From NCBI GenBank assembly GCA_963691705.1, contig OY829541.1, forward strand, positions 12,146,564 through 12,210,563: DNA of 64,000 bases, given 5' to 3'. Under the pieces are notes generated by a model. That model saw only the letters and a program-made list of their open reading frames with translations. It had not been told where the DNA came from and ran no database searches. This document shows positions 1 to 64,000 of this stretch, in pieces (position 1 is the stretch's first letter; each line of letters starts with the position of its first letter). The translations under genes were made by a program, and so were the position numbers. This DNA comes from Viola odorata (lineage: Eukaryota > Streptophyta > Magnoliopsida > Malpighiales > Violaceae).

Positions 1-1597
1 ATGCAACCTCATTTTTCTGCAAATATCAACTGCTTTAATTCTCGCAACCTGCTGGAAATTCTTCCGCAATTTATCAATTGTTTTATTTCTGTAAATATCA
101 ATTGTTTTATTTTCTGCAAATATCAACTGTTTTATTTTCTGCAATAGCAAGTGTTTTATGTTCTGCAAATATCCAACTGCTTATTTCTGCAGTATCAACC
201 TGTTTTATTTTCTGCAAATCACCAACTGTTTTAATTCCCTGTAAATCGTCAACTACATTTAATTTTTCTGCACTTATCAAAATGGCATTTAATTTTCGTA
301 TGCGTCAAATCGATCATTTCTCGCATGCAATCAACCCCGCATTTCATTTTCGTATGCGTAAAATCAATCATTTTTTGCATGCAATCAACACAGCATTTAA
401 ATTCTCGGATGCGTAAAATAATCATTTTTCGCATGCAATCAACCCAGCATTTAAATTCTCGTATGCTTAAAATAAATCATTTTTCGCATGCAATCAACTC
501 AGCATTTAATTATCGTATGCGTAAAATCAATCATTTTTCGCGTGCAATCAACTCAGCATTTAAATTCTCGTATGCGAAAAATCCATCATTTCTCGCATGC
601 AATCAACTGTCGTCATTTATTTTCCTGCACTTATCAAACTCAGCATTTAATTTCCGTATGCGTGAAATCCATCATTTCTTGTATGCAATCAACCGTAATT
701 TAAATTCTTGCTCTCATAAAATTGCTTATCGATTTCTCAAGCTATCGCTAACACTCTCATTTTGTAGGTTTTAATTTCAAAGCTTCGCTCGAAAGTACGC
801 CTTTCGATTCCTTTTTATTTATTCGACGCTTTTCGCAAATATCAATCGTACGCATGATATATAGAACTGCTAGAACTAAAATCAACCCACATGAACAACG
901 TGTTGAAAGAGTTGCTTAAAATACCATGCTCATGTGATTTTTAATTCTCGCATATATTGACTGCGTATACATGGGGACTTTCGATCCCACACCAGTTTTT
1001 CCACTTCAAAATCTATCATTTAAATATTGTACTCTGTTAGCAATCCATGATAGGTTCACATAGCAATCAATCTAATCATGCATGGCCCGATGATGAAATA
1101 AGAGGGCGCTCATTCAGTCTTGCGGAAAATTCAGTCCCATCACGTTACGGTCAAGAATAATCAATCGATCTTGATAAACAGTAACCCCGTCCGAAAGATG
1201 TTTTAATTATTCCTGAACGGTCACGATCATAGAAAAGACTAAAGTGACGATTCCTCTGAGGGCCCCCTTTTCAAAAACACATTTTTATCAAACACCTTTT
1301 TAACACCTCTCTCATCAACCGGTAACCATTTTCGGATGTGACTCGGGTGCCTAACACCTTCCCGAGACCATAATACGACCCCGAACCTTTGTCTGGGGTC
1401 CAGACCTCTTTTTTGTGCCTTTAGTTTTTTACTTATTATATTTCTTATGCCATGACGATCAAGGTTCCCTAAACCTAGCAACCAAATTAGGGTGGCGACT
1501 TCATTGCATGTTGCGAGGCGTCTGTTTACGCTGAGCATTGTAAGGTCCTAAATTTCATTGCACACTCGCGAATTTTTAAATTTTCGGGGGCGCGACA
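1..1597 (+). mobile_element. OgreB-family LTR, 3' part, cut by the window edge
   Basis: This stretch matches the 3' part of the LTRs at 7206-11347 and 26235-29116: the AT-rich head with ATCAACTG repeats, the tandem array around 285-640, the 'catgcatggcccgatgatga' region, and the terminal block ending CGCGACA. The last seven bases (1591-1597) correspond to CGCGATA in the other two copies, which fixes the LTR end at 1597. The left end lies outside the window, so it may be a solo LTR or the 3' LTR of a larger element. It lies inside or next to the distal part of the minus-strand element TatA-1. It has no coding capacity; small ORFs here are products of the tandem repeats. Confidence 0.85.
285..640. 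repeat. ~54-bp tandem repeat in OgreB LTR
   Basis: About six diverged copies of a unit with the core 'gcatttaaattctcgtatgc', then 'aatcatttttcgcatgcaat', starting near 285, 339, 392, 449, 502 and 557. The same array occurs at about 10105-10500 and 27830-28290 in the other LTR copies, so it is an inherited part of the LTR. Confidence 0.85.
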
Positions 1598-2225
1598 AGA
1601 GGCACCTCTTCTGAGCTGAGCTCTGTGGTGGAGGCCTTGAGAGATCCCCACTCTGCTGGTGGATGATGACAAAGATGCCGGGTCTCGGGCTTGAGTGCTT
1701 GCCGCTGCGCTTTCTTTTTTGTTTCTCCTTTGTATGTATCATGTATGCGGATATATGTTTAGGCCATTAGGCCGTAATAAAGACTTCTTTCGATTATTGG
1801 GCTTGCGATTTCTTTCCTTTTTTAGGGCATTAACCCTTGCTTCAGTTGAGGGCTGTGTCAGCCCAACTGAAAATGAGTCTGCCATTGGTCAGACTTCTGC
1901 AGCATTTATTCTTCTTTATCTGCCAGGTGGCGGCGGTTGTTCTGGCGAACCGTTTTGCATTAATCACGCGCCGCTTCTCCAGTATTAACTGATTGGGTGG
2001 TTTTTTGGTGTTTCTTGATTATCGAGAAGTCCCAGCAGGCGTGATCAAAGGATTTTATTTTTCCATTATGGTTGATCTTCTAGAGATTCATTAAATTATC
2101 CTCTAATCACGTGTGGGAAAAATCTGAAGAGTCTCACCACTTTAACTATTTATGGAGAGTTCTTCTTCTTTTTCCTGTTCATCTTCTTCTTTGTACTCTT
2201 CTGTTACTATTGATTTCCATTTCTC
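1598..2225. other. Non-coding 3' region of TatA-1, upstream of aORF-0
   Basis: I see no convincing ORF. A block with 'ggccattaggccgtaataaa' near 1762 is shared with the right end of the window (TatA-2, about 63927-63946 in reverse complement), and 'agcccaactgaaaatgag' near 1860 is shared with about 63820-63850, so this is native element sequence. A TATA-like 'ctatttatgg' near 2147 lies 75-80 bp before the aORF-0 start. Confidence 0.6.
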
Positions 2226-2651
2226 ATGGCTGATTCAGATGATCAGGTCTCTGATGAGCGAGAATCTCATCCGACCCCCCCAACCACACCGGATTCTGAC
2301 AATCCTCCTTCGCCGCCGTGCCTGAAGAGGAGATTGCCTCGCCGCAAAGGTCAGAAAAGGTCGAAGAAGAGAGTAAATTCTAAGACCACTGACTGGTTTT
2401 CTTCCTTCTCTGCCCCTCCTACTTGTAAGGGCAAGGAATTGTGTCCTCCTGCTGACTAGTTTGAAGAGGAGATTCCTCCAGGCGATACCGTCATAAAGGC
2501 GACATCTTCCGCTACAAAGGGGGAATCCAACCTGTTAGTGCCGAGTCTGGAGCGAAAGGTTGGCAAGTCTCGTCCTTTTGTTGATGACGAGCTTCCGTCC
2601 TCGGATGGGGAATACTGCTACTGGTCCTCTTACTGGCCTGATGAAGACTGA
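2226..2651 (+). pseudogene. aORF-0 of TatA-1 (antisense small ORF, one internal stop)
   Basis: This is an extra gene on the strand opposite to TatA-1 gag-pol. Read in one frame from ATG 2226 to TGA 2649-2651 it has 141 codons with one in-frame TAG at 2457-2459. The N-terminal part is Pro/Ser/Asp-rich (PTPPTTPDSDNPPSPP), followed by a strongly basic Arg/Lys cluster, a Ser-rich middle, and an acidic aromatic end (DGEYCYWSSYWPDED). The TatA-2 copy (63542 down to 63123) is intact and shares the PTPPT.PDSDNP block, the basic cluster and the acidic Tyr/Trp tail. I recognise no domain. The basic cluster could be a nuclear signal or bind nucleic acid, which is inference. ATG 2226 aligns with the ATG of the intact copy. 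Confidence 0.6.
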
Positions 2652-3103
2652 TTCCACCCCTGGCAATCCGTCATAGATGCCGTATGGCTATTATTAAACG
2701 AAATGAAATGATGCTTCTGCTTTTTTAGTCTTTCATGCTCATGCGTTAGCTCCTCCTTTGATGGATAGCTATCGTCAAGAAATTAACCGTTGCTTCAATG
2801 TAACCGCTTTCAACTGATTGTCAGTAACTGCCCCCTCCAGAAGATATAAATGCTTAGACATAAATATCCTTCTGAGGTTTTTCACAGGCTGTTCAATTTT
2901 TGAACTTAGCCTTTAAAAGGGAGCAACTGCTTTCTTTTAATACTCTTTGCTTGCTCTTTGGAATTTTCTCCTTCTCTCTCTAAGTTTTGTTTCAAAGGAA
3001 GTTACGATCACCGTTCGTCGGTGCCGACGGTTTTGCTCACCTCCTTCTGCTCAAGGTACTTTACTTCTTCCTTAGATTTTCTTCTTGCTGATTCATTATG
3101 AGC
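2652..3103. promoter_or_regulatory. Spacer and probable promoter region of aORF-1 (TatA-1)
   Basis: The spacer between aORF-0 and aORF-1 has no ORF of note. A 'cctttaaaagggag' TATA-like site at about 2912-2925 lies about 185 bp upstream of ATG 3104, followed by a CT-rich stretch (2930-3000). The TatA-2 copy has 'cctttataagg' on the minus strand at about 62839-62849, about 190 bp before its ATG. Similar spacing in two diverged copies makes a real core promoter plausible. A further 'gatataaatg' near 2843 is a weaker alternative. Confidence 0.45.
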
Positions 3104-5216
3104 ATGTCTAGGATACCCAAGGACACTCAGTGGCCTCTGGCCACAAATAGGTCTTTGAAGGGTTTCTAGCGGCCCATAGATTTAGAAATTGAGAGAACAC
3201 CTAGTGTTTTCGTTGATGAAACGGTATTGGAGGCCGAGTTGGAGGAAAATGGTATCTTTTTCCCTCCTGGTTATTCCATCAAAATTACTGATACTGGTCA
3301 TCAGCTTCATGACCCTCTATCGGGGAGCGATAGGATGGTATATTTTAATATGTTCCTTTACGGTTTTCGCTTTCCCATTCGTGAAGCGGTGAAAGGATTA
3401 CTGCGTCATTACGAAATTAACCCGGCTCAGATTACGCCTTCCTCCTGGTGCGGGATTCATGCCTTCATTCGTTCTTGCGAGTTGCTGGGTATCTTTATCC
3501 CGTCTGTCGATTTATTTTGCAAGTTTTTTAGCTTCAAGTACCGCAATTGTGGGGTAGATATCACTCCAAGGTGGAATGACACGTTAGTGCAGTTGTTCTG
3601 GCAGAAATTCCAGGACTTTAAAGAGACTGTGGCTAATTGGAAGAGCGGTTTCTTCATTGTGAAACTGCCTTTCCACCCGTGGCCTAGGGGCTTCAATCGG
3701 TGTCTTATTGATTCCATTTGGGCAAACCCGTCAGTAATGTCCAAGGAAGAGCTTCGGCAAACGAACATGCTGCTAGAACTGAGTTCGTCCTTTCGCATTC
3801 TAGAGTTTGCCTTGTACAGGCTTATAGATGAGTGTACTATAAGTAAGTTTCTTTCCTCCCGTTATCACTTTGGCTTATTCATTGTTCTGATACACCTTGT
3901 CGACAGGTGATGCTGAAAATCAACCGTCGGGCGATAAGGACGTTCCTTTAAACGTGAAGTCGCTTCAATCACTGCCGCCTTCTCCTCCGCCTGAGAGTTC
4001 CAATCACCCTGCCGCTCCACCAAAGAGAAAAAGAATCAAGACAGTTGTCAGGAGCGATATTTCCGACCGGGCCTCTCGCTTCCTCGAGAGGTGGTTACCT
4101 ATTCAGAACAGAGGGGTGACTCCGAGCCGTCCCAAGACTGAAGTAACTAACAATGGTAGCGAGGATTTGGATACCGACTCTGGGCTTCGTCATGCTTCCG
4201 CAGCTCAGCGGAAGAAGCTAAGAATGGGAAATAGCAACCCAGTCACTGAGGCTGCTTTAAAGAAGGTTAACAGGACTCCTGCTGTTGGAGCTGACGCCCT
4301 TAGTGGTGCGAGTACCTCCAAAATGGCGACACTGGTTGAGGCGTCCACCAACGTTCCTCCTGACACTTCCGAGGTTCCGCCAGTGGTCAACCTTCCTTCT
4401 CCAACTGCCGCTCCCGACTCTCCTATTTCCTCTTTCATTCCTGATATCACTGCACCAAACCTTGAGTCTGCCTCTACCCCTACTCCTCTGCCGAATGGCA
4501 TTCTGCCATTATTCTGCACTTCTATTTCAGGAGTTGGTGGTTCCGCTAAAAATTGCTCTCCTCCCTTTACCGCCAATCTTTCCTCTCAAGTTCCTCAAGG
4601 AGCCACTTCTTATCGCCTGGATCTATTCACCTTTGGCACCAGCGGACTTCGCGCACTAGGAATATCAGATCCGCTATCGTGAAATGAGCCGGTAGGCTCT
4701 ATAGTAAGTGCAATATTTGGCTCTCCTGAAGATAGGGAGGAGATGTCAAAGCTTCCACTAGAGGTTCATCGCGAACGCGCTCTAAATGACGTGCTGGCTA
4801 GCTTCCGCATGCTGAATTACTTCCTTGATATCCATGGCGACAAGATTCGAGGTTCCCCTTCCAAGGTGGCGGAGTTGACGCAACTCCAGGGCGATACCCA
4901 GACAGAGCTGAACGATTGTCGTGCTGAATTGGCCAGAGAGACAATAGGGAAGGCAAAGATAGAGCTTTTGGAGGCGGAATTGGTGGCTGCTGATAGAAGA
5001 AACTCTCTCCTTCGTGAAGAGATATCAGCCCGTGACGCGAAGTTGGTGAAGGTACCCACTGAGATATCGCGGTGTAAAGACAAGGCAATACGAGCCTTTG
5101 CCGCCAGATTCCCAGACTATTACCGTAGCGGGGCTTTCGATCCTGTCAAGATAGCTGATTACGCCTTTGAGAAAATAAAGGAGGTAGATGGGGGCGATAA
5201 AGGAGCTCTTCCGTGA
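3104..5216 (+). pseudogene. aORF-1 of TatA-1: two-exon antisense gene, plant-transposon-like domain plus coiled coil
   Basis: Exon 1 is 3104-3842, intron 3843-3906 (GTAAGT...GACAG, 64 nt), exon 2 is 3907-5216. Splicing keeps the frame (phase 1: A|GT GAT). Exon 1 encodes about 246 residues resembling Pfam PF04195 ('putative gypsy type transposon'): the helical block PAQITPSSWCGIHAF, then VDITPRWND, then NWKSGFF. Exon 2 encodes a Pro/Ser-rich linker and a coiled coil (about 4860-5060, with ELNDCRAELA and LLEAELVAA), ending DYAFEKIKEVD. In-frame stops lie at 3167-3169 (TAG) and 4680-4682 (TGA). The TatA-2 copy has the same exon structure with different stops, so the ancestor was open. The start at 3104 (MSR) matches the MSR start of TatA-2; ATG 3098 is in frame too. 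Function unknown; no catalytic motif is visible. Confidence 0.7.
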
Positions 5217-5822
5217 TTAGCGTAAGGCAACGCTTGAGAGTGTCTTATTTTTCTTCAAACATTGTTTTTGTTTGGTTTGTAATAATTGATAATGCTTGTG
5301 TAATAACGATTGTCCTTTCACTCTGAATAACGATTAATTCACTTCTTAGTGTTATCCTGCCAGCTGATAACTTGGCCATCGCTGAGTCTCATCATCTCGA
5401 TTGTTACGTCATCATGCTTGTCTTCTTTTTGATAAAGCGATTCTGCTTTTCGGAGCATTTAATGCTCAGGATCCCCTCATTAATGTGAGTGAGGGATCAA
5501 GATGGTTCAGAGACACGTGTCCGTTCATCAGGATGCTAGGGCTAGCGTGATTTGATAGGATCAAAGCGTCTTCTCGCTTTTCTAGGGTTGTACTCATTGC
5601 TCACGCCTGTCACGCTCACAACGACTGTTCCAGCGATCGTTTCTCTTAGCCTCTTAGGGTTATAAAACCCAACACTTACTTCTTTTTCCCACTTTTGATA
5701 ATCTGCTTTCCCTGTATTTTCTCGAATCGTCTCGCATTTCCGCTTTTCAATTTCCTTCTTATAAAGGTACTTCTTTATTTCCCTTTGCTGTCCTCTTCAT
5801 CTTTTTGTTTTCTTTTTCCACC
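5217..5822. promoter_or_regulatory. Spacer with TATA box of aORF-2 (TatA-1)
   Basis: I see no ORF of note apart from a T-rich leader. 'agggttataaaaccc' at about 5657-5672 contains TATAAAA (5662-5668), about 155 bp before ATG 5823. TatA-2 has the matching 'agggttataaaaact' on the minus strand at about 59952-59966, about 170 bp before its ATG 59787. The leader after the TATA is pyrimidine-rich in both. Confidence 0.5.
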
Positions 5823-7205
5823 ATGGGTAAAAGTAAAACTCGTGCTTCTGGGTCTAAATCAGTCGATGAGGAGAAAATAGATAATACAGCCAGTACTATT
5901 ACTTCTCCGGCCATCCTTCATAAGCATTTAACTGATCATGGTGCCAACATCCCCGAGGGCTTCAAGGTTTCTATTGCCCTTGAGTCTCTACGCTTGAACA
6001 ACGTTCTGACCGGCAAACGTAGGATCTTGTATGCCCAGATGTTTCGCTACGATTTCTGATTTTCGGTCGACTCTTTTATCCAAGAGTTGCTTACTTCTCT
6101 TGATCTGAGCCCCGTTCAATTAGCTCCAAATGCCTACTGTGGCGTTTATGCATTTTTAGAACTCTGTAAGTACAAGGGAATTACCTCTCCTTCCCTTGCA
6201 TTACTCAAATCTTTATTTCAGATGTATAACCGTCGGGGTGTGATAGCGATATCACCCCATTATGATGATGATTCCCTTAAGAACTTCACCTGAAAACTCC
6301 TTCATTTAGAGTCTTCCATTGATGGGTGGAAAGAGCATTTTTTTGTCATCGAAACTCCCGAGCTTCCGGGCCCATGGTGGCGGTCTGGTTTCAACCAAGA
6401 TGTCAAGGACAGTGCTTGGCGCCGGGAGGCTCTTAATGAGACAGAGCAAAACTGTTTTGACAAGTTACTCAAACTGGAAATCAGCGTTCACACCCGCATT
6501 CTGGCCTGCGGGGCCGATATCCGAGCCTGCATTAAACATGAGTATCGCGTCATTTTTTTGATTTTTAGCATTGATACTAACGCTAACGTTGTCTTGTGCT
6601 TTTGCAGTGACTGATCCCAAGTACATTCCCTGATATCTCTTGCATTGCTCTTCAACGCCTTCCTGCATTTTCTTTAGTTTTTCATATCTGGTGAATGCTT
6701 TTCTTCATAGGACACTTCTGCCGCTTCCACCCATACGCTACCATCGGGCAATATGGATTTGAGGCATGTGCTGAGTCACCCAAGGAAAAGGCAGAGACCT
6801 CACGGAGAAGACACAAGCCTGTCGTCGAGTCAAGTTGATGTCGGGGAAAAGCATTAGACCGCTCTTGACTCTTCGCTACCTCCCCAGAACCAGGTCACTA
6901 ACATCTTCGGGAACATGGGAGCTCCTGGGCCTTTCGAGACTTCTCCACCGTCGTTTGGCTCGGAGGTTCCTCATTTTTCTTCTAACTTGGGCTATAATGA
7001 CGACTTATTAGGCTTCTCCTGCTATCAACCCCATGACCCTTTCGGGCTTCAGGGGGGTTCCTCTACCAACCAACCTCCCTCTCCCCCTACTGTGGTCTTT
7101 GTTCCTTCTGATGCTTCAGCGCTTAAGCGCTTCGGGGAGGGAGCGGTTGTGTCCAATCTCCTAGACGATGTGAGTTCGGTTAACGTTGTCGGGCCTGTTA
7201 CCCAT
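5823..7205 (+). pseudogene. aORF-2 of TatA-1, 5' part, split by OgreB
   Basis: A paralogue of aORF-1. ATG 5823 sits in a good plant context (CCACCATGG) and aligns with ATG 59787 of TatA-2. The first exon encodes a plant-transposon-like domain (LSPVQLAPNAYCGVYAF, then a helix, then IAISPHYDDDSLKNF and WKEHFFVI). In-frame TGAs lie at 6057-6059 and 6291-6293. The intron is 6538-6607, but its donor reads ATGAGT where TatA-2 has GTGAGT, so splicing is probably lost. After the intron come a TGA at 6631-6633 and a frameshift, then an open stretch 6915-7205 (Ser/Pro-rich, ending GPVTH). Reading jumps from 7205 to 11353 when OgreB and one copy of its CCCAT target are removed, giving ...VTH-QLDLATL in frame. 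Function unknown. Confidence 0.7.
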
Positions 7206-7891
7206 TGTTGATACCCGAATTTTGACGCCATTTTTATTTAATTTTAGCATTTCTGTTATTTAGTTAATTTACAGTCATTTTCAGTTGATTTAATGTCGCT
7301 AGCATTCTTAGGTGTTTCGTTGCATTTTAGCATCATTGTTAGCATCGTCAGCTTTCGAAGTCGCATTTTTAATTTTTTGTCAAGTATTTTCATTATTATT
7401 ATCATTATTATTTTTAGCCTTAAAAATCACATTTTTAATTATCCGGCAGTCGTTTCTTAAATTATTCTTCGTTTTAGGTCATCACACGAATTTTAGGATT
7501 TTTTTATATTTTCGCACATTTTTTAGTATTTTTATTTTTTATTATTATTTTTGTTCGAGCTTTTATTGGACCCGAGTAAGTTCGCTCGGACAATAGCTCG
7601 ACTTTAAAATGTTTTCCATCAACTAGTTGCTAGATTTTTTTCCGGTCGCAACGGTCTACAGCGTTTCGTGTAATTTTCGGTGTAACGCTTTATTTTTTTC
7701 GTTCCCGCATTTCGCGCCTTTGAACACTAAAATAAACGCGTTAAACGAGAAGTTCTCATCGTTCGCTGTAGACGGTTAAAACCGTTGTATTTTTTTCTAC
7801 GCGCCGGTACCTTCGGCTCGAAAAGTCGGAACGTTTGCTCGACGGATCCGGCTCGAGGCTATTTAAATCAGATGAAAGGCCATTTGATCAT

Positions 7892-7937
7892 GGCCATTGA
7901 TCTGGTCAACCAAGGAAAGTCAACCAGATCAATGGCC
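7892..7937. repeat. Perfect 15-bp inverted repeat upstream of the OgreB TATA box
   Basis: GGCCATTGATCTGGT (7892-7906) and its exact reverse complement (7923-7937) flank a 16-nt loop, about 200 bp upstream of the TATA box. It is conserved without change at 26920-26965. Confidence 0.85.
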
Positions 7938-8133
7938 CTTGATTTATTGTGCATAATGCACATGCACAGTGCAAGGAAATTCTCAGCCACGAGCCCGCGC
8001 CCGAGCCACCTACTCTCCTTCTCAGCCACGTCTTCGTCCGAGCCACTAGCCGTAGCTCCCTAGCTCCGCCATCATCACGCCTCCAGCTCCTCCACGCGCA
8101 ACTCCCTCCGCCACTCTCCCACGCGTCTTTCGG

Positions 8134-8142
8134 CTATAAATA
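8134..8142 (+). promoter_or_regulatory. TATA box of OgreB LTR
   Basis: CTATAAATA lies within a short palindrome (GGCTATAAATAGCC), about 930 bp into the LTR, after a GC-rich stretch. The same site is at 27162-27170 in the second LTR. It is the best candidate for the element's Pol II core promoter. Confidence 0.6.
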
Positions 8143-8563
8143 GCCGTCTGTTCCTTCGTCAAAAGGGTCCGAAATTTCACAAAAAAAAAGCTCTACTCCC
8201 TCTCCATTTTTCCTGGCCAATTCACATACACTTGGACCACATTCCGCACTCTCAATCCCACTCCTCGCCGACGTTCGCCGGAGCAGCACCACGGTGAGCA
8301 TTTCGCTCTCATTTTTTAAAATTTCGTTTAACACTTAGTTAATTAATTAAGCCTCAAAACTTGCTGCGAACACTCGGTTTTCAACTCAATTTCACCATAC
8401 TAACACTAGTTTAAATTATCGTGGCTTAGTTTAATTGTTTCGGTAATTAACGTGTATATGCATTGTTTCTTTTTCTTCAAAAAGCTTGCTGTTTTCGTGT
8501 TCTTTTTCTTGCTGTGATCGTGTGTTGGTGCTGCTGGGAGGGAGACCTTCCTTTCGGGTCAAG

Positions 8564-8740
8564 AACCAGGCGAATTGGTCGCCTGGTTTCGTGGCATGAG
8601 TCGCCGGCCACAACGCCGGTGACGTGGGAAGCAAGAACAGCCATGCTGTTCTTGCGAGGAAGAAGAAGATGGGAACGGGCCAAGCCCGTCCCTCTAGGAA
8701 ATTAAGGCACTGATGGGCCTTGGCTTAAGCCAAGCCCATC
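8564..8740. repeat. Cluster of short hairpins downstream of the OgreB TATA box
   Basis: Three strong inverted repeats follow each other: AACCAGGCGA/TCGCCTGGTT (8564-8588), an 11-bp stem with a 3-nt loop (8631-8655), and a 14-bp stem with one bulge around the centre TTAA (8712-8740). A weaker GTCGCCGG stem lies between them. They would fall in the transcribed R/U5 region. The second LTR keeps them, and one arm is even better paired there (CCGGCGAC). Confidence 0.75.
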
Positions 8741-9195
8741 TTGCCTTTAATTGTTGTCATGGGCTAGGATTCATTCCTAGCCCAATTTGATTTAAGTCAT
8801 GCATGCGGGCCCGGCCCAAATAATTTTCGTCAAGCATTCGAGTCATTTTTTTTACGTTATTTTATCTAATGCTCGTATGTAATGTTAATTTAATTCGTAT
8901 GCCATATTTAATTAATCATTATTTACTTGTTTAAATTTAAATACTTGTTTATTATTTCGCTTTGCTTAAATATTTATATACCATGATTAAATATTTATGC
9001 ACGAAATTAAATAGTCGTATACCATGCTTTAAATGCTTATACATGATTTAAATGCTCACATGCGTCATTTCCGTGTTCATATGTTTTCGTATGCTCGTTC
9101 TTGCGACAACTTGTTATTTAATTATTTTATATCCGAATTGCTTCTTTCTTATCGCAATATTTATTCTCACAATATTTAATTTCAGTTATTTAAAT

Positions 9196-10000
9196 TACCG
9201 CCTATATGGTCGGTCGCATTTTAATTCTCGTAAATATCAACTGTTTTAATTTTTCGCAAACTGCTGGAAATCCTTCCGCAAATTATCAACTGTTTACTTT
9301 TCCGCACTTTACTTTTCCGCACTTTAAATTTCAGCAATTTACTTTCAGCAATTTAAATTCAATACCGCCTACATGGTCGTTCGCACTTATCAACTGCTTA
9401 ATTTTCCGCACTTTAAATTCCAGCAATTTACTTTCAGCAATTTAAATTCAATACCGCCTACATGGTCGGTCGCATTTTAATTTTCGTAAACATTCAACTG
9501 CTTTAATTTTTCGCACACTGCTGGAAATCCTTCCGCAAATTATCAACTGTTTACTTTTCCGCACTTTACTTTTCCACACTTTAAATTCCAGCAATTTACT
9601 TTCAGCAATTTAAATTCAATACCGCCTACATGGTCGGTCGCATTTTAATTTTCGTAAACATTCAACTGCTTTAATTTTTCGCACACTGCTGGAAATCCTT
9701 CCGTAAATTATCAACTGTTTACTTTTCCGCACTTTACTTTTCCGCACTTTAAATTTCAGCAATTTACTTTCAGCAATTTAAATTCAATACCGCCTACATG
9801 GTCGGTCGCAATATCAACTGTTTATTTTCTGCAATATCAACTGCTTTAATTTTTCGCAAAACTGCTGGAAATCCTTCCGCAAATTATCAACTGTTTACTT
9901 TTCCGCACTTTACTTTCCCGCACTTTAAATTTCAGCAATTTACTTTCAGCAATTTAAATTCAATACCGCCTACATGGTCGGTCGCAATATCAACTGTTTA
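9196..10000. repeat. ~168-bp tandem array in OgreB LTR
   Basis: Units begin with 'taccgcctacatggtcggtcgc' or close variants at 9196, 9363, 9452, 9620, 9788 and 9963; the spacing is 167, 89, 168, 168 and 175 bp, so one unit is a half unit. Each contains runs such as 'ttactttcagcaatttaaat'. The whole array is missing from the second LTR (26235-29116). Confidence 0.85.
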
Positions 10001-10104
10001 TTTTCCTCAAATATCCAACTGTTTATTCCCTGCATTATCAACCTGTTTTATTTTCTGCAAATCATTAAACTTTTCTTCTTCCCTGTAAATCGCCAATAGC
10101 ATTT

Positions 10105-10500
10105 AATTTTTCTGCACTTATCAAAACAGCATTTCATTTTCGTATGCGTAAAATCCATCATTTTTCGCATGCAATCAACCCAACATTTAAATTCTCGTAT
10201 GCGTAAAATCAATCATTTTTCGCATGCAATCAACCTAGCATTTAAATTCTCGTATGCGTAAAATCCATCATTTTTCGCATGCAATCAGCCCAGCATTTAA
10301 ATTCTCGTATGCGTAAAATCAATCATTTTTCGCATGCAATCAACACAACATTTAAATTCTCGTGTGCTTAAAATCAATCATTTTTCGCATGCAATCAACT
10401 CAGCATTTAAATCTCGTATGCGTAAAATCCATCATTTTTCGCATACAATCAACTGTCATCATTTTATCAAACTCAGCATCTCACTTTCGTATGCGTAGAA
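10105..10500. repeat. ~54-bp tandem array in OgreB LTR
   Basis: Six to seven copies of the unit with core 'gcatttaaattctcgtatgc' and 'aatcatttttcgcatgcaat'. The second LTR (27830-28290) has one more unit, which fits the 54-bp length difference left after the large deletion is subtracted. Confidence 0.85.
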
Positions 10501-11347
10501 TCCATCATTTTACGTGTGCAATCGACTGTCATTTAAATTTTCGCACTCATAGAATTGCCTAGTTATTTCTCAAGCCGTCACTAACACTCTCGTTTTGTAG
10601 GTTAATTTCAAGCTTCGCTCGAAAGTACGCCTCACAAGTCCCTTTTATTTATTCGATGCTTTTCGCAAATATCAACTGCATGCATGATATATAGAACTGC
10701 TAGAATTAAAATCAACCCACATGAACAACGTGTTTAAAGAGTTGCTTAAAATGCCATGTTCATATGATTTTAAATTCTCGCTTGTATTGACTGCATGTAC
10801 ATGGGGACTTTCGATCCCACTTCAGTTTTTCACTTTAAAATCAATCATTTAAATTGGTACTCTGTTAGCCATCCATGTTAGGATCACGTAGTAACTAAGT
10901 TAATCATGCATGGCCCGATGATGAAAAAAAGAGGGCGCTCATTCAGTCTTACGGAAAATTCAGTCCCATCACGATCATAATAAAGACTAAAGTGACGATT
11001 CCTCTGAGGGCCCCCTTTTTCAAAACGCATTTCTCAAACACCTGTTTAAACACCTCTCTCATCAACCGGTAACCGTTTTCGGATGTGTCTCGGGTGCCTA
11101 ACACCTTCCCGAGACCATAATACGACCCCGAACCTTTGTCTGGGGTCCAGACCCCCTTTTTTGTGCCTTTAGTTTTTTACTTATTATATTTCCTATGCCA
11201 TGACAATTAGGGTTCCCTAGGCCTAGCAACCAAATTAGGGTGGCGACTTCATTGCATGCTGCGAGGCGTCCTTTTACGCCGAGCATCTGAAGGTCTCAAA
11301 TTTCGTTGCACACTCGCGAATTTTTTTTAAATTTCCGAGGCGCGATA

Positions 11348-12042
11348 CCCATCAGCTGGACTTGGCTACGCTGCGTAGCTCAGGAATTGCGGCCATCGGG
11401 GGCGATAACTCTGCTATCACTGCTTCATTCTTAGCCATTCATATGCTAACATCTTCCGAAGAACAAAACACTTTTGCTGCTGAGGGAGATAGAGAGCAAG
11501 TTGACTTACTGCGTTCTAATCTCTTTACCGGTCTCCTTCGGTTTCATCATTATACAGAGCGCATGTTGCAAAAGACGGCTGCCCTTGCCGCTTCCACGGA
11601 CAAACTTCCACAGAAGCAGTAAGAGAAGCAAAGGTTGCTGAGAGAGGGACAAGAGTGCATAAGGGCAATGGAAGTGGCCAAAGACGAGGCGAGAGAGGCG
11701 AGGCAACAGCTGGCCGATTCTACTACCGCTCTGTCAGCTGAACAGTTAAAGAGTATCACTCTTGAGGGAGAGAAAGTAGCTCTGGCGAGAGAGAGGGCCG
11801 CCTTGGAAGGAGAGAAGGCGGCACTTGAGAGAGAGACGGTAGTCAAATATCAGTGGTATGTTGAAAGGATTGTTGCCATCATGGCTGACTGTTTCATGGA
11901 GGTTCATGGAGAAGAATTTTACAAAGGTGACACCATTTCTGACGCCTTTTTGTGGAATTCCACTGATCTTAATGATGAAGGCTTCCACATAGCTAGGTCA
12001 AAGGGCTACCCGGGGCGGGAGAGCTCGGGGAATCAGTCATAG
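11348..12042 (+). pseudogene. aORF-2 of TatA-1, 3' part (first copy)
   Basis: This continues the aORF-2 frame after the OgreB LTR. It encodes a helical stretch (HMLTSSEEQNTF), an in-frame TAA at 11620-11622, then a long Glu/Ala/Lys-rich coiled coil (about 11635-11850) and the C-terminal block MADCFMEVHGEEFYK, which matches LVDCFEEVHGVDAYK at the C-terminus of the TatA-2 copy. It stops at 12040-12042. An almost identical second copy lies at 29117-29811, with the same TAA, so that stop predates the duplication. Probable role: oligomerisation through the coiled coil; the function is unknown. Confidence 0.7.
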
Positions 12043-13306
12043 GCGGAGTATCGTCGCCATCTTTTTGTGAGGATTAAATGTCATCCCCTTTTTGTCCATC
12101 TTTTTTGTATACTTTTTGCGACCCTTTGTGGGTGCTTTTACAACAGCGCTTTTATGATATTGGGTTCCTTTCTCATTGATTTTCTTTTTTGTACTTCTTT
12201 TTCTTTAAATTTCACTTAACACGCCCATCGCGCCATTATCATTCTGATTATGTTGACAGGCTTTGCCAGGTTCATTTTAACCGCTGCTTGGCATTGTCAG
12301 AAATGATATTCCACATAAAAGGAGTATCTGAAGTATCTTTCTTTCCCACAATCAGAAGAGATAACGAGTAGGGTCTTTAGGCCCTATTCCTCGAATCATG
12401 TAGGAATCAGTGCGATTGGCCTCTCATCAATTTCGTTCACGGGTCGCACAACTCCGTTGTTATCTCGAGCATCGATATCTCTGTTAGTCAGAAATATCCT
12501 GTACACTCTCAATTAATATTTATTAGTAAGAGATACGCGATAACGGACACGGGTTACCCGTAGGAGCCATCCGCTGCCATTTTAGAGTACAGGTGTCTCT
12601 TGTTATCGCTTTCTCAACCAGCTCACTTCGCCAGGGATTCCGCATCTGGTTACTCACTGGGATTTCATGATTCTTCGTGTTTCCACGTTACCACGAACGG
12701 CCGGAAAGTGCCTCTTCTTGGTGAGCCGTCTGATCAGGACAGGCCGTCACAAGGTTAGGACTTTTCACTTTCGGGCGTTGTCCTCGCACCCTGGAATCGT
12801 GCCCTCACTTAATGAGCCATCTATATTTGCCCGGTCACAAGGATAGGATTTTCACTTCCAAGATGGAGTTACTATTTCCCTGGGGCGTGCCTTTCCTTAA
12901 CGAGTCGTCTCCACGAGAACGGTCGGTATAAGGATTGGAATTTTCACTCCCAGGGATACCGGGGCGTGCCTCATCTTAGTGGGCCGCCTATATTAGCGCG
13001 GTTTACCAAAAGGAAAGGACTTTTCACTCCCGGGGGTGTCGGGACGTGCCTCGTCTCATGGCCCACACGTGTCTACCACGAGGATAGGACTTTTCACTCC
13101 CAACACTAAATATCAGGTGTGCCAGGGCGTGTCCTCACTTAGTGAGCCGTCTGATCAAGACCGATCATCACAAGGATAAGACTTTTCACTCCTGGCGACC
13201 CCTTTTCATCATCTGCACACACACACAGCCGCAAAACACAAAGAAGCTCACTATTTGAGCGTTAGTATGGGTTAGGGTTGGCGTTAATAAAATGTGCAGA
13301 GATAAA
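12043..13306. other. Convergent spacer of TatA-1 with GGACTTTTCACTCCC repeats (first copy)
   Basis: This lies between the 3' ends of aORF-2 (plus) and pol (minus). From about 12700 to 13200 a loose repeat recurs every 80-110 bp with the core 'aggacttttcactcc' plus GTGCC and CGTCT blocks. The same repeats are at about 30500-30965 and, reversed, at about 57430-57860 in TatA-2 ('gtgaaaagtcctatccttgt'). No ORF of note. A (CA)n microsatellite sits near 13208. Confidence 0.65.
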
Positions 13307-15022
13307 TCAAAGTCTAGCTTGATATAATTTTAAACGAGCAATATTCCAAGAGTTAGGTAAGGGGGTACCGTCGAGTGTCTCCACATGATACGCTTCCCTC
13401 CCGATAATACGGGTAACGCGGTATGAACCTTCCCAGTTCGAGCTGAGCTTTTCCCGGCGTTGACCGGTTGCTCGCTTGTCTTTGAGTACTAGGTCGCCTG
13501 CTTTCAATAACCGTTCTTTGACGCGCCTATTGTGATAACATGTCATCTTTTGTTTGTAATGTAGCATTTTCAGAAGAGCTTCCTCTTATAGTTCTGGCAG
13601 CGCGTCAAGGTTAGCTCGTAACCTTTCCTCATTCAGCTCTTCTCTGAAATAGGCTACTCGTAGACTCATAGTACCGATTTCCACGGGTACGACGGCCTAA
13701 GTATCGAAAGCCAGTGCGAATGGTGTTTCTCCCGTACTGGTTTTCGTGGTCATGCGATATGCTCACATCACATACGGTAACTCGTCTGCCCACTTCTTTT
13801 TGGATCCTTCTAGGTTCTTTTTAACACCGTTAAGGATGCTCCGGTTCATCACCTCTGCCTGACCATTGGTTTGCGGATGAGCCACGGAAAAGAACCTTTG
13901 CTCGATTCCGAACTCTACGTATTGGTCTCTGAAGAATTGGCTAGTTAATTGCGTTCCGTTATCGCTGACTAGCACACGGGGTACGCCAAATCGCATGATA
14001 ATTTGATGTTTGAAGAAACGCCTGATTTTCTCTGGTGTGATGTTAGTAACCGCCTCAGCTTCCGCCCATTTGGTAAAGTAGTCTAACGCCACGACCACAA
14101 ACTTTAACTGTGACCTCGCCTTTGGGAACGGTCCTAGGATATCGATCCCCCATTTCGCAAAAGGACAAGGAGCAATGATGTCATAAATTTGTGTGGCGGG
14201 TTGTCGAGGAATCTTGGAAAATTCCTGACACTTTTGGCAAGTTCGCACGTAATTATGGCCTATAGAACCAGTAGAACCCCGATCTAAAGACCTGCATAGC
14301 CAGGGTGCAACCGGATGCGTGCATGCCGCAAATTCCTTCGTGGATTTCACGGATGGTATGAAGACCCTCTTGTTCCGTTATACACCTGGCAGCTGGGTGA
14401 GAGAAATATCTCCGCATCAGTTCCCCGTTAAAGTACGTGCACCGTGCCGCTTGTTTTAGTACTTTCTTTTTCTCAGCATTATCTGTCGGTAGCTCATCAT
14501 GTTTCAAGTATTTTATGACGGGAATTCTCCAGTCATTTTCACTTTCTTCCACGCAGAGCGTCGCCTGTTCTTCCATAAAGGAAGGTACGAGTATCTCTCG
14601 GTAGTACACCCCTTTAGGTTTGGACGCTTGCGGGTTTGCCGCGAGTTTGGCGAGGTTATCTGCTTCAGCATTATCTTCTTGAGGAATGTGCTCGAAGCTG
14701 ACTTGTATGCCGCTTTTCTTTATTTCTATCAACTCACGTTTTACTTTGGCAAGGTATTGCACCATGATGGGCTCCCTGGCTTGAGAGTGTCCCAAGACTT
14801 GGTCTATTATCAGCTTGGAGTCTCCATAGATTTTCAACCGCAGGTCTCCCAACCTCCCTGAATCATGTATGCCTTTTATGCAGAAGTTTTTCCCTATCCT
14901 GAGCCCAGCTAATAGCGCTTCGTATTTTGCGGCGTTGTTAGATAACGGCTGCAGGATTCGGATGGCATATCGCACATGGATGCCGTGAGGCCCACTCATG
15001 AAGATTCCAGCTCCGGTAAGCT
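13307..15022 (-). pseudogene. TatA-1 integrase and partial RNase H (first, truncated copy)
   Basis: On the minus strand this encodes the second RNase H (KIYGDSKLIIDQ, EADNLAKLA), the integrase zinc region (REIHEGICGMHASG ... TCQKCQEF), the catalytic core (WGIDILGPF, LVSDNGTQL, NGQAEVMNRS, giving D, D and E) and the C-terminal part (LLKAGDLVLKDKR ... WNIARLKLY). A small deletion and frameshift near 14265 sits between the His pair and the Cys pair, and a TAA lies near 13595; both are shared with the copy at 31076-32790. The homology stops abruptly at 15022, inside RNase H, where the OgreB internal region begins. It is therefore a duplicated fragment of TatA-1, not a separate gene. Confidence 0.85.
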
Positions 15023-15140
15023 GTATATCCTCACTTGTATTTACTTTTTCTGTGTTTTTCCCTTTTTCAGGTTCACAATAGCTCCTCGAAAGCAAGCTAC
15101 TCCGCACAGGCTCCCCCTAACTAGACTTCAAAAATGAAAA

Positions 15141-17429
15141 ATGACTGAACCGGCCAAGACCGATGAAGCACTAATGGCTAGAATCATGGAGTTAGAGGAG
15201 CAAGTTAGGATAACTACAGAAAGAGCCACCAGGGCCGAAAAGGAAATAGATGAAGCTGTCGCCGAAGTACCACCGGGTTTTGATCTCCCTTAAACAAAAG
15301 GACCTCACTCTTCGCTCACCGTCGCAGGACCTTCCGTACTCCCGCCACTTTCTGGTCCCCCGGGCCATTGGAGATGGGTTAGTCCCTTCACTGTACCCAA
15401 CGTTGCGAGTCCTCCAGTTAAGACAGGTGAAGAGATCTTCCCGTCGCTTCAGTACCTTTCAATCAACCCTGCTGTGGACCCCAGCAAGAGCCAGGCCCAC
15501 CCAGAGGACCTGTATCTCCCTCCTATTCCTCCGAGCACAGTTCCCGGACCTGTGGGAACTCAGCTCCTCACTTTCAACCCAGCACAACCTCAGTTCTCAT
15601 CAGAACCAATGCTGCCCTTCGGTTCTAACCCCATCGGGGCCGAGAAACCAAAAAGTGACAGACTGAATCTTCTCGAGGAGAGACTCAGAGCAATCGAAGG
15701 GGCCGATCCATTCGATCCCACAGGTCCCGCCGACATGTGCATGGTCCCCGGGATCGTCATACCTCCGAAGTACAAGATCCCGGACTTCGAAAAATATACT
15801 GGGGTAGAATGCCCGAAGACCCACCTCAGAGCATACTGTAACAAGATGGCAGAGATGATCCACAACGAACCGTTGTTGATCCATTTATTCCGAGAAAGCT
15901 TGACCAAACACGCCCTAACTTGGTATATGGGGTTGGACAAAGCCAGGATCAGGACGTGGAGAGACCTATCTGATGCCTTCTACCGACAATACAAATTCAA
16001 CATGGAGGTGGCTCCTGACCGCGCCGACCTGTAAAATCTGGAAAAGAAAATCGGCGAGTCCGTGAAGACCTATGCGCAAAGATGGAGAGAGTTGGCTTCG
16101 AGAATCTCTCCACCCTTAAGCGACAAGGAACTCTTGTCGATTTTCTTGCACACCTTCAAAGCTCCCTACTACACCTACCTGATCTCGAACCCCTCAAACA
16201 GCTTCTCCGACATGGTCCTAATTGCCGAAAGAGTCGAGCAAGGGATTAAGTCTGGGCGAATCACGCATCCAACACCAGAGTCTGTACCAAAGAAAGCATC
16301 AGTCGTGAAAAGGGACGTCGGATTTGTCACTCCCCAAGTTAATCAGGGGCAGCCGTTTCTGCCACCACCGCCTTATTTGGTACCACCGCCGTATCAGCCG
16401 GCATCACTATATCAACCCACCTCCTTTCCTTTTAATTCACCACCAATCGCTAATATCCTACCTCAAAATCCTACTAATTTCCCACCACCTCTAGTGCAAA
16501 CATCACAACCTATGCAACCCAAACCATATAACCCACCAAAAGACCCAAATAACCAAAACACGACCAACAATCGGTGGAACCGAGAGCCTCCACCTCCTCT
16601 CCCTCTCCCTGCAGGAGAAATCTACAAACATCTCCTGGCGGCCGGACAGATCGTACCGGTTCCGGCTCAGCCTCAATTGCCTCCTTACCCAAAGTGGTAT
16701 GATCACAACGCAAGATGCGAATATCACGCTGGAACCCCAGGTCACACTCTGGAAAATTGCTTCGCATTCAAGGCAAAGGTCCATCACTTGATCAAAAGTG
16801 GATGGGTATCTTTCGAAGGATTAGCAAAAGGACCCAACACATCCACCAACCCTCTTCCCAATCATTCCCAAGGAAAGGGAGGGGTGAATGCCATCTCGGC
16901 AGGAGAAAGCAACGACCATTTATCTTCCGCATCGAGTTGGCCACAAGAACAGCTTTTCCAGGCCTTAGCTCGAGAGGGATATGTGCTATACTCAGGGGGC
17001 AATCCGAGTCACTGCATGTACTGCAAGGGGAGCGACGGTCACAAGATCCGAAGCTGCAAGTCGTTCGCAGAAAAGGTGAGACAACTCTCGAGTCTCGGGG
17101 TAATACAAACCCAGAAAGTGACCCCTGGGGAAGGATCAATCAACACGATCGGAGATGGATTTCCTATCCCGCATAACGCCAATGGAACCCCGCTCCAAAT
17201 GGTCCAGAAGAAAAGATCGACTTCATCGTGCAAGCGGTTCTCCGCGTGCCGCGACGAAGGCGACCGCGAGATTAACACCTTGGGCCAACCTTCCGGGAAG
17301 TTCGATACCTCGTTAGGTATTCGGCACCACCTTCCTATTCTAGCACAGTGCCCTTACTACCTTCTTGGGAATCCTCAGGCTCCGAGTCATACCCTTCACC
17401 GACATGGTCGCTTCCTCCGTTTCCTTTGA
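15141..17429 (+). pseudogene. gag: OgreB gag, two in-frame stops
   Basis: Gag forms the virus-like particle and packages the element RNA. ATG 15141 starts MTEPAKTDEALMARIMELEE, a charged helical N-terminus. The same frame runs to 17429 with TAAs at 15291-15293 and 16032-16034. The capsid-like core (about 15640-16300) contains PADMCMVPGIVIPPKYK, LTWYMGLD and YAQRWRELASRI, a pattern I know from Ogre gag. A Pro-rich stretch follows, then two zinc-knuckle-like motifs: CEYHAGTPGHTLENC (about 16717-16761) and CMYCKGSDGHKIRSC (about 17014-17058). Just upstream, 'aatagctcctcgaaagcaag' resembles the tail of another reading frame. The last part of this frame (after about 17280) runs over the start of a second, shifted gag piece. 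Confidence 0.75.
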
Positions 17430-17920
17430 AAGAGATCTACGCAAGCCTTTTGGCAGGCGGGCAGATTACACCATCCCCACTCTCTCCTCAATCCCTTCCT
17501 TACCCTAGGTTGTATGATCCAAAGGATAGCTGCGAATATCACGCTGGAGCCCCAGGTCACACTCTAGAAAATTGCTTCGCATTCAAAGAAAAAGTTAATC
17601 GCTTGATCAAAAGTGGATGGGTCTCCTTCGAGGGCTTGGCGAAAGGACCTGACACGGCCATCGACCCTCTCCCAAACCACGCCTCAGGAGGTGAAGATAT
17701 GAATGCTATTTCGATGGAAACAGTTGGGAAGAAGACTCGTGAGTTGGAGATAATTGACACCGTCAAGGATGGTCATCCCACCACTTGTTCACGCAAATAT
17801 AGGTCTCAAGCTGGGCCAGTAACAAGTGAATTTGCTGATATTGGGGGCATGACATGGAAGGCAGAATGTATCCCCACATCAGAGCCACATTCTCCCTCGC
17901 AGTCGGAGTCGTCAATATAA
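17348..17920 (+). pseudogene. Second gag 3' segment of OgreB (duplicated finger region, other frame)
   Basis: A 190-codon open stretch in a different frame from the main gag. It repeats the region around the first finger: KEIYASLLAGGQI corresponds to GEIYKHLLAAGQI, CEYHAGAPGHTLENC to CEYHAGTPGHTLENC, then SGWVSFEGLAKGP and NPLPNH/DPLPNH. The similarity spans about 95 residues (16614-16900 against about 17424-17712). The two copies are clearly diverged, so the extra copy is old or came from a related element by recombination. After the repeat the frame runs on with no protease-like motif (no D-S/T-G) and ends at 17920. Start codon unclear; it may be read only as part of gag by frameshift or splicing, or not at all. 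Confidence 0.6.
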
Positions 17921-18324
17921 ATCCTACCATGGTCAGTATAGCTTCAGATTCCTGTATTGATGCTCCGGGAGAAGAAGAATCGTCGCCTGGTTCAGTCATT
18001 TTCGTTAAGAAGTCAGGGGAGTCTGTGGGCAACTGGACCATCACCATGCTTCCGGATGTCTCTCCGTAATTTCTCATTTTGAAAAATATATATATGTTTT
18101 TGGCACGTTTTCTTACGAAAACATTTTTGTAGGGACTCCTGTTCCCTTTTGTTAAAAATCAATATATATGCAAATTTTCATTTTACGCATCTCTTTTTTC
18201 GCGCTTTTAATTTCAGGATGAGTGTTAGTTCGGATTGTCTTGATAAAACCTATGTCTTTACTGGCGAAGAAATCATCGCTACGACCGAAGACAATGCCGA
18301 AATCTCCGACGAACTGACCGTTTA
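17921..18324 (+). other. Gap between gag and pol of OgreB, intron-like
   Basis: AT-rich sequence with runs such as 'atatatatatg' (18090) and a pyrimidine-rich end 'cgcttttaatttcag' before GATGAG (about 18205-18222), a good 3' splice site. Ogre elements are known for an intron in this place, between protease and RT. After the site, about 35 codons read DKTYVFTGEEIIATTED before the frame breaks near 18322. I find no retropepsin motif here. Confidence 0.5.
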
Positions 18325-18366
18325 CTAGAAAGTTCAGAAAAGGAAATAACCCCTCATCGGGAGGAA

Positions 18367-21300
18367 TTGGACGAAGTAAACTTGGGGGCAAGCAATGAGA
18401 GTCAAAAACTGGTCAAGATCGGAACTACCCTGGATACGACTCAGAGAGAAAGGTTGATTTCTCTCCTCAAGGACTACTCTGATGTATTCGCATGGTCATA
18501 CGCCGACATGCCAGGTCTTGATCCCGGGATAGTTGAGCATCGTATTCCATTAAAACCTGAGTTTAAGCCTGTCAAGCAAAAACTTCGGAGGATGCATCCA
18601 GACATCCTTCTGAAAATCAAAGAAGAAGTTACCAAACAACTAGACGCGGGTTTTTTGAAAGTTGCGGAGTACCCAGAATGGATCGCCAACATAGTGCCAG
18701 TGCCTAAGAAAGATGGGAAGGTTCGCATGTGCGTGGACTTTCGGGATCTCAATCGAGCTAGCCCTAAAGACGACTTCCCTCTTCCCCATATCGACATCTT
18801 GGTAGATAGTGCCGCCAGAAATGACATGTTCTCTTTCATGGACGGATTCTCGGGGTACAATCAGATCAAGATGGCACCCGAGGACAGTGAAAAGATGACC
18901 TTCATCACGCCCTGGGGAACCTTCTGCTACAAAGTGATGCCCTTCGGATTAAAGAACGCAGGAGCCACGTACCAACGTGCTGCTGTCACCCTTTTCCACG
19001 ACATGATGCATAAAGAATTGGAAATATATGTCGACGACATGATAGCCAAGTCTCGCGGCACGCAAGATCATGTGGACATCCTGAGGAAGGTGTTCGAACG
19101 GTTGAGGCAATTTCGGCTACGGCTAAACCCAGCTAAGTGTACCTTCGGAGTGACTTCCGGGAAGTTATTGGGATTCATCGTCAGCAACAAAGGTATAGAA
19201 GTGGATCCTGATAAGATAAAAGCCATTCAGGAGCTACCCGCTCCCAGCACCGAAACGGAAGTACGAAGCTTTTTAGGACGCATCAACTACATCGCTCGCT
19301 TTATCAGCCAGTTAACACTTACCTGTGAGCCGATGTTCAAGATGCTAAGGAAACACGGAAATGCAGAATGGGACGAAGACTGCCAAAAAGCCTTCGAGAA
19401 AATCAAGATATATCTGCAAAGCCCACCGGTACTAGTTCCCCCGACGCCAGGACGGCCCTTGCTCATGTACATGGCAGTCACGGCTAGCGCCATGGGTTGC
19501 GTTTTGGGACAGCACGACGAGTCTGGAAGGCGTGAACAAGCTATCTACTACCTCAGCAAAAAATTCAACGAGTGCGAAATGCGCTACTCTATGTTGGAAC
19601 GAACTTGTTGCGCCCTAGCATGGTGCGCCCGAAGGCTCCGGCAGTACATGTTGTATTACACGACTTGGCTAATCTCTCGCATGGACCCCTTGAAATACAT
19701 TTTTGAAAAGCCGTACCTGTCAAGTCGCATTTGTAGATGGCAAGTCTTATTAGCTGAGCACGAGATCATCTATGTGACTCAGAAAGCGGTTAAAGCAAGC
19801 GCCCTCGCCGATCATGCCTCGGACGAGTACGAGTCGTTGAGCTTCGACTTCCCCGATGAAGACATCATAATGATTGAAGATGAGATCACAGAAAATCTCC
19901 GAGAAGACGATTGGTGGACCATGTTCTTCGACGGTGCGGTGAACCTCTCGGGCAAGGGAGTGGGAGCCGTGGTCATAGCCCTAGATGGCCGTCAATTCCC
20001 CATAGCATGCAAATTGAACTTCCCATGCACCAATAACGTCGCCGAGTATGAGGCATGCATCAGTGGTCTGACAGCAGCCATCGACTTAAAAGTAAAGAAG
20101 CTCCGAATCTTCGGCGATTCAGCACTCGTCATCTATCAAGCCCAGGATCTATGGCAGACACGGGATTCCAAGCTCATCCCTTATCAAAGGCTACTCACCC
20201 ATCTCACACGGGAATTCGAGGAAATCGAATTAGACCGAGTCGACAGAGAAAAGAACCGCTTCGCAGATGCATTAGCCACGTTGGCCTCAATGTTTAAGTT
20301 AGAATGCGGAGTAATGCTCCAACCATTGAGAGTGGAAGTAAAGGAAACTCCGGCATGTTGTGTCGCCTTGGAAGAGGAACCTGACGGCAAGCCATGGTTC
20401 TACGACCTAGTACAGTTCATTAGAAACCGGGAGTACCCACCGGGGGCAAGCCGGGTTAGCAAAAAGACCCTCCAACGCTTAGCACTAGACTTCTACCTCG
20501 ACGGCGAGGTTCTATATAAAAGGACAGCTGATGGAGCTTTGCTTCGCTGCGTCACCATGACCGAGGCAAAGAGAATCATAGCAGAGATCCACGAAGGGGT
20601 TTGTTCCACACACGCAAGTGGACACATGATGGCCAGGCAGATAATGAGGCAAGGTTATTTTTGGCTCACCATCGAACGAGATTGCATCAGCTATTTTTGG
20701 AAGTGCCACAAATTTCAAATCTATGCGGACCATCTCCACGTCCCTCCAGCCCCTCTCTTCAGCATGACGTCGCCTTGGCCTTTTGCAATGTGGGGAATCG
20801 ACATCATCGGCCAAATTCATCCAACAGCCTCTAATGGCCATCGCTTCATCCTCGTAGCAATCGACTATTTCACCAAATGGGTAGAGGCCACCTCTTACTC
20901 CAACATCACTCAGAAAACCACCATGCGATTCATTGAGAGAAATATCATTTGCCGTCATGGGGTCCCAGAAACCATCATCACGGACAACGGCACCAATCTC
21001 AACGGAAAGATGATTGACGATCTTTGCCAACGTTGGAAGGTGAAGCACCGAAACTCGTCACCATATCGACCAAAGATGAATGGCGCAGTCGAAGCAGCAA
21101 ACAAGAACCTGAATAGGATCATCCAAAAGATGGTAATCACTCACAAAGACTGGCACGACATGCTTCCCTTCGCACTACATGCTTATCGGATAGCAACCCG
21201 TACGTCCACAGGGGCAACTCCCTACTCATTAGTTTACGGCATGGAAGTCGTAATTCCCCTCGAGGTAGAAATTCCTTCTCTCAGAATCCTGGCAGAATCT

Positions 21301-21642
21301 GAAGTAGAAGAATCTGATTGGGCGAGAGTGAGGTACGAGCAGCTGAACCTCCTTCCCGAAAAGTGCTTGGCCGCTATCTGCCATGCGCAATTATATCAGC
21401 AAAGAATGGTCAACGCTTATAACAAGAAAGTGCGACCTCGCAAATTCGAGGCTGGGAATTTAGTGCTAAAGAAAATTCTCCCTCATCAGGAGGCCAGCAA
21501 AGGAAAGTGGGCCCCAAGGTACGAGGGCCCGTACCTGGTCAAAAGTGCATTCTCAGGGGGTGCCCTAATGCTAACAAACATGGATGGAGACGATCTCCCG
21601 AAACTGGTAAATGCCGATGCAGTCAAGAGATACTTCGCCTGA
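18367..21642 (+). CDS. pol: OgreB pol: reverse transcriptase, dual RNase H, integrase
   Basis: An intact 1091-codon ORF; the open frame reaches back to about 18300 and the listed start is a non-ATG codon, since translation would begin in gag. Order: RT (about 65-300; MCVDFRDLN 121-129, MPFGLKNAG 191-199, YVDD 221-224), first RNase H (about 360-485, with its first Asp lost, as is common in Tat), second RNase H (D522, E560, D584, D634), integrase with H742/H749, C773 or C780, and catalytic D812, D873, E909 (35 residues between D873 and E909). The C-terminal domain includes FEAGNLVLKK and KWAPRYEGPYLV. One oddity: the usual Cys-x2-Cys of the integrase finger reads KCHKF (20704-20715), so the second Cys (residue 783) is Phe. 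Protease is not in this ORF. The element was probably recently active but would need protease in trans. Confidence 0.88.
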   Translation: MDEVNLGASNESQKLVKIGTTLDTTQRERLISLLKDYSDVFAWSYADMPGLDPGIVEHRIPLKPEFKPVKQKLRRMHPDILLKIKEEVTKQLDAGFLKVAEYPEWIANIVPVPKKDGKVRMCVDFRDLNRASPKDDFPLPHIDILVDSAARNDMFSFMDGFSGYNQIKMAPEDSEKMTFITPWGTFCYKVMPFGLKNAGATYQRAAVTLFHDMMHKELEIYVDDMIAKSRGTQDHVDILRKVFERLRQFRLRLNPAKCTFGVTSGKLLGFIVSNKGIEVDPDKIKAIQELPAPSTETEVRSFLGRINYIARFISQLTLTCEPMFKMLRKHGNAEWDEDCQKAFEKIKIYLQSPPVLVPPTPGRPLLMYMAVTASAMGCVLGQHDESGRREQAIYYLSKKFNECEMRYSMLERTCCALAWCARRLRQYMLYYTTWLISRMDPLKYIFEKPYLSSRICRWQVLLAEHEIIYVTQKAVKASALADHASDEYESLSFDFPDEDIIMIEDEITENLREDDWWTMFFDGAVNLSGKGVGAVVIALDGRQFPIACKLNFPCTNNVAEYEACISGLTAAIDLKVKKLRIFGDSALVIYQAQDLWQTRDSKLIPYQRLLTHLTREFEEIELDRVDREKNRFADALATLASMFKLECGVMLQPLRVEVKETPACCVALEEEPDGKPWFYDLVQFIRNREYPPGASRVSKKTLQRLALDFYLDGEVLYKRTADGALLRCVTMTEAKRIIAEIHEGVCSTHASGHMMARQIMRQGYFWLTIERDCISYFWKCHKFQIYADHLHVPPAPLFSMTSPWPFAMWGIDIIGQIHPTASNGHRFILVAIDYFTKWVEATSYSNITQKTTMRFIERNIICRHGVPETIITDNGTNLNGKMIDDLCQRWKVKHRNSSPYRPKMNGAVEAANKNLNRIIQKMVITHKDWHDMLPFALHAYRIATRTSTGATPYSLVYGMEVVIPLEVEIPSLRILAESEVEESDWARVRYEQLNLLPEKCLAAICHAQLYQQRMVNAYNKKVRPRKFEAGNLVLKKILPHQEASKGKWAPRYEGPYLVKSAFSGGALMLTNMDGDDLPKLVNADAVKRYFA

Positions 21643-22640
21643 AGCATCGTGGACAGAGCGTCCGGTCAGCCAAAGACATAGGGTTTTATCATGACAATCT
21701 AGCACAAACATTTGTCCTGAAATGAATAAAATAAGTTTTTTTCAAGAGATGCTTTGTTTTAAAATTTGTTGTCCCCTGTTTTTTTCTTAAAATTGTGAGA
21801 TGACAAAAGGAGGCATGGCATGGATGGATCCCCAGGAGTAGCTCGGGACGCAAGACGCGTCACTTAGACTAACGCCACTAATCATTCTTCAGTTTTGCAG
21901 GGACGTAAGGTCTCACACCTCAGCTCGTCATCACGATAGAACCAGAGAGTTCCGCTCGTAGGAGCTGTTGAATTGCCGTTGCAGGCCACCTTCAAGAGCG
22001 AATCAGGAAAGATTTTAAGACAAACCATCACCATCTAAAGCGAGATTTCTTTTCCTCGCAGTGCTACCGGCCCTTCGGTGCATCGCAAATAATCGGTCTC
22101 AAAGGACTAAACGTTGGACCAAAGTCACAAAGCCCATCCGATGCAAATCACACCGCAATGACCCATGGATAGCCCATCTAAAAGGGAGAGCTTAACACTC
22201 ATCAAATCACACTACTTTTGCTAAACATTGCCTTGCATTTACTCCTCATTTGTCATCGCCTTGTCTTTTTCAGGGACTAGGTCGTCCCAATTCGTTGCCT
22301 GCAGAAGAACGGTAAGCATACACCCTTGCGGCCCCGCTGCACATCTCGGAGACAGAGGATTTCCCCTTTACCCCCGAGCAATCACGAAGCCCATCAACGA
22401 AGGTCTAACAAGAACCGGGACGGGAAGTATCTCGCTGTCATCCGCAGGGAGCTTGTGGAAGACGCCCGCGCAGCCCCGCTGCGCGGTTCAAGGGAGTCCT
22501 TCTTTCTTTTCCCTTTATTTAAATTTGTTTTTATTCTTGCTCGCTTTGATTAGCTTTAAGTCGAGTACGGTCGTCTGGCCCACTGGGGGGCAACCTTAGG
22601 TCCTCGTTAGAACGTTGCAAATAAGTCGTCCCCCACATTC
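21643..22640 (+). other. OgreB 3' UTR, first part, no repeats
   Basis: No supported gene. A 123-codon open stretch at 22228-22599 is Ser/Pro-rich, lacks conserved motifs and overlaps another open frame, so I treat it as chance. Confidence 0.6.
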
Positions 22641-22643
22641 TAG

Positions 22644-22945
22644 CGATCAAACGTCTAGCAATCAAAACATCTAGCAATCAAACATCCAGCAATCAAACAT
22701 CTGGCCATCAAACCATCTAGCAATCAAACATCTGGCCATCAAACCATCTACCAATCAAACATCTGACCATCAAACCATCTAGCAATCAAAGATCTGGCCA
22801 TCAAACCATCTAGCAATCAAACATCCAGCAATCAAACATCTGGCCATCAAACCATCTAGCAATCAAACATCTGGCCATCAAACCATCTAGCAATCAAACC
22901 TTCTAGCAATCAAACATCTAGCGATCAAACCATCCGGCAATCAAA
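22644..22945. repeat. ~33-bp tandem array in OgreB 3' UTR
   Basis: Alternating 'agcaatcaaacatctggcca' and 'tcaaaccatctagcaatcaa' blocks, about 17 bp per half unit and about 33 bp per unit, eight or nine times. Confidence 0.85.
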
Positions 22946-23603
22946 TCATCAATCAGTCAAAAATCAAAAATCAATCAAAACCCTTTTTAGCCCGGCTAAA
23001 ACAAAAGCATACTACTCTCATAAGCATTTTCATGCATCACATAGGTTAGGAATGTTTAATCCCTCTGTTAACTCCAGCATCTATCCAGATTACGTGCCAG
23101 GCATGATATTACCTGTTTGCTCTTATATCCGCGGTTTGCTCCGACGTAAGCAGTCACAAACAAACCCCGGTAAGCATTTTTGAGCCATCGCGCCTTATCC
23201 TTCATGAGTGTAAGAGCCTGACTAGATACTAGTTGAGTTCGCATAATATCCAGGGTACATGCGCCATTAGACATGGGATAGCTATAAAATGACGTGGGAC
23301 TTTTACGATTTTCTCCATTTTTTTCGTTTCTTCCCTCTTTCCACTATATATGTCATCACTCCCCCCAAACCGTCAATATCACTCATACCCCGGGAGCCAA
23401 AGAGCAGTTTCAGCAAAAATTGCCAGCCGGAAGTAAAAGCACGCCAAGTTCAAATTCACGATGAAGGAGACGGAAAAGGTCACCAGGAGATCGCTAAGGA
23501 CTATCACCGAAGAAGCAGCAGCGACGAAGGCCGAGGCCTCAAGACAGAAGGGGAAGAGATCAAGACAAAGGTTGTACTTGCTCTGCTCTGTTGCATTTTC
23601 AAA

Positions 23604-23735
23604 TCAAATCAAAAAGGGGAGGGATATAAAAAAAAAAAAAAAAAAAAAAAAGAAAAGGAGGAAAATGAGAGAAAAAAAAAAAGAAAAAGGAGAGAGGGGA
23701 AAAAGGGAAAAGAAAAGAAAAATGCTCAGAGACCT
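23604..23735. repeat. Purine tract with A24 run
   Basis: About 130 bp of almost pure A/G on the plus strand, with 24 consecutive A (23628-23651). It may be a retroposition scar or simple slippage; no retrotransposed gene is recognisable beside it. The ORFs across it are low complexity. Confidence 0.7.
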
Positions 23736-24499
23736 TCGACGAATACAAACAATCGAAGAGCCAAAGCAGTCACAGCCCGGGGACAACTCAATTCGAGAAA
23801 ATCTCGAAGAAAACTTTCCCCAGTGAACTCGAGTAGAAAAGCCCAAGGCCAACTCGAGAAATCTCAAAGTATCCTTCCCCAGTAAAGTCAAGCAAAAGAG
23901 GCCCAACGCCAACTCAAGAAACCTCAAAGCAAGCAGAAAGGGGCCCCATGCCAACTCAACTAGTGAGTTGCAAAAAGAACAGCGACGACACTCCCCAATG
24001 AGGACTCAAGAAAAGGGCCCCAGGCCGAACAAAAAGCACCCCCCAGTAAGGATCCCAGAGCTCACGCACTCTGTCAAGCAAGCATCCTCAGCGAAAAGCG
24101 AAAAGGCTCACGTACCTCGCCCTCATCAGCAAAACATCAGTCATCAAAAACCTTCCAGCAAAGCAACCTTTTTCAAAACAAACTCATTTTCGGACGTTTC
24201 ATGTCCTTTCATTCTTTTCCGTAAAAGTCCCATCGATTATTAGAACGCCCATGCATGTGCATCTTTATTCGAAGTCTATTCACTCGGACTGACATTGCGA
24301 ACTGTAAATTATGTATCATGTTAGTTGCATCTTTATGAGTGTAAAACACTTAGCCTTGTTTCAGAGCGTGAGTGCAAACACTAATATTAGGTGAGGACTG
24401 CTTACGGCTGTAAATCGTTGGAAAGTCTTGTCCTTGGGCTCGTTACCTCCTGAGCAGGACGCGGACGCATTCTAGGTTCGTATCAAGGCCGCTGGCGAT

Positions 24500-25800
24500 A
24501 GCTTTCTTCTCCTCCCAGAGTGACATCATAGTTTAGTCTTTAGCATTAGCATCTCCTCCTCCCAGAGCGACAACATTTAGCATTCTTCTCCTCCCAGAGC
24601 GACAGCATTTAGCATTCTCCTCCTTCCAGAGCGACAGCATTTAGCATTCTCCTCCTCCCAGAGCGACAGCATTTAGCATTCTCCTCCTCCCAGAGCGACA
24701 GCATTTAGCATTCTCCTCCTCCCAGAGTGACATCATAGTTTAGTCTTTAGCATTTAGCATTCTCCTCCTCCCAGAGCGACAACATTTAGCATTCTTTTCC
24801 TCCCAGAGCGACAGCACTTAGCATTCTTCTCCTCCCAGAGCGACATCACTTAGCATTCTTCTCCTCCCAGAGCAACTTTAGTTTAATTTCCGCATCTCGC
24901 GCCTTCTCCTACGGGAATCGGCGTTGTTTAAATTTTCTGCCTTAGCATTCTTCTCCTCCCGGAGCGACAGCACTTAGCATTCTTCTCCTCCCAGAGCGAC
25001 TTTAGTTTAATTTCCGCATCTCGCGCCTTCTCCTACGGGAATCGGCGTTGTTTAAATTTTCTGCCTTAGCATTCTTCTCCTCCCAGAGCGACAACACTTA
25101 GCATTCTTCTCCTCCCAGAGCGACTTTAGTTTAATTTCCGCATCTCGCGCCTTCTCCTACGGGAATCGGCGTTGTTTAAATTTTCTGCCTTAGCATTCTT
25201 CTCCTCCCAGAGCGACAGCACTTAGCATTCTTCTCCTCCCAGAGCGACAGCACTTAGCATTCTTCTCCTCCCAGAGCGACCTTAGTTTAATTTCCGCATC
25301 TCGCGCCTTTTCCTACGAGAATCGACGTGTGTTTAAATTTTCAGCCCTAGCATCTCCTCCTCCCAGAGCGACAGCATTTAGTTTTCAGCATTAGCATCCC
25401 TCTCCTCCCAGAGCGGCCTTAGTTTAATTTCCGCATCTCGCGCTTTCTCTTACGGGAATTGACAGCATTTAGTTTTCAGCGTAGCATTTCTTCTCCTCCC
25501 AGAGTGACAGCATTTAGTTTCAGCATTAGCATTTCTTCTCCTCCCAGAGTGACAGCATTTAGTTTCAGCATTAGCATTTCTTCTCCTCCCAGAGTGACAG
25601 CATTTAGTTTCAGCGTTAGCATTTCTGCTCCTCCCAGAGTGACAACATTTAGTTTCCAGCGTAGCATTTCTCCTCCTCCGAGAGTGACAGCATTTAGTTT
25701 CCCGCGTAGCATTTCTTCTCTTCCCAGAGTGATAGCATAGCGTAGTTCTACCTTTTTCAACCTTAGCATTTCTTCCCCTCCCAGAGCAACATCATTCATA
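24500..25800. repeat. Nested 32-bp / 124-bp tandem array in OgreB 3' UTR
   Basis: The basic unit is about 32 bp with core 'ctcctcccagagcgacagca' plus 'tttagcatt'. Every few units a 'tttagtttaatttccgcatc' plus 'tcgcgccttctcctacggga' block is interposed, giving a higher-order period of about 124 bp (block starts at 24878, 25001, 25125 and 25281, the last spacing being 124+32). Degenerate units reach 26120. Satellite-like arrays in this part of Tat/Ogre elements are known. Confidence 0.88.
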
Positions 25801-26218
25801 CAATTCTACATTTCTGCATAATTATTTTCCTCCTCCTAGAGTGACATCATTAGGACAAATCATTCATACTTCTGCGAATCGCGCACTATCTTCCGAAGCA
25901 ACATCAGTCACATGTCAAGTGATCATCCCCCCCAGTGGAGCTGTCGTTTACATTTTCGTAAAATTACTTTCCGTCCCCGGTAGATTAGTTGTCATTTACA
26001 TTCCCTGCAACTTATGTGCCTCTCAATACCCGAGCAGATCTAAGTTTACGTCTTTGCAGCATCAATCAATCTCCTCCTCCCAGAGCGACATCAAGCAACT
26101 ACCTCCTCCCAGAGCGACCTCATCACTGTAAGTTTGAGGTAAGACCTACCGTGTCGCCAAAATTTGGATATCTAGGGGCAACTGTCTTTACTGCTTATCA
26201 AATACTTCGATAAGACAG

Positions 26219-26234
26219 TAAAGAGGGGGGCAAC
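26219..26234 (+). promoter_or_regulatory. Polypurine tract of OgreB
   Basis: AAAGAGGGGGGCAAC lies directly before the LTR start TGTTGATAC. It is the expected primer site for plus-strand DNA synthesis. Confidence 0.85.
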
Positions 26235-29116
26235 TGTTGATACACGAATTTTGACGCCATTTTTATTTAATTTTAGCATTTCTGTTATTTAGTTAATTTA
26301 CATTCATTTTCAGTTGATTTAATGTCGCTAGCATTCTTAGGTGTTTCGTTGCATTTTAGCATCATCGTTAGCATCGTCAGCTTTCGAAGTCGCATTTTTA
26401 ATTTTTCGTCAAGTATTTTCATTATTATTATCATTATTATTTTTAGCCTTAAAAATCACATTTTTAATTATCCGGCAGTCGTTTCTTAAATTATTCTTCG
26501 TTTTAGGTCATCACACGAATTTTAGGATTTTTTATATTTTCGCACATTTTTTAGTATTTTTATTTTTTATTATTATTTTCGTTCGAGCTTTTATTGGACC
26601 CGAGTAAGTTCGCTCGGACAATAGCTCGACTTTAAAATGTTTTCCATCAACTAGTTGCTAGATTTTTTTCCGGTCGCAACGGTCTACAGCGTTTCGTGTA
26701 ATTTTCGGTGTAACGCTTTATTTTTTTCGTTCCCGCGTTTCGCGCCTTTGAACACTAAAATAAACGCGTTAAACGAGAAGTTCTCATTGTTCGCTGTAGA
26801 CGGTTAAAACCGTTGTATTTTTTTCTACGCGCCGGTACCTTCGGCTCGAAAAGTCGGAACGTTTGCTCGACGGATCCGGCTCGAGGCTATTTAAATCAGA
26901 TGAAAGGCCATTTGATCATGGCCATTGATCTGGTCAACCAAGGAAAGTCAACCAGATCAATGGCCCTTGATTTATTGTGCATAATGCACATGCACAGTGC
27001 AAGGAAATGCTCAGCCACGAGCCCGCGCCCGAGCCACCTGCTCTCCTTCTCAGCCACGTCTTCGTCCGAGGCCCTAGCCGTAGCTCCCTAGCTCCGCCAT
27101 CATCACACCTCCAGCTCCTCCACGCGCAGCTCCCTCCGCCACTCTCCCACGCGTCTTTCGGCTATAAATAGCCGTCTGTTCCTTCGTCAAAAGGGTCCGA
27201 AATTTCACAAAAAAAAAGCTCTACTCCCTCTCCATTTTTCCTAGCCAATTCACATACACTTGGACCACATTCTGCACTCTCAATCCCACTCCTCGCCGAC
27301 GTTCGCCGGAGCAGCACCACGGTGAGCATTTCGCTCTCATTTTTTAAAATTTCGTTTAACACTTAGTTAATTAATTAAGCCTCAAAACTTGCTGCAAACA
27401 CTCGGTTTTCAACTCAATTTCACCATACTAACACTAGTTTAAATTATCGTGGCTTAGTTTAATTGTTTCGGTAATTAACGTGTATATGCATTGTTTCTTT
27501 TTCTTCAAAAAGCTTGCTGTTTTCGTGTTCTTTTTCTTGCTGTGATCGTGTGTTGGTGCTGCTGGGAGGGAGACCTTCCTTTCGGGTCAAGAACCAGGCG
27601 AATTGGTCGCCTGGTTTCGTGGCATGAGTCGCCGGCCACAACGCCGGCGACGTGGGAAGCAAGAACAGTCATGCTGTTCTTGCGAGGAAGAAGAAGATGG
27701 GAACGGGCCAAGCCCGTCCCTCTAGGAAATTAAGGCACTGATGGGCCTTGGCTTAAGCCAAGCCCATCTTGCCTTTAATTGTTCTTTTCTTCTTCCCTGT
27801 CAATCGCCAATAGCATTTAATTTTTCTGCACTTATCAAAACAACATTTCATTTTCGTATGCGTAAAATCCATCATTTTTCGCATGCAATCAACCCAGCAT
27901 TTAAATTCTCGTATGCGTAAAATCAATCATTTTTCGCATGCAATCAACCCAGCATTTAAATTCTCGTATGCGTAAAATCACTCATTTTTCGCATGCAATC
28001 AACCTAGCATTTAAATTCTCGTATGCATAAAATCCATCATTTTTCGCATGCAATCAGCCCAGCATTTAAATTCTAGTATGCGTAAAATCAATCATTTTTC
28101 GCATGCAATCAACACAGCATTTAAATTCTCGTGTGCTTAAAATCAATCATTTTTCGCATGCAATCAACTCAGCATTTAAATCTCGTATGCGTAAAATCCA
28201 TCATTTTTCGCATACAATCAACTGTCATCATTTTATCAAACTCAGCATCTCACTTTCGTATGCGTAGAATCCATCATTTTACGTGTGCAATCGACTGTCA
28301 TTTAAATTTTCGCACTCATAGAATTGCCTAGTTATTTCTCAAGCCATCACTAACACTCTCGTTTTGTAGGTTAATTTCAAGCTTCGCTCGAAAGTACGCC
28401 TCACAAGTCCCTTTTATTTATTCGATGCTTTTCGCAAATATCAACTGCATGCATGATATATAGAACTGCTAGAATTAAAATCAACCCACATGAACAACGT
28501 GTTTAAAGAGTTGCTTAAAATGCCATGTTCATATGATTTTAAATTCTCGCTTGTATTGACTGCATGTACATGGGGATTTTCGATCCCACTTCAGTTTTTC
28601 ACTTTAAAATCAATCATTTAAATTGGTACTCTGTTAGCCATCCATGTTAGGATCACGTAGTAACTAAGTTAATCATGCATGGCCCGATGATGAAAAAAAG
28701 AGGGCGCTCATTCAGTCTTACGGAAAATTCAGTCCCATCACGATCATAATAAAGACTAAAGTGACGATTCCTCTGAGGGCCCCCTTTTTCAAAATGCATT
28801 TCTCAAACACCTTTTTAAACACCTCTCTCATCAACCGGTAACCGTTTTTGGATGTGTCTCGGGTGCCTAACACCTTCCCGAGACCATAATACGACCCCGA
28901 ACCTTTGTCTGGGGTCCAGACCCCCTTTTTTGTGCCTTTAGTTTTTTACTTATTATATTTCCTATGCCATGACAATTAGGGTTCCCTAAGCCTAGCAACC
29001 AAATTAGGGTGGCGACTTCATTGCATGCTGCGAGGCATCCTTTTACGCCGAGCATCTGAAGGTCTCAAATTTCGTTGCACACTCGCGAATTTTTTTTAAA
29101 TTTCCGAGGCGCGATA
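26235..29116 (+). mobile_element. OgreB 3' LTR (2882 bp, internally deleted)
   Basis: It starts TGTTGATAC after the polypurine tract and ends CGCGATA before CCCAT (29117-29121). It is near identical to 7206-11347 except for a clean deletion corresponding to 8756-10069 of that copy (about 1314 bp, joining TTGTT to CTTTTCTTC near 27785) and one more 54-bp unit. The TATA box at 27162-27170, the 15-bp inverted repeat (26920-26965) and the hairpins are kept. Confidence 0.88.
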
Positions 29117-29811
29117 CCCATCAGCTGGACTTGGCTACGCTGCGTAGCTCAGGAATTGCGGCCATCGGGGGCGATAACTCTGCTATCACTGCTTCATTCT
29201 TAGCCATTCATATGCTAACATCTTCCGAAGAACAAAACACTTTTGCTGCTGAGAGAGATAGAGAGCAAGTTGACTTACTGCGTTCTAATCTCTTTACCGG
29301 TCTCCTTCGGTTTCATCATTATACAGAGCGCATGTTGCAAAAGACGGCTGCCCTTGCCGCTTCCGCGGACAAACTTCCACAGAAGCAGTAAGAGAAGCAA
29401 AGGTTGCTGAGAGAGGGACAAGAGTGCATAAGGGCAATGGAAGTGGCCAAAGACGAGGCGAGAGAGGCGAGGCAACAGCTGGCCGATTCTACTACCGCTC
29501 TGTCAGCTGAACAGTTGAAGAGTATCACTCTTGAGGGAGAGAAAGCAGCTCTGGCGGAAGAGAGAGCCGCCTTGGAAGGAGAGAAGGCGGCACTTGAGAG
29601 AGAGACGGTAGTCAAATGTCAGTGGTATGTTGAAAGGATTGTTGCCATCATGGCTGACTGTTTCATGGAGGTTCATGGAGAAGAATTTTACAAAGGTGAC
29701 ACCATTTCTGACGCCTTTTTGTGGAATTCCACTAATCATAATGATGAAGGCTTCCGCATAGCTAGGTCAAAGGGCTACCCGGGGTGGGAGAGCTCGGGGA
29801 ATCAGTCATAG
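29117..29811 (+). pseudogene. aORF-2 of TatA-1, 3' part (second copy)
   Basis: This is the same sequence as 11348-12042 with a few substitutions (for example VALARERA becomes AALAEERA) and the same TAA, here at 29389-29391. It joins the native right flank of the OgreB target and runs on without a break into the rest of TatA-1, so this is the copy in its original place. Domain content is as in the first copy: a helical stretch, a coiled coil and the MADCFMEVHGEEFYK end. Confidence 0.7.
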
Positions 29812-31075
29812 GCGGAGTATCGTCGCCATCTTTTTGTGAGGATTAAATGTTATCCCCTTTTTGTCCATCTTTTTTGTATACTTTTTGCGACCCTTTGTGG
29901 GTGCTTTTACAACAGCGCTTTTATGATATTGGGTTCCTTTTTCATTGATTTTCTTTTCTGTACTTCTTTTTCTTTAAATTTCACTTAACACGCCCATCGC
30001 GCCATTATCATTCTGATTATGTTGACAGGCTTTGCCAGGTTCATTTTAACCGCTGCTCGGCATTGTCAGAAATGATATTCCACATAAAAGGAGTATCTGA
30101 AGTATCTTTCTTTCCCACAATCAGAAGAGATAACGAGTAGGGTCTTTAGGCCCTATTCCTCGAATCATGTAGGAATCAGTGCGATTGGCCTCTCGTCAAT
30201 TTCGTTGACGGGTCGCACAACTCCGTTGTTATCTCGAGCATCGATATCTCTGTTAGTCAGAAATATCCTGTACACTCTCAATTAATATTTATTAGTAAGA
30301 GATACGCGATAACGGATACGGGTTACCCGTAGGAGCCATCCGCTGCCATTTTAGAGTGCAGGTGTCGCTTGTTATCGCTTTCTCAACCAGCTCACTTCGC
30401 AAGGGATTCCGCATCTGGTTACTCGCTGGGATTTCACGATTGTTTGTGTTTCCACGTTACCACGAACGGCCGGAAAGTGCCTCTTCTTGGTGAGCCGTCT
30501 GATCAGGACAGGCCGTCACAAGGTTAGGACTTTTCACTTTTGGGCGTTGTCCTCGCACCCTGGAATCGTGCCCTCACTTAATGAGTCGTCTATATTTGCC
30601 CGGTCACAAGGATAGGATTTTCACTTCCAAGATGGAGTTACTATTTCCCTGGGGCGTGCCTTTCCTTAACGAGTCGTCTCCACGAGAACGGTCGGTATAA
30701 GGATTGGACTTTTCACTCCCAGGGATACCGGGGCGTGCCTCATCTTAGTGGGCCGCCTATATTAGCGCGGTTTACCAAAAGGAAAGGACTTTTCACTCCC
30801 GGGGGTGTCGGGACGTGCCTCGTCTCATGGCCCACACGTGGCTACCACGAGGATAGGACTTTTCACTCCCAACACTAAATATCAGGTGTGCCAGGGCGTG
30901 TCCTCACTTAGTGAGCCGTCTGATCAAGACCGATCATCACAAGGATAAGACTTTTCACTCCTAGCGACCCCTTTTCATCATCTGCACACACACACAACCG
31001 CAAAACACAAAGAAGCTCACTATTTGAGCGTTAGTATGGGTTAGGGTTGGCGTTAATAAAATATGCAGAGATAAA
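29812..31075. other. Convergent spacer of TatA-1 (second copy)
   Basis: Near identical to 12043-13306, with the 'aggacttttcactcc' repeats at about 30525-30960. No supported ORF. Confidence 0.65.
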
Positions 31076-34000
31076 TCAAAGTCTAGCATGATATAATTTT
31101 AAACGAGCAATATTCCAAGAGTTAGGTAAGGGGGTACCGTCGAGTGTCTCCAGATGATACGCTTCCTTCCCGATAATACGGGTAACGCGGTATGACCCTT
31201 CCCAGTTCGAGCTGAGCTTTTCCCGGCGTTGACCGGTTGCTCGCTTGTCTTTGAGTACTAGGTCGCCTGCTTTCAATAACCGTTCTTTGACGCGCCTATT
31301 GTGATAACGCGTCATCTTTTGTTTGTAATGTAGCATTTTCAGAAGAGCTTCCTCTTATAGTTCTGGCAGCGCGCCAAGGTTAGCTCGTAACCTTTCCTCA
31401 TTCAGCTCTTCTCTGAAATAGGGTACTCGTAGGCTCATAGTACCGATTTCCACGGGTGTGACGGCCTCAGTATCGAAAGCCAGTGCGAATGGTGTTTCTC
31501 CCGTGCTGGTTTTCGTGGTCATGCGATATGCCCACATCACATACGGTAACTCATCTGCCCACTTCTTTTTGGATCCTTCTAGGTTCTTTTTAACACCGTT
31601 AAGGATACTCCGGTTCATCACCTCTGCCTGACCATTGGTTTGCGGATGAGCCACGGAAGAGAACCTTTGCTCGATTCCGAACTCTACGTATTGGTCTCTG
31701 AAGAATTGGCTAGTTAATTGCGTTCCGTTATCGCTGACTAGCACACGGGGTACGCCAAATCGCATGATAATTTGATGTTTGAAGAAACGCCAGATTTTCT
31801 CTGTTGTGATGTTAGCAACCGCCTCAGCTTCCGCCCATTTGGTAAAGTAGTCTAACGCCACGACCACAAACTTTAACTGTGACCTCGCCTTTGGGAACGG
31901 TCCTAGGATATCGATCCCCCATTTCGCAAAAGGACAAGGAGCAATGATGTCATAAATTTGTGTGGCGGGTTGTCGAGGAATCTTGGAAAATTCCTGACAC
32001 TTTTGGCAAGTTCGCACGTAATTATGGCCTATAGAACCAGTAGAACCCCGATCTAAAGATCTGCACAGCCAGGGTGCAACCGGATGCGTGCATGCCGCAA
32101 ATTCCTTCGTGGATTTCACGGAGGGTATGAAGACCCTCTTGTTCCGTTATACACCTGGCAGCTGGGTGAGAGAAATATCTCCGCATCAGTTCCCCGTTAA
32201 AGTACGTGCACCGTGCCGCTTGTTTTAGTACTTTCTTTTTCTGAGCATTATCTGTCGATAGCTCATCATGTTTCAAGTATTTTATGACGGGAATTCTTCA
32301 ATCATTTTCACTTTCTTCCACGCAGAGCGTCGCCTGTTCTTCCATAAAGGAAGGTATGGGTATCTCTCGGTAGTACACCCCTTTAGGTTTGGACGCTTCC
32401 GGGTTTGCCGCGAGTTTGGCGAGGTTATCTGCTTCAGCATTATCTTCTTGAGGAATGTGCTCGAAGCTGACTTGTATGCCGCTTTTCTTTATTTCTATCA
32501 ACTCACGTTTTACTTTGGCAAGGTATTGCACCATGATGGGCTCCCTGGCTTGAGAGTGTCCCAAGACTTGGTCTATTATCAGCTTGGAGTCTCCATAGAT
32601 TTTCAACCGCAGGTCTCCCAACCTCCCTGAATCATGTATGCCTTTTATGCAGAAGTTTTTCCCTATCCTGAGCCCAGCTAATAGCGCTTCGTATTTTGCG
32701 GCGTTGTTAGATAACGGCTGCAGGATTCGGATGGCATATCGCACATGGATGCCGTGAGGCCCACTCATGAAGATTCCAGCTCCGGTAAGCTCTTGATTTT
32801 TGGCACCGTCCATGTGGATGACCCATAGGTCGGTGTAGGTTTCAGGGAAGGGGAGGTCCAACTCCTCTTTTTCTTTTTCAGTCAATTCCATCATTGGATC
32901 TAGCGTAAAGGTGCATTCCACGATAAAGTCCGCTAGAATTTGAGCCTTCACAGATGGCCGGGATCTGTAGTGCAACCCATATTGTTCAAGCTCGATGGCC
33001 CAAATCAGCATTCTCCTAAAGGACTCGGGCTTCCAGAATATTCTCTTTAAAGGTTGATCCGTAAGCACAATGACGGTATGAGCCTGAAAATATCGTCCCA
33101 TCTTTCGCGTTGCTTGTACCAATGCGAACGCTATTTTCTCAATACGAGCATATCGCAGCTCGGCATCTTTCAAGATGTGATTTACGAAGTATACCGGACG
33201 GTGCATGTGATTGTCATCTCGCACAAGGACCGCACTGACCACTTCGTCTGTAACCCCAAGGTATAAATACAGGATATCGCCGGGTTCAGGTCTTGTAAGT
33301 ACCAAGTCAGACGATAGGTAGGCCTTCAGGCCTACAAATGCCTCTTCGCATTCTGTCGTCCATCTGAAAATGGCTTTCTTGCGTATAACATTAAAAAAGG
33401 GGAGGCACCTCTCACCTTGCTTAGAAATAAACCGCCCCAGCGCGATAACACGCCCCGTTAGTTTCTGTATCTCCTTCACGGTTCAAGGAGATATCATGTC
33501 TTGGATGGCTTTGATTTTTGAAGGGTTGGGCTGGATACCCTTCTAACTGACCACGTAACCCAAGAACTTGCCCGTTTAAAGGGCAAACATGCATTTTCTA
33601 GGGTTCAGCTTCATTTGATATTGTTTCATTACTTCAAAGATTTCCGCCAGGTCGGACAAGTGGTCTTTGAAGCTTCGACTTTTGACCAGTATGTCATCGA
33701 CATACGCCTCTATGTTTCACCCAATCTATTTTTCGAAGACTTGATTCACCATTCGCTGGAAGGTGGCTCCAACATTTTTTAACCTAAATGGCATCGCCGT
33801 GTAACAATAAGTGGCCTTGGGAGTGATGAAAGCGGTTTTCTCTTCATCCTCGTTGGGCATGGGGATTTGATGGTACCCCGAGTTGGCGTCTAGCGAGCTC
33901 AGATAAGCATACCCGGCAGCCTGATCGACTAGCTGATCAATCCGGGGGAGCGGGTAACAATCTTTGGGACAGGCATCGTTCAAGTCAGTGAAATCGATGC

Positions 34001-34203
34001 ACATGCGCCACTCTCCATTGGGCTTGGGAACCAGAACAGGGTTAGCCAACCAGGTAGGATATTGTACTTCTCGGATAAAGCCAGCGTCGAGAAGCTTTGC
34101 CACTTCTTTGTCGAAAGCTATCGCTTTTTCTGCAGAGAAGGCACGTCATTTTTGCTACCTCCCGCGAGATACCGGGCATATCAGCTGGTTTCTATGCAAA
34201 CTC
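31076..34203 (-). pseudogene. pol: TatA-1 pol: RT, dual RNase H, integrase
   Basis: On the minus strand, RT begins near 34110 (LLDAGFIREVQYPTWL, MCIDFTDLNDACPKD) with YVDD at 33704-33693, but several stops lie between 33480 and 33726. An open frame from 33479 to 32298 holds the end of RT, the first RNase H (LYLYLGVTDEVVSAVL) and the second RNase H (MDGAKNQEL, KIYGDSKLI, EADNLAKLA). A stop near 32297 and a small deletion with frameshift near 32035 interrupt the integrase. Its core is open from 32119 to 31355 (WGIDILGPF, LVSDNGTQL, NGQAEVMNR, so D, D and E are kept), and a TAA separates the C-terminal part (31336-31076). Inactive, but the catalytic residues of integrase and RT are still readable. 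Confidence 0.85.
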
Positions 34204-36888
34204 TCATTTGCACTTGTTCAATAGCTGGGCTATCTGGAGGTTTTCCTTCGAGCTGAGGTTATCGCTAACCAAGAAAATAGCCCCATCGACCCCGTTAACG
34301 GGAATGTGAATCATCTTGTCCACTAGCTGAGTGTGTTTCTCATCGCTTTGTTCATATGGATCCACCATTACGCACACGTACCTATCGCAACTCTTCTGAG
34401 TCATGAGCAGGTAACATTCAGCTGCTAACTTCTGATTACCCCGGATCGAGACCACACCGTCCCAAGAAGGATATTTCATCCTCAGATGTTTTTGGGATAT
34501 CGCTACTCCGAAACGGTTGAGGAATGGCCACCCCAATATGGTGTTATAAGGCAGGTTTAGATCCACAACCAAAAATAGAAGCTCCTCTGACCGCTTGGAG
34601 GTATCTTCCTTGAAGTATACCGGCAAGGTGGTCACTCCGGTCACTGGGATGGGGACTCCATCTACTCCGATAATGGGTTTTTAAAGGGCGTAAGCTCGTT
34701 GTCAGGACGCTTCATGAGATTCTAAGCTTTCAGCGAAAATAGGTCCATCGCACTTCCGCTGTCAACAAGAGTTCTTCTAACTCCATGGCTTGCGATAATG
34801 GGTGTAACCACTAACGCATCGTTGTGTGGATATATCACGCCCTTCTCGTCCTCTTCAGAAAAGGATAATATCATGCGATCTAAGGCGCTTATCGCCTCAC
34901 TTTTGATTGACCCGTCCGCTCGCTTTCGCTTGTCCTCTGCCGCGGGTGTCAGTTGTGCGGACTCATCCAGATAAGGTGTGCCTCCAACGATGATGTTAAT
35001 GATGGGGACGTCTTCGTCATCAACCGTGAGCGTTTCCCTACCTCTTCCTGCAAGACCAGCGTTGTTGCCTAGGGCGCAGGAAGATGCCGGTCTGTTGTTG
35101 GCTACTCTATTTGTCGGGTTATTCTTGGCTTCTTCTCGTGTTTTGACGGGAAATTCTCCCAGATAGCCTTCTTCTACCAGGCGCTCTATCGCCAACTTAA
35201 GTTCTCTACACACTTCTGTAGAGTGCCCCTTAGCTTTGTGAAATTTACAGTAGGTGTTTTCCCTTCCTCCCAAGGTTACCCCCGGTCTCACAGGGGCCGG
35301 ATAACAGATGGGCAGGTTCCGCTGCTACGCTATCGCTAGTATTTCTACTTTGGGCAAGATGAGGGAAGGAAGATCTGGGTCATATACTCGTCCCTTAGGG
35401 GGATTCCCCTGTCGTTGCGTCGAGGAGTCACCAGGTTTCCCCTTGGAGGAGTTAGCTTTTCGCCGATTAGAGGTCTTGGGGATGTGATCCTTTCGCTGAG
35501 CGTAATCGTCAATGAATTGATCATCAGAAGTAGTGGCAATGGGAGCGTTAGGAACTGGAGGCACATCTGGCTGCATGTTTCGAATTCTGTCCCTATTCTC
35601 TTCCTTTTCCATCCTCGCGTAGTTGTGGGCTTTCAGTCTTAACGCATCTAAGGTTGCTGGAGGGTCAACCATTAAGGCATCTCTAAGTTTTCCATAGCAA
35701 CAGTTTCGCTTTAAGGCTTCAATAGCGAAATCAACTGTTACACCCGGCGTGAGCGACATCTCGGTGTCGAAATAATTAAGGAAACTCCTCAAGGATTCCT
35801 GAGGTTTTCTGTGTATATCGAACAAGGCGGCAACATATTTCCTAATGGGGACCGCCATATTGAATCGACTCCTGAATTTAGATTCTATCTGCGAGAAGTT
35901 ATCAATAGACCCACCAGGAAGACCTTCGAACCATAGGCGCGCAACCCCTGACAGGGTCATTACAAATATCTGACACAACGCGGCGTCATTGTGAGTTTGA
36001 AATTGCACAAAATCTTTCACCTTGTTAAGATGGGAAATGGGATCTCTGGTATCGTCATAAGATTCTAAGGGGAGTTTCACATGTCGGCTGACTCTGTGAT
36101 GCCTTATGCGTGGGCTAAAGGGGTGGCAGAAGTGTCATCAAGGATTTCACGTGCATATCGAGGTGGGGATACCTCCAAATGACGCCTACGATTCTGCGGA
36201 TCTCTGGTATGATGTCGCCTGGGAGACGGGATGCGACTCCTTGGTGAACGAGTTCGATGTCTCCTACTGCTTGATCTTTCACTCCCTCCAGGAGATATGT
36301 CTCTATCATTTTCGTCCCTCCTACCATCCCAATGACCTCTGTCATCGTCACGCCATTGTCATTCCTCTTGGGAAATAGGAAGTAAAGGCACCTGTGGCAC
36401 GCACGACTCCATGGTCCTATGAGCAAATTGTACAAGACTGATTGGCATATTCAACGCAGGCAACGTCAGAGAGACATTTACATGCAATGGGGATGATAAC
36501 GGTCATTCTATGATGATAGGTGGAGTAAAAAAAACTAAGATGGAGCGCCTGATCCGGAAGCACTAGGCGTGAATCTAGTGGCCAACTCCGTTAAGTGGTC
36601 CAGTTGGGCACGAAGGGCTGAAATTGAACTCGCGAAAGGGTTATTCGCACTGTCTATCACAGATCCCATGGGAGAGGGAGTAGAATAACTGGGCCCTGCC
36701 ATATAAGATGCGGGGGCGCTCATCTGAGGAAATGATGCGCTCATAGTCGATCCAAAGAGAAAGTCTGTCTGTGCAGAGGAATACGCGTGTGTTGCCACGA
36801 AGATGTCAGGAGAAGTGGTAGGGAACAGTTCCCTACGGACATCACCATCGCGAGAGTGTGGAGGAATGGATTCTGAATTAGAAGCCAT
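34204..36888 (-). pseudogene. gag-pro: TatA-1 gag and protease
   Basis: The ATG at 36888 starts MASNSESIPPHSRDGDVRRE, 83 bp after the LTR. The first 117 codons end at a stop at 36535; a frameshifted Arg/Ser-rich stretch follows (36100-36530). The gag core is open from 36080 to 35325 (DPISHLNKVKDFVQF, LWFEGLPGGSI, MSLTPGVTVDFA), the usual retrotransposon gag pattern. After a stop comes a knuckle-like CKFHKAKGHSTEVC (about 35259-35215), then the protease with an intact active site LVDSGSAMDLF (about 34766-34734) and, after another stop, its flap and C-terminal part (NLPYNTILGWPFLNRFG, about 34560-34510). At least four stops or frameshifts make it a pseudogene. Confidence 0.82.
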
Positions 36889-36953
36889 AATCTTCCGATC
36901 TTCAGAAGAACAGAGCTTGGCTATTAAGGATGCTCACTTAATTAAAGCCAAAG

Positions 36954-36971
36954 CTCTCAATGAAAGCACCA
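36954..36971 (-). promoter_or_regulatory. Primer binding site of TatA-1
   Basis: On the minus strand TGGTGCTTTCATTGAGAG starts three bases after the LTR end. The same string follows the TatA-2 LTR at 51389. It is the expected tRNA 3'-end complement; I do not name the tRNA. Confidence 0.7.
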
Positions 36972-36974
36972 ATT

Positions 36975-37546
36975 TGATAAGATTAGGACTTCTGAGAAAG
37001 CGGGACAAAGATTATGGCCATCCAGAGTCACTGTGGTGGCCGTCCGTCGTACCTGCAAAGCGCCGAAGGGGGGGCCTCGGCGTAGACATTTCGATGCTTA
37101 AGTTAGTATGGCTGTGTAATTTTGCACAGATTAGGGTAACAATTCTGGCCTGACCTTTGATCTAAAAAGGGTGGTATTTATAGGCAAAAAGAGAGGGTGT
37201 TACCCATGGGGGTAGGCATTATCGGGTGAAGATAACGCCCAAGATGACGTCAGCAGGCGTCGGCTGGGTGGGATATTGCCAATGAGATGTTGCCATTGAA
37301 ATATATCGCCAGTGGGATATCGCCAGTGGGATATCGATGATGAGATATCGCCAGGCTGTCTAGGATGGGAGGATGCTGTGTGCGGAAACGGATGCCGCGT
37401 GGGTCCCCTCCCCCGCTGATGTCGACCATCCCAGGATTCCTCGGTTAGCACGAGGCGGTAGTCGGGTGTCTGTCGCCAGTCGAGGTCCGACCTTGACTTG
37501 GGGTGAAAAGACGAATGTACCGTCAGTGTTTCATCAATTGTTATCA
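36975..37546 (-). mobile_element. TatA-1 5' LTR (572 bp)
   Basis: On the minus strand it starts TGATAACAAT at 37546 and ends TTATCA at 36975, with inverted ends TGATAA/TTATCA. The same ends bound the TatA-2 LTR. TATAAATA on the minus strand at 37182-37175 is the likely TATA box and is matched in TatA-2. The 5' half carries repeated 'gatatcgccagtgggatatc'-type units (37285-37345). It interrupts the NE-1 LTR exactly at 37547, so the expected target duplication is GTTTA (37547-37551); its partner lies outside the window. Confidence 0.85.
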
Positions 37547-37629
37547 GTTTACCTCCTCTCAAAGAAGACTAGATCCATTCCTCCAAACATTTTGGGGTTT
37601 CCTCTTCAAACGGATCCGAGAAGGTATCA

Positions 37630-38730
37630 TGTGGTAGCGGATCTTCAAGGTTGTATTCTAGGTTGGTAAGCCTAATTTTATCACCGTTTCTACGATTAGA
37701 ATCACCTCCTCTACCATTGGCTTCATTGGTTTTTCATTTGAAAAAAATTCGGTTCTTGGTAATTTTTTTGTCTTCTTATGTGATTGATCTTGCTTGAACA
37801 CAATTTCTGCATTTTCGTGTGTTTATTTGCATCCAGCACGTTCATCTCTTCTTCTTCTTCTCCTTCTCTTGAACGGTTTGGTGTTCTTATTTGGATTTAT
37901 TGGTTCATTCATGTGCAAGTGATCATGTTTTTCTTCTCACTTAGGAGCCATGTGTCCCATGTGTAATTATTTTGTTTGATAGCAATAGTTGTCATCCATT
38001 GCTCTTCACCTAGCCGGCCCTAGGGTTTGCAACATTGCATTTCACTTGGTTGTCACACAAGTTCACTTGCTTGTCATACATATCCACCTCACTTGACACA
38101 TCAATTGCATAATCATCCACACATCACTTGACACCTCACCTATACTTCCCACCTCATACATTTTGGCATTTAGTGAGAAATGTTTTTTTTCTCACTTACA
38201 AAACTACTTGTCATTCATTTCTATTTTCAAAAATACATGTCATACAAGTGAGGTCTCTTGCACTTAATTAAAAATAAAACAGCAAAGAAAAGAAAAGAGA
38301 AGACGTTAAAAAAAAATGAACAAAAAGAAAAGAAAAGAAGAACGTCTACCCTTACAAAAGAAAACAAAGGGGTGAGTCAAGCAAGAAACTTTCTTGTGTA
38401 GCTTTTGTTTTGGTATCTTGTTCCTTTTTTTCGCACATTCATTCCACTCTAAGTCATTGTAGTGTTCATACATCAAGCATTTGTTCCTTGATCACTAATT
38501 CGGCTTTCCTTACCTTTCTTTCATGCCATTGTTTTCTTTGCATTCCTTGTTCTTTGTTTGATTCTTAGAGTCTTGCTAGCTTAAGGGTTGGTTTATGAGA
38601 AGAGATTTGAGAGGGTAAGGAGGTGAGATTATTGGAGAGTGTGTGAAACACAAGCGAAACACGTGAGGGAGAGACTAATATTTGTTATATAGCAATTGTG
38701 TTTTTGTTTCTTTATGTAGGTACTCTCATT
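37630..38730 (+). other. NE-1 5' leader
   Basis: Non-coding, with CA- and CT-rich stretches (38040-38160). It ends in a pyrimidine-rich segment and 'ctttatgtag' just before the gag-like ORF, a plausible 3' splice site; NE-2 has 'ctttttgcag' at the same place (43079-43088). Confidence 0.55.
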
Positions 38731-39825
38731 ATGTCTCGTTATTATGATGATGATGTTTCCTATTGGGAGGATAGTTCTTGTTGTCCTAGTGATGCTTGTG
38801 ACTTGATTACGGGTGATGATCACACTTCTTATTCTTATGGTTCTTAGGCGGAGAGTGATTATCTTCCTTATGGGTAAGCGGACTACTACACCGAGGCTCC
38901 CTATTCTCCAAGCCATGGCCTAGGTTCCTCATCCTACCATAGTCGTGGCTATGGTGCCACTCCTTATTTCTCTGTCCGTCGACCTGCTCAATGTTCTTAT
39001 GGCCATATTCTTTCATATGCACAAGAGCTTTCCCTTCCGCAAGAGCGACCTTCCACCTTGGTGCGAGCGGTGCCCGTGACGGACAACATAGACCTAGCTT
39101 CTCTCACAGTACTAATGGCTAAATTGCAACACCATTTGGCACAGCAAGAGCAAACCAACAAGGCCATTTTGGATGCCTTAACTTCCTTAAAATCGAGAGT
39201 AGCCAATCCACCACCTCCACCCTCATCTAGTCCTTGTCCTTCCGCTCTACCGTAAGTTGTTGAGGTTAGTAGTGGCTCTTTGGGTTCTCTTTCTTTTGAG
39301 GGGGATTTGGTACCATCTAGAGAGGCAATGCTTGTTGTTCCGCCCATTGATGACGTTGTGATCCCAATTATTGCGGCATTGGATGTTTTACAGGTAAATT
39401 CGAGTGGTGATGATCTTGTGGAGGATGGGAACAATGGGAGTGACTTAGAGCTTAGTAGGTTGTCTACGGGCTACCATGCGAGACCCCTTCATTGTCTTGC
39501 ATTGCAAGGCCACTTTGCGCATCTCGGCAGCGAGTTCTCCATCATTCCGGCGGTTCCTTCCCATAGCTATTCAGGTCCTTTTCTCCTTGGGATTGGGCAT
39601 ATTGGCCGCTTGTGGCTCATCATCTTGGCCGAGTCACCTCCATCACTCCTTTGCCTTCTCATCTTGGTCGTGCCTCCTCTTTCACTACCTGGGCTCCCCT
39701 TCATGGCTACTCGGATCCATTTTGTCAATGGTGTGAAAGGGACAGAGCGGGAACAAGAGAAAGGGACGTACTTGTGCTTAAATCTCCATATCCCATTTTG
39801 GCATTTCACACAAACCACGACTTAG
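38731..39825 (+). pseudogene. NE-1 gag-like ORF with three stops
   Basis: ATG 38731 starts MSRYYDDDVSYWEDSSCC. One frame runs to 39825 with in-frame stops TAG 38845-38847, TAA 38875-38877 and TAA 39253-39255. It is Tyr/Ser-rich at the start, then has a coiled-coil-like helix (LMAKLQHHLAQQEQ, about 39113-39155), a Pro tract, and an unassigned end. In another frame, the stretch just before the polypurine tract reads HDLDSRTNLLRGGWDD, which resembles the end of Ty3/gypsy polyproteins (DSRTNPF-type). So the element seems to keep the two ends of a gag-pol gene and to lack the middle. NE-2 starts MSRESDFESCDQ at the same place. Function: at most a structural gag-like protein. Confidence 0.55.
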
Positions 39826-39859
39826 ATTCGAGGACGAATCTCCTCAGAGGGGGATGGGA

Positions 39860-40562
39860 TGATACGAGCGTGGATCCTTACATTGACCAAGAAAGACCTC
39901 CCGCGTGACCTAGCTTCCTCAAATGCACTCGAAAGGACCTTGGCGCGAGTTTTGCACTCCTAGACGCAAAGCTTGGCGTGATCATGCAAAGCTTGGCGTG
40001 ATCACGCCAAGCCCTGGGCGTGATCATGCCCAAAATTGAAGATGGGAGTCGTGAAGGCTAGGGGATAACGTGATCACGCCAAGGGATAATGTCATCACGT
40101 TATCGAATCGGTAGAAATGTGATTAGGTCATTTTAAGTGGCTTTTCAGCCTTATTTTGTAATAACTTTAAATAGAAGGAGATGGCCTCTTTTATACCTTG
40201 TCTTTGATTTTTGAGTGAATCTCCATCAAGACCAACTAGTTAGTCTTAGTGATTAGGGTTCTTAAAATCGGTCTTTGTTCATCTTGTCTAAACTTATCTG
40301 ATTGATCATTTCATGACAAAGTAAGGATAAGCTCGATTAGAGATCCTTGTAGTTACTTGATTGCAAGTTTAATACATTGTCTTTCCTAAACACATCTCTA
40401 CATTTCATCCATTATTGCCGCTGCTATATTACTGCACAAAATATCTAATTTTTTCCATCAATCCATCAACTATCCAAGCGTTTACCTCCTCTCAGAGAAG
40501 ACTAGATCCATTCCTCCAAACAACTTGTGGTTTCCTCTTTAAACGGATCCGAGAAGTTATCA
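39860..40562 (+). mobile_element. NE-1 3' LTR
   Basis: It starts TGATACGAG after the polypurine tract and ends GAGAAGTTATCA. The next five bases, TCCAT (40563-40567), are the expected target duplication. Two GATCACGCC-type repeats lie near 39980-40100. Confidence 0.75.
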
Positions 40563-42180
40563 TCCATTTAGTGGACGGTTTGTGAATGTTGCGTTTGAGA
40601 GCATTCTGCACATGTGTTCAAAGATTCAACAAGCATATCTCAAGTGTTCAATCAATCGTTGTTCTGACTATCATCTCTAATCCTTCCACCATTCAATTCG
40701 GGTATTTATGTTTATATTTTCGTTGTGCGTCTCTCTTCATTGTTTCCTCCATATTTGTTGCTATTTTTTTTGTGTTTGTGTGTCTCAAACTCTAGAGCTA
40801 GATCCTCCAATCGTCGCATACGTCTCGGCCTATCCTTACCAATCGAGGATCGACCGTGATCGTATCAGGTGGTAGGGGAGCTCTTGTCGCTCTAGAGTTT
40901 ATCTTCATTATGTCTAGTTTCGTTGTGTTGTTCTTTTGTGTCATCTCTATTTTATCATCCATAGAGCCGAGTCCCGATCTTTGGCCCTCGGTAAAATCTT
41001 GATCAAATAGTGCTTGTGGTTGTCCGAAACTACAAAACCAAAAATGTCAAGTTTTCTATCAATCTTTTGTGTTTATGTGTTCTTAAGTTTGATCTATGAT
41101 ATCACCCTTCCAAATACTTCCGGCCACCACCGAGCAAGAATAGAATCACTGACCAAGGCAGTCCACATTCGTTAGTGTTCTTTATTTGCTTTGAGGTTGA
41201 CGTCGTTTGTTCATTTTGTGAACAGTGACAATCGAGTCTTAATCTATCCATTTCCGGTGTTTATTGTGTCTAAAGTTTCCTTCCTTTCATCTAGTTTCAG
41301 TGGTATAAGTTCGTAATTTTTGTGGCAAATTTTTCTAGCTAAAATGATCAAAATCCAAAAAAGGTTGTTCATGGTGTTCATCTTGTTCATCCGTTTGAGG
41401 GAGAAGCTTGAGTGAGGAAAACAAAGTTTGATCCAAATTAATTTCAAAAAGCCAATCTTTGGTGTTTCCCTCTAAACAATTGTTTTCCTTCAAATAACCG
41501 GCCATAACACGTCTATCCCATATATTTAATGCAAAGATAGGTCAGCCACCCCTCTCTCCTACTTTCTTGGAAAACACCCACCAAGACATCTAGTCTAGCC
41601 AAAAGTTGTTAGCTAAAAGATGCCTAGATACTAAGCACATCATGAACTGTCTCTAACTATTTTTTCCTTTCTTGAGTCTTGTGTCATTCTTATATCACAA
41701 GTTTCAACTTCAACCATCCTAGTTTACTACCATATTCTTGAGTCATCACTTGAGTCCAGTAACTCTTACCGTTACACCCCCCCCCCCCCCCTCCCCCAAT
41801 CATATACCAGTACTTTTCCCGTACACCTACCGGTAAATTTTCTGTCTATTTTCTCAAGCCTTAAGTCTTCCGATACTTTTCCCAAGTCTTCCAAGTCTTT
41901 CACCGAGCCCAGTATATTCCCTCGACATACCGATATCTTTTGAGTCGGTCTTCTTTGTCAAGTCTGTCAGTCTTTACTCCTTTTAGGTCATCTCTTTTCA
42001 TTATTCTTCCTTTCGGCAAGTTCAGAATTTTGACAAAAAATTCCAGCAGTTAACGACATACCGATAGTACCCCAACGGTATACCTATTGATCACTGCTAC
42101 TAAAATTTTGTCTTCCGTCTCCTTTCCTTGTGTCTTCCTTGCATCTCCTTGAGTCTCTTCGATTGATTGATACTTAAGGT

Positions 42181-42946
42181 TAGGGGTGTCAAAAAGTCCC
42201 GAGACCCGAAGACCCGGACCCGGGTTTTGCTTAGAGAGCGGGACTAAAACTTTGGTCCTATTTTTTTCCAAGACCGGGACCAGTCCCGACCCGAATAGTC
42301 TCGAGTCCCGACCAGTCGGGACAGGGACCCGTCGGGTCTGGCCCGACTAAAAATGGTTCCGGTCTGTTTAGGGCAACAACAAGCCCGTACCCTCTCCCTC
42401 AATCCTCAATTCCACCATTTCATCTCATCTTCTTATTTTGTCTCCACTACCATTCCCAAAAAAATACAATTTCTCACCCTCTCCCTCATTCAATTTCTCA
42501 CCCTCTCAATCACTAATCCTCACATCATCATCAACCGCGACACCCACCATCTCCTTACCCAGTGCCTCTCCATCACAACCACCCGATCTACACCACTGCT
42601 GGCAGCCACACAAGCACAAGAGCCAAGTAGTCCGTTCCTGCATATTTATCATCATCATCATCTCTCCATATATATATATATGTTGCTGGATATTTTGCAG
42701 AATTTTAGGTAAAGGATATGATATTTAAATATTATGCAGAATTTTTTTGTTTTGAAAAAACAAAACACCCGGGACCAATTTTTTTGGGTCTGGTCCCGGT
42801 CCCGGAAACATTTGACAGGTCGGGACTGGGATCGAGATTTTAGTCCTCTTTTTTGTCGGGACCGGGACTTGTCCCAACTCGAAGGGACTCGGGTCTACAG
42901 GTTCCGGGACCACCGGGACCGGTCCCGACACGAATTGACACCCCTA
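42181..42946. mobile_element. Non-autonomous hAT-type DNA transposon (766 bp)
   Basis: Perfect 12-bp terminal inverted repeats TAGGGGTGTCAA/TTGACACCCCTA, flanked by an 8-bp target duplication with one mismatch: CTTAAGGT (42173-42180) and CTTGAGGT (42947-42954). Both subterminal 170-180 bp are packed with GGGAC/GTCCC motifs in both orientations, as transposase binding sites often are in hAT elements. The middle (about 42360-42760) is unrelated sequence with a short (TA)n. No transposase is encoded, so it must be mobilised in trans. Confidence 0.88.
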
Positions 42947-43093
42947 CTTGAGGTTGCTGCCTTGACTGCACGGGATTGTTCAAGTGGGAACATCTTTTGT
43001 GAGTGCTTAAACACGAGTGTAACCACGTGAGCGAGCATTTTTCACTAATGTATATATATATAATTTGTTTCCTTTTTCCTTTTTGCAGGTACA

Positions 43094-43171
43094 ATGTCAC
43101 GAGAAAGTGATTTTGAATCTTGTGACCAAGGAACATATTATGATACCGATAGCTATCAATGCAATGAATAA
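43094..43171 (+). pseudogene. NE-2 gag-like N-terminus
   Basis: ATG 43094, MSRESDFESCDQGTYYDTD, ends at a stop after about 25 codons. It follows a 'tttttgcag' acceptor-like site and matches NE-1 in position and in its MSR, Asp/Tyr/Ser-rich style. Confidence 0.45.
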
Positions 43172-43219
43172 TGGCACTACAGCAATTCGGAGGGGATGCT
43201 GGGTTGGCATATATAAATA

Positions 43220-43866
43220 CTCCCTTCGTCCATAAATAAATGACATTTTGCGTATTTGCAGTCGAATTAAGGCAATGATTGGTTTACAGAAAATGAGGCA
43301 CTTTATGACTATTGTACCCCTACCTTTTTACGTTATTTACGAAAGTGCCATTGGCTTATGTTTCAGCTTCTGGCGTGAAGCTGGACTCGACAACTAAGTC
43401 CAAGTTAATTTCCCTAATGTCATTATTAATTAATCTGGTACAACTTCACCATTTTTTTAAGAATTGAGATTTACTTCATTTCCTTTGATAGAGCGGCACT
43501 AACCACCAGATCTTCTCATCGCCATCATCATCTTACCTCCACAATTCCAATTCCAGTTACCATCTCCGCTAGTCCTCTAGATCCCGGCCAGTCTGGACTC
43601 TAGTGATCAAGCAAGCGGAAGCGACAGGGAGCAGAGCGAGCAAGCGGAAGCCATCGGCTCCAATTTCGCAAACCACCGCTACTGCTCGAAAAGAGTTTTT
43701 CATCTACCGCGGTTGCGATGGTTGAGCCAAGCCAAAAGTCGCCATTGTCAACAGCAAACGCATGTAGGGGCAGCGTCGTCTTCTCCAGCGTTGGTAGTCG
43801 GGAACGTCATTTATTTCCAGACTAATTTTGGTCTCCAAAACGTCATTTAAAGATGACCGGAGGGAG
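43220..43866. mobile_element. Stowaway-like (Tc1/mariner) non-autonomous element (647 bp)
   Basis: The left end CTCCCTTCGTCC and the right end (reverse complement CTCCCTCCGGTC) lie between TA dinucleotides (43218-43219 and 43867-43868). The inverted repeats extend imperfectly for about 30 bp (ATAAATGAC.TTTTG). The ends and the TA target are those of Stowaway MITEs; 647 bp is long for one. No coding capacity. Confidence 0.7.
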
Positions 43867-43868
43867 TA

Positions 43869-45764
43869 GTTGAGTAGGCTTTTTGTTTCCTATTTTTTTA
43901 AAATGAAAAAATTTCATTAAATCTACTGTTTTTACTTATTTTGTTTTACTTTTATCTTCTTTAAATCTAAATTTTATTTTTTAATACATATCATTTTATT
44001 ATTGTGTTTTACTTTTTTCTTGTTTAAATCTGTTTTTTTCCAACATAAATGTTATTTTAGTAGAAAAAATTTAAACATATATATTACGTGAAATTATATT
44101 TTAACTTATTATAAAAAAAATCAACGATAAAATTGCTAAAAAATATAAGTAATGGTTCTTAGTTTAGCAAATACAAATGTCCTCTCTTTAGCAAAAAATT
44201 TTCAATCAACTCTTATCCCCTTGATTTAGCATTATTGATTAATTTGTAATTATATACATTAGTTATGTTTTCATAATCTTCACATATGGAATGATAAATC
44301 CAATAGAAAATATGTATTAATCTGGGGAATGCATTTATTTTACCCATAATGAAAATGATATTTTCATCTAATACTAAAATTATTTCTATTTACTCAAAAT
44401 TTTGGGCTTTTTTTATCCTTTATTTTTTCAACACAAAAGTCCATTTTCCATGAATAGCTCATGTAGGTTAGAAAATAACTACAAGGGTATGGAAATAATT
44501 TTATAAAATATAATTTTTTTTACATTTGAGAAAGTGAGATTTTCTATTGGCTAATTAGGGAATCTTTTTTTTTTCTTCTCATTTTGCAGATAGTGGATGG
44601 GTCCAGGAACATTGGATACATGAGAGTTTAACTTTCCATGCGTCAATCAAATATAATAAAGCTTAAAATGTAACTTTCCTGGGTCATTTTTACCCTAATT
44701 CTATCCATTAAATGCCCACACCATAAAATCAAATGAGTTAGGGTTTGACCCAAATAATTTTAATTGAAACTTCAAACACATAACAACCAGGAAAAAAATT
44801 ATTAGCATAAAAAACAAAAATCTATGACCCAATAAACTTAAAATAAATTGAATATGACATTTTGACTTTATAATCTCTAGAATAATTTACTTTAACTAGT
44901 ATAGTTATAAAATATGTAATGTTAATTCTACAACACTAACTTTTGTAACAACCAACATGACACTTTTATTAATGTGGTACTAAGAATTTATCAAAATAAT
45001 GATGTCACAATGGCGAAATTACAAAGAAATTTTTGGGTTTCAAGGGTGACATATAGTATTAAGTTTTTAAAAGACTAAATATGATAAATTAATTATAAAA
45101 AAAACTAAAGGATTACTGGAAAAACAAGAAAGTAGGGGTGGCAAATGGGTAGTTTAGATGGGTATAGGTATTCCCTAAATGGGTATGGGTGGGTATGGGT
45201 AGTAAACCTATTTATTACCCATGTAAATTTTTAAACGGTTATCCATATCCATTTATACTCATTTAATTTATACCCACGCATTAACACATTTAAATATAAA
45301 CATAATATTTGACAAAAAAATATAGGTTTAGACCAAATTTGACAATTTGACTCTATTTTGACTGTGTATGCTCGATTTGACCAATTAGGGTCGGTTTTGA
45401 CCATTTAGTCCCGGTTTTATCATATAAGCTTGGTTTTAAACATTTATACTCAAATTTGACTAACTAGGCCCGGTTTTTACAATGTAGTCCCATTTTCTGA
45501 CCATTTAATCCCGAATTTTAACTATTTAGAGTAAGATTTGAATTCCTAGTTCTTAGGTCTGTTTACAATTGAGTAATATTTTTTCTACAATATATTCAAC
45601 GAACAAAGCTGATTCGCGCAATAATATATATTTTGATGCTTTTGCTATAGACCTTTTTTTACAACGCATAGAATATTATCCTCTGCCTATATGTGCATTT
45701 GTGCATTTTTGACAAATATTTTATGCCACAAAAATCATCACAACATGGGTCTCGGGTCTGGGTC
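43869..45764. other. AT-rich stretch of unknown origin
   Basis: No ORF longer than background and no LTR or terminal repeat pair. It is strongly A+T-rich between 43880 and 45120. At 45133 it reads TAGGGGTGGCAAATGGGTAG, followed by repeated GGGTATGGGTA blocks: the typical left end of another hAT-type element, without a visible right end. Confidence 0.6.
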
Positions 45765-46692
45765 TAATACGATCTTGGTTCCGATTTGGAGAAGATGGCC
45801 GAAATAGTTGGACGAATGGATCTAGTCCTCTTCGAGAGGTTGATAACACGGATGAAGGGATGAAGGATGGACGAAATATAGATGGAGATGGAGTGATAAG
45901 GCAGCGAAAATTTGGATGAAGGATAGAGATGTATTGATGATAACTTGTATTGAACTTGAATGTTGGAGAAAACCCTCCTTACAACTTGGTAAAACAACCT
46001 TTCTATGAACAACAATCAAGGATCTCTAATCAAGGCCGACCCTCTCACCTCAAGAGTGAACAACCCGGTTGTTTTGACTAGATAAAGGATAGATTGGTTC
46101 TAAGAACGCTAAACCTAAAACTAACCCTAAGCTAAATGGTCTATGAAGAAGATAACATTCAATTCATTTCAAAGACAAGGCATAAAAGAGGCTAAGTCCT
46201 TCTATTTATACCTATTATTTATTACATAGGGAAAACCCCTAAATACCCTTGGACAAAAGGGCCTTGGGAAGCTTGGGCTTGGTGGGCTTGGAGATGGGTC
46301 GTGAGGGCTAAGACGGATGAGCTCATGGGCTAGCTCATGGCTTGCTAGGGATTCGGCGGAGAATCTCATGGGTTGGCTAGCTATCCCATGAGATTGTGCG
46401 CCTAGGGCTAGTTGATGTGGAAAGATAGGTCAAGTGGGCGGTCTTTCGTTGCCAATGCATTTGGGCACAGATGCTCTTACCCTAGTATCAAATGAGCCCA
46501 CGTTAGTATCATCCCACCCCCCTTTGATGAGATTCATCCTCCAATCTAGGTCATGGATAGTGTGAAAAACCAAAATGGGAGATAGAGATTTAAGCACAAG
46601 AACTTCCATTGCTCTCCTTTGCTCCATGTCCCTTTTAACCCATTGGGGAAACGGATCCATGTAGCCATGAAGGGGAGCCCAAGTACGGAAAG
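45765..46692 (-). mobile_element. NE-3: minus-strand NE-family 3' end (LTR 45765-46511)
   Basis: On the minus strand, internal sequence (46692-46512) reads the same end-of-gag-pol stretch as NE-1 (HDLDWRMNLIKGGWDD) and a polypurine tract, then an LTR from 46511 (TGATACTAACG) to 45765 (...GATCGTATTA), 747 bp. The LTR shares 'gaatggatctagtc' blocks with NE-1. ND cuts it at 46693. An open stretch at 46430-46660 on the minus strand is this coding remnant. Confidence 0.7.
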
Positions 46693-47645
46693 TGATACGA
46701 TCTTAGTTGCGTAGGATACGTAACACGTAAATCTAATCGTTGTTCAAAGATGGATTTCGATGCGGAATAATTAACTTGACTCGTGCGAACGTAGACCACG
46801 TCGCCAACTGAATGCTAAGAGCCCTAGTCGATTTCACGTCAAGGTTCTTGTATCAGATTCTTAGGACTAGACTCAACAATTGTGAGAATCACACTAAGAC
46901 AAACGACACAATGATGCAATTCCAAGGATTTCCTTGTATACGACTCAAGTATTGCGGACTCAAGAAGAACAAGTGTTCAACACTTGAACAAGGGGAAAAT
47001 ATTGAAGAACAAGGTTCTGAAATTATCAAATAAAAGCCAACTCAATAATGGAGCTAACGGCTCCTAATAAAAAGTTTACAAGCAAACCCTAATCTGATAA
47101 GATGTAGGAGTTCGAATTAAGGAAAATAACTTAATTAACTAATTAACTAATTAAAGTAAATATAAATATATTTAAATACATTCCAGCAGCCCATGTCAAG
47201 TTCTCCATCATCGGGCCAAGGTTTGGGCCGAAACCTCAAGTCGTATGTTGTCTCACGTACACACTGCGCAACATAATGTAGTCTTGTATAACTTTCAAAC
47301 CACTGGGCCAAATGGGCTGAAACTTGTTCCAAATGAAAGCTAAAATCTTGAAGTTTTCAAAACGTGGTCGATCACACGATTCAGACTTGCACAGCACCAG
47401 CTAGGTTCGGACGAAGTAGCCTGATGCATCTTAGAATCCTTGTCTGCGTAGGACTACTGTCAATGAGAATGTTGGCTTGATCTTTTGGATCCACTCGTCC
47501 AAACATCCTGAAATTTGGACACAATAAACATAACACATAGAGGTTTCCATAAAGCCTTTCTAATCCCTGATCGGACTCCATCTGCTTCAGCATGTCTTGA
47601 CGCTTTTATCCATGTAGTCGCGTGATACATCTTGGGATCGTATCA
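46693..47645 (-). mobile_element. ND 3' LTR
   Basis: TGATACGATC starts the LTR on the minus strand at 47645, right after the polypurine tract; the other end, GATCGTATCA, is at 46693. The first 90 bases at the 46693 side match 50812-50884. The flank left of 46693 is NE-3. Confidence 0.78.
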
Positions 47646-48591
47646 TTCCCTCCCTCTTCGGAAAGATACGTCCTCGAATCTCGCTCCGCATAATCTGCCT
47701 TCGAAAGCTTCACAATTATATGCTCAAAGCATAATCGCCATCTCTCATGATTCCTTAGTCGCCATCTCTTGCGCTTCAAGGGCAAGGCACTTGATGTGCT
47801 TGGATAGGTATGAGGATTCACATCATTCCCTCTCCCTTCAAAATGATCCATCCTCGAATCTGTACCTAGACCTGCAGTACAATACCTTAAGTTAGACTCA
47901 TCAAAATAATCACAAAATGAATTATACCAACCTCTTAAATTCAGTTCGGCAGCGATGCTATTGAACATGTCAACACATTGAACAGGCTCATCGCTCCAAG
48001 AGGTCATGTTTGCTTGGACTTGGGTTATCCTCATTGTCTCGATTTCCTTGCTGCCACTTAAGCTAAACAATACTCTCAAAGGCAACAACATTAAACTGTA
48101 TTGCATCGTATGATCAAATGCATACACATGTTTCATCAACAATTTAGAATTAGCATGCGCACAACGATTATAAGTAGAATAGATAAATGAAATACACTCC
48201 TCCCATGTAAAGGCATACTTACAAACCAGAACATGCCATAAGGAACCTAACTTCCTTTTATCCACATTGTTAGAAACGTTAAACATACAAAATAGTGAGA
48301 TAAATCATCACAATGAGCTCTAGGTACAACTATCTTATCACTTGGCCTAGTACAAACGCCAAACCTCTTGCGTTTTCGCAAGTACTCCTTAAAGGCGTAT
48401 GACTTAGCCTTCATCCTTAGCATACGACCATCATCAATCAATTTATTTTTAGAATGATTTAAATCAATGATGTCCACATACTTACACAAATCAGACCTAA
48501 GGACAAAACGACGCATTTTACCTTCTCGGTTAGGGTTAACCGAGCTAGTCTCCATGGATGCGCAAGTCCTTTTTCCTCCTTTCAGCTCCAA
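47606..48591 (-). pseudogene. ND 3' coding remnants
   Basis: Two overlapping open stretches on the minus strand (48591-48247 and 48286-47606). The first is basic (REGKMRRFVLRSDLCKYVD). The second ends with two variants of the gypsy C-terminal motif: DSRMDHFEGRGNDV and DSRTYLSEEGGNDT, the second formed by the polypurine tract. Two end motifs in a row suggest a local duplication or a fusion of two 3' ends. I recognise no domain in between. Confidence 0.45.
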
Positions 48592-48597
48592 TGTGTT

Positions 48598-50220
48598 TTA
48601 CTCCATTGCTGCAAATAATTCATTCTTTCCCTGCACATGAGAACACACAACACTAGAAGAGAAAATGAAAGTGTTAGTGTTGGTAAAATCTAGGCGCAAT
48701 GGATCATGCGACATGCATAAGCGCTTGTACTTGAAATAAGCTCCCTCAAATCCTGTGAACTGAGACACATAATCATCATGAAAATCACCAATGGAAGAAT
48801 GAATATAAGGTGCAAATATAGGTGACAATTCAAGTGATTTAGAGCTAGGAAAAGAAAATTGCACGTTACCTTGGCAGCTAGGATTAACCGATCTGATCAC
48901 ACACTTTGTGTGGTGCACAATCCTCCGAATTAGCGATTGGTTAGGGGTCATCTTCTCTGGAAATATATCTTTAATTACCTGCACAAGAGAAGAAACTCCA
49001 AAAGTAAAAGGTTCAAACAAATCAGGGTTAGAGAGGTGAAAGCGCAAAGGCCAAAAAATTGTTTTTGAAGGGCTTGCGCCAAAATGAATTTTGCACATAT
49101 ATAATGCATTCCTCACTTCTCTCCCTTTGGCATATACACTCAATTTCTTTTTATTTGCCTCTCCTTTTGATCTCTCAATGCCACTCTCAACATGCTTACT
49201 TTTTTCATGCGAATATTCTCTCACACACTCAATTTCACTCTTTCCATGCTCGATCTTTTCATGGAGGATGTTTTTCTCACTATCCCTCTTCCCATGCTCT
49301 ATCTTTTCATGGGAGATGTTCTGCTCACAATTTCCCTCTTTCTTTTCGACTCTCAATCCTTCTTTTTCCCTCTCAATCTGTTTGGTAACCTCATACTTAG
49401 CGTAGGACTTAACAAGTCTTTGTTGATGCTCAAAGGCTTCGGTTGGGGTCAAAAGAGCTAAGGTGAATTTCTTCCCATCTTTCACCAACTTGTAACCATT
49501 GTTCCTCCCATGATTCACTGCTCTATCAAGCTGCCACGGTCTTCCAAGTAATACGTGACTCGCTTGCATTGGGACGACATCACAAAGGATCTCATCCTTG
49601 TATTTTCCTATGGAACTCACTAAGACTTGCTTAGTCACTTTTATTTCGTTCCCATCTACCATCCATTGCAAAAGATACGGCTTCAGATGCATTGACATGG
49701 GAAGGTTCAACTTGTGCACTACTAAAGTGCTCACATAATTCGCGCAACTCTCCTTATCAATAGTCAACACACATCCCCATTCTGCAACGTTGCAAATAGT
49801 GTGGAATAAGTTCTCTCGTGGCTCCTTCTCATTCACTTTTGTCTTTATTTTTACACACAAAGCATGCTCAATACAAAGTATTTTAGCATGTTCATGCTCT
49901 TCGAAACATGGTGGGTAAGGTGTTTGGCGCTCGGTTGTTGTGCGCACAAAGGGCTCACACTTAGGGTTTGCGTAGCGCACAAAGGGCCCGCCATCAGGTG
50001 GCTCCTCGACCTTGTCTCTTAATCTGACTTTGGCCTCAAGTGCCCCAAGCCTAGTAGGCTCTGCTCTCTCCCTAGGATTCGGGTTTGGTGGTACAAGGGC
50101 CGCCAGCCTTGCGGCTACTTCAGCATTTGTAGTCGCTTGCCTTTCATTCCTCACTCTTATTTGTTCGGTGAGAGCCATGAGCATGGCCACCACATCCTGC
50201 TGTCCTCCTTCTTGAGCCAT
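48598..50220 (-). CDS. ND gag/protease-like protein, 540 codons
   Basis: ATG 50220 on the minus strand, intact over 540 codons. Residues 1-70 form a helical Ala/Arg-rich gag-like N-terminus. Residues about 148-245 resemble a retropepsin as found in Ty3/gypsy polyproteins (IDKESCANYVSTLVVHKL, LQWMVDGNEIKVTKQVLV, DVVPMQASHVLLGRPWQLDR). The catalytic triplet is altered: where such proteins have D-S/T/G-G, this has Asp165-Lys-Glu, so it is probably not an active protease. The zinc knuckle and most of gag are missing. Residues about 275-370 are highly charged with repeats of HEKIEHGK. The last 170 residues are unassigned and run to a stop at 48598. RT and integrase are absent. A long open frame without pol is notable for a dead element. 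Confidence 0.6.
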   Translation of the reverse strand: MAQEGGQQDVVAMLMALTEQIRVRNERQATTNAEVAARLAALVPPNPNPRERAEPTRLGALEAKVRLRDKVEEPPDGGPFVRYANPKCEPFVRTTTERQTPYPPCFEEHEHAKILCIEHALCVKIKTKVNEKEPRENLFHTICNVAEWGCVLTIDKESCANYVSTLVVHKLNLPMSMHLKPYLLQWMVDGNEIKVTKQVLVSSIGKYKDEILCDVVPMQASHVLLGRPWQLDRAVNHGRNNGYKLVKDGKKFTLALLTPTEAFEHQQRLVKSYAKYEVTKQIEREKEGLRVEKKEGNCEQNISHEKIEHGKRDSEKNILHEKIEHGKSEIECVREYSHEKSKHVESGIERSKGEANKKKLSVYAKGREVRNALYMCKIHFGASPSKTIFWPLRFHLSNPDLFEPFTFGVSSLVQVIKDIFPEKMTPNQSLIRRIVHHTKCVIRSVNPSCQGNVQFSFPSSKSLELSPIFAPYIHSSIGDFHDDYVSQFTGFEGAYFKYKRLCMSHDPLRLDFTNTNTFIFSSSVVCSHVQGKNELFAAME

Positions 50221-50789
50221 CTAAAATTTTCCTGAAAGTCACAACACAAAAAAGAAGCGTAAAATTGCTCTTATCCTAGCACTCCCTCACGTGTTTACTC
50301 TCGTGTTTAAAACTCTCTATAATGCACTCCCAAGTTCACTCAAAATACCTGCAATTGTTCAAGTGTTAGTGAGACTCAAGAGTTCAAGAATAGGCTTCCA
50401 AGAAGACTCTCAAAGAAAACTAGCTTCAAAACAATTGTTGACACTTGGTATTTGATTAATTGCAAGAACAACCAATTAAACAAATAACAAGTAGAGCAGA
50501 AGGCAATTTTAAGGAATCAAAGAAAGCTCAAATTGACTCAAAAGGACTCAAACAATTCCAACTTTCAGTTCTGATTTTAATTATGCAATTGCACCTTCAA
50601 CTTCAATTTGCTTTTTTTTCTTTTGATATGCTTCAAACAGTTCAATTCTTTTTGCGTTTGATAGAGAACAACTTTCTTTTGATGTTGCTGTTTTTCTTTT
50701 TCTTTTCTTTTATCTTTTTTTTTGGTTTTTGACTCTTTTGTTGACAAAAAACACAATTTAGTAAATCGGGTGCAGCAGTTGTTTTGAAC
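50221..50789. other. ND leader and primer region
   Basis: Non-coding on the minus strand between LTR and ORF. It has a T-rich stretch (50600-50740, plus strand). I see no clear TGG-type primer site next to the LTR end at 50790 (GTTCAAAACAAC on the minus strand). Confidence 0.5.
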
Positions 50790-50884
50790 TGATACGATCC
50801 TAGTTGCGTAGTGATACGATCCTAGTTGCTTAAAGGATGCGTAGCACCAAATCTGATCATTGTTCAAAGAAGGATTTCATTGCG
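50790..50884 (-). mobile_element. ND 5' LTR fragment, cut by TatA-2
   Basis: TGATACGATCCTAGTTGC occurs twice, at 50790 and 50812, a 22-bp tandem duplication at the LTR edge. The rest matches 46693-46780 and is broken at 50885 by the TatA-2 LTR. The last five bases, TTGCG (50880-50884), are the expected target duplication of TatA-2. Confidence 0.75.
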
Positions 50885-51386
50885 TGATAACAATCAAGAC
50901 AACCCTAACGGCACTACTGCATTTGAGGCTCCGGCCGGGACGGATTCCTATAAGTCCCGTAGTATATCTTCATATCACCCAGGGATCAGCAAAGGATTCC
51001 TAGGATGGTCGACATCAGCGGAGGGGGGACTCACGCGTCTCTATGCGCACGGCACCATCCCATCCTAGGGAATCACGAGGTTATCGCTCCCGGCAGCCTC
51101 ATTAGATATCGCTCATGACGTCACCTACTGGCATCGCTCGTGACGTCATCACCAGACATCGCCTGGACTGTTATCGCCAGGTATCGTCATCGAGGCCTAT
51201 AAATATCCTCACTTTTTAAACAGAAGGTAAGATCAAGATCACCCAGCAGAACCTCTTGTTACTTTGTACCCCTGAACTGACTTAGGCATCGGAGTGTCTA
51301 CGTCGGAGCCCCCCCTCCGGCGCTTTGCAGGTACATCCGACGCCGATTGCCGCCGTTCCGATCATACACAACCTCGAATCTTATCA
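50885..51386 (+). mobile_element. TatA-2 5' LTR (502 bp)
   Basis: TGATAACAAT (50885) to TTATCA (51386), with 6-bp inverted ends. TATAAATA at 51198-51205 is the likely TATA box, 31 bp before a purine-rich stretch. It contains repeated 'atcgctcatgacgtcacc'-type units (51105-51160). The flank TTGCG lies at 50880-50884. Confidence 0.85.
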
Positions 51387-51388
51387 AA

Positions 51389-51406
51389 TGGTGCTTTCAT
51401 TGAGAG
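51389..51406 (+). promoter_or_regulatory. Primer binding site of TatA-2
   Basis: TGGTGCTTTCATTGAGAG, two bases after the LTR; identical to TatA-1. Confidence 0.75.
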
Positions 51407-51471
51407 CTTTGGTATATTAAGTGAGCGTCCTTAATAGCCAAGCTCCGTTTAGTCAGGAGATTGGAACGGTC

Positions 51472-54280
51472 ATGACCGCAGGATCGGAGCCGATCCGATC
51501 ATCATCCTCTAATATCCCTTTCTCAATCCGCAGACAGTTATTCCCTTTTTGCTACGGCTGATCTCTCTATGACGTCGCAACCAATTATTTCGGGATCTCT
51601 GGACCTCTCGGTCGGAATCGCAGGAGGACGTGTCTCCTCGTAAACGGTCATTTTGTCATCTCAGATAGCGGGATCTGACTTCTCCACTCCTCTTTCGGGG
51701 GGATCTGTGCTCAACCATGAACATCCTTTTGCAATGAAAATAGCGGCCCTTCGTTCTCGGCTGGAATATTTGACTGAAATGGCCGCAAGAATCACGCCTG
51801 GTGCTTCTGGATCTAGTCTCCCTCCCCGCGTCATGTTCACACCATCTATTGTCGCTGATCGACCTTTATCACCGTTGTTTCTAGAAAACCTCCAGATGCC
51901 TTTGTCCGCGGGAGATCCCCCGGTTAGTGTTGTGCAGTTCACTCAAGGAAGAGTAGAGGCTTACGTACCACAGATGCCGCAAGGTCTCCTCCCACAAGGA
52001 GATAGGCAACTTGAGGGGGTTAGGAACCGGTGGGACGGACGGAGGAAAGGAGCCAACAGGAGTTTGTCTCCCGAGTACAGTGAAAGATCCAGTAGTCGAA
52101 GGTATCGAAGTCGTTCGCCTAGGAGTCGCAGTCGATCTCCTAGGCGACATCTTACGCCAGAACTACGAAATAGGAGGCGTCAGGCTGAAATGTCTCCTCC
52201 GCGTCAGGCGCGTGAAATTCTTAATGATACATCGGGCAACCCATTTAGCCGTCATATAAGGCGTCACAGGGTCAGTCGACGCGCGAAGCTTCCCACTAAT
52301 ACTTATGATGGCACCAAGGATCCCATCTCGCATATCAATAAAGTGAAGGATTTTGTTCAGTTTCAGACCCACAGTGATGCGGCGTTGTGCCAAATATTTG
52401 TTATGACACTATCGGGTGTTGTGCGTCTCTGGTTTGAGGGTCTCCCTGGTGGATCCATTAGTAATTTCTCACAGTTAGAATCTAAATTCCGGAGCAGATT
52501 TAGTATAGCAATTCCAATCAGGAAATCTGCCGCCGCGTTATTTGACATACAACGAATGCCTCAAGAAACCTTAAAGGAATTTCTCAGTCGCTTCGATTTG
52601 GAAATGTCCTTAACGCCGGGCGTTACTATTGATTTTGCTATAGAAGCCCTGAAAAGGAACTGCCACTACGGAAAGCTGAAAGACGCGCTCATGGTGGACC
52701 CTCCACTGACTTTAGACGCGTTGAGACTTAAAGCTCATAATTATGCGAAAATGGAAGAAGAAGAAAACAGAGATAGGACGTATAACGTGCCGCATGGGAC
52801 ATCTCAAATTACCGCTACTCTCGCAAAGCCCTTTCTTGACGATCATTTTATCGACGATTACGCCAGGCGGAAGGATCATATCCCCAAAGCCTCCAATATA
52901 TAAAAGGGTCATCCTTCGAAGGGAAAGACCGGTGGTTCCCCCACTCGACGTCAAGGGGATTCTTATAAAAATCGGACATACAACCCAGAATTTCCTTCCC
53001 TTAATGTACCAAGGGCAGATATTTTAGCGATAGCGGAGCAGCGAAATCTTCCCATCCGCTACCCTGCGCCTACGAAACCAGGAGTGCTTCTAGGGAGAAG
53101 GGAAAATGCTTATTGTAAATTCCACAAAGCCAGGGGACATTCCACAGAAGCGTGCAGAGAATTAAAATCGGCGATAGAATGACTGGTGGAAGAAGGGTAT
53201 TTAGGAGAATTTGCCACCCAAATAAGAGAAGATGCCAGAAATAATCCTATGAAAAGGACGGTGGATGAACGACCAGTTCCCCCTCGCGTTCCGCAGAAGG
53301 ATAATGCCTCCGGAGGAAAAGATAGAGAAACTCTTATGGTAGACGACGAGTACATCCCTATGATTAACATTATCGCAGGAGGAACCCCTTATATGGACGA
53401 ATCGGAGCAACCGACAGCCGCGAAAGGAGAAAAACGCACACGGGATGGCACGATAAAAAAAGGAGGCGCAATAGGCATTTTGGATAGAATGATATTATCC
53501 TTTTCCGAAGAAGACGAGAAAGGCGTTGTCTATCCGCACAATGATGCATTGGTGGTTACGCCCGTCATCGCCAGTCATGGAATCAGAAGAACCCTTGTTG
53601 ATAACGGGAGCGCGGTGAACCTCTTTTCGCTGGAAGCGTACAATCTCATGAAACGCCCTGACAACGAGCTAACGCCTAGCAAACGGCCTATAGTCGGCGT
53701 TGATGGGGTTCCAATCCCTGTTACGGGGGTAATTACTTTGCCCATATATTTCCGAGAAGACACCTATAAACGATCAGAGAACTTGTTGTTCCTTGTCGTG
53801 GATTTAAATTTGCCCTACAATGTCGTACTCGGGCGACCTTTTCTCAACCGCTTCGGATCGGTGATATCTCAGAAGCATCTAAAAATGAAATACCCCTCCT
53901 GGGATGGGGTAGTATCCATAAAGGGCGACCAAAAGCTGGCGGCGGAATGCTACTCGCTCATGACTCAAAGGAGCTGCGATAGGTATGTGTGTATAGCAGC
54001 GGACCCCTACGAGCAGGGTGATGAGAAGCGCGCTCAACCTCTGGATAAAATGGTACCCGTTCCAGTAATCGGCATAAAGGAAGCAAGCTTCCTAATCAGC
54101 GAAAAACTCAGCCCAGCGGAAAACCTTCAACTGGCCCGGCTACTGAACAAATGTCAAGGAGATTTCGCGTGGAAACCCGCAGACATGCCAGGTATATCGC
54201 GCGAAATAGCTGAGCATCGGTTCAACAAAAGCGGCGCGCATTCTCTAGTGAAAAGGCGTCGGCTGTGGACAAAGAGGTAA
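51472..54280 (+). pseudogene. gag-pro: TatA-2 gag and protease
   Basis: ATG 51472 (MTAGSEPIRSSSSN) aligns with the TatA-1 start. A frameshift near 51543 and a TAA near 51643 break the N-terminus; the frame is open from 51653 to 52900. It has an Arg/Ser-rich domain (SRRYRSRSPRSRSRSPRR, about 52095-52148), then the gag core (DPISHINKVKDFVQF, LWFEGLPGGSI, MSLTPGVTIDFA). Stops follow at 52901-52903 and 53180-53182 (TGA where TatA-1 has an Arg codon). The knuckle-like CKFHKARGHSTEAC lies between them. The protease active site reads LVDNGSAVNLF: Ser changed to Asn (53603-53605), so it is dead. The frame ends at 54280 after a frameshift; pol starts in another frame. Confidence 0.82.
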
Positions 54281-57200
54281 CAAAGCTTCTTGACGCAGGG
54301 TTCATCCACGAAGTTCAATATCCCACCTGGTTAGGGAACCCTGTCCTTGTTCCTAAGCCCAATGGGGATTGGCACATGTGCATCGACTTCACCGATTTGA
54401 ATGATGCCTGCCCTAAGGATTGCTACCCGCTCCCTCGTATAGATCAGTTAGTTGATCAGACCACCGGGTACGCTTATTTAAGTTCACTGGACGCCAACTC
54501 TGGATACCATCAGATCCCCATGGCCCGGGAAGATGAAGAAAAGACTGCGTTTCTCACTCCAAAGGCCACGTACTGTTATACGGCGATGCCGTTTGGGCTG
54601 AAGAACGCTGGGGCGACGTTCCAACGTATGGCAAACAGGATATTCGAAGAACAAATAGGGAGGAATGTGGAAGCATACGTTGACGATATATTGGTAAAGA
54701 GCGCGAACTTTCAATATCACCTACGGGACTTAAAGGAAGTCTTTGACGTAATGAAAAAGTATCGCATGAAGTTAAACCCCCGAAAATGCATGTTCGCATT
54801 TCAGACGGGAAAATTCTTGGGCTACGTGGTCAGCCAAAAAGGTATCCAGCCTAACCCTTCAAAGGTTAAGGCCATACAAGATATGATATCGCCAAGAACC
54901 ATTAAAGAGGTGCAAAGACTAACGAGGCAAGTTATCGCCCTCGGGCGATTCATTTCCAAGCAAGGAGAGAAGTGTCTTCCTTTTTTCAAAGTCATACGTA
55001 AGAAAGCCTCATTCGGGTGGACCCCGGAATGTGAGGAGGCATTTATCGGCCTGAAGGATTACCTATCGTCTGACCTACTGTTGACGAGACCCGAGGCGGG
55101 TGATACCTTATATTTGTATCTTGGCGCTGCGGACGAAGTGGTCAGTGCCGTCCTCGTTCGCGACGATAACCACTCTCATCGCCCGGTCTATTTCGTGAGT
55201 CACGTTCTGAAGGATGCGGAGTTGCGATACGCCCGAATTGAAAAAATAGCGTTCGCTCTTATTCAAGCTACCCGCAAAATGGACCGATATTTCCAGTCCT
55301 ATTCCGTTATCGTGCTTACAGACCAACCTCTGAAAAGAATATTTTGAAAGACTGAATCTTCAGGAAGAATGTTGATTTGGGTGCTTGAACTAGAACAGTA
55401 TGGATTGAGGTATCAGTCTCGACCGTCCGTAAAGGCTCAGATCCGGGTTGATTTCATAGCGGAATGTACCTTTATAGAGGATCCTTTGGCCAGCATACCT
55501 GAAGCGGAATGGGGCGATATGGATCTCCCATTTCTGGAAACCTATACGAACCTTTGGATCATCCATGTGGATGGGGCCAAAAACCAAGAGCTGGCGGGAG
55601 CTGGAATCTTCATAAATGGGCCGCACGACATGAAAATACGATACGCCATTCGAATCCTACAGCCGTTATCTAACAACGTGGCATAGTACGAAGCGTTGTT
55701 AGCCGGGCTCAGAATAGGGAAAGGACTTTCTTCTAAAAGGAGGCACGATACTGGAAGAACAGGAGACCTGCGTCTAAAGATCTATGGTGATTCCAAGTTG
55801 ATAATTGACCAGGTCTTGGGGCACTCTCAGGCCCGGGAACCCATCATGATTCAATATCTCGCCAAAGTAAAGCGAGAATTATTGGAGATAAAGAAAGAGG
55901 GCATGCAAGTCAGCTTCGAGCATGTTCCCAAGGAGGAAAACGCTGAAGCTGACAATCTAGCCAAATTGGCCGCAAATCCAGAAGCGTCCATACCCAAAGG
56001 CGTATATTATCGTGAGCTATCGGTACCATCCTTCATGGAAGAGCAAGCCTCTTTATGTGTGGAAGAGCGTGAGAGCGACTGGCGAATTCCCGTAATCAAA
56101 TACTTGAAACATGAGGAACTGCCCGAGGACACCGTTGAAAAGAAGAAGGTGCTGAAATAGGTAGCTCGCTGTACGTACTATGACGGGGATTTGATTCGGA
56201 GATGTTTTTCTCATCCAGCCGCCAAATGTATATCTGAGCAAGAGGGTCTTCACACCTTGCGCGAAATCCATGAAGGGGTATGTGGTATGCACGTATCAGG
56301 TGGCACCCTGGTGGCACAAGTCTTCAGATCCGGATTCTACTGGCCCACCATCCGGAGAGATTGCCACAACTATGTGCAAACTTGCCCTAAGTGCCAGGAG
56401 TTTGCCAAAATTCCTCGGCGACCTGCTGCTGAAATATCTGAAATTATCGCCCCTTGTCCTTTTGCTAAATGGGGGATCGATATCCTAGGCCCATTCCCAA
56501 AGGCAAGGTCCCAACTGAAGTTTGTGATAGTGGCGGTAGACTATTTCACTAAGTGGGCGGAAGCTGAAGCGGTCGCCGCAATCACGACAGAAAAAACTTG
56601 GCGTTTCTTCAAATATCAAGTTATCATGAGGTTTGGCGTACCTCGCATCCTTGTCAGCGATAACGGAACGCAGTTCACCAGCCAATTCTTCAAAGACCAG
56701 TGCTCAGAATTCGGGATCGAGCAACGATTTTCCTCCGTGGCTCATCCGCAAACTAATGGACAGGCGAAAGTAACCAATCGGAGTATCCTCAGCGATATCA
56801 AGAAAAACTTAGAAGGGTCTAAAAAGAAGTGGGCTGATGAGCTGCCATACGTGATGTGGGCGTATCGCATGACTGTTAAAACTAGCACCGGAGAAACACC
56901 CTTCGCGTTGGCCTTCGGAACCGAAGCTGTTACACCGGTGGAAATTGGAACCATGAGCCTACGGGTGGCTCACTTTCGAGAGGAACTGAATGAGGAAAGG
57001 TTACGAGCTAACCTGGACGCGTTACCAGAAGTCCGAGAAGAAATCCTTCTGAAAATGCAACACTACAAACAAAAGATGGCCCGTTATCATAACAGGCGTG
57101 TCAAAGAGCGGTTGCTGAAAGCCGGTGACCTGGTGCTCAGAGACAAGCGAGTGGCAGGCCAACGTATGGGAAAACTCAGTCCTAACTGGGATGGACCATA

Positions 57201-57315
57201 TCGCATCACCCACGTTGTCGGGAAAGGAGCATATCATCTGGAGACACTCGATGGTACACCCTTATCCAACTCTTGGAATATCGCTCGTTTGAAATTATAT
57301 TACCCTAGAATTTAA
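54265..57315 (+). pseudogene. pol: TatA-2 pol: RT, dual RNase H, integrase, three stops
   Basis: One frame from 54265 to 57315 with stops TGA 55345-55347, TAG 55684-55686 and TAG 56158-56160. RT: LLDAGFIHEVQYPTWL, MCIDFTDLNDACPKD, MPFGLKNAGATFQRM, YVDD at 54679-54690. The first RNase H follows (LYLYLGAADEVVSAVL), then the second (VDGAKNQEL, KIYGDSKLI, EADNLAKLA). Integrase: H-H in REIHEGVCGMHVSG, C-x2-C in TCPKCQEF, D in WGIDILGPF, D in LVSDNGTQF. The catalytic Glu of NGQAEV is Lys here (AAA at 56767-56769), while TatA-1 keeps Glu. The C-terminal domain ends WNIARLKLYYPRI. Dead as it stands. Confidence 0.87.
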
Positions 57316-58409
57316 TTTTATCTGCACCTTTGATTTATGTCAACCCTAACCATGACTAACGCTTGATGAGAGAGCTTTCGTGGGTGTTTGTGGTTGCCTT
57401 TGTGCAGATAAAAAAGGAGGTATCTTGGGAAGTGAAAAGTCCTATCCTTGTGATGGCCGGTCTTGATCAGATGGCCTACTAAGTGATGGCATGACCCAAC
57501 ATACCTTGAATTAGCGTCGGATTGAAAGATCCTGGACGCCCCCGGGGGTGAAAAGTCCTATCCTTGTGATGACCGATCTTGATCAGATGGCTTATTAAGT
57601 GAGGGCACTACCCGGTATCTTTGGGAGTGAAAAGTCCTTCTCTTGTACTGACCGTTCTCGTGGAGACGACCCATCAAGACGAGGCACGCCCCAAAGAAAT
57701 AGAAACTCCGTCTAGAAACAAGAATCCTATCTTAATGGCTGGGCTGCTCCAGCCAGGCTATTAAGTAAGGACACAGTTCTAGACGCGAGGACAACGCCCA
57801 AAAGTGAAAATTCCCCAGCCTTGTGATAGCCGTCCCGATCCGACAGCTCACTAAGATGAGGCACTTTTGAGGCCGATCGCGAAAGGAGGGAAACGCGGAG
57901 AATCGCGAAATCCCAGCTAGTAACCAGATGTGTAACCCCTAGTGAAGTATAGAGCTGATAGTGAAAGCGATTCACGCGGGTTCCATGGTAACGCCCTATG
58001 ATGGCAGTGGAAAGGCTCCTACGGGTAATTACTATCCCTCGTAATGTGTTTTTGTTACTGATGGTTTACAATTAGGAATGTGCAGAATACTTTTCGGGTA
58101 GCGGAAGGAGTGATGATCTCGTAAGCAGTGATATCGTAAGGCTTACCGGGAAAGCTAACTCGATACCGACTTTAGTAATTTTGATGGGACTGCTAAGGAT
58201 CTGCTCGAAAAAGTAAACGCATCGTGATAACAGGGCGAAGATAACGCCAAAAGAGTTCGTAAGGAGACAACTAAAGGAAAGATAGCGATAGAAGTTGTCT
58301 GAATACATCAAAATGCTTTAAGGGGCTACAAACTTCAGTGGTCAAAATAATGACAAAAATCTAGTGACGCTCGATTGCTAAGGAAAGGGCGGCAAAGCCT
58401 CGAGGCACG
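57316..58409. other. Convergent spacer of TatA-2 with GTGAAAAGTCC repeats
   Basis: Between the 3' ends of pol (plus) and aORF-2 (minus). Repeats with the core 'gtgaaaagtcctatccttgt' plus 'gaccgatcttgatcagatgg' start near 57432, 57547 and 57628, with degenerate ones to 57830. The homologous repeats in TatA-1 lie at 12700-13200 and 30500-30965. No supported ORF. Confidence 0.65.
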
Positions 58410-59787
58410 TCAACCTTCGGGGTTCCTCCGTTTCCAGCCTGCCGCTTTAGCTTGGCGAAAACCCTCCTCATTAAGATGGGCATATTTTCGCTTGAAAGTC
58501 GTCGTGACCTCATCAGGTTTGTACGCATCGACCCCATGGACTTCCTCAAAGCAATCGACTAAAATAGCGGCAGTCTGCTTGACATGCCACAGACTCCTAT
58601 CGGCCGACTCTTCCTCCAGGGCAGCCTTCTCCTTGGCCAAGGATGATTTCTCATTTTCCAAGACAGTATTTTTATAACCTGCCACGTCCGGAGAAGGTGT
58701 AAGAGCGGCAACGCTTCTTGTTTTTCTCTTCTTTTTTCCTTTGGCAATGGCCTTAGGAGCCTGGGAAGAAGAAGAAGGTTGGGCAGGAGGAGCAGCAACG
58801 GTCACGATGGGAACGCCTGAAGGAATATCAGTATTCCCCTCACCAGCTGAAGAAGAGGATACTTGAGCAAGACTCGCGGAAGTAGCCGGCAGTTCCGTGG
58901 GATTATCAGTAGCTTCCGTGGAAGTAGCCCTCTCCTTTTCTTCTCTTTCTTGAGCCCTCTTCAGGCGTCTCCTTATGCTTTCGGGCTTATAGTTGGGATC
59001 CGTCGCTGCGAGATCACAAAATAACGTCAACATTAGTATCAGCGATAACAAAAAAGGGAGTAACGCGACACTCACGTTTAACACAAGAACGAATGTCCAT
59101 TCTACAAGCCACTTGACGAATGTGAACGCTGATTTCCAGTTTGAGCAATTTGTTTAACCAGTCTTGTTCACATTGAGGAAGGGTCCCTGGTCGACTCCAG
59201 ACGTTATCATCGACATTTTGGTTAAACCTAGATTACCACCAGGAACCAGGATCTTCAGGAAGATCTATCACAAAGAACTCTTTTTTCCAAGCATCAACGG
59301 AAGACTCGATGTGGAGGAGTTTCCAAGTAAAGGACTTGAGAGAGTCATCGTCGAAGCGGGGCGATATCGTTATCACTCCCCGGTACTTCATCAGCTTAAA
59401 AGGAGATTTGAGCAGCAGAAGGGAAGGGGAAGTGATCCCTTTGTATTTACAAAGTTCCAGAAAAGCATAAACACAACAATACGCATTTGGGGATAATTGG
59501 GCCGGATTCAGATCGCCGGCAACAAGCAAGTCTTTTACAAAAGAGTCGATGGGAAGCCGGAAACCATAACGGAACATTTGCGCATACAAGACCCTACGAT
59601 TGCCCGTCAAAACGTTGTTCAAACGTATCGACTCAGGGGCAACAGTGGTCTTATAATCGTCAGGGATAACAGCATTATGGGCGGCCAAATGCTCACGGAG
59701 AGCGACCTCAGATGTGATAACACTAGCAGTAATATCCATCATTTTCTCATCGGCAGATTTCGACTCAGAACGGCGAGTCTTAGCCAT
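58410..59787 (-). pseudogene. aORF-2 of TatA-2: two-exon antisense gene, one stop
   Basis: ATG 59787 (minus), exon 1 59787-59076, intron 59075-59006 (GTGAGT...CGCAG, 70 nt, phase 1), exon 2 59005-58410. A single in-frame TAA lies at 59235-59233, where TatA-1 has CGG. Exon 1 holds a plant-transposon-like domain (LNPAQLSPNAYCCVYAF, ITISPRFDDDSLKSF, WKKEFFVIDL). Exon 2: a basic Arg/Glu helix (RRRLKRAQEREEKERA), a Ser/Ala/Pro linker, KGKKKRKTRS (possible nuclear signal), a coiled coil (ENEKSSLAKEKAALEEE) and the end LVDCFEEVHGVDAYK ... HLNEEGFRQAKAAG. TatA-1 shares all parts except the middle linker, which is frameshifted there. With one change the ancestor would be a protein of about 436 residues. 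Function unknown. Confidence 0.72.
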
Positions 59788-60404
59788 GGTAGAATTAAAG
59801 AAGTAAAGATAAAGAAGACGATGGAGGAGAAAGGAAATACCTTTAGAGAAAAAGCACTTCGAAGAGCCTTGAATAGTGGGGAGAAAACAAGACGGCTAAA
59901 AGAAAATATGAGAAGGTGGGATGATAAAAGAAAAGGAAAAGAATAAATATTAGTTTTTATAACCCTAGTAATTGAATGAAACGGCGGATGCCACAGTCAT
60001 TGCGTGGAAGCGACATGAGGAACAGACTCAGGCAATGAGTGCAATTCTAGAAAAGTGCTACAACACTTCGATTTACGTAAAGTTCTCGAGCACGCTAGCC
60101 CGCAGCGCCGGAAGAAATGGACACGTGTGCCTGCACAATCGCGACTTTTCTAATGAGAAGATAGCAAGCATTAAATGCTCTGAAAAGCAGGTACCATTTC
60201 CTGGAGAAAACAAGAGCGATATCGCAAGAAAGGAGATAACGCAAGATGGCGTTAATTAAAAAGGCAGCTTTCGAGCTAACGCGAAAAAGCGGAATAAAAA
60301 TCAAATAGCAGTAAAATACGGATATTGTCGCACAACAATGCCTTATTACAAGACAAAGAAACAAATAAACAGAAGAATCCTCTAAATTGAGCAACCTCGA
60401 TTAA
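59788..60404. promoter_or_regulatory. Spacer with TATA box of aORF-2 (TatA-2)
   Basis: 'agggttataaaaact' on the minus strand at about 59966-59952, about 170 bp before ATG 59787; matched in TatA-1. The rest (59990-60404) has no supported ORF. Confidence 0.5.
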
Positions 60405-62651
60405 TCATGGGCCCTCGCGGACATCGCAGTCACCATTCCCCCGCTCTTCTCTAGAAGAAGGAAGATCTCCCTCACCTTCGCCCAGATCCTTCATTCTCTT
60501 AGAAGCGTAATCAGCCAGCACTGACGAATTGACAGTTCCCTGGCGATGGAGACTCATAAATTCAGTGATACAAACCTCCATGGTCTTGTTCTTCCACCAG
60601 GCTATCTTTGAAGGTACTTTGGCCAAATCCGTATTACGAGACGCTATCTCTTCGCGAAGGAAGATATTCTTTTTGTCAGCCACCACCAATTCCGCCTCCA
60701 GAAGCTCTATCTTAGCCTTCCCTTTCGATTTTTCTTGAGCAAGCTCAGCACGACAGTCGTTCAACTCCGCCCAGGTTCACTCCTGAAGCTGCGACAGCTC
60801 CGTTACCTTCCCTAAGGCAGCGCTTAGTTCTCCCTTCAAATCAAGAGAAGGCCGAACCTTGTCACGCTGATCTTCAAAAAAGTAATTTAGCTCGCGGAAA
60901 CTGGCCAGCATGTCAGTCAGAAGGCGTGAATGTCGTGCTTCAGGAGGATGCCGTAAGAACTCTTCTTTGTCCTTCGAAGAAGTAAACATTTACCCCACTA
61001 TTGGGCCCACCGGCTCTTCTCGCGATAGTGGGTCCGATATCCCTAAAGCGCGAAGACCGTCGGTACCAAGGGAAGACAAGTCCAGCTGATATGTGGTGGG
61101 GCCTTGAAGACTTTGAAAGGAAAGATTGGCGATATAAGGAGGAGAACAACTTTTTGCGGAATCACCAATGCCTGAAATCGAAGAAAGAAACAAAGGCTGA
61201 GGCTTCTGCGGGGGAGGGTGAGGAGCGATTGGATTTGAAATCGGTAAGTTCACATCCGGAATAAAGGAGTGAATCGGAGAGATAGGACCGCCAGACGACA
61301 AGGGAGAGCCCACCACTGATGAAGCCTCGTTAACTTTGGGAAGAATGGCAGAGGGCACCTTGACAACTTCCGTCACTTGCGGGGAATCCGCAACATGTGA
61401 AGCGTTAACTCCCTCGGTAGGAACCACGTTGCCTTCCTCTACGGGAGGAATTGGTGGGTCAGATTTCTCTTTACGAACTCTCTTTACGAGACGCTCCGTC
61501 TCGGCGGCCATTTCTTCGCTATCGTCCTCAGTTGACTCCGCTGCGGGTTCACTCTTTCTCGACCTAAGTTTCATCCGTTGGGCAAGGGTGGCATGACGCA
61601 GCTCGGAACCGGTATCCATGCTTTCACTATCGCTGTCAACCTCTTCAATCACAGGGTTACTCGGAGCCACTCCCTTACCGCGAGACGATAGCCAATTCTC
61701 AAGGAAACGGGAAGGTCGAGCGGATGCGCTGCGTGTCGCGACGGTTTTGTTTCTCCTTCCTCGTGGCGGAATAGGCGGGCGACTTGAGCCTTCAGGCGGA
61801 GGAGAAGGAGGTAACGTCTGAAGCGGCACCACGTTTAGAGGAGCGTCACTTTCCCCGGAGGAGCGACCCTCAGCGTTACCTGCCAATAAAATATTTTAGT
61901 ATGGCAAGAAAATCGAAGCGATAAGGTGACAAAAGAAAAACTCACCAACGACACACTCTAGCAAAGGCCTGAACCGAGCGAATTCCCGAATGAGGAAGGG
62001 CCCTTCTATTTCTAACAGGGCGTTAACATTTGAGACATCCATACTAGACAGCACATCTGGTTTTTGCCAAGCGGCACTGGTAATCTCTCGGTTGAAACCA
62101 CCGCGCCAGTACCGAGAGGGCAAGCGAAGGGTGAAGAAGCCATTTTTCCAGTTGTCCACGTTCTCTTCGAAACCTTGAAAGCTCCGCCAGAAGAATCGAA
62201 CAAGAGCATCATTCCATCTTGGGGTAATATCTACCAAGCAGTTGCGACACCTCAAGATGAAAAATGTACGGAACAGATCGAGCGATAGAGCAAAAATATG
62301 CTTCATCTCACACGAACGAAGAAAGGCGTAAAGCCCACACCAGGAAGGTGGAGTTATTTGAACAGGATTGAGATCGCAATGGTTTAGTAGCTTCATCAGA
62401 GAAGTATGAAGAGGGAAACGAAATCCGTAGGTAAACATCTTGAAATAAACCAGCCAGAACGTTCCCCACATGGCATCAGTGAGCCGAGTATCCTTCAAAG
62501 GGACAAAGGGGCGGTATCCCGTGGGAAAAGTGATACCGTTCTCCTCTAACTCAGCCCTCAAAACCTCATTACAATCAAAAACACTACGAGCTCTCCTAAC
62601 TTCGGGATCTAGGGGATTTTCGATAACTGTAGAGGATCTAGCGCGAGACAT
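60405..62651 (-). pseudogene. aORF-1 of TatA-2: two-exon antisense gene, two stops
   Basis: ATG 62651 (minus, MSRARSSTVIENP), exon 1 62651-61946, intron 61945-61880 (GTGAGT...GGCAG, 66 nt, phase 1), exon 2 61879-60405. In-frame stops TAA 60992-60990 and TGA 60779-60777; otherwise one frame. Exon 1 encodes the plant-transposon-like domain (LNPVQITPPSWCGLYAF, VDITPRWNDALVRFFW, NWKNGFF). Exon 2: a Pro/Ser linker with Arg-rich patches, an Asp/Glu stretch (STEDDSEEMAAETE), a long unassigned part, then a coiled coil (ELNDCRAELAQEK, LLEAELVVADKK) and the end LADYASKRMKDLG. The upstream ORF extension to 62813 is leader. The TATA-like site is at about 62849-62839. Function unknown; the coiled coil suggests self-association. 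Confidence 0.72.
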
Positions 62652-63122
62652 AATGAACTGGAAAAGTAAAGCTATGGCGATAGAGAAACAAAATACCTGG
62701 AGCAAAGAGCCAGTAAACAGGCCGTCGGCACCGGCGAGCAATTGCAGTAAAACCCCTCGGGAAGAAAGAAGCACAGAAGAGAGAAAATACGAAGAATTTT
62801 GAAATATTAGCAAAAGTACTAAAAGAGAAGAGCGAATTCCTTATAAAGGTTAAACCTAAAAAAGAAACAACCTGTAAAAATAAAACACGTGCAGAGTGGA
62901 AGAGGACGCGTGGACATTCATCAGTATCTTTTGGGAGAAGACAGTTACTGATTGAAAACCGAAAGGCGGTTGCACCCAGCGAAAGGCACACTTCCGCGAT
63001 AACCCTGGAAACCTGAAAAAATAAAGGGAGGAAAGCGGCAGGAGAGCGAAAAGAAAATAAAGCGTCATTTTATTATTTTGGGAAAACCATACGGCATCTA
63101 CAAGGGGACGAGACATTTTAAA
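62652..63122. promoter_or_regulatory. Leader and promoter region of aORF-1 (TatA-2)
   Basis: The minus-strand 'cctttataagg' at about 62849-62839 lies about 190 bp before ATG 62651, like the TatA-1 site at 2912-2925. The remainder (62870-63120) shows no supported gene. Confidence 0.45.
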
Positions 63123-63542
63123 CTAATCGCTCTCGGACCAAGAGATATCATAGCAATAAACTACATCATCATCAGAAAGTGATGGCTCCCCGTTAAAGGG
63201 AGGAAAAGGCTCTTCCTTCCTCTTTCCCGCGCATATCGATGACCGATTGGGCTCCACTACTGTGGTTGACATCACAGTTTCAGTGCTCATGGAAGGGAAA
63301 GCTATTTTTGGTAAGCCACGAGGAGGGAGGGAGTTTTCTTCCTCCTTTTCAGCAGAAGGAGCACGACACTTGGGGAGCGATGCAGACACTTTCGAGACAT
63401 TTTTCCTCTGCCTCTTGCGCCCCCGCCGACGAACAAACGGCCGCCACGGGGGCGACGGAGAAGGGTTGTCCGAGTCCGGCGAAGTCGGAGGAGTTGGCGG
63501 AGAATCCCGCGCCGCTGTATCCAAAAAATAAGAGTCAGTCAT
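63123..63542 (-). CDS. aORF-0 of TatA-2, intact small antisense ORF (139 aa)
   Basis: ATG 63542 (minus), MTDSYFLDTAARDSPPTPP, 139 codons to a stop at 63125-63123. It has a Pro/Ser/Asp-rich start (PTPPTSPDSDNPSPSPP), a basic cluster (RRRGRKRQRKN), a middle with SAEKEEENSLPPRG, and an acidic aromatic tail (DDDVVYCYDISWSESD). The TatA-1 copy (2226-2651) shares the start, basic cluster and tail. The longer frame back to 63623 is probably leader, because TatA-1 begins at the equivalent ATG and a TATA-like 'ctatttaaaag' lies just upstream on the minus strand at about 63620-63610. I recognise no domain. It is the only one of the six antisense genes here without a stop. Confidence 0.6.
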   Translation of the reverse strand: MTDSYFLDTAARDSPPTPPTSPDSDNPSPSPPWRPFVRRRGRKRQRKNVSKVSASLPKCRAPSAEKEEENSLPPRGLPKIAFPSMSTETVMSTTVVEPNRSSICAGKRKEEPFPPFNGEPSLSDDDVVYCYDISWSESD

Positions 63543-63623
63543 AAGATCACAGGCGACCGGCCAAGAGGGAAAGAAAATGAGGAAATGAACAGAAAGGAGG
63601 GAGAGGATCCTTTTAAATAGCAA

Positions 63624-64000
63624 AAAGAGGGAGAAAGAGCTAGAGCTCTCCCAACACGACTTTTGAGAATCAGCACGCGTACAGCCGGGAGTACAAATCC
63701 AGATTGGCAGTCACGCCTGTTGAAATCTCCCCCAAATCGAGGAAAATCGAAAATTAGCCCAATCGGTGGATGGGGAGTGGCGGCGCAAATTAATATGGAA
63801 CGGTTAATGAGGAAACCGCCCAGTAGAGGGCTCATTTTCAGTTGGGCTAAGAATACCTCCAATGGAAAAAAGACAAAGGGTGCATTAAAGAAGAAGAACA
63901 GTTGCAAAGTGGCATAATAAAAACAGTTTATTTATTATGGCCTAATGGCCGAAAAGTATAGTGGCATGACAAGAGGGAAAGTAAAAAGGGCTCAAAGGGA
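63624..64000. other. 3' region of TatA-2, to the window end
   Basis: Non-coding. It shares 'ttaggccataataaataaac'-type sequence (reverse strand, 63905-63950) with 1760-1790 of TatA-1. No LTR start or polypurine tract is visible yet, so the 3' LTR lies beyond. Confidence 0.6.

Follow-up and report, generated by a model that had tools for sequence, protein, structure and literature searches.

An old pair of paralogous antisense TRP28 genes, probably spliced, in Tat/Retand-type retrotransposons of Viola odorata

Two retrotransposons, TatA-1 and TatA-2, in a window of Viola odorata DNA (the whole 64,000-nucleotide stretch that was analysed) each carry two genes, aORF-1 and aORF-2, in tandem and antisense to gag-pol. 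We consider it probable that these are old paralogous accessory genes of the Retand type, which would be promoted, spliced and code for nuclear regulators, the pair having likely arisen by duplication within the element. The elements and antisense genes are located as follows.

31355..36134 (-): TatA-1 gag-pol pieces, on the strand opposite to the aORFs
51644..57315 (+): TatA-2 gag-pol pieces
7206..29116 (+): nested element C (Tat-like), which contains TatA-1 sequence a second time
3104..3842 (+): TatA-1 aORF-1 exon 1, PF04195 match; in-frame stop 3167-3169
3843..3906 (+): TatA-1 aORF-1 intron, 64 nt, phase 1, GT-AG
3907..5216 (+): TatA-1 aORF-1 exon 2; in-frame stop 4680-4682
5823..6537 (+): TatA-1 aORF-2 exon 1; in-frame stops 6057-6059 and 6291-6293
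6538..6607 (+): TatA-1 aORF-2 intron place, 70 nt, phase 1, donor AT
6608..7205 (+): TatA-1 aORF-2 exon 2, first part, decayed; interrupted by element C
29119..29811 (+): TatA-1 aORF-2 exon 2, last part; in-frame stop 29389-29391
61946..62651 (-): TatA-2 aORF-1 exon 1, open; PF04195 match
61880..61945 (-): TatA-2 aORF-1 intron, 66 nt, phase 1, GT-AG
60405..61879 (-): TatA-2 aORF-1 exon 2; in-frame stops 60992-60990 and 60779-60777
59076..59787 (-): TatA-2 aORF-2 exon 1, PF04195 match; in-frame stop 59235-59233
59006..59075 (-): TatA-2 aORF-2 intron, 70 nt, phase 1, GT-AG
58410..59005 (-): TatA-2 aORF-2 exon 2, reduced in length relative to most genomic copies

The original prediction placed the pair in 3104..7205, a span that holds aORF-1 of TatA-1 whole and only part of its aORF-2, because the nested element splits this gene at 7205/7206. 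The sequence CCCAT occurs at 7201-7205, 11348-11352 and 29117-29121, and the last part of the split exon 2 has a second copy at 11350-12042. An additional ATG is present at 3098 for TatA-1 aORF-1, and the short exon 2 of TatA-2 aORF-2 apparently results from an internal deletion. The pair is indeed present in both elements, as had been stated, but all four window genes are broken.

In TatA-2, a domain scan found RVT_1/RNase H at 54214-55347, PF13456, which we take to be aRH, at 55687-56160, and rve at 56161-57315; in TatA-1, a scan without the RT region found RNase H and PF13456 in 32298-33482 and rve in 31355-32146. The aRH, a second RNase H-like domain placed after RNase H and before integrase, points to the Tat lineage, and the accessible text of PMC6317226 describes its occurrence in Tat elements. 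The antisense TRP28 (PF04195) ORF, recognized by its position downstream of pol and its antisense strand, points to the Retand lineage. Judged by these domains, the host element of aORF-1 and aORF-2 is a Tat/Retand-type Ty3/gypsy LTR retrotransposon with the two genes downstream of pol.

The proposed tandem paralogy of aORF-1 and aORF-2 is real and rests on stronger grounds than those first given. All motifs originally cited were found in the translations, and the exon-1 products of the two genes are 30-34% identical over 206-227 residues (62/206 within TatA-1, 75/227 within TatA-2, 73/212 between TatA-1 aORF-1 and TatA-2 aORF-2, and 65/211 between TatA-1 aORF-2 and TatA-2 aORF-1). These pairs scored 291-315, and the best of 500 shuffles per pair reached 49-53 (z 53.7 to 63.4). 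HMM-HMM comparison of the exon-1 domains, the check proposed with the original prediction, gave an hhalign probability of 99.8 and E=3.8e-28. The gathering cut-off of PF04195 (Transposase_28, 26.2 bits) was passed by three of the four window genes (TatA-1 aORF-1, 40.4 bits; TatA-2 aORF-1, 38.4; TatA-2 aORF-2, 35.1), and the piece 6060-6290 of TatA-1 aORF-2, which follows a stop, scored just under it at 24.3 bits; the TRP28-type domain of exon 1 (~235 aa) far exceeds the 69-position Pfam model. Similarity in exon 2 is weak: as many as 7 of 1000 shuffles scored as high for the two genes of TatA-2, 3/1000 for TatA-1 aORF-1 against the C-part of TatA-1 aORF-2, and 0/1000 for TatA-2 aORF-1 against that same part. 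Convergence of low-complexity or coiled-coil sequence could draw on the exon-2 linkers with their many proline, serine and charged residues, but the homology sits in the exon-1 domain and holds in both profile and shuffle tests; this explanation is refuted and has practically no probability left. The coiled coil said to end both genes was not confirmed, since a home-made heptad score did not exceed that of shuffles (200) in any of the four exon-2 stretches. Full-domain homology, same orientation, adjacency and a common intron place and phase mark the two genes as tandem paralogues. Relatives of aORF-1 exon 1 and of the 7-row alignment A1 were absent from the protein database (599 and 2674 candidates, respectively), and none were found in the viral contig and genome contig sets.

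Among 30 sampled PF04195 loci of the host genome, a survey that started from the best PF04195 matches and hence favours aORF-1, the ordered pair was present in 20 with a spacing of 2.82-2.91 kb and absent from 10. In the tree, all type 1 sequences (24/24) form one clade (support 93) and all type 2 sequences (8/8) another (support 100), and a third TRP28 type, S, comes from single-gene elements of the host genome. Two further arrangements were seen: one locus (L019) has a 2.2-kb head-to-tail copy (98.96%) carrying aORF-0/aORF-1 sequence, aORF-0 being a short upstream ORF described below, and another (L026) has two type-1 genes from different subclades whose DNA is 72-74% alike.

The place and phase (phase 1) of the intron are the same in all four window genes, with lengths of 64-70 nt, as had been noticed at the outset. 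The alignment before the TatA-2 introns is also gap-free as claimed: with the exon-1 ends aligned alone it runs ungapped over 49 residues, and the last 52 residues of exon 1 of aORF-2 match the exon-1 end of aORF-1 with E=7e-6. Because the exon-1 ends align on their own, the common intron place is not imposed by the full alignment. Boundaries are GT-AG in three of the four window genes, the exception being the AT donor of TatA-1 aORF-2, and the aligned donor is GT in 50/51 genomic genes (phase-1 GT donors in 27/27 of type 1, 19/20 of type 2 and 4/4 of type S). In all four window genes the unspliced reading frame stops within or just past the intron, and exon 2 is constrained in a frame that is reachable only by splicing. 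From these features we infer that the introns of both genes are spliced in antisense transcripts. We propose that they persist because genomic RNA holds them as the reverse complement, which the spliceosome would be unable to read, so that an intron may outlast retrotransposition; the pair suggests in this way how introns can persist in an element that transposes through RNA.

Substitution patterns indicate that both aORF-1 and aORF-2 are under purifying selection. Between TatA-1 and TatA-2, ML omega was 0.24 for exon 1 and 0.40 for exon 2 of aORF-1 and 0.20 for exon 1 of aORF-2 (each against 1, p of 1.6e-11 or less), and pN/pS among genomic copies was 0.29 for aORF-1 and 0.39 for aORF-2; gag (omega 0.085) and integrase (0.10) are both tighter. 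The pairwise omega of aORF-1 against aORF-2 in TatA-2 was saturated and left out. Four of the five wrong frames gave pN/pS of 0.78-1.11. The fifth (0.38-0.43) has wobble positions in common with the antisense frame and contains 6 to 11 stops per exon-1 stretch of the window (n=4), where the antisense frame has 0 to 2; an ORF in the gag-pol sense, on the opposite strand, was rejected as the selected product by this frame-wise analysis of substitutions and stops. The dN/dS check suggested with the original prediction hence found both genes constrained rather than near 1, and neither of the outcomes named there as refuting, dissimilar domain profiles or neutral dN/dS, arose. For the claimed selection for two different products, the constraint on both is borne out, and the difference of the products is deduced from divergence plus constraint. 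A functional role of the antisense transcript itself, by dsRNA or transcriptional interference and with incidental ORFs, has been suggested for such transcripts in the available part of PMC7264820; it is very improbable here, as the codon-position pattern fits the antisense frame (0.29-0.39 versus 0.78-1.11 in four of five others) and exon 2 is constrained in the splice-only frame.

It could also be supposed that only one gene matters and that the other is a decaying duplicate, in line with the damage to all four window genes and with the four of 30 loci (L010, L017, L020 and L034) that have aORF-1 and no exon-1 match of aORF-2, L010 lacking the exon-2 match as well. However, L017 and L020 keep aORF-2 exon-2 matches and L034 is truncated, so these three look like later deletions, and among copies both genes are constrained with donors and TATA-like boxes kept, which makes a decaying duplicate improbable.

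The pair already existed when TatA-1 and TatA-2 diverged (both alternative topologies rejected, AU p=1.3e-9) and most likely arose by tandem duplication within an ancestral element. The paralogy and the age of the pair agree with the duplication inside the element that was originally proposed. Recombination by template switching between two diverged elements with one TRP28 gene each is a possible origin too, which we regard as the less probable one. In its favour, S is nearer to each gene than the two are to one another: mean identities are 32% for types 1-2 and 36% for both 1-S and 2-S, so that the three types are about equidistant, and these are values that a simple late duplication could yield only with fast evolution of both genes. 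The tree, in which three long stems meet without a proven root, would also suit recombination, and the two genes of different subclades in L026 indicate that mixed arrangements do form. By contrast, L019 is a recent true tandem duplication, which shows that duplication happens, and the same order, orientation and spacing in 20/30 loci indicate one founding event, compatible with either mechanism.

Upstream of each gene lies a putative promoter, and a third antisense ORF, aORF-0, is present upstream of aORF-1.

2907..2923 (+): upstream TATA-like box of TatA-1 aORF-1
5653..5670 (+): upstream TATA box of TatA-1 aORF-2, GTTATAAAA, common to TatA-2
59950..59969 (-): upstream TATA box of TatA-2 aORF-2
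62835..62852 (-): upstream TATA-like box of TatA-2 aORF-1
2226..2651 (+): TatA-1 aORF-0, 141 codons, one in-frame stop
63123..63542 (-): TatA-2 aORF-0, 139 aa, open

The TATA-like box is kept in 21/23 (type 1) and 22/23 (type 2) genomic matches with at least 250 nt of upstream sequence, compared with 3/1320 and 5/1320 control windows, respectively. The aORF-0 copies of TatA-1 and TatA-2 align with a score of 143, where the best of 1000 shuffles reached 71, and pN/pS of aORF-0 is 0.59 (0.47-0.74); its pairwise omega (0.09 at t=8.1) was saturated and left out. In the mechanism that we propose, an own antisense promoter would drive transcription of each gene, the TRP28 domain would contact nucleic acid or chromatin, basic clusters, which occur in three of the four exon-2 stretches, would direct the protein into the nucleus, and the two copies, now diverged, may act separately or as partners on expression or silencing of the element itself. 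The predicted structure of aORF-1 exon 1 is poor (mean pLDDT 45.1), and thus DNA binding gets no support from the present analysis. More tentatively, the element may have three separately promoted antisense genes, the short ORF and two spliced TRP28 paralogues, whose TRP28 proteins would partner in a regulatory or anti-silencing system and whose introns would stay owing to their antisense orientation relative to the transposing RNA.

Antisense ORFs are widespread in Retand elements and, to our knowledge, have no known function; extra ORFs of plant Ty3/gypsy elements were reportedly surveyed by Steinbauerova et al. in 2011, and those of Tat elements are said to form two broad groups, which might or might not correspond to aORF-1 and aORF-2. 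Two paralogues that share their intron, each have a conserved TATA-like box and are both constrained at the protein level make strong sequence evidence for real genes. The pair shows that an antisense gene can be retained in two versions within one element, and it makes function testable through splicing, partners and binding sites.

No description of such a pair had been known originally, and a maintained paralogous antisense TRP28 pair does appear to be new, although antisense TRP28 ORFs as such are already described in the accessible part of PMC11963269. A search of titles and abstract starts, which did not cover Kejnovsky 2006, Steinbauerova 2011 and Gomez-Orte 2013, found no paralogous or spliced antisense pair. 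Silene Retand-2 likewise has two additional ORFs, ORF3 and ORF4, compared here by description only, and the available text of PMC11728184 and PMC3290532 has no statement on their paralogy or splicing. Grande gene23 and the RIRE2 aORF are antisense and downstream of pol, as here, and gene23 has an upstream promoter and a nuclear product; unlike here, a single such gene is described for Grande, with no paralogue or intron named, in the accessible text of PMC7264820, where 'intron' and 'duplicat' occur 0 times. Together with this nuclear product, a DNA-binding prediction for TRP28 is on record (PMC7264820 and PMC11963269, as far as their available parts go). Vicient 2025 (PMC11963269) places antisense TRP28 (PF04195) ORFs between pol and the 3' LTR in the Retand lineage, and its available part gives 57 such ORFs of 600 bp or more and, by our own count of its table, 56/63 clusters with one (61 YES less 5 marked a). 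That survey has about one TRP28 ORF per element where a pair is found here, and its available part makes no mention of a paralogous pair, an intron or per-gene promoters. The positions that it gives as conserved (G21, P25, L34, P46, N47 and F55) recur with the same spacing in the present genes, all six in TatA-2 aORF-2, five in both aORF-1 and four in TatA-1 aORF-2.

Downstream of pol, both diverged Tat/Retand-type Ty3/gypsy elements of the window, TatA-1 and TatA-2, carry two two-exon genes antisense to gag-pol, aORF-1 and aORF-2, with a TRP28 domain (PF04195) in exon 1. Their gag-pol pieces are located as follows.

36134 to 31355, minus strand: TatA-1 gag-pol pieces, pol order RNase H, PF13456, integrase (RT outside the scan)
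51644-57315, plus strand: TatA-2 gag-pol pieces, pol order RT, RNase H, PF13456, integrase

The original prediction that aORF-1 and aORF-2 are tandem paralogues was borne out by full-length exon-1 alignment, shuffles and profile-profile comparison. In pairwise alignment the four window exon-1 products can be aligned end to end; orthologue identity between TatA-1 and TatA-2 is 51% for aORF-1 and 63% for aORF-2, and paralogue identity is 30-34% (z 53.7-63.4 against 500 shuffles). HMM-HMM comparison gave a probability of 99.8 (E=3.8e-28, 164 columns). Against PF04195 (cut-off 26.2 bits) three of the window exon-1 products scored 40.4, 38.4 and 35.1 bits; the fourth, that of TatA-1 aORF-2, is shortened by a stop, and what is left of it scored 24.3 bits, below the cut-off. 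The likeness is weak but continues in exon 2, where alignment of TatA-2 aORF-1 with distal TatA-1 aORF-2 scored 70 (shuffle maximum 58, 0/1000 as high), TatA-1 aORF-1 with the same distal stretch 55 (equalled by 3/1000 shuffles), and TatA-2 aORF-1 with TatA-2 aORF-2 66 (equalled by 7/1000). Concerted evolution of the two genes within elements was rejected (AU p=1.3e-9).

The shared intron place and phase were also confirmed, with introns of 64, 66, 70 and 70 nt in phase 1 in all four window genes, and so were the ungapped blocks before the intron: the 52 residues that close TatA-2 aORF-2 exon 1 align on their own, gap-free, to the final stretch of aORF-1 exon 1 in the same element. Read unspliced, each window gene meets a stop inside the intron or just past it. 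Both aORF-2 introns share a TACTAA motif, a putative branch point, and the TatA-1 aORF-2 donor is AT instead of GT. Because the aORFs are antisense, reverse-transcribed RNA would carry the introns as their reverse complement, and this would explain their persistence.

The 699-Mb host genome was searched with PF04195, and 150 matches, all above the cut-off, were scored from 11,413 first-look hits, which are candidates rather than confirmed copies. Thirty loci around listed matches (20 of ~10 kb chosen across the list, 10 of 4.35 kb covering the downstream side) were then scored with aORF-1 and aORF-2 profiles. In this sample, whose starting list is biased to aORF-1 as the higher scorer with Pfam, 20 of 30 loci hold aORF-1 then aORF-2 on the same strand, 2,822-2,911 nt start to start, with only a partial aORF-2 match in L022 and L033. 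In six of these 20 (L023, L025, L028, L031, L032, L036), exon 1 of each gene reads through without a stop for 175 aa or more, openness being judged on exon 1. Four loci have aORF-1 without an aORF-2 exon-1 match (aORF-2 exon-2 matches are kept in L017 and L020, L010 has none, and L034 is truncated), two have two aORF-1 copies (L019, L026), and four (L009, L011, L016, L027) belong to a single-TRP28-gene subfamily, S, recognised by low, near-equal scores against both profiles.

Among 57 hits, including the four window genes, 51 extend to the end of the exon-1 profile. GT stands at the aligned phase-1 donor place in 27/27 aORF-1 (type 1), 19/20 aORF-2 (type 2) and 4/4 S genes, the sole exception being TatA-1 of the window, and a YAG acceptor follows 64-74 nt beyond the donor in 49/51, being absent there in L023 (type 2) and L033 (type 1). 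Since the aligned donor occurs in all three types, the intron predates their split. One S gene (L016:4660-7247) is open throughout exons 1 and 2 and encodes an acidic C-terminal tail; its exon 2, a 610-aa ORF, gives a match to aORF-1 exon 2 (E=1.7e-9).

A tree was built from the 35/57 hits that have a single uninterrupted reading frame of 175 aa or more; in it, type 1 (24/24, support 93) and type 2 (8/8, support 100) form clades. The drawing is rooted on three S sequences, S not being a proven outgroup because mean identity between types 1 and 2 (32%) is below that of either with S (36% each). As to the pair's origin, duplication inside an element, as first proposed, is our first choice: a 2.2-kb head-to-tail duplication of aORF-0/aORF-1 sequence (98.96%) in L019:2165-6588 indicates that tandem duplication in this region does occur. 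Its main rival is recombination of two single-gene elements; mixing between elements occurs too, since L026:3033-8081 holds two type-1 genes in a row from different subclades, 72-74% alike in DNA.

Selection for two products had been proposed, and dN/dS between TatA-1 and TatA-2 and among genomic copies is well below 1 for both genes. ML omega between the elements is 0.24 (exon 1) and 0.40 (exon 2) for aORF-1, and 0.20 (exon 1) and 0.29 (last 70 codons, p=1e-3) for aORF-2, compared with 0.085 for gag and 0.10 for integrase. Wrong frames in the window gave pN/pS of 0.84-1.52, except the opposite-strand frame sharing wobble positions (0.42-0.55); that frame has 11, 6, 10 and 6 stops over the four exon-1 stretches, and the aORF frame, in the same order, 1, 0, 2 and 1. 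Among genomic copies, where picking open copies filters stops and leaves missense changes, pN/pS is 0.29 for type 1 (12 disjoint closest pairs, p=1.6e-54) and 0.39 for type 2 (4 pairs, p=5.5e-7), a second pairing giving 0.29 and 0.35; other frames gave 0.78-1.11, the wobble-sharing frame again excepted (0.38, 0.43). Constraint is weaker in the youngest bins (0.37, 7 pairs; 0.51, 6 pairs), as expected for drift of inserted copies.

Each gene has its own TATA-like box, both patterns having been picked post hoc from the window alignment. Among hits for which 250 nt or more of upstream sequence is available, GTTATAAAA precedes the aORF-2 profile match by 164-178 nt in 22/23 (one hit is a fragment), and aORF-1 is preceded by a CTTTATAAG-like box in 21/23; the latter box is present above 0/4 S genes. 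As a control, 1320 windows of 330 nt taken from these loci contained the patterns 5 and 3 times, respectively. The aORF-2 upstream regions of TatA-1 and TatA-2 also share a ACACGTGTCC block. Upstream of aORF-1, both elements carry a short third antisense ORF, aORF-0 (2226-2651 and 63123-63542; ~140 aa), with a proline-rich start, basic middle and acidic end with YCY. It is present in 16/16 non-S and 0/4 S loci among the 10-kb loci (L009-L028); the ten shorter loci end short of its place.

TatA-1 is interrupted by a nested Tat-like element, C (7206-29116, flank CCCAT), with long LTRs at 7206-11347 and 26235-29116, ~1.3 kb of tandem repeats being absent from the second. TatA-1 sequence is present a second time inside C, between the first LTR and gag (10120-15022 against 27888-32791, 98.3%, LTR part included), which is either a real rearrangement or haplotypes merged in assembly. 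Dense tandem repeats of 32, 45 and 124 bp occupy 24499-25851 near the 3' end of C, and 1-1597, which carries 55-bp tandem repeats and is 84-91% like the C LTRs, is apparently the 3' end of a further LTR of this family.

The aORF products may be nuclear regulators, as suggested by analogy with Grande gene23 (PMC7264820), a published DNA-binding prediction, and basic clusters, found in three of four exon-2 stretches. That antisense TRP28 ORFs are characteristic of Retand elements is already published: PMC11963269 reports 57 of at least 600 bp, about one per cluster, and by our count from its table 56/63 clusters have one. In the portions of the literature searched, no antisense pair is described that is at once paralogous, spliced and separately promoted; for comparison, Silene Retand-2 is described in PMC11728184 and PMC3290532 as carrying ORF3 and ORF4.
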